In this document: positions 1 through 64,000 of the stretch, piece by piece
Layout: each line of letters opens with the position of its first letter
How positions within the stretch are numbered: position 1 is the stretch's first letter
Assembly (NCBI RefSeq): GCF_001484045.1
Contig: NZ_CP013128.1
Span: 1-64,000 of the forward strand
Length of the DNA: 64,000 nucleotides
Origin: Mycoplasma sp. (ex Biomphalaria glabrata)
Lineage (GTDB): Bacteria > Bacillota_I > Bacilli_A > Mycoplasmatales > GCF-1484045
Reading direction: 5' to 3'
Position numbers and translations under genes: made by a program
Notes under the pieces: generated by a model
What the model was told of the DNA's origin: nothing
What the model saw: only the letters and a program-made list of their open reading frames with translations
Database searches by the model: none

Positions 1-825
1 AAAATTCAACCTCAGCATTTGTGTCAAGTTTTAGGAACCCATATGGAAGGGCCGTTTTTAAATCCTATTAAAAAAGGTGCTCATAATGAAGATTACATGG
101 TGAAGGCATCAAAAGATGTTCTGAATAATTATATTGCTGCATCAGATAATACTTTAATTATGATGACATACGCGCCTGAATTAACAGATTTTAGTTTTAC
201 AAATTACCTAACTTTTAATCAAATAATTCCAGCTGTTGCTCATTCCAACGCTACGTGCGAACAAATTCTAAAACATGCAGATCACGGACTAAAAACAGTC
301 ACACATTTATTCAATGGTTCAAGTGCCGTTGATCACCGTAACCCTGGAATTCCAGTGGCAGCATTTTTAAATGATGAAATTGATTGTGGATTAATTCCTG
401 ATGGTTTACATGTAGATAAAGAAGTAATTAAATTAATTTACAAGATAAAAACTGCAAATCACATTATGTTAGTAACCGATTGTACACCATCCACTGGTAT
501 GCCAGATGGTATTTATCAAATTGGAAGTCTAGATGTCGAATTAAAAGGTGAAAAGGCAGTTATTAAAGGGACTAATACTTTGGCAGCAAGTGCAATTTTA
601 TTTAACACTTGCTGCCAAAGAATGAAAAAATTTACAAATTGTTCATTTTCTGAAATTGCCCGTATGGCGAGTTATAACCAAGCTAAAAAATTTAATATAC
701 ATAACAAGTATGGATCTATTGAACAAGGTAAAGTTGCCAATTTAACGATAACTGATGAAAATTTTAATGTTAAACATGTAATAGTTAATGGTATTCATTC
801 ATATAAAGGAGAAAAACATGATTAA
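1..825 (+). CDS. nagA: N-acetylglucosamine-6-phosphate deacetylase, 5' end cut by window edge
   Basis: The open frame runs from base 1, so the N-terminus lies outside the window; 274 residues are visible. The enzyme removes the acetyl group from GlcNAc-6-P in the cytoplasm. Family motifs are present in order: HMEGPF near the visible start, AHSNAT, HLFNGSSAVDHRNPG, DGLHVD and TDCTPSTG, which carry the metal- and substrate-binding His and Asp residues of the amidohydrolase fold. The stop overlaps the nagB start by 8 bases, so the two are probably translationally coupled. The operon nagA-nagB-nagE forms a complete route from external GlcNAc to fructose-6-phosphate. Confidence 0.95.
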   Translation, partial: KIQPQHLCQVLGTHMEGPFLNPIKKGAHNEDYMVKASKDVLNNYIAASDNTLIMMTYAPELTDFSFTNYLTFNQIIPAVAHSNATCEQILKHADHGLKTVTHLFNGSSAVDHRNPGIPVAAFLNDEIDCGLIPDGLHVDKEVIKLIYKIKTANHIMLVTDCTPSTGMPDGIYQIGSLDVELKGEKAVIKGTNTLAASAILFNTCCQRMKKFTNCSFSEIARMASYNQAKKFNIHNKYGSIEQGKVANLTITDENFNVKHVIVNGIHSYKGEKHD

Positions 826-1597
826 AGTTTATATTTATAAAAATAAAAAAGAAGCTAGTATCTTTTGTAAAGATATTATTACAACGATAGTAAATAATAA
901 TCCAAGTGCTGTTATTGGTTTTGCCACTGGAAGCACGTTTGTTGATACTTATGCTAGCATTATTAATGACTTTAATAAAAATAAAACGGATTGAAGTAAT
1001 GTTAAAACTTTTAATTTGGATGAATATTTAAATGCAAAAAAAGATTCACCATTTGGTTATCGCTATTTTATGGATGAACAATTATTTTCACATATTAATT
1101 TACAAGAAAAAAATATTCATTTTCCAAATTCAATTAATACATCTAGTGATGATTTAAAAAAATATGATGCACAAATATTTGATGCCCATTTAAATTTACA
1201 ATTACTAGGTGTAGGAAGAAATGGACATATTGCATTTAATGAACCAGGGACAAGAATAGATTCAACTACGCATATTGTAGATTTAGCCAAATCAACGATC
1301 GAGGATAATGCTCGTTTATTTTTTAACGGAGATGAAGATTTAGTACCTAAAAAAGCTATTTCAATGGGAATAAGTAATATTATGTCAGCACAAAAAATCC
1401 TTTTAGCAGCATGAGGAGAATCAAAACAAGAAGCTATTAAAAAATTATTAGAAGTGGGGGAAATTACATCAAATTGCCCGGTTACTTTTTTAAAAAAACA
1501 CAACGATGTTGTAGTTGTTTTAGATGAAATAGCATTTGAACTAATTAATGAAAATAATATTGATAATAAGTTAGTTGAAATTAATAAGAAATTTTAA
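818..1597 (+). CDS. nagB: Glucosamine-6-phosphate deaminase
   Basis: 259 residues, normal for the family. It converts GlcN-6-P to fructose-6-P plus ammonia. Seen in the sequence: FATGSTF (phosphate-binding loop, GxATGSTP in relatives), FNLDEYL (catalytic Asp region) and LGVGRNGHIAFNEPG (signature of NagB/6-phosphogluconolactonase-like enzymes). Two TGA codons (in TDW and AAWGESK) must be read as Trp. The ATG at 818 has AAAGGAGAAAAAC just upstream as ribosome binding site and overlaps the end of nagA. Confidence 0.96.
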
Positions 1598-1651
1598 GGT
1601 ACAAGATAAAAAATATCTATAATGAGATTAGAGTTAATAAAAGGGGTATTA

Positions 1652-3328
1652 ATGAAATCAATTTCAATTAAAAAGAATATTGCAAAACCTTTACCATCTA
1701 AAAATAATTCATCTGGTTCAAACCAATGGTTTAAAAAAGTTTTAAAAAGAGTTGAATCGTTAGGAAAAGCTTTATTATTCCCGATTGCTTCACTACCAAT
1801 CGTTGCGTTATTTTTAAGAATTGGTGTTTGAATAGCATCATATGCAGGGGTTGATCCATCAGGTAACGCAGTTCATGATGCTGCATACTATATTGGAACA
1901 CTTTTAAGTACACCAGCTAGTGTGGTGTTTGGTAATTTAGGAACTTTATTTGGTGTTGCTTTAGCTTTTGGTCTATCTAAAGATGGAAAAGGGGAAGCGG
2001 CATTGGCCGGTTTTGTTGGAATTTTGGCTTTTAATGCTTTAATCCAAACTGGCGACTTTTCTATTACTCAATTAATATATGGAACAGACATTCTTACTAA
2101 AGAATTTCCGACTATTAAATCAGCTTCGGTTTTAAATACTGGAGTGCTTGGGGGGATTGTAATAGGTTGTTGAACTGCGTTTTTATATAATCGTTATTCA
2201 GGTATTATTCTTCACCCATTCCTATCATTCTTTTCAGGAAGAAGATTTGTACCAATGCTTGTTTTTGTATCTACAATTTTATGAGCATTTTTCTTTTCAT
2301 TATTTTGAATTTGAATCGCTAAAGCGTTTTACGAATTAGGAAATTGAATGTCATCAACAGCAACAGCTGGTGGATCTTCATCGCTTTTAATCGGTGTTGT
2401 TGCTGGATTGTATGGATTAATTAATCGAGCATTATTGCCATTCGGAATGCATAATGTTTTGAATGCCATTTTATGATTCCAAATTCCATTTAATTATAAT
2501 GGTAAAACATATAATGGAGACATTAATGCTTTTGCTGCTGGTGTTCCTGGATCTGGAATGTTCCAAACAGGATTTTTCCCAGCGATGATGTTTGGTTTAC
2601 CAGCTGCCGCTGCTGCGATGTTTATGTCAAGTGAAAAACCTCACCGTAAATTAGCTGGCGGGATTTTAATTTCAGCCGCAGGTGTTTCATTCTTGACTGG
2701 GGTTACTGAACCGATTGAATTTGCATTCTTGTATGTAGCGCCATTACTATATATTTTTCACGCTATCTTAACTGGTCTAACAGCTTTTATTATCGTAGCT
2801 TTAGATGTACATATTGGTTTTGGATTTAGTGCTGGTTTATTTGATTACATTATTTCGATTCCAAATTCAGTTAAATTAGATAATGGTAACTGATATTCAG
2901 GTCCTTGAATGCTATTTTTGATTGGTATACCAACAGCTGCTGCTTACTATTTCGTTTTCTCTTTTGCTATTAAAAAATGAAATTTATCAACAATCGGTAG
3001 AAATGATAACATTCCGGCAACACAAGGTACTATAACTGAAGATGTGAAAACAAAAGGTGGAGCAGAAATTTCAAAAGATGATCAAAAAGTTGCTCAATCT
3101 TTAAAAGTCATTATCGCTGGTCTTGGTGGTGAAGAAAATATTAAAAGTTTTACAAGTTGTGCTACAAGATTACGTGTTGACATTAAAGATTTCGCAAAAG
3201 TCAACCAAGCTACAATTAAAAAAGCACCTGGTGTGTTTGGAACTTCAAAAGTTGGAGATACAATCCAAGTAATTGTTGGTCCAACTGCATGAAAATATGA
3301 AGACGTTATGAAAAAGATGTTAGGATAA
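1652..3328 (+). CDS. nagE: PTS transporter subunit EIICB, probably N-acetylglucosamine-specific
   Basis: 558 residues. The N-terminal three quarters is a polytopic EIIC domain with the conserved GVTEPIEF loop near residue 350; the last 80 residues form an EIIB domain with the phosphocysteine motif SCATRLRVDI. No EIIA domain is attached, so phosphate must come from a separate EIIA. Specificity for GlcNAc is inferred from the adjacent nagAB; glucose-type permeases share the same domains. The ATG at 1652 follows AAAAGGGG. Several Trp residues are TGA. Confidence 0.9.
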
Positions 3329-3332
3329 TATC

Positions 3333-3683
3333 ATGCCACTAATAGAAAAATATCTTAACAAAGGTGAATATTATTCATTTCATGAACACAAAGGAATTAA
3401 TAGCAATTACTTTTGTAATGCTCGTGCTTTTGAGGAAATAGTGCGATACTCTCTAAAAAAAATAAATGATGTTGAACTAGTTCGCACATCAGCATCACAT
3501 GGTGTTGAATGTAACATCACTAGCAATAAAGTATTTATTAGAATTCATTTACGCATTGCAAAGAATGTTTCTCTTCATGAAAAAACAATCGAAATCCAAA
3601 GACGTGTAAGTAACAAGATCTATGATATTCTAGAAATTAAGGTAAACTCAATTGACATTAAAATCCATGAATTCAAAAAATAA
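3333..3683 (+). CDS. Asp23/Gls24-like small protein
   Basis: 116 residues, no signal peptide or membrane segment. Layout and position (directly before nusB, 4 bases after nagE) match the Asp23/Gls24 envelope-stress family that often precedes nusB in Firmicutes and Mollicutes. Predicted pattern: Ala-rich start of the domain (ARAFEEIVRYSL), a central strand pair (ECNITSNKVFIRIHLRI) and a C-terminal helix. Its last 17 bases overlap nusB. The family call rests on context plus general resemblance. Confidence 0.6.
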   Translation: MPLIEKYLNKGEYYSFHEHKGINSNYFCNARAFEEIVRYSLKKINDVELVRTSASHGVECNITSNKVFIRIHLRIAKNVSLHEKTIEIQRRVSNKIYDILEIKVNSIDIKIHEFKK

Positions 3684-4095
3684 TTTTACTAATTCAGTAA
3701 GTCGTGATGTTATTATTCACGTATTGTATCGTTTTTATTTATTAAACGTAAGTGTTGAAGAAACACTTCAATACGTTTCTGATACTTATCCAAATTTAGA
3801 AGATGATTGATTTTTTAAATTAAAACAAGCTCTTTATTCTAAACTAATGCTAGAAAGTATTATTGATAAATATTTAAATAACTGAACATTCGCTAGATTA
3901 GCTAGTATGGAGCAAGCGATTATGTTGTTTGGCGCTTACGAATTATCTTTTACCAACACTGATCCAAAGATTGTTATTAATGAAGCAATTAATTTGTCTA
4001 AAGTTTATGGTCATGATACAGCTTATCGAATGGTGAATGCTGTTTTAGATAAAATTAACAAAGACAAAATTGATCATCTTAAAAAAGAAGTGTAA
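3667..4095 (+). CDS. nusB: Transcription antitermination protein NusB
   Basis: 142 residues, all-helical. The C-terminal half has the typical NusB pattern: MEQAIMLFGAYEL, then NEAINLSKVYGHDTAYRMVNAVLDKI. NusB with NusE binds boxA RNA during rRNA transcription. The start at 3667 overlaps the preceding gene; TGA codons in EDDW and NNW are Trp. A strong intrinsic terminator starts within the last codons. Confidence 0.9.
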
Positions 4096-4112
4096 GTAAT
4101 TACACTTTTTTT
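4088..4112 (+). terminator. Intrinsic terminator after nusB
   Basis: Perfect 8-bp stem AAGTGTAA / TTACACTT with loop GTAA, followed by a run of T. It overlaps the nusB stop codon and ends the nag-nusB transcription unit. Confidence 0.9.
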
Positions 4113-4147
4113 AATTAAAAAAAGTAACTAATCAAAATAACAAATAA

Positions 4148-4153
4148 TATAAT
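4148..4153 (+). promoter_or_regulatory. -10 box of the xseA operon promoter
   Basis: Consensus TATAAT only 6 bases before the xseA ATG at 4160. Transcription would start at or within a base or two of the ATG, giving a leaderless mRNA; no Shine-Dalgarno sequence is present. No clear -35 box. Confidence 0.7.
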
Positions 4154-4159
4154 AGACAT

Positions 4160-5527
4160 ATGAGTGAAAATATAACCGGAGTAAACAATAATACCATTTA
4201 TACAGTTGAGGAATTTAACCTATGATTAAAAGAACAATTTAGTCGTGCTCCGCGATTGAGAAACGCTTCTATAAAAGGTGAAATTAGTAATTTTTCTGTT
4301 TCTAAAGAGTATGGTTATTTTTCTATTAAGGATGAAAAATCACAAATTCAAGCAAATTGTTTTAATCGTACACTAGTAAAGGAAATCGAACAAGTCGTTA
4401 AATCTGGAGCGGGAAACCAAGTAATTGTAACAGGTGAAGTTAGTATTTATGTTCCGCGCGGTTCTTATTCAATTAATGTAAAAAAAATTGATTACATAGG
4501 GAAAGGAAGTATTGAAGAACAACTAAAACAACTTCATGACAAACTAAAAAAGGAAGGGTTGTTTGACCCATTAAATAAATTAGCAATTCCAAAATTTCCC
4601 TCAAAAATTGGAATTATTACAGCCATCCAAGGCGCTGCATTACGTGATATGTGAAATACAATTAAAAGAAGATATACCTTGGTAGACGTTTACTTGTTTC
4701 CATCGCTTGTTCAAGGTGATGGAGCAAAAAACTCGATTGTTCAAAGAATAAAACAAGCAGATAGTTTTGAATTAGATGTGATTATTCTTGCACGTGGGGG
4801 AGGATCGAAAGAAGATTTGTGATCCTTTAACGAAGAGGAAGTTGTTAGAGCTGTTGCTAAGTGTAGAACACCTATCATAACTGGTGTTGGACATGAAATC
4901 GATACAACGCTTGTTGATTACGCTTCTGACTACCGTGCCGAAACTCCAACTGCGGCTGCTGAAAAAGCAACACCAGATTCATTGAATTTATTACAAGAAC
5001 TTAAAACGTATAATCGAAATTTATACAATCACATCATTAAAATATATGATGTATCAAAAAAGAATTTAGCTTTAATTCAATCAAATAAACATCGCGGAAT
5101 TGAAAATATTGTTTATGCAAAAAACATAATGTTTCAAGAAATAACTAAAGATTTTAGTGATTTACGAAAAAATTTTATTTTAAGCCAAAGCAATTTTTTA
5201 ACTAAGAATCGAACTAATATGACTAATTACATTGGAAATTTAGTAAGAAGTAAAAAGCAATTTTTATTAAATAGTAACGAAATGAAATTATTTGCTTTTG
5301 AAAGATATTTATTACTAAAAAACCGGGAATCAAAATCATTATTTGAGAAACTTGAAAATTTGGGTCCAAAAAATATCCTAAAACGAGGATATAGTATTGT
5401 AAAAATTGATAACAAGATCATTAATAATTCATCAAACACTAAAATTGGTGACAAAATAAATATTACAATGTATCAAGGAATAGTTGAAGCTGATGTAATA
5501 AAAATAGGAGACAGAAATGAAATATAA
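4160..5527 (+). CDS. xseA: Exodeoxyribonuclease VII large subunit
   Basis: 455 residues. N-terminal OB-fold (residues about 10-110; [18 protein letters not shown]), then the catalytic domain with [36 protein letters not shown] and [28 protein letters not shown], then a long coiled-coil-like region and a C-terminal segment with KRGYSIV. It degrades single-stranded DNA together with XseB. The ATG at 4160 restores the full OB-fold; the start is leaderless. Overlaps xseB by 11 bases. Confidence 0.95.
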
Positions 5528-5759
5528 CATAATTGACATTAATAAATTAACATACGAAAAAGCTATTAAACGTTTAGAAGAAATAACAAAATACTTGAGT
5601 AACGAAGGAACTGAACTTGAGAAGGCTTTAGATTTGTACAAAGAAGGATTGGAATTATCTCATTATTGCGAAACAAAATTAACAAGCGTAGAAAAAGAAT
5701 TAAAAAAAGTAAAACTTGTTGATGAACAAGGTAATTTTGAAGATTTTGACGTTTTATAA
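5517..5759 (+). CDS. xseB: Exodeoxyribonuclease VII small subunit
   Basis: 80 residues, two-helix protein with the XseB signature: [32 protein letters not shown]. It partners XseA, whose gene it overlaps, so the two are translationally coupled and made in step. Confidence 0.93.
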
Positions 5760-5762
5760 AAT

Positions 5763-6362
5763 ATGAAAAATATTAAATCATATTTTAGTTATCACCATAC
5801 AAGACATGAAATTCTTGAGAAAGAAGATTTTTGAGCACGCAGAGAATGTTTAAGGTATATACATAAGAGTCGATATAACTATAAAAAATTAAGTGAAATT
5901 GTTGAAGAAATTTTTGGAGTAAAGATAAAACACGACAAAGTAATTCTTAATTTAGTAATAATCTTGAATTATCAAAAAATTAAAAAAAACGACAAATTAA
6001 CAATCGAATCTAAAATAACTTTTTTTGACGAAACTATTAATGAATTAATTGATTCTAATTTAAGCAATAAAATTCATACATTAGCCAATTTTTTTGTAAA
6101 TGAAGTTGACAAAAAAAATTTTACTCACGAACAAAAGGAAATATGTTTTTATATGTTTTTATATGTCTTTTTTTATTCAGATTATATCTTTAATAAAATT
6201 TATAAAAATTCAATCTTCTTTAAAAAAGAAAACGGAGGGCAAGGTTTTTATTTGCTAAATTGTTCTAATACTAAATATATTGAATTACTACAAAATTTCG
6301 AACCACCTAAGTTCAATAATTATGTAAAAACAATTAACGGATTATTTGAATATTTTATATAA
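5763..6362 (+). CDS. Hypothetical protein between xseB and tlyA
   Basis: 199 residues, soluble, rich in Lys, Asn and Phe. Not recognised. A basic N-terminal stretch (RRECLRYIHKSRYNYKKL) could be a small helical nucleic-acid- or RNA-binding segment, but no named motif is visible. It sits 3 bases after xseB and 2 bases before tlyA, so it is co-transcribed with DNA repair and rRNA modification genes. One TGA Trp codon (DFWARR). Conservation of this order in relatives would be the main clue to function. Confidence 0.7.
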
Positions 6363-6364
6363 CT

Positions 6365-7114
6365 ATGAAAAAAATACCACTAAAGAGAGTAGATGAACTA
6401 CTTTTAGAAAAAAAATTAATTAAAGAAATTAAGGAAGCAGAAGCCTTAATTTTAGCTGGGAAAGTTCACACCGATAGTTTTAAAATTACTTTTCCTTCTG
6501 AAAAAATTAAAATTACTGAAAATCTATACGTTAAAACTAAATTAAAATCTTTTGTTTCTCGCGGTGGAGAAAAATTACAAAAAGCATTAGAACAATTTGA
6601 AATTGATTTAAACGACTTAGTTTGCTTGGATGTCGGATCGTCAACTGGCGGTTTTACTGATTGCATGTTGCAAAATGGAGCTAAGAAGGTTTATTCTGTT
6701 GATTCAGGAACTAATCAATTAGATTTATCTTTACGTAATAATTCAAAAGTTATAGTAATGGAGCAATATAATTTTAAGTTAGCTAATGCAAAAGATTTTC
6801 CTGAATTAATGGATTTTATTGCAATAGACGTTAGTTTTATTTCGTTAAAAAATATTTTTCCAAATACTAATTTATTAATAAAACAAAATGGAAGTATCGT
6901 TGCACTTGTTAAACCTCAATTTGAAGCTCCAAGTAAACTAGTGGATGGGGGATATGTTGATCAAAAATATCATGAGGAAATTTTAATTAATATTAAAAAA
7001 TATGCTTTAGAAAATAATTTGAAAGTCATAAATGTAATAGAATCCCCTATTTTAGGTCAAAAGAAAAAAAATATTGAGTATTTATTTTTTATCAAAAAAG
7101 TAATGGTTAAATAA
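6365..7114 (+). CDS. tlyA: TlyA-family rRNA 2'-O-methyltransferase / hemolysin-like protein
   Basis: 249 residues: N-terminal S4 RNA-binding domain (KRVDELLLEKKLIKEIKEAE) followed by an FtsJ/RrmJ-type methyltransferase. Motif I is CLDVGSSTGGFTDCML, the family catalytic DVS is at FIAIDVSFISLKN, and the K in LVKPQFEA completes the K-D-K-E-type site. The family methylates ribosomal RNA; older names call it hemolysin A. Tightly packed with the flanking genes. Confidence 0.93.
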   Translation: MKKIPLKRVDELLLEKKLIKEIKEAEALILAGKVHTDSFKITFPSEKIKITENLYVKTKLKSFVSRGGEKLQKALEQFEIDLNDLVCLDVGSSTGGFTDCMLQNGAKKVYSVDSGTNQLDLSLRNNSKVIVMEQYNFKLANAKDFPELMDFIAIDVSFISLKNIFPNTNLLIKQNGSIVALVKPQFEAPSKLVDGGYVDQKYHEEILINIKKYALENNLKVINVIESPILGQKKKNIEYLFFIKKVMVK

Positions 7115-7121
7115 ATTAGAT

Positions 7122-8330
7122 ATGAGTTTAAATAGAGTCATTATTCACATCGATGTTAATTCTTTTTTTGCATCAGTTGAAAAAGCAAATAATCCAAAAT
7201 TAAGAAATAAACCTATTATTGTTGGTGGACATCCGGAATTTCCAACTAAAGGTGTTGTAGGAGCGTGCTGTTATGAAGCCAAAAAATTTGGTATCAAAGC
7301 AGCAACGCCTATGTTTCAAGCTACAAAATTATGCCCACACGCAGTTATTATTTGCCCAAATCATCATGAATATAGCACTACAGCTATTAAGTTCTTCAAT
7401 TATTTAAGGAAAAATTACACTGAAGCATTAGAGGTTTTTTCGATTGATGAGTGCTATCTTGACGTTACTAATATTTGAAAAAAATATGGTTCTGTTCAAA
7501 CTCTTGCCTATGATATTCAAAAAAATGTTTTAAGAGATTTATGTTTGCCATGCAGCATTGGCGTCTCTTTTAATCGTTATATTGCAAAAATAGCAAGTGA
7601 TATTAAAAAACCATTAGGAATAACAATGATTAAAGATGAAAATGATATTAAAAAAATTATTTATCCACTTTCAGCCGGAGCTATTATTGGTGTTGGTAAA
7701 AAAACTCAAGAATTAATAGATTATGCACAAATTAAATCGATTGAAGAACTTTTTAATAAAAAGAGACATATATCTGATAATATCTTGGGGAAAAAAAGAA
7801 TGAAAGAACTAGAATTCGAATTAAGTTCGAAGTGTTATGTTGGGATATCGCTTAAAAATAATTTTCCTAAATCGATTAGCCGTTCAAGTACATTAAATAA
7901 ACGTTATACGAATGATGAAATTATTAATCACCTTCAGGAGATGGCAATTGACGTTTTTAATCGCTCACAGAAAAATTTGCTTTTAGGAAGAACTGTCCAC
8001 GTCAAAATACGCAATCGACATTTCTATGATAAAAGTAAACAGAAAACATTTTCTAAAAATATTCAAACATTTGATGAATTTTGAAAGATCGTTTTTTCTC
8101 TAACTAAAGAATGAATTGAAAAAGACGGTATTGATATTAGATTAATTGGGTGTACTTTGTGTAATTTAACATTTTGTTATCGAAATAATGAATATTTAAC
8201 TGAAAATGCATCAAATACTAAAGTTATACAAATTAACGAAACCATTAATAAATTAAACAATAAATTTAAAAATGAACCGTTTTTTAATGGTTTAGAGTAC
8301 ATGGCGCTTAAAAATATTCGTTGAATTTAA
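7122..8330 (+). CDS. dinB: Y-family DNA polymerase (DinB/ImpB/SamB type)
   Basis: 402 residues. The palm catalytic residues are visible: HIDVNSFFASVE (metal-binding Asp) and VFSIDECYLDVT (Asp-Glu). The GxxxA fingers region (GACCYEAKKFGIKAATPM), thumb helix-hairpin-helix (PLSAGAIIGVGKKTQELI) and little-finger domain follow. It performs translesion synthesis. TGA is used for Trp at several points. Follows tlyA by 7 bases and is last in the xseA operon. Confidence 0.94.
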
Positions 8331-8394
8331 AATATCAATTTAATATCTAATTTATTCAATAGTGTTAAATTAAATAATCATATTTGTATTTTTA

Positions 8395-8400
8395 TATAAT
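8395..8400 (+). promoter_or_regulatory. -10 box before the membrane-anchored protein family
   Basis: TATAAT in an A/T-rich spacer, 33 bases before the ATG at 8434; an AGGGA ribosome binding site lies between. No good -35 box. Confidence 0.5.
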
Positions 8401-8433
8401 TCTATTAGATGTGAAATATAGGGAATAAAAAAC

Positions 8434-9483
8434 ATGCAAATTAAGAAAATTAATTTAAATAAAAAATCAAAAGCCTTGATTTCTTTAGGGACGGCAGTAA
8501 CTTTATTAGCCGGTCTTGGAGTTACATTAGGTGAGACGTTAACTCACAAAAACAACACAGTAACATATAGCAATAACACAAACATAGAAACATATAGCAA
8601 AGTTAATTTAGCTGAAACAAATTTAGGACCATCAACACCAGAACCATCAACATCATTTGTTCTACCAAATGTTAATGATGTAAAAAATTGATATAACAAT
8701 CTATACCAAATTTACGCTGGTAAATCTGGTTTTAACTATAATTTGATTAGAACGATTTTTCAATGACAAAAAATCTCAGATTTATCAGATAATAAAGAAT
8801 TTGATTTAACATCAATGCATTTACCAAACGGATTTACACCAGTTGCTGTCGCACAAATTTGAGTTTTTGTGCCAAACAAAGTACAAACTCAAACTCACTT
8901 TCTAGCGATTGATGAAAACTATAATATTTTAGATTTAGCTAAGCAAGAACTTTATGGGGCACATCAATTTCATTGAGTTGCTGGAGTAAAAGGTGTTTCA
9001 CAATATACTGATCCACTAAACCTTTTCCAAAAACCAATTTCTTGAATTGTGCCTCACACAAGCGAACTAACACCAGCTTGAAGTACACTAGCTCCGTCTA
9101 ATTTACCAAAAACGGAATATGTAAAAGAATGATATAACAATTTATATAAAGCATTCATGGGGAGATACAATTTCAATTTTAACGTGATGGAATCAATTAG
9201 TAGATGACAAAGCATTTCAGACTTTTCAAACAATAAACAATTTGATTTATCATCAATGAAATTACCAGAAGGTTTTACACCAATTGCTTTAGCTAAAGCA
9301 ACAGTTTTTCAACCAAAACAAATGAAAATTCAAACACATTATCTTGCCATTGACGCAAAATTCAACATTGTTGATTTATCTAAACAAACACTTTACGGTA
9401 ACGATTCATATCATTTTGTTGCTGGACTAAAAAATAGTTCACAATTCACTGACATATTTATTAATTATTACCAAAAGCATTAA
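8434..9483 (+). CDS. Membrane-anchored surface protein, two tandem family domains (paralog 1)
   Basis: 349 residues. A charged start (NLNKKSK) precedes a hydrophobic segment (residues about 12-32) then ETLTHKN; there is no lipobox Cys, so it is an N-terminally anchored or signal-cleaved exported protein. The rest is two homologous domains (about residues 85-195 and 230-349), each WYNNLY...W..ISDLS...FDL..M.LP.GFTP...HYLAID...N.VDL.KQ.LYG. Three single-domain paralogs follow. Function not recognised; export and family expansion suggest a host-contact role (inference). Many TGA Trp codons. Confidence 0.85.
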
Positions 9484-9550
9484 TTATTAATTTTACAAAA
9501 TAAGCATTAATTATTAATTTTACAAAATTAGATAGAAAAGAAAACACATT

Positions 9551-10114
9551 ATGTTAATTCAAAAAAATACTAAAAGTAAAAAGGCAAAAATTCTTGTTTC
9601 TTTAGGTGGAGTGATTGTTCTATTAACAGGTCTTGGAGTTGCGTTAGGCGAAACATTAACGCATAAAAATACAGGAATTAGTTATGTTGCTCCTTCAAAA
9701 TATAATTTACCAACAAATCAAGAAACAGTTGACTGATATAATTATTTATCACCATCAACTAACTCAAACTTAAAGGATTTCCAAGGTTTACAAACTACTG
9801 GAGTTAGAAATATACCAGGTATTAACGGTTGAACAAAAATTTCTAGTTTAACTGATCCTAATTTAGTTAATGCTTTTAATAATAAAAACTGTAATTATCC
9901 AGCAGGGTTTAAAGCGGTTTACGCTATCGCGCTTTGAGTTCCAAATCAAGACCACGGTGTCTGATCACATGTTCTTGTAATGGATGACAAAAACAATATT
10001 CTTGATTGTGTACAAGACTTCCGAGTTAATCCAGGAGTGCTTGCTGTTAGAGAAGGTTTTTCAAATTGAACAACTAATGCAATTCAATTTGATGGAACAA
10101 CAACTAATTATTAA
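9551..10114 (+). CDS. Membrane-anchored surface protein (paralog 2)
   Basis: 187 residues. N-terminal segment LTGLGVALGETLTHKNTG is near-identical to its neighbours, then one copy of the family domain (WYNYLSPSTNSN..., GWTKISSLTDPNLVNAF, SHVLVMDDKNNILDCV). It is very close to the protein at 10784-11359, indicating recent duplication. Exported and anchored by its N-terminal hydrophobic stretch; function unknown. Followed by an intrinsic terminator that also recurs behind the other copies. Confidence 0.85.
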
Positions 10115-10132
10115 TTATAATTCTTTGTAATG

Positions 10133-10159
10133 AAAAGAACCCAATTGGGTTCTTTTTTT
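10133..10159 (+). terminator. Intrinsic terminator of paralog 2
   Basis: AAAAGAACCC / GGGTTCTTTT with loop AATT and a T run. Nearly the same hairpin follows the genes at 11359 and 12419, so the terminator was copied with the genes. Confidence 0.9.
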
Positions 10160-10640
10160 ATTTAGCTTTATATTTTCATTAAGATACAACTACATTGTAG
10201 AACAAATTAAGTTTATAAGTATAAGGTGTGATGTCGGATGGAATTGCAGATTATAATTAAAATCAATCAACTCTTTGTTCTTTATTACAAAATTTAGTAC
10301 CAAAATTAACATATAGTGCGGATTCTAATATAAGAATAAGAGCATCATCTAATGATGATCCAAAATCTTCTTCAACATTATTTTTATCAGCTGATAAGAA
10401 AAAAAGGTGAGTGTAGTTACAACGGTTGATTTATTGTTAAATTCTTCTATACGAAAACGCTAAATATTTTCATGATCTTCATTTCAAGAGATCATTATTT
10501 AATAATAGATGAAAAGTATAATGTTATGGATTTAGTAAATAAATTGAAATAGTCAAAACGGAAAAAAAGATGAATCATTATCAAACTGGAATGATAGCTA
10601 TTTCTGATTTTATTTATCTAAAAAAATTTTTAAATCGCCA
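10160..10640 (+). pseudogene. Decayed fragments of neighbouring membrane-protein genes
   Basis: No open gene. Bases 10166-10225 match the leader of the gene at 12578. Bases 10223-10450 match its codons around 12868-13095 with many substitutions, stops and a lost 5' part, so this is a relic copy with an internal deletion. Bases 10500-10560 resemble the LAIDxxYNVxDL coding segment of the paralog family. The stretch is a graveyard of failed duplications. Confidence 0.75.
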
Positions 10641-10663
10641 ATTTATTTTTTAAAATTGTAACG

Positions 10664-10693
10664 GAAAAAAGAATCCGTGAGAGTTCTTTTTTT
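10664..10693 (+). terminator. Weak hairpin with T tract
   Basis: AAAAAAGAA / TTCTTTTTT with a loop of about 10 bases. Probably the terminator left by the decayed copy upstream. Confidence 0.4.
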
Positions 10694-10783
10694 ATCAAAA
10701 TTATCTTTTTTGGCAAAAAATATGTATAATGCTAAAGGTTTCGTTGAAAATAGCGAAATTAAATAAAAAGAAAAGGATTTAAA

Positions 10784-11359
10784 ATGAAAACAAAAAAATT
10801 AAATTTAAATAAAAAATCAAAAATTATAGTTTCTTTAGGAGCAGTAGTAGTATTACTTGCTGGTCTTGGAGTTACGTTAGGTGAAACATTAACACATAAA
10901 AATACAGGAATTACTTACACTTCTTTAGAAGGTAATATTACTCCTTCAAAATATAATTTACCAACAGATCAAGAAACAGTTGACTGATATAATCATTTAT
11001 CATCATCAACTAACCCAAACTTAAAGGATTTCCAAGGTTTACAAACTACTGAAGTTGTAAATATACCAGGTGTTAATGGTTGAACAAAAATTTCTAGTTT
11101 AACTGATCCTAATTTAGTTAATGCTTTTAATAATAAAAACTGTAACTATCCAGTAGGGTTTAAAGCGGTTTATACTATCGCGATTTCAGTTCCAAATCAA
11201 GATCACGGTGTTTGATCACATTTTCTTGTAATGGATGACAAAAACAATATTCTTGATTGCGTACAGGACTTCCGCTATAATCCAGGAGTGCTTGCCGTTA
11301 GAGCAGGTTATTCAGATTGAACAACTAATGCAATTCAATTTGATGGAACAACAAAGTAA
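10784..11359 (+). CDS. Membrane-anchored surface protein (paralog 3)
   Basis: 191 residues. Same architecture as the protein at 9551: basic start, hydrophobic segment LLAGLGVTLGETLTHKNTG, then one family domain with GWTKISSLTDPNLVNAF and SHFLVMDDKNNILDCVQDF. The two differ at scattered positions only. The ATG follows AAAAGGATTT; a TATAAT box lies at 10725-10730. No Cys lipobox. Function unknown. Confidence 0.85.
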
Positions 11360-11377
11360 TTATAATTATTTGTTATG

Positions 11378-11403
11378 AAAAGAACCTGATTGGGTTCTTT
11401 TTT
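11378..11403 (+). terminator. Intrinsic terminator of paralog 3
   Basis: AAAAGAACC / GGTTCTTTT, loop TGATTG, followed by T residues. Copy of the terminator at 10133. Confidence 0.88.
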
Positions 11404-11408
11404 ATTTA

Positions 11409-11510
11409 GTTTTATATCTTCATTAAGATATGGTAGATTTAGTTCATCAAGATGATAAAATTGAGAATGGTCACTAATAAGTTATGCGTTAAGTTATTTT
11501 AATTGCTGTA
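11409..11510 (+). pseudogene. Relic of a fourth-paralog-like gene
   Basis: Bases 11427-11505 match the 3' part of the gene at 11817 (VDLVHQNDETENGH... to the YALSYF codons) but carry stops and a deletion. Together with the ncRNA candidate downstream it fills the gap 11360-11816, which holds no intact gene. Confidence 0.65.
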
Positions 11511-11585
11511 CAAAAAAATAATTAACATAGGATAATTATTGATAAAAAAATAAAACATAAAATTTTGTATAAAAATTTTTTTTGG

Positions 11586-11703
11586 TATAATTACTAAGAA
11601 GTTTTGAAAAATAAGCTTCTCAGAACAAAATTAATAATATACAAATTTTGTTTAATTTCCTTATATATTTAAATCATCACGCCCCCTTTGTGATGATTTT
11701 TTA
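11586..11703 (+). ncRNA. Candidate small RNA with its own promoter and terminator
   Basis: A TATAAT box (11586-11591) with a TTTTGT-like -35 about 17 bases upstream would start a transcript near 11598. It can form a GAAG/CTTC hairpin, then an ACAAAATT / AATTTTGT stem (about 11633-11661), and ends at a strong terminator hairpin, AATCATCAC / GTGATGATT at 11672-11698 followed by T. No open frame with a ribosome binding site lies inside. Length about 105 nt. No known RNA family recognised. Confidence 0.5.
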
Positions 11704-11816
11704 TTTTAAATATTTATTTAAAATAAAAAATTGTCTTATATTATTTTTTTTCACAATCTAATATGAAAATATAAATAGGTAAAAAAACAATAAATATAAA
11801 TTAAAAGGAAAATTAA

Positions 11817-12419
11817 ATGGCAATTACGAAATACACCATAAATAAAAATTCAAAAATTTCTCTAGCGGTTCTTGGGATAGCTGTATTATTAACAGGAATT
11901 GGAATTACAATTGGCTTAGTTGTAAGTCAATCTAAAACAACAACTGGAATGACATTAATGGGTAATAAGGCAGTGCAGTGGGGAACTTATCCAGATGGCA
12001 AGGAAATGACTTCCTGATATAACAACATAGATAAGAGTAAAGATGCTAATTTAGAATCATATAACAACAATGTAATAACTAAATTTGGTGGATGACAATC
12101 TTTCGCCGATGCTTCGAAAGATCCGTGATACGGATTTATTATTTCAAAGATGGATTTACCAGCAGGGTTCACGCCTGTTCAAATATCAATGGTTGACGTT
12201 ACTGAAAATGCTAAATTATTAAATGGTGATATTATTAAAAGTACGGATGAGACTCATTATCTTGCAATTGATGTAAATTATAAAGTTGTTGATCTAGTTC
12301 ATCAAAATGACGAAACTGAGAATGGTCATTGACAAGCTGGTGTTAAAGGTTTATCGAATTGAACAACTTATGCGCTAAGTTATTTTAACTATAATCCGGA
12401 TTTTGTTAATCCCGTATAA
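11817..12419 (+). CDS. Membrane-anchored surface protein (paralog 4, divergent)
   Basis: 200 residues. N-terminal anchor LAVLGIAVLLTGIGITIGLVV; the C-terminal domain keeps the family marks WYNNIDKS, MDLPAGFTPVQISMVDV, THYLAIDVNYKVVDLVHQ and WQAGVKGLSNWTTYALSYF. It is closer to the domains of the 8434 gene than to paralogs 2 and 3. Behind its stop, 12420-12475 still resembles the 3' end of paralogs 2 and 3, so this gene end was made by recombination between copies. Confidence 0.83.
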
Positions 12420-12477
12420 TTTAGAAGTACTTGTTGTTGTTAAAGGCGTTTCAAACTAAACAACTAACACAGTAATG

Positions 12478-12503
12478 AAAAGAACCTAATTGGGTTCTTT
12501 TTT
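12478..12503 (+). terminator. Intrinsic terminator of paralog 4
   Basis: AAAAGAACC / GGTTCTTTT, loop TAATTG, T run. Third copy of the same hairpin. Confidence 0.88.
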
Positions 12504-12577
12504 ATTTAGCTTTATATTTTCATTAAGATATAATTACATTGTAAAATAAATAAAGTTTACAAGTATAAGAGGGTAGT

Positions 12578-13684
12578 ATGAAAAAATGAATTCTTAGTTC
12601 GTTATTCTTGCTTAGTTTAACTACCATTACTAATGCAGCCAATAATGTTAAAGATGTAAATGATTTTTATGAAGATGCAGTGTGTCAAGATTTAACTAGC
12701 ATGAATGACATGTACCTTAAAGGAATATCTCCTCAATTAACATTATCAAATACATCAATCAATAATTTTGATACTAATTTTGATTTTGGAGATTCTACAT
12801 TGCAAAATATCTCCGCTAATGATTTTTATATGGGCAGCAAAAACCCAGATTATTATCTTTTTACAAAAGGTGTGACATCTAATGGAACTGCAGATTATGA
12901 TTTAAATCAATCAACTCACGGATCTTTATTACAAAATTTAGTACCAAAATTAACAGATAGTAAGGATTCTAATGCAAGAATAAGAGCATGATCTAATGAT
13001 GATCCAAAATTATCTTCAGCATTATTCTTATCAACTGACAAGAAAGAAAAGGTGAGTGTAGTCACAACTATTGATTTATCGTTGAATTCTTCTATACAAG
13101 CTAATGCTTTTTTGATATCGATGGATACATCATACATTAAAAATAGTGACGCTTTAACTTCTATCCTCCCTACTCTAACCTTAAAAATTAGCAATAATAC
13201 TAATTCTAAAACTTATCAGTATGCAAGTAATGATTTAATGAAAATGGCTTATAATGATGCAACATCACCACAACAAGACGTGCATTCGTTTTTATTTTTA
13301 CTACCTGGAGCACCATCATCAATTAATTCTATTGAAATTAAAGAATCAGTTGATTTGGGAACGGTTAATGTAAACAATGGAGATGGTAGCGCTGCTCGCC
13401 CATGAAATGGTGGTATAAATAAATATTTAAACGAAATAGATAATGTAAATGCTTTTAATTTAAGTAATGCAAATCCGTTTGCTGCTCACCTTCAAAAATC
13501 ATTTGGAACCGGAGTACCTAACGTTCATAGCATTTTCCAATGATGAATTGTTTTAGTGATGGTGCTAGGAATTATTGCAATTTGATTTGTATCAACTACA
13601 ATAACTGTTTTTGTTAAGAAACGACGTGCTAATTCATTTAATAATGAATTTAGCGACAATGATGCACAAAATATAGATTTATAA
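12578..13684 (+). CDS. Type I membrane protein with signal peptide and C-terminal anchor
   Basis: 368 residues. The N-terminus MKKWILSSLFLLSLTTITNA is a typical signal peptide, cleavable after TNA. The exported body is rich in Asn and Ser. A transmembrane helix near residues 325-347 (WWIVLVMVLGIIAIWFV) precedes KKRR and a short cytoplasmic tail, giving N-out/C-in topology. Function not recognised. GAGGG lies 7 bases before the ATG. A decayed copy lies at 10166-10450. It ends 2 bases from the convergent DUF262 gene. Confidence 0.85.
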
Positions 13685-13686
13685 TT

Positions 13687-15239
13687 TTATATTTCTTTAA
13701 CTTCTTCTAAATAGCTAATAATTTTCCCTATAGTCTCTAATGATTTATTTTTTTCAGATATTTCACTACATTCATTAAATAACATTTTTACTGTCTTGAT
13801 TCCATCCGAAATGTTGTTTATGCTATCAAACAAATCAAATTGTTCATTATTGTCAACGTTTCCTTTATTAAATTCTTTTATAATTTTTCCATCATAATAT
13901 CCAGAATTGTTTCTTAAATCTTCTAAACAAGCATTATTTACTAATTGAAAATGTAATTCATTTGAATCGAATTTCCCCCTTGTACCTGTTTCAATTTTCG
14001 TTTTAATAAGTGTGATTTTTTTAATAAGACAAATAATTAATAGTTCTTTTGTTTTTAAAAATTCATCATTATTGAATTTGAATTTTTGATTATCTTTATT
14101 ATAAAGAATAGATATTATAATAGGTAAATAATCAGTTAATCCTAATCCACCTTTTTCTTTTGAAAATAAGTTTCGCAAGCTAATTCCACTACTTGTTTTG
14201 TAATAAAAAGTTATATACATTTTTACATACTTAACAATTGTTTCATTAAATAAATTATATAGTTCATCATTTTTTTTATTTGCTAAAATCTTTCTATAGT
14301 TTTCATAAATAACTCTTTCATCATTAACATTAACTTCATGCTCACTTTTTAAGTATGCTTTAAAAGCATCTAAAACTATTTTTTCTGCTTTTTCGTCAGT
14401 CATTTTTGAGCTCTTATTAGAAGATTGCATAATGATCTCTTTGAAATGAATTACTAAGTTTGCAACCATTTGTTTTTTCGTTAAATGACTTCTTTTTTCT
14501 CCTTCATCATCTGCTATGTTATTTATTAAAAATGATTTTAATAAATCAATGAAAGATAGTGGAATTCCTCTACTATTTAATTTAAGGAATGAAGAATGAG
14601 CTTTTTTACTAGATGGGTATTCAAATATATATATTTTTAAATCATAAAATAGCGAGTTTACAAATTTTTCAACGTTTTTTGTTCTCACTGAATCATCATC
14701 ATCATTACTATTAAAAAATTTTTCTAATTCACTGTAACATTTTAATTGTTTGTGATATTTATTTTTTTATTTTCACCATTAAATAAATGGGAAATTAAAT
14801 TATATGCTTCATATAGATTTGAATTTCTATTAGGTCAGTTACCACTTTCAAATACATTTTGATAATCTTCTTTTAAATTTTCCGAAAAAGCTTCTAAAGC
14901 TTTAAATTTTTGATTTTTATCAAATAGGATTTTTTTTATTTCCTTAGAAATTTCATCGCTTTCATCTGATTTTTCAGAATAACATAGTAAAACTAGCAGA
15001 GTTGTGGTAACTCTTTGCTGCCCATCTATTATTTCATTTTTTTCATCTTCGTTTTCATACACATGAATAATACCTAATGATGGATCTTGATTAATTTCTT
15101 TATATATGTCATCTAAATAAGCTAGTACTTGTTCAGTCCCTCATGCATATTCACGTTGATAACACGGTATATATAAATTTTTATACTCAGTCAAAAATTT
15201 ATATATTGAGTACTCTCCTAATTTATGTTTTCTATTCAT
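13687..15239 (-). CDS. DUF262 (ParB-like NTPase) protein, frameshifted in a poly(A) tract
   Basis: The start at 15239 follows GGAGGG and gives IPCYQREYAWGTEQV and EIIDGQQRVTTTLL, the defining DUF262 motifs of GmrSD/SspE-type restriction proteins. At T7 14762-14768 (A7 in the coding strand) the frame shifts; one more A would join it to the downstream part (KNKYHKQLKCYSELE..., KAHSSFLKLNSRGIPLSFIDLLK), giving about 517 residues. No DUF1524/HNH nuclease half is visible at the C-terminus. Last gene of the minus-strand defence cluster; its ATG overlaps the stop of the nuclease gene. The NTPase may sense modified DNA (inference). Confidence 0.82.
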
Positions 15240-16130
15240 ATCATCCCTCCAACGGATTAATTTGTCATTTAAATACAATTTCCTTTATTCCAGGGAAATT
15301 ATTAGATGTGTTTTCAAATTCTTTTATTATTTTTGATATTTCGTTTTTTTCGTTAGAAATGCTATATAATGTGAATTTGATTTCATCTATATCTATAAAT
15401 ATTTTTTTATATTCATTTATATTTAGTTCGTTATTTTTTTCTACAGAGAGCCATTTGTTGTTAAAAGTTTTAGAATTCTTTAAAGCATGATCTACATAAT
15501 CAAAAGCAGCTACTTCATTGCTAGAAAATTTTTCACCCAACGATAAAGTCACAAACATCAAATTAGTATTTTTCTTTTCTTTTAACGCTTTTAATTGCAA
15601 ATATTTTAATATAAAAATACCATTATTTTTTAATGTTGTTTTTATTTCATAAAATTCATTATTCATTTTTGCGTCATAAACATCTCTTTCATCAGAAAAT
15701 TCTATCTCCCCTTTTTCGCCATATTTTCAGAAAAATAAAGCTTCACCTAAATATCCAATAATGGTGTCAAAATTTTTATAACTAAAATTTGAAAATATCT
15801 GATTTATTTTTCCGATAATCTCACTAAAATTTTGATATAAATTATTTTTAATATATTTTCGAATAGTTCTAAAACTTCAGGTGCGCATTTTTCTAAAAAG
15901 ATAGCCTCTGCTTTGATAGTTTTACCATCTTCATTTGTATATTTAATTGATGAATTGTATCAAAAACCTTTAAATCTACGATAACGTAAATTTTCAATAG
16001 GTTTATCTATAGCATAAACTATTGTAGCTTCATCATCTTCATTATTTATTATTTTGTGAATAGTGATCCCGTTTTTATTTTTAAAAGAAAATATATTTTT
16101 AAATTCTAAAAAATATTTATTAATCGACAT
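15232..16130 (-). CDS. PD-(D/E)XK nuclease-like protein (DUF4420 type), frameshifted
   Basis: Start at 16130, overlapping the Z1 stop. About 298 residues if one A is added at the A5 tract (15845-15849 on the plus strand): without it the N-terminal half (KGFWYNSSIKYTNEDG, CAPEVLELFENILK) runs out of frame. The second half has IIGYLGEALFFWKYG, then DVYDAKMNNEFYEIKTT, the E...D...ExK arrangement of PD-(D/E)XK nucleases as in DUF4420 proteins, which are usual companions of Z1 and MutL-like ATPases. Predicted DNA cleavage subunit. Stop overlaps the DUF262 start by 8 bases. Confidence 0.8.
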
Positions 16131-17529
16131 TATAATTCTTTCCTGTTAGTTTTAAGTTATATTTTTTACTTAAATTACATATTTCGTGTTGTTTTATTTC
16201 ATTTACTTCAGGATCATTGATAAATAAATTTCTTATCTCATTATCGATTTTTCTTATATTTTCAAATTTATTAATAGTTTTTTCTTGCAAAAACAAAAAT
16301 ATATTTTCTTTTTGAAAATCATTTCATTTATTTCGATAACCAAATCAACGTGCCCTTTGTAAGATAGTATCTATAGGTGTTGTATCAGAATCTACTTGCA
16401 TATATGCATGAGTAAGATAATCGAAAGTTATCCCTCGACCTATTAAACTTGAACCTATTAAAATCATAGGTTTATTTTTACTAGACGGAATAGATGTATC
16501 GTTTCGGTTAATTGTTTTAATATTTACTTGTACACCACTTTTATCAACTATATCATTTGCTATTTTAAAAATTTCGTCATGAATTTTAGTTTCAATTGCC
16601 GGATTAATTAATAAAATTGGCGAATTATTATCAAAGAATTTTTTATGATCTTCATAAAAATTTAAAAAATGATTTATAGTTTTTTCTAAATCTTGTCTTG
16701 TGGGATTTTCATTAACAATAATTTCAATTTTTTTATAGTTACCATTGTGGAAAAAATCTAAACCGTGATATTTTCTTTTGTCGTTTTCTAAAACTATGCA
16801 ATATTCAGGAGCATACGAAGCGCTGCGATCTATCAGTAATAAACCATATGGCGTTGCTGTAAAAAAAATAAAAAAATATTTATTTATGTATTTATCTAAT
16901 TGATTTTCAAAAAAATTAGAAATTGATCTTTTAGTCTCTAATCTATTTTCTGATGAATCAGATGTTGCAACATCTGATTCATCATCAAAAATAACAAAGT
17001 TATTTATTTTATCATTATTTTTTCACATAAATTTTTTAAATTTTTCTATGTTATTTTTTTCTTTTAATAAAAAGAATAAATTAAAAGTTTTATTAGAAGC
17101 TATAGGTGCTGTTTGCAAATTGTCTGTTGTGTAAAATTGAATAAGGTCGTCATTATCTATTATTTTACGACATTCATCAATAATTCTTTCTTTGTTTTGT
17201 AATAATAATTCATTATTTGAATTAACGAAGAATATAAAATTCTTAATCCCGCAATCGATAGCTTTAAATAGACAACTAATCATACATTGAGTTTTTCCTG
17301 ATTGAACTTCCCCATAAGATATTGCATATAAATTTTTATTATTTTGGATAAAATTATCAAATAAAGGGATAAATTTATTTATATTTTTATTAATATATGT
17401 TGAATCTATGTATTTAGGTAAGTCGGATAAATATTTGTGAAAATATGTGCTTTCTTCATTGAATTCAACTTGCTTAGAATTACTAGGTTCCTCATATCTA
17501 TTTTCTAGATAAATTCTTATTTTATTCAT
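16120..17529 (-). CDS. Z1-domain superfamily II ATPase/endonuclease
   Basis: 469 residues, intact. Walker A YGEVQSGKTQCM, Walker B VIFDDESD, TATP motif, GSSLIGRGITFDYL and the Z1 signature DTILQRARWFGYR are all present in order. Z1 proteins are putative helicase/translocase components of MutL/MORC-type restriction systems. It is shorter than the 700-900 residues I expect for many Z1 proteins, lacking an extra N-terminal region. GAGGGAAACA precedes the ATG at 17529, which overlaps the previous stop by 8 bases; the next gene overlaps too, so the set is translated as a coupled unit. Confidence 0.92.
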
Positions 17530-19252
17530 TTGTTTCCCTCAAAAATATTTCTTCTATTTTTTTTAATCAATCTGGTAGATTTTTTTCAGGGATAAAATTT
17601 ATTGATTCTTTAATAACTTTTTCCATAATTTTTCTATTATCAAGAACTTCTTGTTTCGGGATAGAAATTAGTAATTCATTTTTATTGCGGCTAATTTCGA
17701 TTTTTTCTTTATCAATTTCGCAAAAATTAATCAATGTGTTTAAGTTACTATTTTCTTTTAAAGTTCCGGTCTCGATAAGATTTTTTTTAGTTTTTTTCAA
17801 ACTTTCTTTCAAACTTTCAAGAAAAAACGACATCAATATTCAATTTGAGATGGTATCTTTATCGTTATTAATTAAATTTTCTTTAATTTTTGACAATAAA
17901 TGCCCATTAGTAAAATCAAACTTATTTAATTGAGGTTTAAAAAAATTATTTTGCAAATAAATAGTTCCGAATATTCTTTGGCCAAAACTGATACCAGAAC
18001 CTGAACCTCATGATTTTAATTCATCGTATAAAAATTTTGGTCTAATTTTTTGTTCTGGTTTTTTAGTTTTTCCGTCTTCATTAGGGCCGTGATAAATGTA
18101 TCTATTGTCTTGGCTAATATTAAATCCCGTATTAACCTTATATGTTTGTTTATTATCTAGTTTTTTAATATAATAGCTAGATTCTGTTGTCATTATTCCT
18201 ACATCATATGAGAATTCAATTTCATTATCTTCACTATCAAAAACTTTTCCAGTTAAGTTTTTACCTAAAAAATATTTATCGTCGCTTTTTTTTAGAACAT
18301 CTAATAATTTTTTATAAATGCCATTGGGTTTAAATTTTCCAGAATTGCTTTTACAAATCTTTTCTTGATTTTCTTCGATATAATTTACAATCTTTTCCTT
18401 ATGTTTTTCAAATTCATCTAATAAATTATGATTATTTATTTCATCAGAAATTAATTTGTTTTCAAATAAGAGTTGTTGAATTTTTTCTATTCTCTCTAAC
18501 TTGATCGGGTTAAAATCTGTGATTGTTTCTAAAATATTATAATTAATTCTTCTATCTTTTCCGATTCTATTATAATAATATAATTCAATTTCAGCGTCGA
18601 TTTTTTTATCCAAATTTAGTAATTTTATATATTCATTTTCATTATTTTTTATTTTTATATATCTTTCGTATCTATTAAAAATACTTTGATAAATGTTTTC
18701 TGAATTTTCTGTAAAAGTGTTAAATCTATTAATGTCTTTTTCATTAAAAAAAACATTTGAAACTAAAAAATACGTTCCACGAGTTTTTTTAATTTTATTT
18801 TGATTTGTCTCATTTTGTGTCATAGAAGTTTTTTCATCATTTAAATCAATTTCAATTCTAGATTCTTTACCGTTATTATTTTTTGTTTCAATAATTCAAT
18901 TTCATCCATAGTATGCCAAAGCTGATTTAACACCATAACCGTGTTTACTTAAAGAAGATTCATTTCCATCTCAGCCACGCTTATTTTCCTCTATTGAAAG
19001 CATTTCTTTAAAAGATTTTTCTATACCAAAAGCATTATCTTCATACTCAAATGTTCTCTTTTGTTCATTAAATGTAATCTTTATTTTTAGATCAGAAAAA
19101 TTATGATCTTCCGCAGATTTTATTGAGTTATCAATGAATTCAGAAAGCATTAATCAATGTGGATTGGTTGTTTTTGATTGAGCCCTTCAATATTTTTTTG
19201 GGTTTTCAGTATATAATTTTTTTTCTCTATTTGTTTTAAAAATATCAATCAT
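17522..19252 (-). CDS. GHKL ATPase of the MutL/MORC type
   Basis: 576 residues. The N-terminal Bergerat ATP site is clear: LSEFIDNSIKSA (N-box Glu, Asn), YEDNAFGI (DxGxG-like) and SKHGYGVKSALAY. The remainder shows no nuclease motif; the C-terminus is rich in charged helices (KESLKKTKKNL). Bacterial MORC-like ATPases are known partners of Z1 ATPases, DUF4420 nucleases and DNA methylases in predicted restriction systems; here no methylase is present and a DndC-like enzyme sits just upstream. Start at 19252, 7 bases after dndC. Many TGA Trp codons, frame otherwise unbroken. Confidence 0.88.
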
Positions 19253-19259
19253 AATAGTC

Positions 19260-20661
19260 CTATCTTGTACAATTAGTTAAATTGTTTTCTATATTATTTC
19301 AAATAGAAAAAATAATTTCTCTCTCTTCCTCTAGAATTAAGTTTTGAAAATTATTATTGCTATTTAGTTTAGTTAATTTGTCATATATTTCTTTACGATA
19401 ACGTAAATTATATGGACCTATACCCGGGATTCTATAATCATTATCTTTAAAATGAATAATAATTTTACGAGCAAACGGATTACCTATTTCATTTCACATA
19501 TTTATCTTGTTTGTTTTAATTAAATTAATAAATTTATCTTTTGAAATAATTTTATATTTTCCATCATCAGAGACGGCTCATCCATTTTTCAGTATTTCTC
19601 AATTTTTACTTGGTCGTGTATTTTTTTTAGGAATAAAAAGTATTTTCTTTGTATCTTTTTCTTTGTATTTTAATCTCATTGTTCGATTTTTTACTAAGGT
19701 TATTTTTTTAGTCGATTTGTTAATTCTAATACTTCCTAAATACCTATTTTCAAATTTATCTCTTTCATCTTGTAATCAGTTTCTAAAATCTCTTAATGAC
19801 TCTAGTTCTTTATAACCATTGTTAATTAAATTAGTAATCGATCTATCTTCTTTGGCTACAGTACAAGTTCAACAACCTCATCGAGAGTTCCCACAACTAC
19901 TATTAACCTTCTTTGTTCCTATTTGATCAAGAGCTAATGGACATTCATTAGAACTATCTCTGTATAATTCATATAAGTTACCTGTGCTCACTTTTCAGTG
20001 TGTACTAGGTTTACTTAATAAATATTCTCAAACTTCTTTTGTGTCAAAATCTATAATAGGTTTAAAGACAAAGGCATTTGCATCTGTATTATGTTTATTA
20101 ACATAACGGTCATTGCTTAAGTTATTGTATTTTTCAAGTATTTTATCTCTTGCCCCACTCTCACCTTGTCGGACACCAATTACATAAATTACTTTTTTAT
20201 CTTTTGAAATTTTTTCACCGACATAATTTGACATAGAATCAATTTTTAATCTAGAAGTGCATCATCTAAATGTTTGATTTGGTGCAGGATAACCTCTTCC
20301 TATTAAATTAACTCAAAATGATTCTTCAATTTTTGGTCTTACTAATGCTGCAATTAATGGTAAATTATTTATTTTTGCAAAATCATTTATATTATTTATT
20401 GAGTTGGATAAGCTTTCAATTACTAGAGGATTTTCTACTAATGTGTCGGAACTTAATATATAAATTTTTTTATTTAGTTGATTTTTATCTAATTCTAAGA
20501 TGGATGAGATAATTAAATCCACAAGAAATGTAGAATCTTTTCCGCCAGAATAACCGATTACTCACGGTAAATCATTTTTATAGTACTCCTGTTTAATTAA
20601 GTTCTTGGCAAAAGTAATTTTGTCATTAAAATTATCGTTTTTTCCCTTAATGCTTGTTGTG
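19260..20661 (-). CDS. DndC-like sulfurtransferase (PAPS-reductase fold), start codon missing in this orientation
   Basis: About 467 codons. LPWVIGYSGGKDSTFLVDLI is the ATP-pyrophosphatase P-loop of DndC; RWCTSRLKID, CPLALDQIG and CGNSRWGCWTCTV supply the conserved cysteines that would hold an Fe-S cluster. DndC activates sulfur for DNA phosphorothioation. There is no in-frame ATG before the P-loop. The frame runs back into the inverted repeat (TTSIKGKNDNF) and meets a stop at 20688-20690; only an unlikely TTG at 20681 remains. After inversion of 20662-21564 it would gain ATG-TCC in frame (MSTTSIKGKNDNF) and a promoter. DndD and DndE are absent. Confidence 0.88.
20605..20632 (+). promoter_or_regulatory. 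Possible promoter of the recombinase gene
   Basis: TTGGCA (20605-20610) and TAAAAT (20627-20632) with a 16-base spacer, reading toward the recombinase. The -10 lies inside the inverted repeat, so an equivalent -10 would face the recombinase in either orientation while the -35 would change with the flank. Confidence 0.4.
20626..20661. repeat. Left arm of 36-bp inverted repeat (recombination site)
   Basis: Exact reverse complement of 21565-21600, ending in TGCTTGTTGTG on the plus strand. It also encodes the first residues of the DndC frame. The match stops abruptly at both ends, as expected for a maintained recombination site and not for an old duplication. Confidence 0.95.
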
Positions 20662-20675
20662 AGAAAGGAAAAATT

Positions 20676-21501
20676 ATGCAAGGAGCACTAATAGAAAAAT
20701 TTATCAAGCATTTAAAATATGCAGAAAATAAATCTTTAAATACATTAAACAATTATGAACATTACTTAAAAATATATTTAATAAGGTGTAGAAATTTCAA
20801 AATTACACTAGAAGGAAAGTTATATTTCCTAGAATATATTGATAAAACCTATAGTAACAATACTAAAAGACTAATTTTGACGGTGATAGATAAATTTTAT
20901 AAATATTTAAACAACATTGAAAAAATGAAAATTGAAAACCCCTTTTTAGATGTTATTAAACCTAGGATCGATAAAAAGGAATTGATAACTTTATCACCAA
21001 AAGAAATAAATATTATTTTTACATATTTGAAAAAAGAAAATAATTTACAACTGATCAAATTAATATATTTAATATATTATTCTGGGCTAAGAATTACAGA
21101 AGCTTTAAATGTTAAAAATAATGAAATATTAAAAAATGAAATATTTATCAAAGGAAAAGGAAATAAATATAGATATATAAATTTTCATCCCGATCTAAAA
21201 GAATATATCAACAAGAAAAACGATGATTTATGTTTTGTTACAAACACCAAAGAACCTAAATCAAGACGCTGAGCCAATTATTGCGTTAAAAAACTTATTT
21301 ATGAGTGTAAAATAGACAAAAAAAATATCCCCTCATACTTTCAGACACTCGTACGCAACAAACTTATTAAAAAACGGAACAAGTATTTTTACAGTTAGTA
21401 AATTATTAGGACATGCTAGTGTCAAAACAACAGAACATTATATTCATTGAAGTAAAGAATACTTAAATTCAGAGTATAAAAAAATAATCAAAAAAATATA
21501 A
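20676..21501 (+). CDS. Tyrosine recombinase (XerC/D-like), frameshifted at A8
   Basis: About 274 residues when one A is removed from the A8 tract 21318-21325. N-terminal SAM-like domain ([23 protein letters not shown]), then the catalytic set: Arg in [12 protein letters not shown], Lys in [10 protein letters not shown], His-x-x-Arg in [12 protein letters not shown], His in [16 protein letters not shown] and the following Tyr. The second half is read only after the shift. GAAAGGAA lies before the ATG at 20676. Lying inside the inverted repeats, it is the obvious enzyme for flipping its own segment. Confidence 0.92.
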
Positions 21502-21539
21502 TTTAACTTTTAATATATACACAAAGCACAAAACAGAGA

Positions 21540-21545
21540 TATAAT
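21540..21545 (+). promoter_or_regulatory. Outward promoter of the invertible segment (-10 box)
   Basis: Consensus TATAAT in the 58-base gap between the recombinase stop and the ATG at 21560. The leader would be only about 8 bases long with no Shine-Dalgarno. It points out of the segment across the right inverted repeat and now drives the HNH gene. Confidence 0.7.
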
Positions 21546-21559
21546 TAATAAGATAAATT

Positions 21560-22665
21560 ATGTCCACAACAAGCATTAAGGGAAAAAACGATAATTTTAA
21601 AGCAGAAAATGACTATGTTAGAAAATGAATAGATACTGTAAATTCAAACAATAGTGCACAACCTATAAACCTGTTTTTTCATTAGCATTAATACAATGCA
21701 TTATTAATAAAGGGCATAAGGGTCTGTATTACATTGAAATAAAGGATGTATTTGTAAATTTTGTTATATTATGTTGAATTTCTGCGGGTTATTATAAATT
21801 TAGACAAAATCCGACAGCAAGGAATAAGAGTGGAATCGATAAATGAATACTTCCTTTAATTGAGAATTTTAAAAAAACTTATAAACTTCCTGATAATGAT
21901 GAATGCGCTATTAAAGATATTAAAAAAGTTAAAAACTTTATTACAAATGAATACGACAAAAATAAAAATTTAAAAGAATTGAATACAATTTTCAAAAATG
22001 GACCTTATAAACATTTTGGGAAAAATTTAGAAATGATGAAAAAACATGAAAAAAATAATAAACCTTTTCAAATTGAAATAGATGAAGAAAAATATTTAAT
22101 TATTAAAAAATGAAAAAAAATTCTAATTAATGAATCTATTTTTAGATGAGCTGAATTAGTCGAAAAATATAATTATTCAGTTATTAATCCTATACAAAAA
22201 ATAGATTCATTTAAAGAAATCAACGGAGTTAAACGTGACATAATCACTTTCACAACGCATAAAGATATTCTTCAAGAATTTTACAATTCCATCAATCAAA
22301 GTGATGAAATTGAATGTTTTTATGATAGCATTTCTTTAAGGGAAATTAGTTGAGATCATTATATTCCTCATTCATACATGAGTTATGAGGATATATGAAA
22401 TTTAGTTCCAACTTCTATAAGTTTAAATAGTAGCAAAAGTAATAAATATCACGATAAATTTTTTAATAACGAAATTATTTGAAAACTATACAATAGAAAT
22501 GATCGTTTGTATAAATGGTTAATAGATGAAAAAGAACAGTTGGTAAAAGAGAAAAAATTTAAAGCATTAGATCTTGAAAAAATTATTTTTCAATTTAATT
22601 CTTGAAAAGAGTATGAAAAAATTAAGTCAAAGGTTGAAGAATTTAGAAGTTTTGATTGTATATAA
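21560..22665 (+). CDS. HNH endonuclease, frameshifted near its N-terminus
   Basis: Starts ATG-TCC at 21560; its first 13 residues MSTTSIKGKNDNF are encoded across the right inverted repeat. After about 35 codons the frame breaks at A3/T6 (21667-21679). One extra base, for example a seventh T at 21674-21679, rejoins it to a 368-residue product (SLALIQCIINKGHKGLYYIEIKDVF onward). The C-terminal third has an HNH core: WDHYIPHSY, then NLVPTSISLNSSKSNK. TGA Trp codons throughout. Partner gene of the switch; target unknown, possibly foreign or modified DNA (inference). Confidence 0.8.
21565..21600. repeat. Right arm of 36-bp inverted repeat (recombination site)
   Basis: Begins CACAACAAGCATTAAGG and is the exact reverse complement of 20626-20661. 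It lies inside the 5' coding region of the HNH gene, codons 3 to about 14. Confidence 0.95.
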
Positions 22666-22688
22666 TATTAGTAAAAATACGTATAATA

Positions 22689-23063
22689 TTAATTTATATC
22701 TTTAATATAATTTTCCATTATCGATAAATGTCTCTCTACTCTAACCTTTTTATTTAAAGTAAAAATCAATTTTAATATTTGTTTATTAGTGCAATTTTTT
22801 TTAAGTAAATTTTCAATGATTTTTGCAGAAGAAGACTTACTCAAGTTGTATTCAGTTTTAGCATTATGGAAATTGTAAAAATCACTTAAGAATTTATCGA
22901 TTCTGTTACCATCGTTTTTATCATAATATTTTACAAGAATCAAATCTTTTAAAACTTTTGATCTTATGTATATATTGTGAGATCAAGTAATTCTAGAAAT
23001 ATAAATTACAAGAAATGATGAAATCACTAAACTTATGATGGAAACAATTAAATCCAAATTCAT
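22689..23063 (-). CDS. Small membrane-anchored hypothetical protein
   Basis: 124 residues from the ATG at 23063, preceded by AAAGGA. One N-terminal transmembrane segment (LIVSIISLVISSFLVIYI), then a basic cytoplasmic-type domain rich in Lys and Asn (SSSAKIIENLLKKNCTNKQILKLI). It ends 23 bases from the convergent HNH gene. Not recognised; it could belong to the island or to the chromosome beside it. Confidence 0.65.
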
Positions 23064-23143
23064 AAAAATCCTTTCACGTTCATTATAAGTTTTTTTGAAT
23101 AAATCTAAAATTAAGTGCAAACAATGCAATTAAAACAGTTTAG

Positions 23144-23331
23144 TTATTGAACATGCTTGTGTATGATGAAAACCATAATTATTCCAGCTAAAGCTATTGA
23201 AATCATTAATGTTAAATAAATAATAAATATAATAGTTCATTTCTTATTTAATTCAACTTTTCTACTTTTAAATTCAAGTTTTAACTTCTTATTTTTATTT
23301 ACTGAAATAGTATTAATTCTTATTTTCACAA
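23144..23331 (-). pseudogene. Possible small membrane protein, broken in a T6 tract
   Basis: A GTG at 23331 with GAGGG five bases upstream opens a frame that stops after 27 codons. Deleting one base at T6 23279-23284 would join it to a good transmembrane segment (IIFIIYLTLMISIALAGIIMVFII) and HKHVQ, about 62 residues in all. The ribosome binding site and helix make a real gene plausible; it could also be chance. Confidence 0.4.
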
Positions 23332-23340
23332 AACCCTCTT

Positions 23341-24975
23341 TTATTTTAGTTTATTTAAAATGTTATCATTGAAAAGTTTGTCAATATTTCCATGTTCAAT
23401 ATTAATTGAATTAGGAGCAATCAGTTTAATCTTCGATTGATTTATATGTGTTGTTAAAACGCTATATAATCCAAAAAGGTTAGGATATTCTTCTAATAGA
23501 ATTATCTCTTGGTAACTATCAATAATGTTAATAACTTTTTTTGATAAAGGATAGATTTGTTTTAAATTGATTAAATCATACCTTTTTTTAGTATTAATTA
23601 CATAATTTGATAACTTATCATAACTAATTACTAATTTACTACTATTATCTACTATTTTTTTACTACTACTTCTAATTCATATGAAATCATCAAATTTTTG
23701 TTTTTCGTCGTTTGTGTAGTATTTATTTATTCTAATAACGGTGATTTGTTTTTTAGTTATCCCTAATTCTAAACAATGTTGAAATTCTTTACTATTACTT
23801 GGAGCATATATAACTGCGTTATCTAATCCAACAAACATTTTTAAATCATAAAAACCATGTTGAACATTACCACCTTCATTTATTCCTGACTGATCAATAA
23901 TAAAAACGCAATGCAAATTCATTAATGCAATATCTTGTATGATTTGGTCATACCCTTTTCTTAAAAAACAATTTCCTACAAAAACAACAGGAACGTTGTT
24001 TGATAATGCAACCCCTGATGCAAAAGAAACAGCATGGTCTTCAGCTATTCCAACATCGATTGTTTGTTTAGGATACTTTAAATATAGATTATGTAAATTT
24101 AGTGCATATTGCATACCAGCAGTAATTAAATATACATTTTTATTTTTTTTCAAACACTCATCTATAATTGATGGATAATGGTTACTTCATTTGTCATAAT
24201 TATTTTTGGTAGGAATTGAATGGTACTTCCCTACTTTATCTTGACTAGCTTCTTCGTGACCATGACCTTTAATAGTTTTAAAATGAATCAAAGTATGTTT
24301 ATTAGATGTTTTAGCTTTTTTGAAAGCATTACTAATTTCATTTAAATTATGCCCATCTACTGGCCCAATATAGTTAATACCATATGTTAGGCAATAATTT
24401 TGATAATTTATGTCATTTGTTCCTAAACTACCAATATTTGGGCCAATTCCTTGAGAATTATCATTTAAAGCTATAATGATAGAATTTTTAATAGAATTTA
24501 AATGATTAAAACATTCAGCTATTTGACCTGTTGCAAAAGATTGATCACCAATAACATTAACGATGTATTCATTTTTTTTTAGACAAAAAGCTCAACCTGC
24601 TGCAATCGATAAAGAATTACCGGCATTTCCTTGTTCGATAAAATCGTATTTGCTTTCTTTTCTTGATTGGAATCCTTTTAATCCATTAAATTGTTTTAGT
24701 GTTTCAAATCTTTTTGCACGACCAGTTAAAATTTTTCATCCATAGGTATTATGCCCAATATCAAATAAAATCTTATCTTTTTCTAAATCAAATTCTTTTA
24801 TTATTCCATAAGATATTTCTAACGCAGAAAGAGATGAACTTAAATGTCCACCTGTTGTTTCGGTAGTTTTAATGATTAAATCGCGAGTCTGTTGTAAAAT
24901 AGTTAAATCTTCTAGATGATTTAATTTTTTATAGTCTTTAACGTTTTTAACATTGTTGATTAAAATTTTACTCAT
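23341..24975 (-). CDS. dxs: 1-deoxy-D-xylulose-5-phosphate synthase
   Basis: 544 residues, intact, shorter than the usual 620. Thiamine-diphosphate site: GGHLSSSLSALEISYGII, FDIGHNTYGWKILTGR, GNAGNSLSIAAGWAF, VIGDQSFATGQI with LNDNSQGIGPN; PVDGHN follows. The pyrimidine/transketolase-like part has DVGIAEDHAVSFASGVAL with the catalytic Glu. It makes DXP from pyruvate and glyceraldehyde-3-P for isoprenoids or cofactors. The D of the usual GDG is followed by Q, a family variation to note. Its start overlaps the PPC-domain gene by 8 bases. Confidence 0.9.
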
Positions 24976-25423
24976 GAGTTATGAAAAATAATTCTTTTTT
25001 CTGATTATCTTGTCTTCTGATAACTTCTTGGTTTTTATTAAAAAAAACTCGTAAATTTAATTCAATAATTAATCCGACAGTTCCTTCAAACAAATGTCCA
25101 CCCTTGCAATCATGGTTATTATCAAAATAAGTAACATGTAAATGAGGAGTTATCTTATTAATGCTTTTGTTAATTGTAAAATTACCAATTAATGACGTTA
25201 CTTCCTGCAATCCTTTATCATCTTTTTTACAAATATATTTACCAAAATCATCCACTAATCCATATTCTATTGAAGAAGTTGCTCCGATTCCTTGGATAGA
25301 ACCTGATACAACTTGATATTCTTTAGCAAATTCGTTCAAAGTTTCTATAATTTTTTCCCCACTTGGGATTGAAATTATGAAATCGTTCTCCGTTATTTCT
25401 TTTACAACAATATTGCTTTTCAT
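24968..25423 (-). CDS. PPC domain (DUF296) protein
   Basis: 151 residues. The core PHLHVTYFDNNHDCKGGHLFEGTVG matches the metal-binding H-x-H...G-G-H pattern of the PPC/DUF296 fold; SGSIQGIGATSSIEYGLVDD is the matching N-terminal strand region. Bacterial single-domain PPC proteins are trimers of uncertain function. Overlap with dxs implies co-translation. Confidence 0.82.
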   Translation of the reverse strand: MKSNIVVKEITENDFIISIPSGEKIIETLNEFAKEYQVVSGSIQGIGATSSIEYGLVDDFGKYICKKDDKGLQEVTSLIGNFTINKSINKITPHLHVTYFDNNHDCKGGHLFEGTVGLIIELNLRVFFNKNQEVIRRQDNQKKELFFITHE

Positions 25424-25425
25424 AA

Positions 25426-25872
25426 TTATTTTTTCTCCGATGTTAAATGCTTTTTAGTAGAAATTAATTTAAATGTTAATAATAATGATTTAACATCAGC
25501 TATTATCATTCCAATACCTAAAATTATTACCAATCCTAATAAAATCCCATTCGTTAAAACAGCATTTGTAGAATTTATTTCTCTACCAATGATTGAAAAA
25601 ACAATAATAGTTAGGTTGATAGTTAACAGAGACGATGATCATATCATTAGTGATGTGTTTTCAAATTTGTTTTTTTTCAATATAGCAACACTTGTAAATA
25701 TGTTAAATACTAAAAATAAACTAACAACAATAATTAACCCAATAAAAATAACGTGACTATAATCATTTTTTGTAATCAAATTGATTGTTAAAATCGTTAA
25801 GATAAAACCAATTGAAAAAGTGTTAGTAAAGTTAGAAATTCTTCTTAATGCAATAATTACTCAATTACTCAT
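25426..25872 (-). CDS. Four-helix hypothetical membrane protein
   Basis: 148 residues with four hydrophobic helices (FSIGFILTILTINLI, VIFIGLIIVVSLFLVFNIF, SLLTINLTIIVFSII, GILLGLVIILGIGMIIAD) and a basic C-terminus ending SEKK. Its stop lies just before the PPC gene start, so it leads the dxs operon. Function not recognised. Confidence 0.7.
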
Positions 25873-25935
25873 TTATTATCCTCTTAATAATTATCATATA
25901 ACTATTCCATATTATCTACAAGTTGTACAAAATTG

Positions 25936-28900
25936 TTATTTTCTTTTATAAAATAATGAACCTGCATTATTTTTATTTTTTGCTAATTTCTGCGCCTTTT
26001 TCAAACGTTCTTGTTTTTCCTTAGCTGATGAAAAACCTTTTACAGTTTTACCTGTTTGAACTTTGGCTCTAATTTTTCTAATTACAAAAAAACCTGTTGG
26101 TCCAAATATCAATACCGCTGCTCCAGCAATAATAACCGGAATTACTCAACTTGGTAACGAAGAAGTTTCTGATGGTGGAACGATGTTTGGTAAACGACTA
26201 ATTACTTCATCAATAGATAAAACTTGATTATTATAGTCTGAGCTTGCAAGACTTATATTTGTACGAATTTTTCGACCAGTTTCTAAATCATTACCAACAG
26301 CGATTTGAATATAGGTATCACGAACAGCTTTGATTGTATGATGCAATTCAGAAACTGAAGTAATTGTGTTAATTCCTTGTTGTGCTGGCATTGGTAATGA
26401 ACTTGTTCCATCATAATTTGGTGATTCGTTGGCAAAATCAAAAGTTAATTTGTCATATGTAACTGAAGCAACTGAGTTTTCGGTTGAGTTTGGTGTATCT
26501 AGATTTTTAACGATAGTAATTTTCTGTGCCAAATTATATTCTGGAGTTCCGGTTGTCATATCAGCCACTGTAAATAATAATTGATCAAATGGAAAAATAT
26601 TATTTGATGGGATGATTTTGTAAGTAAATTGTTGAACCCCTTTTGTAATTACCAATGTTGAACCATATTTTACATTTCCATCCTGTGAAGTTGGTGAGAA
26701 TGTGATAGTATCGATATCACCATTTAATAAATGTTGGCCGGAATTAAGTTCTATAATCGAACCAGATATTTTTGCAGCTCCTAATAATTTTGGTGAAGTC
26801 GGTTGATAAATTAACTGTAATGGCGCTCCATATTGACCAAAGAACATAAATGAATGAGCCATATTTACGTTATTTCAATCAGCATTATCATCTCCTTGCG
26901 TTAATGAGAATCATTGAGATGTCATATCATTTAAATCTGCAGCTGAAGTTGGATTACCAGCTTGATTTAGGAATTTCGCTAAAGCTTGTTTAGCTTGATT
27001 TAAATCTTGATAGTTACCTCGGTAATTTGGTTGAGTCTTTCAAGATTTATTACTTTCTGAGTCAGCTAAGAAGTTAAATATCTCTGTTTGTCTTTTGAAA
27101 CCTTTTTCTGTTGCTGCTAAATCTTTACTACTTAATTCAGATTGTTCGTTAGCAAAATTATCTAAATTATCGCTGAATTTTTTTCAAGCATCGTAACTTA
27201 AACGATAAGTTGCAGAAGAATCAGGAATAGTCATTAAATTATATGTTTCTTTATCTAGAATATTCATTGAAATATCTATGTCGATTGATGCGCCTGTTGG
27301 ACCAGTCACTCAACCTGGTAAATTAGGATAATTTAATCCAGAACCATTAAATGTTGCAAAATAACCCTTAGAAACAGCAGAGTACTTATTATTAATAGAT
27401 TGTAAATAACCACGGAATATTGTTGTTTGTTCATTTTTAAAATTTACTTCGTCATTTCTAAAATTACTAATCACATTTTTTTCTCATGTTGGATTTGTAG
27501 CGGAACTATGTAATGAATGGATATAAGTTTTTAAAGCTATTGTATTAAATACATCTGATGTTATATCGCCACCATTACGAACATAAACACCGTTAGTAAT
27601 AGCATTATCTCCACCAAGAGTCTTATATGTTAATCTATTACCGTTTACATCATTAATAAAACCTCTAAAAATTGGTTTATATTCATTAATGATGTTAGTA
27701 ATATCAGCATCAAAAGCCGTATTTTCTTTAGCAGTAAAGTTATCATCCTGAGTTAGGTTTGTTGTAATTTTATCCAATGCGCTATTGTGCAATCATTTAC
27801 CATTTGTTACACGATCAACATTTTGGTAATTTCCAGGATCAGCTTTTAACGCTGTTAATGTTTCATTTAAAACTCAATTAACATTATTGTTAGCTGTTTT
27901 TACCATTCCTGGTAAAAAATTGCTATTAATTTCAGTCATTGATGTATACCCAAAGTATGCTGCTTGATAGCTTGAAATTAATGAAGTAACTTCGGTAGTT
28001 AATGAATTATTTTGAAAATTAATGAAATCTGCTCCTGGAGTACCTGGTGTAGAACTCATATATGTTGATAGCGTTGTTTTAAAGTGAATTCCGCTTTTTA
28101 AGTTAGTTGCATGTGAACTATCGACCGTTTGAAAAATTTTATATGTTGATGCGGATGTATTAGTTCAGTTATTACTACTTCAGGTAGCTATATCTCATAT
28201 CGCATCTAGTGCTGTTGTTGTTTGTCATCCGATTATTGTTCTTACTGTTTGTGGCATAGATGTTTGAACGTTATAACCATAGTAATTATTTTTAAAGAAT
28301 GTATTAATTAAATTGTCATTAATATCTAATACAAGAGCATTCATTTGTTCATCACGGAAATTATTTTCTTTCGTTAATGAATCATAAGTTGTGTGAATAT
28401 ATTGTGATTCTCAATCTCTAGTATCATTATTTTTGGTAATCAAAGTTGTTAATTTTGCTAAAACTTTACTATACACCCACCCATTTGCAATTGTTGAATC
28501 AGTAGTTTCAAGTAAGTAATTTTGGGTAGTTGTATATCCCATATATCATTGATTGTAGAAATCAACAATCGGTTGAAGAATTTTTGACATTTCTGCATCT
28601 TGATAAGTTTTAAAATCTATTAGATTTTTTGAACCATTAGCAAATATTTTGATGTATTCCATCATAAATTTATTTCCATCACCAACAGCCGTTGAACGAA
28701 TAATTTCTAAGTCGCTACGAATTGTTACATCACTTCAATTATTATTACTGCTGCTATATTTAGATTCATATCATGTTCCTGTGTAACCGATTATTCCAAA
28801 ATAATTATTACGTCATGATTGATTAATTGAATTAATATCTGCCAATGCTGCTCTCAAATCACGAGCTAAGATGGTGTTTCCAGTTGGCAAATCACTACTT

Positions 28901-31900
28901 GTACCCAAATTTGTACCAAATGTTGTTAATGTAGAATTAATTGTTTTCAATGATAATGTGTGAGCGTAATTTCACATATTTGTTTTCAATTCATCAAGTG
29001 TTAGCATTGATATTGCTTGTGTACCAAATCATAAATTTAAACTTGTTAAATCAGCTCCAGTCGCATAACCATAATAGTTATCATTATATTGTTGAGCAAT
29101 TGATGCAATTTGATTAGTCAATTGTAATTCAGATCAAGTTTTATAATTTAATAATTCACCAATTGGTTCATTTGTTGATCCTTGTATTGTATATAACCCT
29201 TTTAAAAATCCGGCAATTGCTGTAAAGTCTTTTCCAGCATCAGTTACTAAATCACTCGTTAAAACTTGTGTACCAAATAACGTATATAAAGTATCAACGT
29301 CAGTTGGAACACCATTAGTGACGGTTCCGTTCATATTAAACATTAAAGCGATATGTTTTGAACCTACAAATACTTCAGTTGATGGTGAAACATCAAATTC
29401 ATAACCAAAATAATATTTATTTAAGATTGATAAAATTTTTGTTAAGTCACTTTTTGCTGCAGTTGTTTGGTTTGTATTAAAAGTTGTTAAATCGGTATCT
29501 GTAATTCCTTTCAAGAAAGTATAAATATGATAAATTCCTTGACCATTTTTCTCGTGGTTAGTAATTTTTATAATTGCATTATCGATTGTTAAAAGACTTA
29601 TTTGGTCGCTATCAAAAAAACTATCTAATAAATTTTGTGGAATTGAAGTTTCTCCGTATCCTCAATATTTTTCTCGAATTGATGTTCGAATAGCATCCAC
29701 ATTATTTCTAAATTTAGTATTTTGTTCTTGAATAAATTCATTCATATTTAGATCGCTAGCATCATTTAATCCATCAAAGAAATTGTGTAGTTCATATAAA
29801 TGTGGGAAACCATCTCCACCATTTTTTAATACAACGTTATTTTTAAAAGATGTAAATAATGTTGCTGAGTTTAATTGTGTTCCATTTGCAACATTCAATA
29901 AAATCGTAGTACTAATTAATGATGTACAGTCAGTCATATAACCAAAATAATTAGCTTCAATAAGATTGTATGTTGTAGTTCATGCTGTACTCAATGAATT
30001 ATTTTGATCATTGATAAAAGCAGTTACATCTGCTCCATTCTGAGTTATTCCATTAAAGTAAGAATGTGCACTTCATTTACCAACAAAATTTGGATCACTA
30101 GTTGGGAAGTTGGTAATAAAATATTGAGTTAATGTTGTTGAATCTAACGCAGTATCCAAGTTTTGTCCCATTAAAATATATTTTGAAATATTATTATCAG
30201 CTAATTTTTCAAAACCGTAATATGAAGAACTAATTCAATTTATTATGACTGTAAATCTTGCTTGCAATTGTGATTTTTGATCATCATTAAATTCTTTAAT
30301 ATCACCATCAGTTGTTATTCCCTCTAAAAATGTGCTAACAGCGTATTTACTTGGGAATCCGACCGTTGTGGCTGCTATTCCATTTTTAAAATTCGAAACG
30401 ATTTGGTTTAAAATGATTTCTATATCGATAGGATAGCCATGTAGAATAACCTGAGCAATGTCATTTGTTGTTAATAATGAACTAGACGGAGCATATCCAT
30501 AGTATGAAGGTGTTATTTCATCAACAATGCGTTTAAGTTCTTTATTTAAATAAATGTCTTGATTATTTTTGAAATCTAAAAATTGAGTTGAATCGATCCC
30601 TGCCGTAAACGATTTTAATTCTCACAACCCATTTAATCCGGTAGGAAAGCTTGTTGAACTAAATGTTGCAATAATTCCACTAGCAGTTAACTCTGTTCCT
30701 TCAGTAAAATTAACTAATAATTTATCAACATCACTAACAACTAAACCATCAACTGCTGTTTTTGTAATTCAACCATAGTAACCATCTTTAACACCGTTAA
30801 TGATGGTATTAATAGCGTCAGTCAGTAATTTTGTTTCATTAGTTTTAAATTTATTTGTTTCAGTAACAGTAATTCCTTCTGTAAACTCTTTTAATTCTCA
30901 CAACCCTTTTAATCCGGTCGGTAAATTCGTTGAACTAAATGTCGCAATAATTCCACTAGCGGTTAACTCTGTTCCTTCAGTAAAATTAACTAATAGTTTA
31001 TCAACATCACTAATAACTAACGAACCCGATGCTGTTTTTGTAATTCAACCATAATAACCATCTTTAACGGTGTTAATGATGGTATCAACAGCATCAGTTA
31101 ATAATTTTGTTTCATTATTTTTGAAGGAAGTAGCTTGAGTAGAATCAATTCCTGTTAAAAATTGATTCATTAGATATAACCCAGCAACACCAGTTGGTAA
31201 ATTAGTACTTGTAATTGTTGCAATAATTCCGCTAGCTGTTAACTCGGTTCCTTGCGTGAAATGAACGAGCAATTTGTCTACGTCGCTAATTACTAATCCA
31301 CCTGTTGTTGTTTTTGTAATTCAACCATAATAACCATCTTTAACAGAGTTAATAACGTCTGTAACCGAATTTGTTAATTTAGTTTTTTGATCATTTACGA
31401 AATTAGTTACATCTGCTCCATTTTGAGTTATTCCGTTAAAGTAAGAATGTGCACTTCATTTACCAACAAAATTTGGATCACCAGTTGGGAAGTTGGTGAT
31501 AAAATATTGAGCTAATGTTGTAGGGTTTAATTCTGTATTAATAACTTGCCCCATCAAGATATATTTTGAGATATTATTATCAGCTAATTTATCAAAACCA
31601 TAATAGTTTGGCGATATTCAATTAATGATAGTTGTAAATTGATTAGTCAATTGAGTTTTTTGGTCATCATTAAATTCTTTAATATCACCAGTTGAAGTTA
31701 TTGATTCTAAAAATGTGCTAACAGCGTATTTACTTGGAAATCCAGTTGCTGCAGCTGCTATTCCATTTTTAAAATTTGATAATACTTGCGCTAGCGTAAT
31801 TTCGGTAGCAAAATTCTGTCCATATAAAATAACTTGTGCTACAGTATTTGTTGTTAACAGTGAACTAGATGGATTATAACCGAAGAAAGAAGGATTGATG

Positions 31901-34900
31901 GCATCAAGAATTCTTTGCAGTTCAATATTTAAATGAGTTGATTGATTGTTACTAAAATTAGTTGTTTGAGTGGTGTCAATTCCTTCAACAAACGCTTTTA
32001 ATCCTCATAATCCTGTTAATCCGGTCGGTAAATTCGTTGAACTAAATGTCGCAATAATTCCGCTAGCAGTTAACTCTGTTCCTTCAGTAAAATTAACTAA
32101 TAGTTTATCAACATCACTAATAACTAACGAACCCGATGCTGTTTTTGTAATTCAACCATAATAACTATCTTTAATTAATCCAATAATTTCATTTATTTTA
32201 GCTGTTAGGTTAGTTTTTTGATCGGTAGTTCAGGCAATTACATCAGAATTTTGCGCATTTTTTAATGGGTCCATTATTGATTTGGTTGCTCATGGCCCAG
32301 GAAATTCAGCTGTCGTTGTTGGCAAATGAGCGATAAAATATTGGGCTAAAGTTGCGGAGTTTAAAGCGGTTCCGGCTGTTTGCCCAATAAGTAAATAATT
32401 AGTGATTTTGTTGTTTGTTAAACCTGCATATCCGTAGTATGAATTATTAATCAAATTGATAATTGATTGAAAATCTGCTTGAAGATTTGTTAATTGCGCA
32501 TCTTTTCAAGTTGTAAATTGTGTAACTCTTGTAAAATTATATTTCGAAGTAGCAGCTGTTCATGAATAAAAAGTACTTAATTTATTGTATGTACTTTTTG
32601 TATGTGTAAACAAATTAATAAATGTAGTTTTATTGATTAATTGAGACGGTGAACCACTAAAATAAGCACTTACATCAAATTTATTAACTATAGCTGGGTC
32701 AGGATAACCTAAATATTCTGTTTTTAAGAAGGTATCATATAAATCATTTATTGCTCCATTAAAGGAATTTAAATTAATATCTTTATATGCTTGGAATTCA
32801 ACAGTGTACCCGAAAGGAAATTTTTGAGTATTTGCATCTTTTCCAGCAATAATTGAAACACTTATGTTATTTCATATTTTTGAAGAAATAAATAAATTTA
32901 ATGCTGTTTTACCGTTTCAACTACTACCCGTCATAACATTTACTCATCGAGCTTTAAGGTCGTTAACTGTGCTAATTGGGTTAGAAGTGTTTTGATCAAT
33001 GTAATAATTTCATAAAGTGTTATTAGCACTATTAATATCTGCAAAACCATAATAAAATGTATTAAATTCTGCAAATATTTGAGTAATATAATAATTTAAT
33101 TGATTACTTGATCAGTTTTTAAACTCATTAAAAGCCATTTCAATACTTGAACCTGAAGCAATATTAAAGTAAGGATCAATAAATCTAATTGGAGTTCCAG
33201 AAGTTAATTTATTTTTAAACTCATTTATTAATCTTTGTAACCCAGTTTTTGGATTACTAATATCATTGTCTGATTTATCAAAAATTAACCCATTATTAGT
33301 ATCTAATACGTAAGTTGGAAACATGTTGGGTAAATTAGTTTCATTATATCAACCTCATTGGTGACCTAAAGATGTTCCTTCAAGGGTAATAATTCATTTG
33401 TCATAAGTACTATTTAGCAATGTTTGAATAGCTTGATTTTGGATACTTACGAAATCAGTAATAATTTGGTCATATTCAGCTTGAGAAATAGTGGGTAAAT
33501 TTGAAGTTGCAGCTATTGTCATATCGCTAATGGTCATAGGGCTAAATGAAAAATCATCTTTTTTACCTAATCATGTTGCTATATTTTCGATAGCTGCTTT
33601 CTGAGCCGCTGTTGCTCCGCTAGTATGAAGTGCAGTTAAATCAACAAAAAACAAATTTTGTGAAAAAAAGGTGGTAAATTGTTGAAGAAGTGGGCTTGTA
33701 GCATCATTTCTAAAATGTCTTTGAAAAACATCTTGTGATGAAGATAAATCAAGAGTTATTATATCTTTGCCAGTTGAAGCAATGTAGTTAATTTTAGAAC
33801 TACTAAAAGTTTGTTCATTACTAAAAAAAGTTTTAGCTGTATTGTAATCATAAGATTCTAAATTTGTGATTTTGTCATTTTCAATATTAAAAGCAAAATA
33901 TCTACTACTTCTTGGTATAGATTTTGCATCTGGAGTGTTAGACATAACTCCGCTTGGAAATAAATAATAAATGTCATTATGACCTTTAAAAAAAGAAAAA
34001 GTTATAGCTTCAGCAGAATAGAACTCGTATTCACTATTTTTGGGAAATTGAAAACTAGCAGTTGCTGTAGCGTTACCTTTTGAATCTATAACACCCATAT
34101 CTAAATTCGCTGAACTGGTTCCGTTGTCTCCTAAATTTATAAAAATGGTTCCATTGTCACTCTTAAACGTTCAGTATCCAAGAGTGTTCTTATATGGAGT
34201 AAAATTTATTGTAAATGGTTCAGCTTGTACATCGCTATATAAATTCTTTCATCCTAATAATGGTTTAGATGGATCAGCTCCACCACTATAGTCATGTTTT
34301 GGTATGGCAGTATCATCAACAAAATCAACATCTTGGACATCGAAACCAGCATCAATGCCAGCCACATTAAACCCTGCCAATGTTCAATTTGGATTTCTAG
34401 GATCAAAATTTATTAAACGATAAACTTCTATTAGTTTAGTATCTTGAGAAATTCACGTAAAGGTTATTATCTTATATTTATTTATCGGTTCAGTATTATC
34501 GTAATATATGCTAATATTTCTAATTGTATTTTGTCCTAAATTACCGCCAGACAAAACATATGTCGTTGAGTCACCGCTTTTTAAGTTAGTTACCCCCGCA
34601 CTTCACAATCCGGTCCCATAGGGATTAGAACTATCACCGCTATCACGGAAAAAGGTAACTAAATCTTCGCCTACTATTTGAGGTTTCAACACTATTTTTT
34701 TACTAACATCAAAACCTAAACTAACCTTCTTGTTTACAACCGTTAATTCTTTAGTTGATGGATCGATTGAGTATGTGGCAAATGAATCAAAATGAGGTCT
34801 TTTAAAAGTTGGAACTCAATAAGGAACAACAACATATTGATCAGATTTTATGGTTGTAAAACCAGAATTATCTCTTAGATTATTCCCTCCGAAATTACTA

Positions 34901-35127
34901 GGAATATAACCACGAAAAGGATCGGTATTTGAATTACTGTTTGGGTTTTCTCCACTCACTGAAGAAAAAATCTCACCATTCGAAGCGTTAAGAATATTAT
35001 CGCCTTGGTGAGATTTTAAGTTATTATTTGAAGCCAATACCCCAGGTTCTGCCAATTTTGAAATTGGATCTATAGCAGTTGTTGTTAAGGTTGAAAAAAT
35101 TGCAAATAATTTTAATTTTCTATTCAT
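25936..35127 (-). CDS. Giant repeat-containing surface protein, about 3060 residues
   Basis: One unbroken frame of 9.2 kb. The ATG at 35127 follows GGAGTG; the N-terminus MNRKLKLFAIFSTLTTTAIDPI is a signal peptide without lipobox. The body carries many degenerate repeats of about 80-160 residues built around an aromatic YYGY/YFGY motif preceded by FKNNE-like acidic helices and followed by GL..L..F..GI. Near the C-terminus a helix (WVIPVIIAGAAVLIFGPTGFFVI) precedes a basic tail ending FYKRK, so most of the protein would be outside the cell. A paralog at 62301-64000 shares this C-terminus. Adhesin or antigen is the likely role (inference). Confidence 0.9.
30640..32170 (-). repeat. Recent internal repeats of the giant surface gene
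   Basis: Blocks encoding SDVDKLLVNFTEGTELTASGII and GLWELK...GI recur at about 30.65-30.80, 30.90-31.05, 31.15-31.30 and 31.98-32.16 kb. The stretches 30917-31051 and 32027-32161 look almost identical at the base level, and 31410-31560 repeats 30020-30180. Such direct repeats can recombine to change protein length. Confidence 0.8.
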
Positions 35128-35141
35128 GAAGTTCACTCCAC

Positions 35142-35218
35142 ATGACTTATTGAAATAGTTATGTTTTTCAAATAACTAAGAATCTCTATTAAGTCATTTT
35201 ATTTATATCAATATTATA
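35142..35218 (-). promoter_or_regulatory. Promoter and structured leader of the giant surface gene
   Basis: On the minus strand a TATAAT (35213-35218) precedes a leader that holds an interrupted inverted repeat: ATGACTTA (35142-35149) pairs with TAAGTCAT (35190-35197), and inside it TAGTTAT pairs with ATAACTA. The hairpin lies just before the ribosome binding site and could affect stability or translation. Confidence 0.55.
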
Positions 35219-35251
35219 ACACTCATTAAAAAAATGGGTTTTTGGAGGTTG

Positions 35252-35956
35252 TTATTTTTTTTCAATAAGAAAAGAAATTACACTCATTAAGTAAAATGTG
35301 GCAGTTTCCATTCTTAATATTCTTTTACCAAGAGAAATTGGTTTTCATTGTGCTTTTTGTAATATTTCAACTTCCCTTAAATCAATTCCGCCTTCTGGAC
35401 CGATTAGAAAGTAATTAAAATTTTCTTGTTTAAAGTTATCTAACTTTAATTGATTATCCGTATCTGCTAATTCATAGCAGTAATAACCCTCTTTATTTTT
35501 AACTCAGTCACTTAATTTTTGAATCGGAGTAATAATTGGCATGGTGTTGCGATTCGATTGTTCAGCAGCTTCTTTAGCGATTTTTGATCAACGTTCAATT
35601 TTCGTGTCGTCAATTTTATTAACTATTGAACGAGTCATCAAAATTGGCGTTATTTCGTGGCAACCTAGTTCAGTTAATTTTTGAATAATAAGATCCATTT
35701 TTTCGTTTCTTGTTAAACCAATCGCTACAGATATTTTAATTGGTAATTCAGTATCTTCATCTAATTCTTGAATGATTTCTAATTTACAATTATCTTTATT
35801 TATTGCTACTAACTTAGTTAAAATTTTTCTGTTATTAAAAATAATCATTATTTCTTCATTAATTTTAAATCTCATTACATTTTTAGCGTGGTGAAAGTCA
35901 TTATCTCGCAAATAGAAATTATTATTTTCAATATGATTCAAAAAATATTTTTGCAT
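35252..35956 (-). CDS. rsmE: 16S rRNA (uracil-1498-N3)-methyltransferase
   Basis: 234 residues. N-terminal PUA-like part (HHAKNVMRFKINEEIMII), then the SPOUT knot: KISVAIGLTRNEKMDLIIQK, ELGCHEITPI, R..RW.KIAKEAAEQSNR, LIGPEGGID and LGKRILRMETA, all RsmE signatures. Acts on assembled 30S subunits. Monocistronic, with A/T-rich flanks. Confidence 0.93.
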
Positions 35957-35981
35957 ATACTCTAATTATAGTTTTTTTCGT

Positions 35982-37364
35982 CTAGGCAATTGTATAGAAA
36001 ATAAAATAAGCAATAAAAAATGGGACTAGACAATATAAAGAAATTGGAATTTCTTTATATTTACCCGTACAAGTTTTGATGGCAATATAGTAAAGAAATC
36101 CAAATGCAATACCAGCTGATATAGAATAACTTAGCAATATTATTAAGATTGTTAAAAATGAACCAACATATGTGACAAAATCTTTATGCTCAAGTTTCAA
36201 TACTTGAGTAAACATCAAAGCCCCTACTACAATTAAAATTGGGTCGGTGATGGCTGATGAAAACAATGAAGTAATCGGAAATAATGGCAAAACTAGCAAA
36301 AATAATACCGATGTTACAATTGCTGAAGCGCCATGTTTTGCTCCTTGTGAAATACCAGAAGATGATTCAACATAACATGCAGCATTACTTGTTCCTAAAG
36401 AAGCCCCAACAACGGTTGATACACCCTCAATTAAAGTAATGCTTTGAAAGTTTTTAATATTTCCTTTTTTATCATATAACTTCCCTTGTTCAGCTAAACC
36501 AACTAATGTTCCAGTCATATCAAAGAACATTACAAATAAAAATGTAAATACAGCAACGTATCCAGCGAAATGAGTAAATACATCAGGGATATGAGTTCAT
36601 CCATTTAAAAATGTCTTCCCTACTTTTGAAAAATCAAAATTTTGAGTCTCGATACTTGGTAGAGCTTCTTCTTTAATATTCCCTGCATAATGTAAAATAA
36701 CTCCGATTATAATTGAAATTGCCATCGCTAAAATAAATGCATATTGTAAACGCAATGCATAAAAGACAAAAGCTAAAAGAAGCGTAATTAATGATAATAT
36801 TACTCCTCACTTTTTTAAATTTCCGAAAGTTGTAGCTGTTGTTGGATCTTGGGTAATTATTCCTGTTTGTTGCAATCCGATGTAAGCAATAAATAGACCA
36901 ATTCCAGCACCAATTGATAATTTAAGATCTCTTGGGATAACGTCGACAATAATTTTGCGTAAAGGAGTAATACCAATTACTGTGAACAAAACTCCACTAA
37001 TGATACTAGAAGATAAAGCAATATCTAAAGCATTTGGAACATTTCCCAATAGTTTACCTACTAGGGTAAATGCAAAAAAAGCATTTAAACCCATTCCTGG
37101 TGCCATTCCGATTGGAACATCAGCAAATAAACCAATTAAAAGTGTTCCTAAGAATGAAACAACTACTGTTGCAAAAAATAATGCAAATTTAACAGATGAG
37201 ACTTCATTATCTGTGGGATGATATGCTCCCAATAAAATTGATGGATTTACAAAAACAATGTAAACCATACTTAAAAAAGTTGTAATTCCGCCAATAATTT
37301 CAAATCTTAATTGCCTCCTATCTTTTTTTAGAAGGTATTTAATCGTAGAAATGCTTTGGAACAT
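35982..37364 (-). CDS. NCS2-family purine permease (AzgA-like)
   Basis: 460 residues, about 12-14 membrane helices. Marks of the AzgA/PbuG branch: GMAPGMGLNAFFAFTLV, FFDMTGTLVGLAEQG and GASLGTSNAACYVESSSGI. Predicted uptake of adenine, guanine or hypoxanthine, needed because Mollicutes do not make purines. AAAGGG precedes the ATG and overlaps the stop of the upstream hypothetical gene. Confidence 0.92.
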
Positions 37365-37368
37365 ATAT

Positions 37369-38075
37369 TTAACCCTTTATATAGAAGATGACTTTTTCTT
37401 TTTTAATTGGAATATCATCAATATTTTGATATCCGATTAACGAAATAATACGTTGTTTTGCAGTGACATCAAAATGAGTATCTAATAATTTAGTTATTTT
37501 TTCAAGTATTCGATTATTTTTACATACTACATAAAATTCTTCCGGATTTAGATTATGTTTTTTAATAAATTGAGTAATGATTTTACTGTTTTTAACATTT
37601 AAATTAATGATCTTGCATGATTCAATGTGGTTAGCATCTTCAACAATATATTTTTCAGTCGGAATTCACTCATCTACATTATCAATTAAAACAGCTGTTG
37701 TTGTTTTATTTATTTTATTTTTAATTTTTCCGTACTGTTCGTGTGTCAATAAACATGATCTTAAAAATTCTTTGTAAATTATTTCATTAAAATTAGAACT
37801 CTTTTTTGATAAAACATTTAAGTAATCAATGATTATTTTTTTAATTCGTTTGCTTGTGCAGACAATGACTATTTTTTGACGTTCATAGTCATAGCGTTTA
37901 AATAATTTATCAAGTGTATTTTTAACATCACTAACGCTTATACATATCTCTTTTAATTCATTTTGACGTTCTAATAAAATATCTTCAAAAGTATCGGTTA
38001 CATCTTTTTCAGTTCAAGAATCAATTATTATAGTTGATTCTTGAATTCCATATTTTTTTTCTTAAATATTCTCAT
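37369..38075 (-). CDS. Hypothetical protein, frameshifted in a T8 tract
   Basis: ATG at 38075 opens MRIFKKK, then the A8 tract (T8 38053-38060) is one base short of reading into a good 225-residue frame (YGIQESTIIIDSWTEKDVTDTF... to IFYIKG). With A9 the product is about 235 residues, soluble. Segments such as QKIVIVCTSKRIKKIIIDYL hint at a Rossmann-like core, but no motif decides it. Upstream of and co-oriented with the permease gene. Confidence 0.6.
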
Positions 38076-38101
38076 CTAGTTTAATTATATAAAAAACTAG
38101 A

Positions 38102-39198
38102 TTATTCGTTTGATTCACAATCATGATCGTCATCTTCAAAATCAAATTTGTAATAATTTTCAGTTACTAAAATTTTTACTAATTGTTCTGTTCTTTTTAT
38201 AACGTCATCAAAACAAAAATTATTTTTTTCACGCAAATCCATTAATACTTCGTAATTATTTTCTTTTTTACCGGTAACTAGATAACAAGAAGGATAAATT
38301 GTAATTTTTTCTTCAAAAAGTTTATTTGAAGCTTTAATATTACTTTCATTATCAATAATTAAAAGATTACCTAATTTATCAAAATTTTCTTCCCATTTTT
38401 TATTAAAAGAATCTCCATCTTCAATTTTTTTACTTTCAAAAAAATCTTTTCATAATCTATTTTCTCTCGGAATAATGTGTTCTAAAGAATTATAGTCATA
38501 ATTTTTACCCTCCAAGTGTGCTATTTTTCTTATCATGTTTTTAGCAGCAGTTGGCGGTAAACTATTACTTTTTAATTTTCGAGCAAAATCATTTAAAGGC
38601 GAAAAACCAAAAATATAGTTTTCCGTCATATTTTTAATTCCTGCATATAATTTATTGTATGAATCTTTAATGTCGTCGCTTATAAAGTTATCGAAAAAAC
38701 TTCCTATAGATAGTCCGGTTCCTTTACTTACATGTAATCTACTTCTAAAGAGAATAAAATTTTTAACAATTTAAGATTATTTTTCATCGGCATCATAAGT
38801 CTAAAATCGTGAGGTTTTGCTTTATATTTTGTATCAACATCCTCAGTATATGCATTATTACATGAAAGTTTTTTTATTTTTGATTTCAAGTTATCATCTA
38901 ATTTTATAGCTCCGCCTACTGGTTTTCATTGCCCATCTCTATTAGAATAAATTACCAACAAGCGATTATTGGTATCTCTAATGTTCGCAATTACTCCAAT
39001 AGTGACACGAACTTCTTTTTCATTTTTCAAGAAAACTTTTGTTTTACCATTCGGGTTATTATAGATAATAAAACCATTCGTTTTATTTTTAAATTTTCTT
39101 TGAATTCAAATAGATGATTTGTCAAAAAAGAATAAAATAAAATTTGCTGCCAATCCGATTAAAACTGCATAAAGTATATTCATTATTAATTTATTCAT
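38102..39198 (-). CDS. CBASS-like effector: TM helix, S-NUDIX domain and DUF1524/HNH tail (frameshifted)
   Basis: Start at 39198, overlapping the end of the CD-NTase frame. One N-terminal helix (IMNILYAVLIGLAANFILFFF), then a degenerate NUDIX domain (GVIANIRDTNNRLLVIYSN, GQWKPVGGAIKLDD, DFRLMMPMK) as in SMODS-associated NUDIX effectors. At A5 (38760-38764) the frame is one A short; adding it continues into SRLHVSKGTG... and an HNH core SLEHIIPREN..LW...KLGNLLIIDNESN, the DUF1524 pattern. About 365 residues if joined. Unshifted, the product ends after the NUDIX part (about 150 residues). Confidence 0.72.
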
Positions 39199-40108
39199 TA
39201 ATTATATCATTCAATTGATAATTTAATTTTCTATTCAATGCATCCAAAACATCTTTAAGCGAAAATTTATTAAATATCATGTAAAGTTCTTTAGCTGAAG
39301 TGTTTAAATCATTATAATTTTTAATTAGATTAGATTCAGGAGATTATTTTAGATTAAACGAAGATCGTCAAGACGATTCGTATAAAAATTTTTTAATCAA
39401 ATTGAAAGTATCATCATCTCTTAGAGAGATTACTAAATCTGTTATATAAATTGAAGTTATTCCTCTTAAATGATTACGTGAAAACAAATGTTTAAGAATT
39501 AAAATAGCATTTCTTTTGCTGTTTTTTCCGTTTGATTCATCCAATGCTTTTGATTGTCTATTAAAAGTTGCTTTTGGATCCGAGATTTTTAATTCATAGG
39601 AAGAATTATTATCAGAAGTTCTCCTTAAATGAAGTAATTCATCATTTTTATAAAAACTAATCGAATTAATTTTAGGTTTAACATAAATAACAAAATCTAT
39701 ATGAAAATTTGGTTTATTTAAATTGTTCATAAATTTTATAGTAACAACAGGTTTTTTATCTTTAACAGTAACGTTTAATTTATAGTAGTTATTCAACTTT
39801 TCTCTTATTCAAGGAATTAATTTTTCCTTAAATCTTATTGCATCAGAAAGTTCGGTTCCTTCTTCTAAAACGATACCATAATCGATATCAAAATCATTAT
39901 CATGATATTTAACACCTGTTCTAATTTTATAACTACCTAAATTAAATTCTCCCACGATTTTCAAATTTTGTTGTCTTGAAAACTCTTTAACAAATTCAAT
40001 AATTTTATCTCTTCTGCTACGAATTTCATCATAAATATCATCGCTAATTTTTAATTTTGATGCAAATTTATCTAATACATCACTTATTTTTTGTTCATTA
40101 ATATTCAT
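39191..40108 (-). CDS. CD-NTase (SMODS nucleotidyltransferase) of a CBASS-like system, with early stop
   Basis: ATG at 40108 after GGAGGG. The catalytic core is clear: GEFNLGSYKIRTG (helix with GS), NDFDIDYGIV (DxD metal ligands) and FHIDFVIYV (third Asp), then the helical SKRNAILILKHLF segment of cGAS/DncV-like enzymes. An in-frame TAA at 39344-39346 gives 254 residues. The same frame then stays open for about 50 codons (SPESNLIKNYNDL... to NDIINE) and ends overlapping the effector ATG, so full length was probably about 305. It would make a cyclic nucleotide signal on phage infection (family knowledge). Confidence 0.82.
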
Positions 40109-40127
40109 TATTTTTCCCTCCTGCAAA

Positions 40128-41282
40128 TTATAGAAAAGTTTTAACTCTCCTTGCAAAACTCTTATTTAAATCTTCTGAACGATCTTTTTGAACGTTTGAA
40201 AGAAATGCTTTCTCATCTTTATTTAAATGAGATGGAATGTTAACATGGATTTCCACAATCAAATCTCCAATTGTTGTATTGCTTCTTAAGTTAGGAATTC
40301 CTTTTTGTTTTACTTTCAATAATGTTCCGTGTGCTGTTCCAGCTGGAATTTTAATTTTAACATCACCATAATATGTTGGAACATATAATTCAGCCCCTAA
40401 AATAGCATCTGAATAATCAATTGGTAAAATAATTTTTAAATCATTTGTTCATTCTTCATTACGAATGATACGTTCAAATATCTGATTTTTTTCAATATTA
40501 ACTTCAACATATAAACTTCCAGCTGGGCCACCATTTATACCAGGTTCTCCAAAACCAGTTACTTCGATACGTTGACCTGGATAAATTCCTTTTGGGATTT
40601 TAATGACTTTTTCTACTTTTTGTGCCACAATTCCCTTGCCATGACACGCTGAACATTTCTTTAAAATTAATTTTCCTTTACCATGACAATCAGGACAGGC
40701 TGATTGCATTTCAGTATAACCCATCATTGTTCGAACGCGTTGGCGAACCATCCCTTTTCCGTTACATGTTCGACAGACGCTAATATCAGCTGGTGAAGCA
40801 GCACCACTACCATGACAGTGTGAACAACTTACATGCTGTTCTAGTGTTTTTTTAATTTCTGTACCGAATACAACATCACGAAGATTAATACTTACGCGCA
40901 TTAGTAAGTCGTTTCCACGTTGTGGAGCATTAGGGTTAGCAGATCTTGAACCGCCACCAAAACCACCAAAAATATTATTTAAAATGTCTTCAAAAGAATT
41001 TTCACCAGCGAAACCGCCACCAAATCCGCCGAAACCACCAGCACCGCCGCCACCTTGTTCTGCAGCATGACCAAATTGGTCGTAAGCTTGTTTTTTATTA
41101 GGATCGCTTAGTGTTGCATAAGCTTCAGAAATTTCTTGAAATTTCTTTTGCGTATCTGGGTCCTCTTTATTAACGTCGGGATGATACTTTTTCGCTAATT
41201 CACGAAATGCCTTTTTGATTTCTTGTTCGGATGCACCCTTTTTTAAACCCAAGACTTCATAATAATCTCTTTTTTGTCTCAT
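40128..41282 (-). CDS. dnaJ: Chaperone DnaJ
   Basis: 384 residues. J domain with HPD ([11 protein letters not shown]), Gly/Phe-rich linker, four zinc-binding CxxCxGxG repeats ([32 protein letters not shown]) and C-terminal substrate-binding domain. Stimulates DnaK. The CBASS-like genes begin 19 bases behind its stop. Confidence 0.98.
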
Positions 41283-41299
41283 TTTTCACTCCTTATATA

Positions 41300-41325
41300 A
41301 CAAAAAGAGGTTGCCCTCTTTTTGT
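41300..41325 (-). terminator. Hairpin between dnaK and dnaJ
   Basis: ACAAAAAGAGG / CCTCTTTTTGT, 11-bp stem with loop TTGC and a T-rich arm in either direction. It likely terminates much dnaK transcription and lowers expression of dnaJ and the genes beyond. Confidence 0.8.
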
Positions 41326-41334
41326 AGTAAACAA

Positions 41335-43149
<1,815 letters not shown>

Positions 43150-43153
43150 TTAT

Positions 43154-43180
43154 TTAGCAATCAAATTTATCAATTGCTAA
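43154..43180 (-). promoter_or_regulatory. CIRCE operator 1 of dnaK
   Basis: TTAGCAATC-N9-AATTGCTAA, one mismatch between arms. HrcA binding site between the dnaK -10 box and the start codon. Confidence 0.9.
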
Positions 43181-43182
43181 AT

Positions 43183-43188
43183 ATTATA
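43183..43188 (-). promoter_or_regulatory. -10 box of dnaK
   Basis: TATAAT on the minus strand between the two CIRCE elements; a TTGCAA at 43208-43213 may be the -35. Confidence 0.7.
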
Positions 43189-43200
43189 TTAGCATTTTTT

Positions 43201-43227
43201 TTAGCAATTGCAATATCTAATTGCTAA
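43201..43227 (-). promoter_or_regulatory. CIRCE operator 2 of dnaK
   Basis: TTAGCAATT-N9-AATTGCTAA, perfect 9-9-9 inverted repeat. It overlaps the grpE stop codon and the likely -35 region, so HrcA would block polymerase binding. Confidence 0.92.
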
Positions 43228-43874
43228 ATATTTTTTGCTATTTTTACTTTGGCATATTTAATCACTTTATCGTTTAGTTTATATCCTTTTGATGCAACTG
43301 AATAAACATTACCATCCTTCACTTCATTTGTTTCAATATGTTCAACGGCTTCGCATTCATGATGATTAAATTCGTCACCGCGTTTAGGATTAATTTCCTT
43401 AACGTTTTGGTTTTCTAATCCTTCTTTTAGTTTTTGAAGGATCATTACAAAACCTTGACGTCATTTATTAATTTCTTCATTATCAGTTTTAGCATTTAGA
43501 GATGATTCTAATCATTCAATTGGTTGAATAAAATCATTCACTAATTTTTCTAATCTTTTTTGAACATTTTCATCTGATGATTTTAATTGACGTTGAAGAT
43601 GATTTTTTGTTTCCTGCATAATTTCAACATGTGAATCGTAATCTTTTGCTTTACGCTCATTTGTTTTTGCTTTTGACATTCAGGAATTCACAGAAATTTC
43701 TAATTCATTAGCTTTTTCCTTTAATTTTTTAATTTCTCTATCTTTTTTATCAATTTCAGTTTCTAATTCTAAAATTTGTTTTTTAAATTTTTTTGCTTCT
43801 TTTGGAGAAGCTTCTATTTCAATATCTTCGTTTTTTTCAATAATTTCTTCATTATTTAAATTTTCGTTAGTCAC
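43224..43874 (-). CDS. grpE: Nucleotide exchange factor GrpE
   Basis: 216 residues: acidic N-terminus, long coiled coil (residues 25-60 and beyond), then the C-terminal beta domain with GDEFNHHECEAVEH and KGYKLNDKVIKYAKVKI, the GrpE signature. Releases ADP from DnaK. Co-transcribed with hrcA. Confidence 0.95.
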
Positions 43875-43885
43875 GCTATACTCCT

Positions 43886-44929
43886 TTATTTTTTATCTAC
43901 GTTATATTCTTCTAAACGAATCGCCAACCATTTTAATAAACTATTAATTTTCATGTAATCCATTCGTTTCGGGCCAACTAGTGATATTTGTTTTGAACCA
44001 CTAGCATTAATATGGTCATAAGATGTTGACACGATAGCTAAATCACGATAATTAGTTCCAACATCCTCGCCAAAAATAACTTGTGGTTCATGTGTTTGAG
44101 AACTATTTATTATGTTTGTCTTTCCTGTCTTGTGATCTAAATGGTCTCAAATCGAATTTTCTTCAAAAAGTTGCAATATTTTTTTAATTTTTTCTGGGTC
44201 ATTAAATTCAGGATTACTTAAAAATTTATTTACACCAACAACACTCCGTGAAGTTGTATCTCCAATAATTAATTGTTTTATAATGTTTTGAAGCAATCGT
44301 TCATAATCTTGAACATTTTTAGAAACAATTTTCCCGATCATATCGATATTAATTGATAATTTTTCTAAATTAATTTCATTTAAACGTTCATTTAAATAAT
44401 CAACACATTTTTTTAAATCATCGATATCGATTTTTTTAGGAATATTAAAAACTTTATCTTGAACACTTCCATTCGTGGTTATTAGCAAGGCTAATGCAGT
44501 GTGAGAAGTTAAAGGAATTATTTCAATTTTCTTTAACTTGTGATTATTAGTTTTTTGAGAAACAATTGCTGCAACAGAAGTTAATTCACTAATAATTTTA
44601 CAAGATTCCTTAATTACTTCATCGATTGATAATACCCTTTCCTCAAAGAGAATTTCTAGTTTTTTTTGAATTTCTGAAGCTTCTTTATTCTCCATTAAAT
44701 TCTCGAAATAATAACGATACCCTTGCGTTGTCGGGATTCTCCCTGAAGCAAAATGATGTTTTTCAATCAAGCCTTTTTCTTCTAGCATAACCATGTCATT
44801 ACGAATAGTGGCGCTCGAACAATCAAGTTCATATTTTGTTAATAATTCATTGCTGCTTATTGGATTTGCAGTATGTAAATATTCTTCAATAATGTTTTTT
44901 AAAATTTGTTGTTGACGTTCATTAATCAT
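43886..44929 (-). CDS. hrcA: Heat-inducible transcription repressor HrcA
   Basis: 347 residues. N-terminal winged helix (NERQQQILKNIIEEYLHTANPISSNELL, SSATIRNDMVMLEEKGLIEKHHFASGRIPT) and the inserted dimerisation core. Binds CIRCE sites, all three in this window being its own targets. Ends 12 bases before grpE. Confidence 0.97.
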
Positions 44930-44939
44930 ACTATCTCTT

Positions 44940-44966
44940 TTAGCAATCTCACTACGAGTTTGCTAA
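44940..44966 (-). promoter_or_regulatory. CIRCE operator of hrcA-grpE
   Basis: TTAGCAATC-N9-GTTTGCTAA, one arm mismatch, 10 bases upstream of the hrcA start. Gives HrcA autoregulation. Confidence 0.92.
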
Positions 44967-45013
44967 TTTATATAATAGCATAATTTTGAAAAATATTATA
45001 AAAATATTCATCT

Positions 45014-45049
45014 AAATAAAAATAACGCCCATCGGCGTTATTTTTATTT
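45014..45049 (-). terminator. Terminator of surface gene A
   Basis: Perfect 16-bp stem ending in TAACGCC / GGCGTTA with loop CATC and T-rich flank. A similar TAACGC hairpin closes genes B, C, D and E. Confidence 0.92.
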
Positions 45050-45074
45050 ATTTAATAGAAAGAATAAGTGACTA

Positions 45075-48000
45075 CTATTGCCCTTCTCATTCTTTTCAGT
45101 TTAGTAATTCACCAGCAGCTGATAATGTCCCTTTATCGTTAACATATAGACTTTTCAAGTATTCAGCAACCACTGAATAGTGAGTAATTCTATTGATTAA
45201 ATCCGTTTGGGCAATTTGTGCTTTAAATAATGTATATAATCCATCAACATTACTTTCTAAACCATAAGTTGATCCATTTTTACATATGAATAATGTTCAA
45301 ATGTGATTTGCCCCCGTAAATGGGCTTGGGGTTTGTGTATAATTAAAATCTTTGTCATTATAATATTGAACTAATAATTCCAAAATATTTCTTAAATCAC
45401 CTTTGGCGATAACTTCTTGAGATTCAGAGAATATGAATAAATCATAAAATACTCCTCCTGAAATTCCGCTATTAAAGAAATCATAAATTTTATAAAATCC
45501 TCATCCTTTAGCAGCATCAAGAATATTTGATTCAATTTGAGCATTTGTTAATGGAGTTTTGTGATCACTACCTAAAAAGTATTCAATAAAGTAGTTTGGT
45601 AAAGTAGTGTCGTTATTGTAACCTCAATAAGCATTGTTGTATTCTCTCACAGCATGTTCAATATCATAACTTAATGCTGTTCTTTGTTCGTCTTTAAATT
45701 CACCCGAAATTTTATTTTCATTTACTAAAGTTTCTAATCAAACTTTAACGCCGTATGAGAATGGGAAGTCTTGAGTTCCGTGCATGTCAATAACGTTTTG
45801 TTTGAATAATTTTAATAACGCTACGGAATCTAGCGGAGTTCCATCATTTTGAATAATCAATAATGTTCTGCTAACTAAAGAATCCATTTCAGTTGTATAA
45901 CCGTAGTAATTATTTACCATTTCATCATAAATTGGGTTTCATGCTTTTTGTAATGAATTACTTTGATCTGTTAAAAATTCATTGATTGCAGTTTTATCTG
46001 TAATTAATGTTGTTAAGAAACCATTTAAATATCATTTCCCTGGTAGATCTATTGTTGGTGTACTTGGGAAGTTATCCATTAAATAATTTGCCAATACAAC
46101 AGGGTCCAACGGAGTTCCATCAGTATAACCTAGCAATACATAATCACTAACTGAATTATTTGCTAATCTTTCAAAACCATAGTAATATGGTTCAATCATT
46201 CCAATAATTGTTGTAAAGTGATCAATTACTTGTTTTCTTTGATCTTGAACGAATGCTTGAAAATCTGTATTTTCAATAGTTATATTTCCTAAGAATTGAC
46301 GAACTAAATATGGTTTTGGGAAACCTTCAGCACTAACAGATAAACCTTGTTTAAATGCATCAACAATCATTTGCTCGTTTGGTGGTGTATTTGTTCGGTG
46401 TGTATAAAAAATTACTTGATAGATGGCATTTGCACCAAATTCAGGAGATGCTGAATAACCATAGTATGTATTTTCAAAAAGAGGAACAATTCTTGAAATT
46501 TCTTGACTTAGATACTTTGATTCATTATTTTTAAAAGTATTTATATCATCTGAAGTGATTAATTTAAGAAATCCTTTTATTTCATATAAACCAGTTAGTC
46601 CAGTTGGTAAAGATTCCATGGTAATTGTTGCAGCAATAGCTTCAGGGGATAACTCTGTGTTCACTGGAAAATTCACCAATAATTTGTCAACATTCGACAC
46701 AAGTAATCCAAAACCACTTGTTGTAGTTACTCAACCAAAATAATTGTCTTTAATTTTATCTATAATTTTTTGTAAGTCATTATTTAATTGAGTTTTTTGA
46801 TCATTTACTCAATCATTTAAACCTAATTCTGGATTACTTTTTAGTGAATCGATCATTGATTTTGTTGCTCAAACACCTAGATATTCATCTGAAGTCGCTG
46901 GATGATTTAAAATAAAATAATCTGCTAAATCAGCTGCACTCATTTGTTTTTCAACTTCTAAATTTTGAAAAATATAAGTTGTCAATCTATTGTTAGCTAA
47001 ACTTGCATATCCGTAATATGATGGTGAAACTAAATCAATAATTGACTGAAAATCTTGTTCTAGAGATGATTGTTGATAGAAAACATAATTCAAAAAGTTT
47101 TGATTTTCGGCTGGTCTATAATAAGAACCTTCAGACGTTCATATAAAATATTTACTCAATTCAATATATGTTGCTGCTGTGTGAATAAAAGAATCTTTAA
47201 ATTCCTGCATTGTAACAATTTGGGTTGGTGTTCCAGAAAAATATTGACTAACATTAAATACACCATTTGGATCAGCATACCCAAAATAATTGTTTTCTAG
47301 AAATTGATTATATAGAGTATTTGTTGCTAACTTAAAAGAGTTTGTATTAATCAATGTAAAATTATTAAAATCTGCTGTTGCTACAAATTCGTATTGTTCA
47401 ATGGTTGCATCCTTGCCACCCACCGAATCAACAGATAAACCTGCTCAAACATCAGTTGAAAATAAAAAGTTTATAACAGTTGAAGCATTTCATGAAGGAT
47501 CCTTCATTACATTTATTCATTTACTAATAACTTCGTCAACTGAAGTAAGAGGATTTAATGTAGCATCATCTAAATAATAGTTTCAATATTGTTGATTTTG
47601 TGAATTTAGGTCAACAAAACCATAATAAAAACTATTATATTGATTAATAATTTTTTGAACATAATAACTAAATTGATTTTTACCTCATGTTTGATATTCA
47701 TGAAAAGCCGTTTCAATTGCACTTCCTGAAACAGGATTTAAGTATGGTTCAGTCAAACGTTCTGGATTACCAGCTTCTAAACTATCATGAAATTTTGCTA
47801 ATAAATTTTGCAACCCTACCCCAGGGTTTGCAATGTTATCATCTTTGTTATCAAACGTTAATCCGTTTTTTGAATCAATTACGTATGCTGGAAACATGTT
47901 TGATAAGTTATTTTGGTTATATCAACCTCATTGATGACCGTCTTCTGTCCCCTCCATTGTTTGAATTCATTTTGAATAAGTTAAATCAATCAATGTTTTT

Positions 48001-48485
48001 GCAGCAATTGATTGAATGGATGCAAAATTATCAATAACTGTTGCTAATTCGTCTGGGTTTAAGTCTTCTGGGAAATTAGCGGTTGCTGCAGCCACCAACT
48101 GTTCATTAGTCATCGGACTAAATCTATAATCGGAACTTTTTCCGATTCATAAAGATATCTTATCAATAGCATCTTTTTCAGATGGGGTTGCTTGATTTTC
48201 ATATGCCGAAGTTAAATCGACAAAATATAATCCATTTTTAAGAAAAAATTCGAATTGATTTAAAAATGGTGATACGTTAGCATTAAATTCTTTTATAGAT
48301 TTTGATGCATAATCTACTTGCTGAGTAGTTGAGTTAAAAGTTTGTGATGTGGTTTGTGTTTGCTGTGAATGGTTTTTACTAATTTGTTGTTCATTAGTGT
48401 TTCGGTTCATAAAGCTTGAAATTGGCACAAGTGTAACTGTTGTTAAAGTTGCTAAAAGTGCCAATAATTTGAATTTTTTATTCAT
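45075..48485 (-). CDS. Large secreted surface protein A
   Basis: 1136 residues in one frame. The N-terminus MNKKFKLLALLATLTTVTLVPI is a signal peptide or uncleaved anchor, without a lipobox and with no C-terminal membrane helix; the end is LLNWKEWEGQ followed by two stops. The body repeats the YYGY/YFGY unit (about 85 residues) and domains such as MTNEQ near residue 130 that also occur in the giant proteins. Near-identical to B and C over most of its length, with mosaic differences suggesting gene conversion. Function unknown; antigenic surface protein likely. Confidence 0.88.
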
Positions 48486-48581
48486 ATTTTTCCTTTGTAT
48501 TTCTTCTATATATGTTATTATTATAAATCTAAATTTTGTTAAAATTTTAATTTAAGACATAGAAAATATATATAATAAAAA

Positions 48582-49105
48582 TTATTTACTTTTATTGGGT
48601 TGATTTTTTTATACATAAAAAAAATTACACAAGTTATAGAACAAATACCAATCATTCCGATGAAAATTCACAGAACTCATAACAAGTTGTTATTATTAAT
48701 AACATTATTTGAAGCAAATATTGCGCTAAGTGTTATTAAAAAATTATTGTAATCATCTGTAAAATTATTAATGAATTGGGTATTTACTAATAAATCTTGA
48801 TTCGGGTAAAATCGATTAGTATTTTTTAATAAACCATTTTGAAAATCATCAATAAACTTATTTATTAATCTAGCATTTTTATCAATCTCTTCTCTATTTG
48901 CTATTTCTTCATAAATATCGTTATTTACCTTTTAAATCAACGTCCCAAAACTAAGAATTTATTAATTGGATCACTGATAAAATTGTTTAAATTATTTTTT
49001 GTTCAAAACCTAACTTGATTTTCCTATATCACTAATAAAAAATAATGTTCTAATATTCAATAAAATTAATGATATTTTTTTAAGTAACTGACTATTTAAT
49101 TGCAT
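48582..49105 (-). pseudogene. Remnant of membrane protein family F (copy 3)
   Basis: Keeps both ends of the gene at 56911-58608 (start MQLNSQ...LLKKISLILL and the C-terminal helix before the YKKN-like tail) but has lost about 1.2 kb in the middle near 48930-48950 and carries frame breaks. Lies between surface genes A and B as the third member of the tandem unit. Confidence 0.8.
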
Positions 49106-49123
49106 ACTTTATATAATTCCTAT

Positions 49124-49156
49124 AAAAAAATAACGCCGATGAGCGTTATTTTTATT
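49124..49156 (-). terminator. Terminator of surface gene B
   Basis: AAAAATAACGC / GCGTTATTTTT hairpin with loop CGATGA, T-rich flank. Confidence 0.88.
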
Positions 49157-49182
49157 TATTTAGTAGAAAGAATAAGAAGTTA

Positions 49183-52100
49183 CTATTGTGCTTCTCATTT
49201 TTTTCAGTTTCGTAATTCACCAGAAACTGTTAATATCCCTAGAATGTTAACATGATATAGACTTTTTAAGTATTTAGCAACCACTGAATAGTGAGTAGTT
49301 TCGTTGATTAAATCTGTTTGAGCAACTTGTGCTTTAAAAAGGTTGTACATTGAATCAACATCCGTTGGTAAACCTATAGTTGAACCATTTTTAGTGTTAA
49401 AGAAAGTTCAAATGTGATTTGCACCCTTAAATGGGCTTGGGGTTTGTGTATAATCAAAATTTTTATCATAATAAAATTGAACTAATAATTTAAAAATTTC
49501 TGATAAATCATCTTTGGTATTAACTTCTTGAGATTCGGAGAATGTGGACAAATCATAAAATACTCCTCCTGAAATTCCGCTATTAAAGAAATCATAAATT
49601 TTATAAAATCCTCATCCCTTAGCAGCATCAAGAATATTTGATTCAATTTGAGCATTTGTTAATGGAGTTTTGTGATCACTATCTAAAAAGTATTCAATAA
49701 AGTAGTTTGGTAAAGTAGTGTCGTTATTGTAACCTCAATAAGCATTATTGTATTCTCTAACAGCTTGTTCAATATTATAACTTAACGCTGTTCTTTGTTC
49801 ATCTCCAAATTCACCCGAAATTTTATTTTCATTTACTAAAGTTTCTAATCAAACTTTAACGCCGTATGAGAATGGGAAGTCTTGAGTTCCGTGCATATCA
49901 ATAACATTTTGTTTGAATGATTTTAATAATGCTACTGAATCTAGCGGAGTCCCGATATTTTGAATAATCAATAATGTTCTGCTAACTAAAGAATCCGTTT
50001 TAGTTGTATAACCGTAGTAATTATTTACCATTTCATCATAAATTGGGTTTCATGCATTTTGTAATGAATTACTTTGATCTGTTAAAAATACATTGATTGC
50101 AGTTTTATCTGTAATTAATGTTGTTAATAAATCATATAAATATCATTCCCCTGGTAGAAATGTTGATGGTTTTGGGAAGTTATCCATTAAATAATTTGCT
50201 AATACAACAGGGTCCAACGGAGTTCCATCAGTATAACCTAGCAATACAAAATCACTAACTGGATTGTTTGCTAATCTTTCAAAACCGTAGTAATATGGTT
50301 CAATCATTCCAATAATTGTTGTAAAGTGATCAATTACTTGTTTTCTTTGATCATGAATAAATGCTTGAAAATCTGTACTTTGAACCGTTATATTTCCTAA
50401 AAATTGACGAACTAAATATGGTTTTGGGAAACCTTCAGCACTAACAGTTAAACCTTGTTTAAACGCATCAACAACCGTTTGTTCATTTAGTGGTGTACCT
50501 ACCGTGTGTGTATACAAAATTGTTTGATAAATGGCATTTGCACCAAATTCAGGAGATGCTGAATAACCATAGTATTCGTAATTTGCAACAAAACTAACAA
50601 TTCTTGAAATTTCTTGACGTAAATACTCTGATTCATTATTTTTAAAAGTATTTATATCATCTAAACTGATTGATTTAAGAAATCCATTTATTTCATTTAA
50701 ACCAGTTAACCCTGTTGGTAAAGATTCCATGGTAATTGTTGCGGCAATAGCTTCAGGGGATAATTCTGTGTTCACTGGAAAATTCACCAATAATTTGTCA
50801 ACATTTGACACAAATAATCCAAAACCACTTGTTGTAGTTACTCAACCAAAATAATTGTCTTTAATTTGATCTATAATTTTTTGTAAGTCATTATTTAATT
50901 GAGTTTTTTGATCATTTACTCAATCATTTAAACCTAATTCTGGATTACTTTTTAGTGAATCAATCATTGATTTTGTTGCTCAAACACCTAGATATTCATC
51001 TGAAGGCAATGGATGATTTAAAATAAAATATTTTGCTAAATCAGCTGCACTCATTTGTTTTCCAAGTTCTAAACTTTGAAAAATATAAGTTGTCAATCTA
51101 TTGTTAACTAAAGTTGCATATCCGTAATATGATGGTGAAACTAAATCAATAATTGACTGAAAATCTTGTTCTAGAGATGATTGTTGATAGGAAACATAAT
51201 TCAAAAATTTTTGATTTTCGATTGGTTTATAATAAGAACCATCAGGTATTCATATAAAATATTTGGTCAATTTGAAAAATGTTTCCATTTTGTGTTTAAA
51301 AGAATTTTTAAATTCTTGTATTGTAACAATTTGCAGTGGTGTGCCAGAAAAATATTGACTAACATTAAATGAACCATTTGGATCGGCATACCCAAAATAA
51401 TTGTTTTCTAGAAATTGATTATATATAGTATTTGTTGCTAACTCAAAAGAGTTTGTATTAATCAATGTGTAATTATTAAAATCCGCTGTTGCTACAAATT
51501 CGTATTGTTCAATGGTTGCATCCTTACCGCCCACCGAATCAACAGATAAATCTGCTCAAACATCAGTTGAAAATAGAAAGTTTATAGCAGTTGAAGCATT
51601 TCATGAAGGATCCTTCATTACATTTATTCATTTACTAATAACTTGGTCAACCGAAGTAAGGGGATTTAAAAAACCATCCTCTAAATAATAATTTCAATAT
51701 TGTTGATTTTGTGAATTTTGGTCATCAAAACCATAATAAAAACTATTATATTGATTAATAATTTTTTGAACATAATAACTAAATTGATTTTTGCCTCATG
51801 TTTGATATTCATGAAAAGTCGTTTCAATTGCACTTCCTGAAACAGGATTTAAGTATGGTTCAGTCAAACGTTCTGGATTACCAGCTTCTAAACTATCATG
51901 AAATCTTGCTAATAAATTTTGCAACCCTAACCCAGGGTTTGCAATGTTATCATCTTTGTTATCAAACGTTAATCCGTTTTTTGAATCAATTACGAATGCT
52001 GGAAACATGTTTGATAAGTTATCTTGGTTATATCAACCTCATTGATGACCGTCTTCTGTCCCCTCCATTGTTTGAATTCATTTTGAATAAGTCGAATCGA

Positions 52101-52596
52101 TCAATGTTTTTGCAGCAATTGATTGAATGGATACAAAATCTTTAATAGCTGTGTCTAATTCGTCTAGATTTACGCTATCTGGAAAATTAGCGGTTGCTGC
52201 AGCCACCAACTGTTCATTAGTCATTGGACTAAATGTGTAATCGGAACTTTTTCCGATTCATAAAGATATCTTTTCAATAGCATCTTTTTCAGATGGGGTT
52301 GCTTGATTTTCATATACCGAAGTTAAATCAACAAAATATAATTCATTTTTAAGAAAAAATTCGAATTGACTTAAAAATGGTGATTCGTTAGCATTAAATT
52401 CTTTTATAGATTTTGATGCATAATCTGTTCACTGAGTAGTTGAGTTAAAAGTTTGTGATGTGGTTTGTGTTTGCTGTGAATGGTTTTTACTAATTTGTTG
52501 TTCATTAGTATTCCAGTTCATAAATTTTGAAATTGGCACAAGTGTAACTGTTGTTAAAGTTGCTAAAAGTGTCAATAATTTGAATTTTTTATTCAT
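49183..52596 (-). CDS. Large secreted surface protein B
   Basis: 1137 residues, one frame. Same plan and signal region as A (MNKKFKLLTLLATLTTVTLVPI), same YYGY repeats, no membrane helix at the end. Most differences from A are single residues or short patches (for example NYEYYGYSASPEF against ENTYYGYSASPEF). ATG follows AAGGAAAA. Confidence 0.88.
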
Positions 52597-52694
52597 ATTT
52601 TTCCTTTGTATTTTTTCTTTTATATGTTATAATTTTAAATTTAAATTTTAATAAAATTTAAATTTGAGACATAGAAAATATATATAATAAAAAA

Positions 52695-53360
52695 TTATTT
52701 ACTTTTATTAGGTTGATTTTCTTTATGTATAAAAAAAAATCACATAGGTTATAGAACAAATATCGATCATTCCAATGAAAATTCACAGAATTCATAACAA
52801 GTTGTTATTATTAATAACATTATTTGAAGCAAATATTGCGCTAAGTGTCGTTAAAAAATTATTGTAATCATCTGCGAAATTATTAATGAATTGGGTATTT
52901 ACTAATAAATCATAATTCGAGTAAAATCGATTAGTATTTTTTAATAAACCATTTTAAAAATCATCAATAAACTTATTTATTAATCTGGCATTTTTATCAA
53001 TCTCTTCTCTATTTGCTTTTTCTTCATAAATATTATTAATTGTTAAAATTAACAAACTTTCATAACTTTGAATATCATTAATTAACATTGTGTTATATAA
53101 ATTTATACTATTAATTAAATCTTGATTCAATTTAAACGATGTGTCTACTTTTTCAAGGCTGTATATAATTTGATTATAAATTGGTGACAAGTTATTGCTT
53201 AATGTGTTTTGAATTTGTTGGATTAATGAATTTATATTATTTGATAAATCGTAAAAAGGATTAATTTTAATAAACTTATTAAAAATTCAGTTTGAATTTT
53301 ATTTTGTAATTTATTAAAAATTCAATTTACAAAACTATTAAATCAGTATCTTTGCCTTTA
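52695..53360 (-). pseudogene. 5'-truncated remnant of membrane protein family F (copy 2)
   Basis: Matches the C-terminal 40 percent of the gene at 56911-58608 (NQIIYSLEKVDTSFKLNQDL...). It has no start, an in-frame TAA after NKFIDDF (near 52956) and further breaks. Homology stops abruptly at the terminator of surface gene C. Confidence 0.82.
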
Positions 53361-53361
53361 T

Positions 53362-53391
53362 AAAAATAACGCCAATGGGCGTTATTTTTAT
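53362..53391 (-). terminator. Terminator of surface gene C
   Basis: AAAAATAACGCC / GGCGTTATTTTT, loop AATG. Confidence 0.9.
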
Positions 53392-53417
53392 TTATTTAGT
53401 GAAAGAATAAGAAGTCA

Positions 53418-56400
53418 CTATTGTCCTTCTCATTTTTTTCAGTTTCGTAATTCACCAGAAACTGATAATATTCCTAGAATGTTAAAACGATATAGACTTT
53501 TTAAGTATTTAGCAACCACTGAATAGTGAGTAGTTTCATTGATTAAATCTGTTTGAGTAACTTGTGCTTTAAAAAGGTTGTACATTGAATCAACATCCGT
53601 TGGTAAACCTATAGTTGAACCATTTTTAGTGTTAAAGAAAGTTCAAATGTGATTTGCCCCCGTAAATGGGCTTGGGGTTTGTGTATAATCAAAATTTTTA
53701 TCATAATAAAATTGAACTAATAATTTAAAAATTTTTGATAAATCAACTCTGGCAGTAGCTTTTTGAGATTCCGAGAATGTGGACAAATCATAAAATACTC
53801 CTCCCGAAATTCCACTATTAAAGAAATCATAAATTTTATAAAATCCTCATCCCTTAGCAGCATCAAGAATATTTGATTCAATTTGAGCATTTGTTAATGG
53901 AGTTTTGTGATCACTACCTAAAAAGTATTCAATAAAGTAGTTTGGTAAAGTAGTGTCATTATCGTAACCTCAATAAGCATTGTTGTATTCTCTAACAGCT
54001 TGTTCAATATTATAACTTAATGCTGTTCTTTGTTCATCTCCAAATTCACCCGAAATTTTATTTTCATTTACTAAAGTTTCTAATCAAACTTTAACACCGT
54101 ATGGGGATGGGAAGTCTTGAGTTCCGTGCATATCAATAACGTTTTGTTTGAATAATTTTAATAATGCTACTGAATCCAGTGGAGTTCCATCCTTTTGGAT
54201 AATCAATAATGTTCTGCTAACTAAAGAATCCATTTCAGTTGTATAACCGTAGTAATTATTTACCATTTCATCATAAATTGGGTTTCATGCTTTTTGTAAT
54301 GAATTACTTTGATCTGTTAAAAATACATTGATTGCAGTTTTATCTGTAATTAATCTTGTTAATAAATCATTTAAATATCATTCCCCTGGTAGAAATGTTG
54401 ATGGTGCCGGGAAGTTATCCATTAAATAATTTGCTAATACAACAGGGTCCAACGGAGTTCCATCAGTATAACCTAGCAATACAAAATCACTAACTGGATT
54501 ATTTGCTAATCTTTCAAAACCATAAAAATATGGTTCAATATCAAAGAAAACAAGTAATTGATCACTTTACAACAATTATTGGAATGCTTGCATGAATGCT
54601 TGAAAATCTGTACTTTGAATAGTTATATTTCCTAAAAATTGACGAACTAAATATAATTTCGGAAAACCTTCAGCACTAACAGTTAAACCTTGTTTAAATG
54701 CATCAACAACCATTTGTTCATTTAGTGGTGTACCTACCGTGTGTGTATACAAAATTGTTCGATAAATGACATTTGCACCAAATTCAGGAGATGCTGGATA
54801 ACCAAAGTATGTATTTTCAACAAGAGGAACAATTCTTGAAATTTCTTGACGTAGATACTCTGATTCATTATTTTTAAAAGTATTTATATCATCTGAAGTT
54901 ATTGATTTAAGAAATCCATTTATTTCATTTAAACCAGTTAGTCCAGTTGGTAAAGATTCCGTGGTAATTGTTGCAGTAATAGCTTCAACAGATAATTCTG
55001 TGTTCACTGGAAAATTCACCAATAATTTGTCAAGATTTGTCACAAATAATCCAGTAAAATTTGTTGTAGTTACTCAACCAAAATAATTGTCTTTAATTTG
55101 ATCTACAATTTTTTGTAAGTCATTATTTAATTGAGTTTTTTGATCATTTACTCAATCATTTAAACCTAATTCTGGATTACTTTTTAGTGAATCAATCATT
55201 GATTTTGTTGCTCAAACACCTAGATATTCATCTGAAGTCGCTGGATGATTTAAAATAAAATATTTTGCTAAATCAGCTGCACTCATTTGTTTTCCAACTT
55301 CTAAACTTTGAAAAATATAAGTTGTCAATCTATTGTTAACTAAACTTGCATATCCGTAATATGATGGTGAAACTAAATCGATAATTGACTGAAAATCTTG
55401 TTCTAGAGATGATTGTTGATAGGAAACGTAATTCAAAAATTTTTGATTTTCGGTTGGTTTATAATAAGAACCATCAGGTATTCATATAAAATATTCGGTC
55501 AATTTGAAAAATGTTTCTATTTTGTGTTTAAAAGAATTTTTAAATTCTTGTATTGTAACAATTTGCGCTGGTGTTCCAGAAAAATATTGACTAACATTAA
55601 ATACACCGTTTGGATCGGCATACCCAAAATAATTGCTATCTAGAAATTGATTATATATAGTATTTGTTGCTAGCTCAAAAGAGTTTGTATTAATCAATGT
55701 ATAATTCTTAAAATCCGATGTTGCTACAAATTCGTATTGTTCAATGGTTGCATCCTTACCACCTACCGAATCAACAGATAAATCTGCTCAAACATCTGTT
55801 GAAAATAAAAAGTTTATAACAGTTGAAGCATTTCATGAAGGATCCTTCATTACATTTATTCATTTACTAATAACTTGGTCAACCGAAGTAAGGGGATTTA
55901 AAAAAGCATCCTCTAAATAATAGTTTCAATATTGTTGATTTTGTGAATTTTGGTCATCAAAACCATAATAAAAACTATTATATTGATTAATAATTTTTTG
56001 AACATAATAACTAAATTGATTTTTACCTCATGTTTGATATTCATGAAAAGTCGTTTCAATTGCACTTCCTGAAACAGGATTTAAGTATGGCTCAATCAAA
56101 CGTTCTGGATTACCAGCTTCTAAACTATCATGAAATCTTGCTAATAAATTTTGCAACCCTACCCCAGGGTTTGCAATGTTATCATCTCCGTTATCAAACG
56201 TTAATCCGTTTTTTGAATCAATTACGTATGCTGGAAACATGTTTGATAGGTTATTTTGGTTATATCAACCTCATTGATGACCGCCTTCTGTTCCCTCCAT
56301 TGTTTGAATTCATTTTGAATAAGTCGAATCAATCAATGTTTTTGCAGCAATTGATTGAATGGATACAAAATCTTTAATAGCTGTGTCTAATTCGTCTGGG

Positions 56401-56828
56401 TTTACGTTATCTGGAAAATTAGCAGTTGCTGCAGCCACCAACTGTTCATTAGTCATCGGACTAAATGTATAATCAGAACTTTTTCCGATTCATAAAGATA
56501 TCTTTTCAATAGCATTTTTTTCAGACAGAGTTGCCTGATTTTCATATGCCGAAGTTAAATCGACAAAATATAATTTATTTTTAAGAAAAGATTCGAATTG
56601 ATTTAAAAATGGTGATTCATTAACATTAGATTCTTTTATAGATTTTAATGCATAATCTACTCACTGAGTAGTTGAGTTAAAAGATTGTGATGTGGTTTGT
56701 GTTTGCTGTGAATGGTTTTTACTAATTTGTTGTTCATTAGTGTTCCGGTTCATAAAGCTTGAAATTGGCACAAGTGTAACTGTTGTTGAAGTTGCTAAAA
56801 GTGCCAGCAATTTGAATTTTTTATTCAT
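53418..56828 (-). pseudogene. Large surface protein C, interrupted by a 46-bp inversion
   Basis: Same architecture and length (3411 bp) as A. The frame is intact from the ATG at 56828 to 54576, where the inverted block at 54541-54586 brings in-frame TAA codons (54576-54578 and 54567-54569). The product is cut to 750 residues; downstream the original frame resumes unchanged to 53418. If the block were turned back the gene would read through like A and B. Confidence 0.88.
54541..54586. other. 46-bp exact micro-inversion inside surface gene C
   Basis: Begins TCAAAGAAAACAAGTAATTG and is the exact reverse complement of the block at the same place in genes A (from about 46198) and B (from about 50307). 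Flanks on both sides stay in normal orientation and total length is unchanged. GAATGCTTG occurs twice at the right junction, pointing to a template switch. Confidence 0.93.
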
Positions 56829-56910
56829 ATTTTTCCTTTATGTGTTATAATTATAAGTCTAAATTTTGTTAAAATTTTAATTTAAGACATAGAATATATA
56901 TAATAAAAAA

Positions 56911-58608
56911 TTATTTACTTTTATTGGGCTGATTTTTTTTATACATAAAGAAAACCACATAAGTTATAGAACAAATACCGATCATTCCGATGAAAATTCA
57001 CAGAACTCATAACAAGTTGTTATTATTAATAACATTATTTGAATCAAATATTCCACTAAGTGTTGTTAAAAAATTATTGTAATCATCTGCAAAATTATTA
57101 ATGAATTGGGTATTTACTAATAAATCTTGATTCGGGTAAAATCGATTAGTATTTTTTAATAAACCATTTTGAAAATCATCAATAAACTTATTTATTAATC
57201 TAGCATTTTTATCAATCTCTTCTCTATTCGTTTTTTCTTCATAAATATCATTAATTGTTAAAATTAATGACCTTTCATAACTTTGAATATCATTAATTAA
57301 CATTGTGTTATATAAATTTATACTATTAATTAAATCTTGATTCAATTTAAACGATGTGTCTACTTTTTCAAGGCTGTGTATAATTTGATTATAGATTGGT
57401 GACAAATTATTGTTTAATGTGTTTTGAATTTGTTGGATTAATGAATTTATATTATCTGATAAATTGTAAAAAGGATTAATTTTAATAAAACTTATTAAAA
57501 ATTCAGTTTGAATTTTATTTTGTAATTTATTAAAAATTCAATTTACAAAACTATTAAAATCAGTATCTTTTCCTTTTAAATCAACATCTCAAAACTGAGA
57601 ATTATTGATTGGATCGCCAATAAAATTATTTAAATTATTTTCTGTTCAAAAACTAACCTGATTTGGTTCATTTTCGTTATTTATTCCAATTAAATACATC
57701 GATAATAAATTGCTATTTTGATCAATTCCGCCAGACATAATAAATTGTTCTAAGGATAATCAGATATTGTTTAGATTGTGAATGATATTTAAATTTTCAA
57801 TGCGAAATTGATCAGTTGAAACTGTAATACTATTATTAAACATATCAGAACAAATTAAAGAATTGAAAATAGAATCTGGTTTATTATTTAGTAAAATAGT
57901 TTCTATCGATGGCAATAAATCATTATTAATATTGTTTCATCAGGAATTTTCATCTAATTTGTTAATAGCATTTTTAGTCACTAATTGATACACACTTTGT
58001 TTTAAAGTAGAAGTTGCAATTGAATTTTTTATGTAAAAATTGAAAAATGAGGAATTAAATGAATTAAAAAAATCACTTAATGTATTTTCTTTTACATTAT
58101 CTGTAATTTTAAAATCAATGTAATTTGGGAAAACATTATTTAATCCGTTAATATCAAATGGCAAGCTTGCAACTTTTCCACCATCTGGGTCTGGTGAAAA
58201 TTTTATGAAATTATGAAAAATATTTTTAACATTATCTTCTAAAACGTTAGTTCAAATGTTACTTAAAAAATAATCATAATAGATTGTTGTTAAGTTATCA
58301 TTTTCGAAACTTAACAAGTTGTTGTATGATTCTCCTACTGTAGTATCGTTTGCTCAAAAATTTAATTTATTATCTGTTTCGTCAGATTTTTCCGAATAAG
58401 AAAATAATAATAAAATTGATTGAAGATATTCATTGAAATAATAGACTAAATTTTGAGAGGGAATGTCTCCAAGTTTTGTATTTTTAAGATTATTAAAGTT
58501 GTTATTGTTAAAACTACTTGATTTTCTTATGTCACCAATAAAAAATAATGATGTAATAATTAATAAAATTAATGATATTTTTTTAAGTGTCTGACTATTT
58601 AATTGCAT
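56911..58608 (-). CDS. Membrane protein family F, intact copy
   Basis: 565 residues in one frame. N-terminal hydrophobic helix (KKISLILLIITSLFFIGDI) as signal or anchor, a long Asn-rich exported body with helical heptad-like stretches, and a C-terminal transmembrane helix (WIFIGMIGICSITYVVFFMY) followed by KKNQPNKSK. Topology outside-body, inside-tail. No known domain. Lies upstream of surface gene C in the same direction; two decayed copies sit in the same position before B and A, so F and the surface gene were duplicated as a unit. Confidence 0.82.
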
Positions 58609-58627
58609 ACTTTAATTATAATTCCTA

Positions 58628-58660
58628 TAAAAAAATAACGCATCGTGCGTTATTTTTTTT
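58628..58660 (-). terminator. Terminator of surface gene D
   Basis: AAAAAATAACGCA / TGCGTTATTTTTT with loop TCG and T run. Confidence 0.9.
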
Positions 58661-58683
58661 ATTTTGAAAGAAAAGTTATTTAA

Positions 58684-61600
58684 TTATTGATTTTCTCAAT
58701 TTAATCAATTTAGTAATTCCCCATTCGCTACTATATTGCCCTTAACATTTGTATATAAACTATTTAAGTAAGAAGCAATTTGTGAAAAACCAACTTTATC
58801 GTTAACTAAATTAGTTTCAGCGATTTGTCCTTTAAAAAGGTTGTACAATGAATCAACATCTGTTGGTAAACCTATAGTTGAACCATTTTTAGTATTAAAG
58901 AAAGTTCAAATGTGTTCTGCTCCAGCGAATGGCAATGATGTTTGGTTAAATGTAAAATCTTTGTGTTTATAACCTTGATTTAAAATTATTAAAATATTTG
59001 ATAGGTCATTTTTCAAACACTCTGTTTGTTGTTGTGCATATACACTTAAGTCAAAAAATACATGTCCAACATTTTGTGAATTAAAGAAAACATAAATTCT
59101 TTGTTCCCCACCTCATTCACTCTTAGCATCGAAAATGATATTATTTGCTATATCACTAACTGGTAATGTAGATTTTCCATCTGGAGTTAAAAAATAATGA
59201 TCAAAGTAAGCTGGCATCATTATATTGTAACCTCAATTGCTATTTTTATATTGAGTTAAAGAATTATCAATATCACTAATCAACGCATTCTTCTCTTGTG
59301 TTCCGAATTCACCATCGATTTTATTTTTTGAGATTAAATCCGCAAATCAGTTTGCGACAGCATAAGAAGCGGGAAAGTTTACCACATTGTTTGCAACATT
59401 ATTTTTAAATATTGTTAACAATGCATTCGAATCCAAAGCTTCTCCATTTTTTACAGGAAGTAAAATTGTTTCAGTAACAACAGACGTTATTCCAGTTATA
59501 TATCCAAAATAAACATTTGATATTTCTTCAAGAATTGGTTGTCAAAATTTGTTTTGCAAAGTTGAATCTTGATCCGCTAAGAATCGATTAATTAATGTCC
59601 CGTCCTCAATTATTATTTGAAAGTATCCGTTTGCTAATCATTTATGTTGTAATTCAGTTTGTGATGGTTGAAAATTGTCAATAAAGAATTGAGCTAAAGC
59701 TACTGGATCTGGTTTTTCTCCATAAGTTTGTCCTTTTAAAACATAATCACTAATTGGATTATCTGCTAAATTTTCAAAACCATAATATGATGGCAAAATT
59801 CTATTAATAATAATTGTAAATTGATTAACAATTTGTTGTTTTTGGTCATCTAAAAAGGCTTGTAAATCTTTATTGTCGGAAGTAATTTGTGTCATGAAAG
59901 TAATAACAGCATATTTTTGTGGAAATCCAGGAGCTTGCTCTTGAATTCCGTTTTTAAATGCAAGAACTATATCATGTAAAGTAAGTTCTGAATTTTGTTC
60001 GTGATGAAACATAATTGTTTGAGCAATAGAATTTGTTACTAATGATGATGATGGATTAAAACCAAAATATGATGGTGTTAATAATGGTAAAATTCGTTGA
60101 ATTTGATAAAAAATATTAATAGCTTGATTGTTCAAAAAAGTATTTACATCGTCGACATTATTAATACTATTCAAAAATTTTGCAACATTTCATAAATTCT
60201 CAACATCCGTTGGTAAAGAGGTTTTATTTATAGTTGCAGCAATTTCTTCTGGTGTTAATTGCGTTCCTTGTTCTACATGAACAAGTAATCTATCAATAGA
60301 TGTAACCAAAATTCCTTGACCAGCTTCCTTAGAAATTCATCCATAATAACGATCTTGAACTTCATTAACAATATCAGTTATTTTTGTTAGTAATTTTTGT
60401 TGTTGATCTTTAATTCAATCCGCAGTTCCCATATCAGGATTGCTTATTAATTCTTGCATAATTGTTTTTGATTCTCATGCTCCCGGAAATTCAGCTGAAG
60501 TAGTTGGTAAATTTTCAACATAGTATAAAGTTAGTTCAAATGCATTTAGTTGTTGATTTAAATCGTATATTCCGCGGAATATATATGTTGTTAAACGATT
60601 TCCTAGTAAACCTCCAAAACCATAGTATGAATCTTCTACAATGTTAATTATTGATTGAATATCTTTTTGAAGTGATTCTTGTTGATTACGAATATATTCA
60701 TTAAATTTTTCTGTTTCAATAAAATTATAAGTATCGTAATCTGGTGTTCATGAGTAAAATTGACTCAATGCCTGAAATGTTGAATATGAATGCGTGAAAG
60801 TTGCTCTAAATGCATCCTCTGAAACAATTTGCAGTGGTGAACCGCTAAAATATTGAGAAACATTAAATGTTGAGCTAGGATCATCGTATCCAAAATATCG
60901 TTTTGTTAAGAATTCTTCATAAAGACTACGAGTTGATATGACAAATGTTGACATATTGATTGATCTGTAAATAGCAAAATTTTCTGAATCACGTCATTCA
61001 ACTGGTATTATTTTTGTATCAATATCAGCTGCCTTTTCCGGTGTTAAATTATCTCAAACACCTGTTGAACATAGAAAATTTAACACAGAAACGCCATCTC
61101 ATTTTTGATCTTTCATTTCGTTAGTTCATTGACCAATTAATTCATCAATAGAACTTATCGGATTAAGTGTTTCTTTATTTAAATAATTGCTTCAAAGATC
61201 GTTATTACTTTGATTAATATCAGCAAAGCCGTAATAGAATGTCTTAAATTGATCTAGGATTTGTTGAGCGTAATAGCTGAATTGAGTTTTACCTCAAGTT
61301 TGATAATCATGAAAAGTTCTTTCAATATCACTACTAGTTGTTGGATTTAAATATGGTTCAATAAAACGAGCAGGTTTTCCATTATTTAAATCCGTATGGA
61401 AACGAGAAATTAAATTAAATAAACCATATTTTGGATGATTCATATCGTTATCTGTTTTGTCATATACCAAACCATTAGTTCCAGGAACCAAAGCTGGGAA
61501 CATATATTGCCCATTTTCAGGATTCATAAAACCTCACTGATGGCCGTTTTCTGTTCCTTCCATCGTCATAATTCATTTCGCATATGTTGCATTTAGCAAT

Positions 61601-62096
61601 ACCGTAATTTCAGTATTCTGAATTGTGGTAAAATCTAAAATTGTTGTATTCATTTGCTCATCTGTTACACTATCAGGTAAGTTAGCAGTTGCAGCTGCTA
61701 CCATTTGATTGATATTCATAGGTCCGAATGTGTAATCGCCTTTTTTACCTAATCAGGTTGCCACGTTTTCGATAGCTACTTTTTGATTAGGTGTTGCGCT
61801 ATCATTATATGCACTTTTTAAGTCAATAAAGTAAAAATTTGTTTCCAAAAAATTAATGAATTTGTTTAAAATAGGAGTATTTGTCATTGATGTTAATTTA
61901 TTTGAATTTACAGTGTAATTGACAAAAACATTACTATTTTGAGATATTAAATTTTGTCGAGCTAATTTTGCATTATTAGCATCATTTTGTTGTTTTGTTT
62001 CGCTACCTTCTGATGTTTTAACTAATGTAGCTGTAGGCACGGCAACGACTGTTGTTAAAGTCGTTAAAAGTGCCAATAACTTGATTTTTTGTTCAT
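58684..62096 (-). CDS. Large surface protein D, divergent paralog with frameshifted signal peptide
   Basis: The main frame from 62076 to 58684 encodes about 1130 residues like A-C (repeats with SYFGFNPSSS, SYYGFENLADNPISDYV; end NWENQ). The ATG expected from the paralogs, at 62096, is out of frame: MNKK is followed by A6 (62085-62090) where A7 would give MNKKIKLLALLTTLTTV in frame. As written, translation needs a TTG at 62076 without the basic start of the signal peptide, so the gene is probably off or poorly expressed. Confidence 0.83.
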
Positions 62097-62168
62097 TTTT
62101 TCCTCTTTTTATTTATATTTGATACATTGTTGTACTCTTTAATTATAACATTCAACCTTTTTTTAAAA

Positions 62169-62193
62169 AAAATAACGCCCTAGACGTTATTTT
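62169..62193 (-). terminator. Terminator of surface gene E
   Basis: AAAATAACG / CGTTATTTT, loop CCCTAGA. It lies behind 62212, the stop of the frameshift-extended version of gene E. Confidence 0.8.
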
Positions 62194-62300
62194 ATGGTTT
62201 GATTTTGAAGTTTACTTTTTTTTACTTTTAAACAAAAAACTTGTCGCATCTTTATGTTTTGCCTTTGTTTGATGATTTTTTAACAATTGCTGTTTATTTT

Positions 62301-64000
62301 TTAACTCAATATGTTTTTTAAGGTTTTTCCTGTTTGAGATCTTGATCTAATTTTTCGAATCGTAAAGAACATAGTAGGAGCAATTACTGTAACTGATGCT
62401 ACAGCGATAATTACCGGAATAACTCAACTTGGTAATGAAGATGTTTCACTTGGTGGAACGATATGAGGCAAACGACTAATTACTTCATCAATAGATAAAA
62501 CTTGGTTATTATAGTCTGGGCTCATAATACTTATATTTGTACGAATTTTTCTACCAGAAGATAAATCGTAACCAACCCCTATTTGAATATAAATATCACG
62601 AACAGCTTTTGTTGTGTGATGCAATTCAGAAATTGAAGTAATTGTGTTAATTCCTTGTTGTGCTGGCATCGGTAATGAACTTGTTCCGTCATAATCTGGT
62701 GATTCGTTGGCAAAATCAAATGTACCTTTATCATATTCAATCGCAGCAGTCGAGTTCTCAGTCGAATTTGGTGTATCTAAATTTTTAGCAATAGTAATTT
62801 TTTGAGCTAAATTGTAAGTTGGAGTTCCTGATGAGGTATCTGCAACAGTAAATAATAATTGATCAAATGGAAATTTATTATTTGCTGAAATAATCTTATA
62901 TGTAAATTGTTGAAATCCCTTTGTAATAATTAAGGTTGCCCCATAAGAAACATTTCCGTTTTGTGAACTTGGAGAAAATGTTAGTGAGTCAACATCTCCG
63001 TTCAATAAATGTTGCCCTGACCCTAACTCTACGATAGTTGCTGAAATTTTAGCAGATTTTAATAGTTTTGGATTGGTTGGTTCATAAATCAATTGAAGCG
63101 GCATTCCGTACTGAGAGAAGAATAAAAACGTATGTTTTAAAGCGGTATTATTTCAATCTGTATTTTCATCACCTTGCGTTAGAGAAAATCATTGCGATGA
63201 TATTTCATTTAAATCCGCAACAGATGTTGGGTTTCCTGATTGATTTAAAAAATTAGATAATGCTTGTTTGGATTCGCTAAAATTTTGATAATTACCACGA
63301 TAATTTGCCTCAGTTTTTCAGGACTTATTACTTTCTGATTCAGCTAAGAAGTTAAAAATTTCTGTTTGTCTTTTGAATCCTTTTTCACTTGCAGCTAAAT
63401 CTTTACTACTTAAATTTGCTTGTTCTTGAGTAAAATTTTGAATATTATCTTCATAAAATTTTCAAGCATTATAACTCAATCGATAGGTTGCAGAAGAATC
63501 GGGAGTTATCATTTGATTATAAGTTTCACGATCTAAAACCCCCATAGCTACGTTGATATCAATAGTTGCACCTGTTGGTCCTGTCACTCAACCAGGTAAG
63601 TTGGGAAATGATAATGTAGACCCATTAAATGTTGCAAAATACCCTTGTGAAACAGCAGAATATTTTTTATTAACCTCTTCTAAATAACTACGATAAACAT
63701 TTGTTTGTTCATCTTTAAATTGATTTTCGTTTCCACGATAATCAGTAACTATATTTGCCTCTCAAGTTGGTGTAGTAGTTGAATTATGAAAAGTATGAAC
63801 ATAATTTATAAAGGCAGTTTGATTAAATATTGCTGATGTTACATCTGATGATGTTCTAACAAATACCCCATTATCTAATGCATTATCTCCACCCAACGTT
63901 TTAAAAGATAACTTATTACCATTTACATCATTTATAAATCCACGGAATATGATTTTATACTCATTAATAATTTTAGTTACATCATCTTCAAAAGCATTTC
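62301..64000 (-). CDS. Giant surface protein E, C-terminal part; start outside the window
   Basis: Frame open from the window edge to 62301, homologous to the C-terminal part of the giant protein at 25936 (LPMPAQQGINTITS, SLDE/IDEVISRLP, SETSSLPSWVIPVIIA). The membrane helix is followed by IRKIRSRSQTGKTLK, then the frame stops. At A6 (62314-62319) one more A would extend it by about 35 residues (HIELKNKQQLLKNH... to FKSKKK, stop 62212), matching the basic tail of the first giant protein. So the cytoplasmic tail appears truncated. Confidence 0.85.

Follow-up and report, generated by a model that had tools for sequence, protein, structure and literature searches.

The present analysis describes, in a 64-kb window (the whole stretch of DNA analysed, forming the start of a one-contig genome of 647,830 bp), an element best read as a bidirectional promoter-plus-start-codon inverton serving either of two defence modules, a reading to which we give a probability of roughly 0.8. 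The host is a mollicute in whose code TGA is tryptophan. Two arms of a perfect inverted repeat enclose a recombinase gene and, at the right end, a promoter-like site and a start codon; a dndC-headed operon lies to the left and an HNH nuclease gene to the right. The either/or reading is favored because in family alignments DndC and the HNH protein both have their natural N-terminus at the repeat. The features are listed below in window positions.

13687..15278, reverse strand: DUF262 (GmrSD_N, DndI/SspE-like) protein, its frame shifting at about 14760, at an A run
15232..16130, reverse strand: PD-(D/E)XK nuclease, DUF4420-like, assigned from its position and its motifs (GEAL...YEIKTT), the frame shifting at about 15850
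16120..17529, reverse strand: Z1-domain superfamily-II helicase/ATPase, by domain match, with a weak PADLOC match to MzaC
17522..19252, reverse strand: MORC/MutL-type GHKL ATPase, matching HATPase_c_3
19260..20660, reverse strand: dndC, TIGR03183 at 340.6 bits against a cut-off of 290.4, its frame open through the left repeat and lacking an ATG as assembled
20626..21600, no strand: putatively invertible segment, 975 bp with both repeats counted, delimited by repeat search and in-silico inversion
20626..20661, no strand: left repeat arm, perfect over 36 bp, coding part of the DndC N-terminus (TTSIKGKNDNF)
20676..21501, forward strand: tyrosine recombinase, Phage_integrase (Pfam), split between two frames at about 21330 (CCCC)
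20679..20681, reverse strand: TTG, the sole canonical start upstream of the DndC P-loop as assembled, lacking a Shine-Dalgarno-like sequence
21516..21545, forward strand: outward promoter-like site, TATACA-18-TATAAT, 10/12, with the -10 box at 21540-21545 and a poor -35 box
21560..21564, forward strand: candidate donated start, ATG at 21560-21562 plus the first bases (TC) of the next codon, abutting the right arm
21560..22665, forward strand: HNH nuclease gene, HNH_4, on the promoter side as assembled, its frame shifting at about 21655, directly ahead of TTYK
21565..21600, no strand: right repeat arm, perfect over 36 bp, coding part of the HNH N-terminus (TTSIKGKNDNF)

An earlier, sequence-only reading of this region had proposed a perfect 36-bp inverted repeat around a tyrosine recombinase, a TATAAT and an ATG-TCC, and all of these were recovered, the arms at exactly 20626-20661 and 21565-21600, TATAAT at 21540-21545 and ATG-TCC at 21560. 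The repeat exceeds every other perfect inverted repeat with arms up to 3 kb apart in the window, the runner-up measuring 18 bp, and in 20 first-order Markov shuffles the longest perfect inverted repeat was 14–20 bp, as against 36 bp in the real sequence. By BLAST the match between the arms grows to 49–50 bp at 92%. No copy beyond these two was returned by BLAST from the 647,830-bp genome, no third copy with up to three mismatches was found in the window, and the repeat contained no inner palindromes of the kind seen in a dif-like core site.

The reading frames on both sides pass through the repeat. The ATG at 21560 does read through the right arm, as had been claimed (MSTTSIKGKNDNFKAENDYVRKWIDTVNSNNS), but the HNH frame is not continuous with it and resumes as TTYKPVFSLALIQC past the one-base shift at about 21655. 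In HNH relatives the TTYK motif lies 25–40 residues in from the N-terminus, the window frame aligns with the family N-terminus just ahead of TTYK, and within the HNH frame itself the first start codon comes only at 21979. The claim that the DndC frame runs through the same repeat in the same phase also stands, but the start codon said to be absent is not wholly missing, since a TTG occurs at 20679-20681. When 20626-21600 was inverted in silico, dndC gained the predicted start in its own frame (MSTTSIKGKNDNFNDK..., the longer stretch being MSTTSIKGKNDNFNDKITFAK). In this inverted allele the SGGKDS loop falls at about residue 40 of DndC; several Spiroplasma-like relatives that start from an ATG of their own have it at about 34–37, positions being counted on the alignment. 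Neither gene has another good start and both N-termini come from the segment plus the repeat, which neither random insertion nor a repeat arisen by chance would predict.

The mechanism suggested by this arrangement is that an XerD-like recombinase coded within the segment would recombine the 36-bp repeats and so invert the 975 bp. An outward promoter with ATG-TC would occupy the right end, and the repeat would add the residues TTSIKGKNDNF. As assembled, the start would be fused to the HNH nuclease gene, whose product would begin MSTTSIKGKNDNFKAEN; in the flipped orientation it would be fused to dndC and would drive the dndC-MORC-Z1-nuclease-DUF262 operon, and a cell would express one defence programme to the exclusion of the other. 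Inversion presumably occurs, with expression following orientation. As in invertons generally, the inverted repeats enclose a promoter, but it is called by consensus and we treat it as putative because this AT-rich region has promoter-like sites no more often than shuffles do (15 found vs 19 expected, i.e. chance level).

Alternatively, dndC could have constitutive expression, with the TTG at 20679-20681 as its start or with antisense promoter-like sites inside the recombinase gene driving it, and inversion would then only modulate its level. The TTG is in the DndC frame and a leftward promoter-like site matching 10/12 lies at 20800-20771, but the TTG is not preceded by a Shine-Dalgarno-like sequence, promoter-like sites occur here at the chance level just given, and the inverted arrangement supplies an ATG with an N-terminus of natural length, so that constitutive expression appears improbable. 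Less probable still, to the point of being very unlikely, is that the segment is a small recombinase unit, mobile or captured and bounded by terminal inverted repeats, which was inserted by chance between two genes and switches nothing. The recombinase is the sole content of the segment, and the island is AT-richer than its flanks (GC 0.23–0.24 vs 0.285), which suggests acquired DNA. However, a chance insertion would not keep both flanking genes open, in the same phase and with their family N-termini at the repeat, the genome has no further copy, and a search of the viral contig collection did not find the 21-bp repeat core.

As for the enclosed enzyme, E. coli XerD is the solved structure closest to the recombinase, and the ribosome-binding site of the gene (AGAAAGGA) lies inside the segment, directly within the left arm. 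The claim of an enclosed tyrosine recombinase held, and the complete set of catalytic motifs is present (SGLRITE, GKGNK, HTFRH, LGH and Y), but the frame is broken at about 21330, so that the catalytic domain is divided, its first half lying in one frame and the HxxR...Y half in another. Genome searches detected no other tyrosine recombinase and no serine recombinase, and the viral contigs searched held no relatives of the recombinase or of the HNH protein. Flipping in the present strain is uncertain because of this broken frame, and we consider it slightly more probable than the converse that the strain is still able to flip.

Apparent one-base shifts affect four of the seven island genes: the recombinase (about 21330), the HNH gene (about 21655), the PD-(D/E)XK gene (about 15850) and the DUF262 gene (about 14760). 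True shifts would mean a switch locked in the dndC-off state and a dead HNH gene. It is thus possible, if doubtful, that the island is a decaying, phase-locked relic, a former switch frozen by true frameshifts; this account overlaps with the inverton reading, having the same anatomy and the same origin and lacking only switching today. Consistent with a relic, the other window genes scanned have domains that are full-length or nearly so, the assembled orientation is the one that would silence dndC, and the HNH shift is not at a long homopolymer, whereas the PD-(D/E)XK and DUF262 shifts lie near A runs. On the other hand DndC, MORC and Z1 are intact with conserved motifs and the repeat arms are still perfect. 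Moreover the atpG gene of the same assembly is also split, with Pfam positions 4–39 in one frame and 44–285 in another, and atpD lacks a start, and because of these similar defects the island shifts may be indel errors in the assembly. The density of shifts, four in about 9 kb, is seemingly above that of control stretches, a comparison that covers three 20-kb stretches and the window and yields no reliable rate; a frameshift-counting model was too noisy for this purpose, taking overlapping genes for shifts.

The assembly holds a single orientation, and no flipped copy was found anywhere in it. The host's family has no second genome in the comparison set and relatives were sought among 320 genomes of the order, of which 8 (this one counted) have DndC; the HNH protein occurs here only and the recombinases elsewhere are distant. 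The flipped order that had been proposed as a test in related genomes was not encountered, and the element itself was in no relative examined. Around the operon start of seven Spiroplasma-like dndC loci and eight MORC-Z1 loci there was no recombinase or near-perfect repeat. A recombinase does lie directly upstream of dndC in a Rhodobacter MAG, but that locus is without an inverted repeat.

The function of the HNH protein bears on why the two modules would alternate. The sequence-only reading had suggested a type IV restriction model in which the HNH enzyme cuts phosphorothioated DNA and must be off while DndC is on. The wiring is indeed mutually exclusive, and phosphorothioate-dependent enzymes with an SBD-SRA-HNH arrangement exist, e.g. 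ScoMcrA (PMC7461809, PMC3009677). However, neither the window HNH protein nor its two Dnd-linked relatives showed a sulfur-binding or SRA domain, their only Pfam matches being to HNH families, and the window protein thus lacks the fusion of such a domain to HNH that marks ScoMcrA-type enzymes. The contexts of its relatives also speak against this model. These are standalone HNH proteins in mixed, mostly non-Dnd settings. One belongs to an operon that also contains dndBCDE plus a DndA-like gene on a Heimdallarchaeota contig, one is divergent from and adjoins intact dndBCDE in Anoxybacillus, and one lies near a DUF4007/class-V aminotransferase locus on a Treponema plasmid. Others are paired with a methyltransferase, both on plasmids of Acinetobacter and Pseudoalteromonas and in other Bacillota, and elsewhere relatives occur with HIT or MazG-like genes; among 80 named dndC loci scanned, the HNH family was linked to dndC in only two. 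For those two Dnd-linked relatives constitutive attack on phosphorothioated DNA is unlikely because they adjoin or share an operon with intact dndBCDE, an arrangement that such attack would not allow if the dnd genes are active, and on these grounds we regard the type IV model as unlikely. The same low credence goes to the wider proposal that the inverton chooses between antagonistic defences, a phosphorothioating DndC-MORC-Z1 system and a phosphorothioate-incompatible HNH enzyme, with flips changing the chemistry of self-DNA within a clonal population.

The opposite specificity presents a difficulty of its own. DndI spares only phosphorothioated DNA (PMC11662687), and if the HNH enzyme behaved in this way, the state with HNH on and dndC off would be suicidal. 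The simplest reading is that the HNH protein would be a conditional effector, infection-triggered or held as backup, and not keyed to phosphorothioate. This fits with a published proposal that standalone nucleases lying at the margins of Dnd loci have a “backup” role (PMC10853773). A structure model of the HNH protein had a mean pLDDT of 39.9, too low for use.

The inverton reading may be compared with several known switches. In Mycoplasma agalactiae xer1 drives vpma inversion and xer1 disruption locks the phase, and M. penetrans has invertible mpl promoters (PMC2268961). As in vpma and mpl, a local mollicute tyrosine recombinase and short repeats would decide which gene has the promoter, but those systems switch surface lipoproteins, whereas here a promoter and start codon would serve two unrelated defence genes on opposite sides. 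HvsR-driven hsdS inversions occur in the type I restriction-modification system of M. pulmonis, and hsdS inversions also in Streptococcus pneumoniae (PMC4948785). These likewise place a DNA modification or defence system under recombinase-driven inversion, but they shuffle recognition domains, whereas start donation here would pick one of two defence modules. Mycoplasma surface proteins and hsdS genes are thus already known to undergo phase variation. In the literature searched there was no phosphorothioation-type defence under an invertible promoter and no inverton lending a single start codon to two different defence programmes; the parts are of known kinds, and the combination, which was not found in that literature, is unusual. 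If the element is active, a clonal population could hedge between two anti-phage states, and the two orientations of one segment would offer a way to test why some DNA-marking defences cannot stay on.

The operon on the dndC side has features of more than one defence family. The identities given earlier to DndC, MORC and Z1 agreed with domain and family matches, and all three proteins are intact with their motifs conserved. The P-loop and cysteines expected of a DndC sulfurtransferase are invariant in the alignment. The window pieces of the PD-(D/E)XK gene were not scored by Pfam, its call as a nuclease being one of position and motif only. With a GHKL/MORC ATPase, a Z1 helicase and a restriction-fold nuclease in one operon the locus is of the MORC-Z1 type, but it has no methyltransferase and DndC occupies that slot, as in seven Spiroplasma-like loci. 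The operon is therefore restriction-modification-like, with a phosphorothioation-type DndC where a DNA methyltransferase is usual. DndB, DndD and DndE are lacking from the locus (DndE was judged at the locus), and for DndD there was no above-cut-off match anywhere in the genome. The genome has one class-V aminotransferase (genome positions 229793-230905), and this could be the cysteine desulfurase of the host. That DndC makes phosphorothioate in this organism is something we only infer, because dndD was not found.

A 2008 paper, in which Dnd goes unmentioned, described operons that combine MORC, Z1 and nuclease genes and a DNA methyltransferase (PMC2292703). The present locus resembles them in bringing together a MORC ATPase, a Z1 helicase and a PD-(D/E)XK-like gene and differs in that DndC replaces the usual methyltransferase. 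It resembles the DndABCDE-FGH and IscS-DndBCDE-DndI systems in having a DndC above the TIGR03183 cut-off, and its DUF262 protein resembles the N-terminal half of DndI/SspE (PMC11662687), but unlike those systems it is without DndB, DndD and DndE. Neither MORC nor MutL/GHKL is mentioned in a survey of phosphorothioate systems published in 2024 (PMC10853773). In type 4 BREX a PAPS-reductase phosphorothioation enzyme replaces the methyltransferase (PMC12839542), and there too the methyltransferase of a defence backbone has been swapped for a sulfur enzyme, although that backbone is PglZ/BrxC/BrxL rather than MORC/Z1 and BREX is without an inverton. Other MORC-Z1 operons of the group gave no DndC match. 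The swap of DndC for the methylase does recur in the seven Spiroplasma-like genomes, where dndD and dndE are not apparent beside DndC, and this pattern, together with the lack of DndD in the genome described here, raises the question of which partners DndC needs.

The MORC-Z1-nuclease operons of seven Spiroplasma-like genomes (L014-L020) and that of the window (13687-20660) have DndC in place of the DNA methyltransferase, with no DndD or DndE apparent beside it in any of these operons, and together they are possibly an undescribed sulfur variant of the MORC-Z1 restriction-modification type. The window DndC scored 224 bits against PADLOC model PDLC03333 “MTase_II”, named as a type II methyltransferase; this model may include DndC-like proteins through misannotation. 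The island containing the operon, the invertible segment and the HNH nuclease gene (window 13687-22680) has a GC content of 0.23–0.24 compared with 0.285 in the flanks, and this greater AT-richness suggests that it was acquired horizontally. Small partner genes (Methyltransf_11/25, HIT, MazG-like) repeatedly adjoin relatives of the HNH nuclease (L192-L200 and plasmid loci L124-L126), in an arrangement like an unnamed two-gene defence pair.

Elsewhere in the 647,830-bp genome, atpG is split into two frames (L130 12629-13515, genome position about 312,600-313,500) and atpD lacks an in-frame start (L130 11204-12640); these defects suggest that the assembly contains single-base indel errors. Large paralogous repeat proteins lie in a row at window 45075-63896, a possible antigenic-variation family, and several share the motif GELxNWKxWExQ as a common end point, as though truncated at a single position within the repeat. 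Two giant ORFs, each of 3066 aa by mechanical ORF count, are located in separate genome regions (window 25936-35136 and L129 3583-12783), and the former is full of repeats.

Follow-up and report, generated by a model that had tools for sequence, protein, structure and literature searches.

A short block of gene C, a member of a tandem array of surface-type genes, runs in the opposite orientation to its counterparts in the close copies. The question raised by this locus is whether the block acts as a reversible on/off device, as suggested in the original prediction, or records a single mutational event. The window analyzed comprised 64,000 nucleotides, namely, positions 1-64000 of the single-contig, 647,830-bp genome (97.5% complete) of a Mollicute. 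The G+C content of the window was 28%, and the array genes used code 4 (TGA = Trp). On the minus strand, the region from ~26 kb to 116 kb was mostly occupied by arrayed long genes encoding hydrophobic segments at the N-terminus. These included the intact paralogs A (45075-48485; 1136 aa) and B (49183-52596; 1137 aa), gene C (53418-56828; 1137 codons including two premature TAA codons and the terminal stop), and the diverged paralog D (58684-62076), all on the minus strand. The proteins of A, B, and C were mutually 85-90% identical, and the identity of D was ~43%. Two further close copies, E and F, were located just beyond the window. In that part of the array, two 5-N gaps (genome 65383-65387 and 68778-68782) bounded a 3.4-kb piece. 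The outer sides of these gaps were identical over 165 bp and the piece contained a ~208-bp near-identical duplication, which suggests that the gap-bounded piece is a scaffold join or a mis-assembly.

The family proteins carried [YF]YG[YF] motifs with a spacing of ~92 residues, located in A at residues 287, 400, 490, 582, 674, 768, 860, and 953. The AlphaFold model of the gene B protein (pLDDT 78) consisted of all-helical repeats, and no significant PDB fold match to this model was obtained. Moreover, Pfam, NCBIfam, and PDB sequence searches with the family proteins returned no relative and nothing useful, and homologues of the A-D family were found neither in 298 genomes of the order nor, by profile, in 39 relatives, a comparison in which the genus and family of the source were each represented by the source genome alone. 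The family, which appears to be a very large, lineage-specific set of helical-repeat surface or secreted proteins, extended over 25936-35136 and 45075-64000 and, past the window, as far as genome 116 kb, and occupied much of a ~90-kb stretch with its regularly spaced motif. An Rfam search of 44000-64000 gave no match. Upstream of B, a decayed 3' remnant (52596-53364) of a membrane-anchored 565-aa ORF (56911-58608) was present, and a stretch related to this ORF was also found upstream of A. These stretches imply tandem duplication of a two-gene unit.

The bounds of the inverted block were set by trying the flip of every interval, and 54540-54586 gave the fewest mismatches to A and B. This block, which covers codons 748-763 of gene C on the minus strand, was the exact reverse complement of its counterparts in A (46197-46243, minus strand), B (50305-50351, minus strand), and F, with one mismatch to E. 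The block had previously been described as 46 bp long; the 54541-54586 segment was indeed a perfect reverse complement of A 46197-46242 and B 50305-50350, with 0 mismatches, but one end base had been missed, and the true unit was 47 bp. The best uninverted match of 54541-54586 elsewhere in the window had 19 mismatches. When 54540-54586 was reverted, the mismatches over 201 bp fell from 50 to 13 for A and equally for B. As predicted, register and total length were kept in C relative to A and B, and the flip introduced two in-frame TAA codons after codon 750 with the frame preserved. Among the full-length family members, an internal stop was found in C only. In the B model, the inverted codons map to a long helix (residues 741-768) that belongs to the sixth repeat delimited by the motifs.

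When 51 kb of paralog diagonals were scanned in register and without gaps for reverse complements, the block was recovered in each of the four comparisons with close copies, while two decoy scans of the paralog diagonals (reverse only, and reverse plus transition) gave zero hits. Gapped BLAST alignments do not reveal the block, whereas the gapless-diagonal scan does. The flip in C is far beyond chance. In the case of polarity, the counterparts in E (genome 65422-65468; 1 mismatch) and F (genome 68533-68579; 0 mismatches) had the A/B orientation, so that A, B, D, E, and F all carried the same orientation and C alone was inverted. The left flank ATGCAAG (coding strand) was common to C and E and set C apart from A and B. 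Together, the orientation of the other five copies and the left flank common to C and E identify C as the derived, flipped copy. A T-to-G change adjoining the junction was considered as part of the event and rejected because E has this change without the flip; most simply, the change would have preceded the flip.

The original prediction attributed the flip to a GAATGCTTG repeat at the junction that favored template switching at a quasi-palindrome. The GAATGCTTG direct repeat is real in C, with an ancestral copy at 54594-54602 and a junction copy at 54582-54590 (both plus strand), and the uninverted A and E carry one copy. The second copy consists of CTTG of the flank joined to GAATG of the flipped block. 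As this junction copy is exclusive to C, the repeat is a product of the flip, and it was rejected as the cause since it appears only after inversion. Within 3 nt of the block ends, inverted repeats in C and E reached no more than 3 bp; in C these were CAA (54536-54538) and TTG (54588-54590), both on the plus strand and each separated from the block by 1 nt. For the E-like state before inversion, arms of this length have a chance probability of ~19% (P about 0.19 with 1 nt tolerance). Longer, 6-bp arms, GTTCAA/TTGAAC (P about 0.01), were present at the block ends of copy A only. On comparing strand folding with shuffles, z values of -2.4, -0.9, and -0.6 were obtained for the uninverted strand of A, for B, and for C, respectively. 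Since only A folded somewhat better than the shuffles and B and C did not, no consistent quasi-palindrome exists at the block.

One further clear event was detected in the same scan, in which the decoys remained empty. A 15-bp segment upstream of gene B (52721-52735) was the exact, in-register reverse complement of 56936-56950 (minus strand; coding sequence within the 565-aa ORF that lies upstream of C) and had 1 mismatch relative to E. It was flanked by a perfect 7-bp inverted repeat, TGATTTT (52714-52720) and AAAATCA (52736-52742) on the plus strand, and such arms at zero offset from the flip have P<0.002. The site could alternatively be explained, less simply, by an insertion together with three or four substitutions. 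This smaller flip sits in the degenerate remnant of the 565-aa ORF, and because its host is a dead remnant, a switch there would serve no intact gene.

Gene C had been described as switched off. Its truncation was confirmed, but loss of the product was not: the truncated ORF (54576-56828, minus strand) encodes 750 aa with an N-terminal hydrophobic export segment and five [YF]YG[YF] repeats, and the predicted product would keep the export signal and five of the eight ~92-aa helical repeats. No C-terminal membrane anchor that truncation would remove was found in A-D. An exported 750-aa N-terminal fragment is predicted from C, and "truncated" is therefore better founded than "off". The remainder of the gene (53418-54539, minus strand) was open, with no further stop in the 358 codons downstream of the block. 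The changes unique to C in this part were 10 synonymous and 12 nonsynonymous, compared with 9 and 13 for B, and the synonymous share in C exceeded the neutral ~21% (p=0.008 in a test on 22 changes). The downstream C-specific changes thus still show purifying selection. The lack of a downstream stop, together with the constrained changes, indicates that the flip is recent, and as the downstream divergence was mostly under constraint, it mostly accumulated before the flip. Gene C therefore resembles a recent pseudogene, with a disabling change followed by an open and constrained frame. The accumulation of stops expected after an old accident was absent and the 3' part was intact, which we read as recency, although it is compatible with reversal too. 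With RecA intact in the genome, gene conversion among the copies could make the 3' part seem younger than it is.

Known invertible segments require pairs of sites and an invertase, and intragenic inverton flips can introduce premature stops. The block ends and the enzyme content of the genome bear on whether the 47-bp segment toggles between a full-length and a truncated surface protein. No flanking recombination sites were found at the block, where the longest inverted-repeat arm in C was 3 bp. The serine recombinase domain (PF00239) had no match in the ~97.5% complete genome, and the sole tyrosine recombinase found, a XerC/D-like protein (PF00589; 20676-21456, plus strand), was frameshifted near 21310, which parts its first portion from the C-terminal motif HTFRHSYAT...; this frameshift is either real or a sequencing error. 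A conserved 5' site of the Xer1/HvsR type, inverted between genes, was not found, and all close copies are transcribed in the same direction. Apart from the block, the reverse-strand matches among the A-F units were imperfect palindromes in intergenic stretches rather than opposed site pairs; these were terminator-like after the genes and, ahead of the start codons, 72-98 bp long at about 75%. Site-specific recombination was therefore rejected on block ends, loop length, and enzyme content.

A reversible intragenic inverton giving phase variation would suit a surface-type gene family, an exact flip that keeps the frame, and a downstream part that is intact and constrained, and intragenic invertons are a published class as cited in PMC11868660. 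However, the inverted repeats at the ends are at most 3 bp, no intact site-specific recombinase was found, A, B, E, and F share one orientation, and the persistence length of DNA far exceeds a loop of 47 bp (argument in PMC8755829), which is too short for synapsis. The second flip of the same type, located in a dead remnant, further weakens the proposed on/off device, and we regard such an inverton as very improbable. A length switch free of recombinases, in which the block would flip repeatedly and at appreciable frequency by template switching in the service of a surface protein, appears even more remote. Nothing in the assembly points to two orientations at the block; reversal of the 47-bp flip is unlikely, and the change is probably one-way in effect. 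An assembly or library artefact, by which a short segment common to the copies was set in the wrong orientation in C, also had to be weighed, as A, B, and F have the same block sequence and the array is hard to assemble, as shown by the two gaps and the neighboring 165-bp exact duplicate. However, divergence between the copies does not set in at the block ends, as the stretch they have in common runs on for about 13 nt on the right, and the gaps lie 11-14 kb from the block. As the gaps are 11 kb away even at the nearest and the block ends are off the divergence points, a misplaced repeat is unlikely. Moreover, 47 bp is below common read lengths, and the second small flip, flanked by inverted-repeat arms, demonstrates such a process within the array. 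We therefore consider an artefact unlikely, though less so than the two switches.

The remaining alternative is an ectopic event: during repair, the opposite strand of a neighboring paralog (A, B, or F) would have been the template for the inverted 47 nt, so that template switching and gene conversion acted together. The block has 0 mismatches to these three copies although the flanks of C differ from A at 31/258 positions and from B at 18/258, and RecA is intact. However, conservation of the block extends to every copy, with a single difference in E, so that its identity does not discriminate, and a local event is simpler; an ectopic origin is accordingly improbable. We conclude that the 47-bp change is probably a recent, single, in-place micro-inversion that arose from a replication or repair error in one copy of the tandem family. 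The flip is exact and in place, the flanks and length are unchanged, and the state in C is derived relative to the other copies, as in micro-inversions made without a recombinase. In this local event, 47 nt would be copied from the wrong strand, followed by a return to register. Two routes may lead to this outcome: a short-range template switch onto the opposite strand with a return, or a break within the segment repaired through microhomology. Both the 47-bp and the 15-bp events fit short-range template switching or break repair mediated by microhomology (PMC8755829, PMC8604942, PMC7954356). Template switching, as named in the original prediction, is thus reasonable as a class of mechanism, but not with the GAATGCTTG repeat as its cause. 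Sequence support for either route at the 47-bp event is weak; as the ends carry a 3-bp inverted repeat only, there is little direct sequence support for template switching at the block, and the polymerase-level mechanism is putative.

Among known systems, the flip in gene C belongs to the class of micro-inversions. In the published human-chimpanzee set, these are exact, short, located at inverted repeats of at least 3 nt, and too short for looping recombination (PMC8755829). The event in C is likewise an exact, in-place flip that keeps its length and is too short for looping recombination, and the 15-bp flip also has the flanking arms of that set, which are perfect in its case. However, the human-chimpanzee inversions are 17-33 bp, eukaryotic, and all have inverted repeats at their ends (PMC8755829), whereas the event in gene C is 47 bp, bacterial, has 3 bp near its ends, and truncates a protein. 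Events of template switching can be as long as 128 nt, and length is preserved in 5.5% of them (PMC7954356). In yeast, template switching inverts the spacer between arms inside coding DNA, which the 15-bp flip fits; these inversions need arms of >9 bp and change 2-5 bp of spacer (PMC8604942), and gene C is without such arms.

Intragenic invertons (Chanin et al. 2024, as cited in PMC11868660) resemble C in that the inversion lies within coding sequence, whereas in C no inverted-repeat sites and no intact recombinase were found and one orientation is present in this assembly. The Vpma, Vsa, Vsp, and Mpl systems of Mycoplasma (PMC2268961), like the array of C, are tandem surface-protein families in a Mollicute in which inversion alters the product. 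However, they use a Xer1/HvsR-type recombinase and conserved sites upstream of genes, and promoters or whole gene blocks are flipped, whereas in C 47 bp were flipped mid-gene with no such site. An in-frame flip alone is thus no sign of a phase switch, and tandem surface genes can gain a truncated allele without indels or recombinases. Compared with these systems, the locus provides a clean, polarised bacterial case of a mid-size micro-inversion, with a smaller second one in the same array, in a class documented mainly from primates and yeast in the cited literature.
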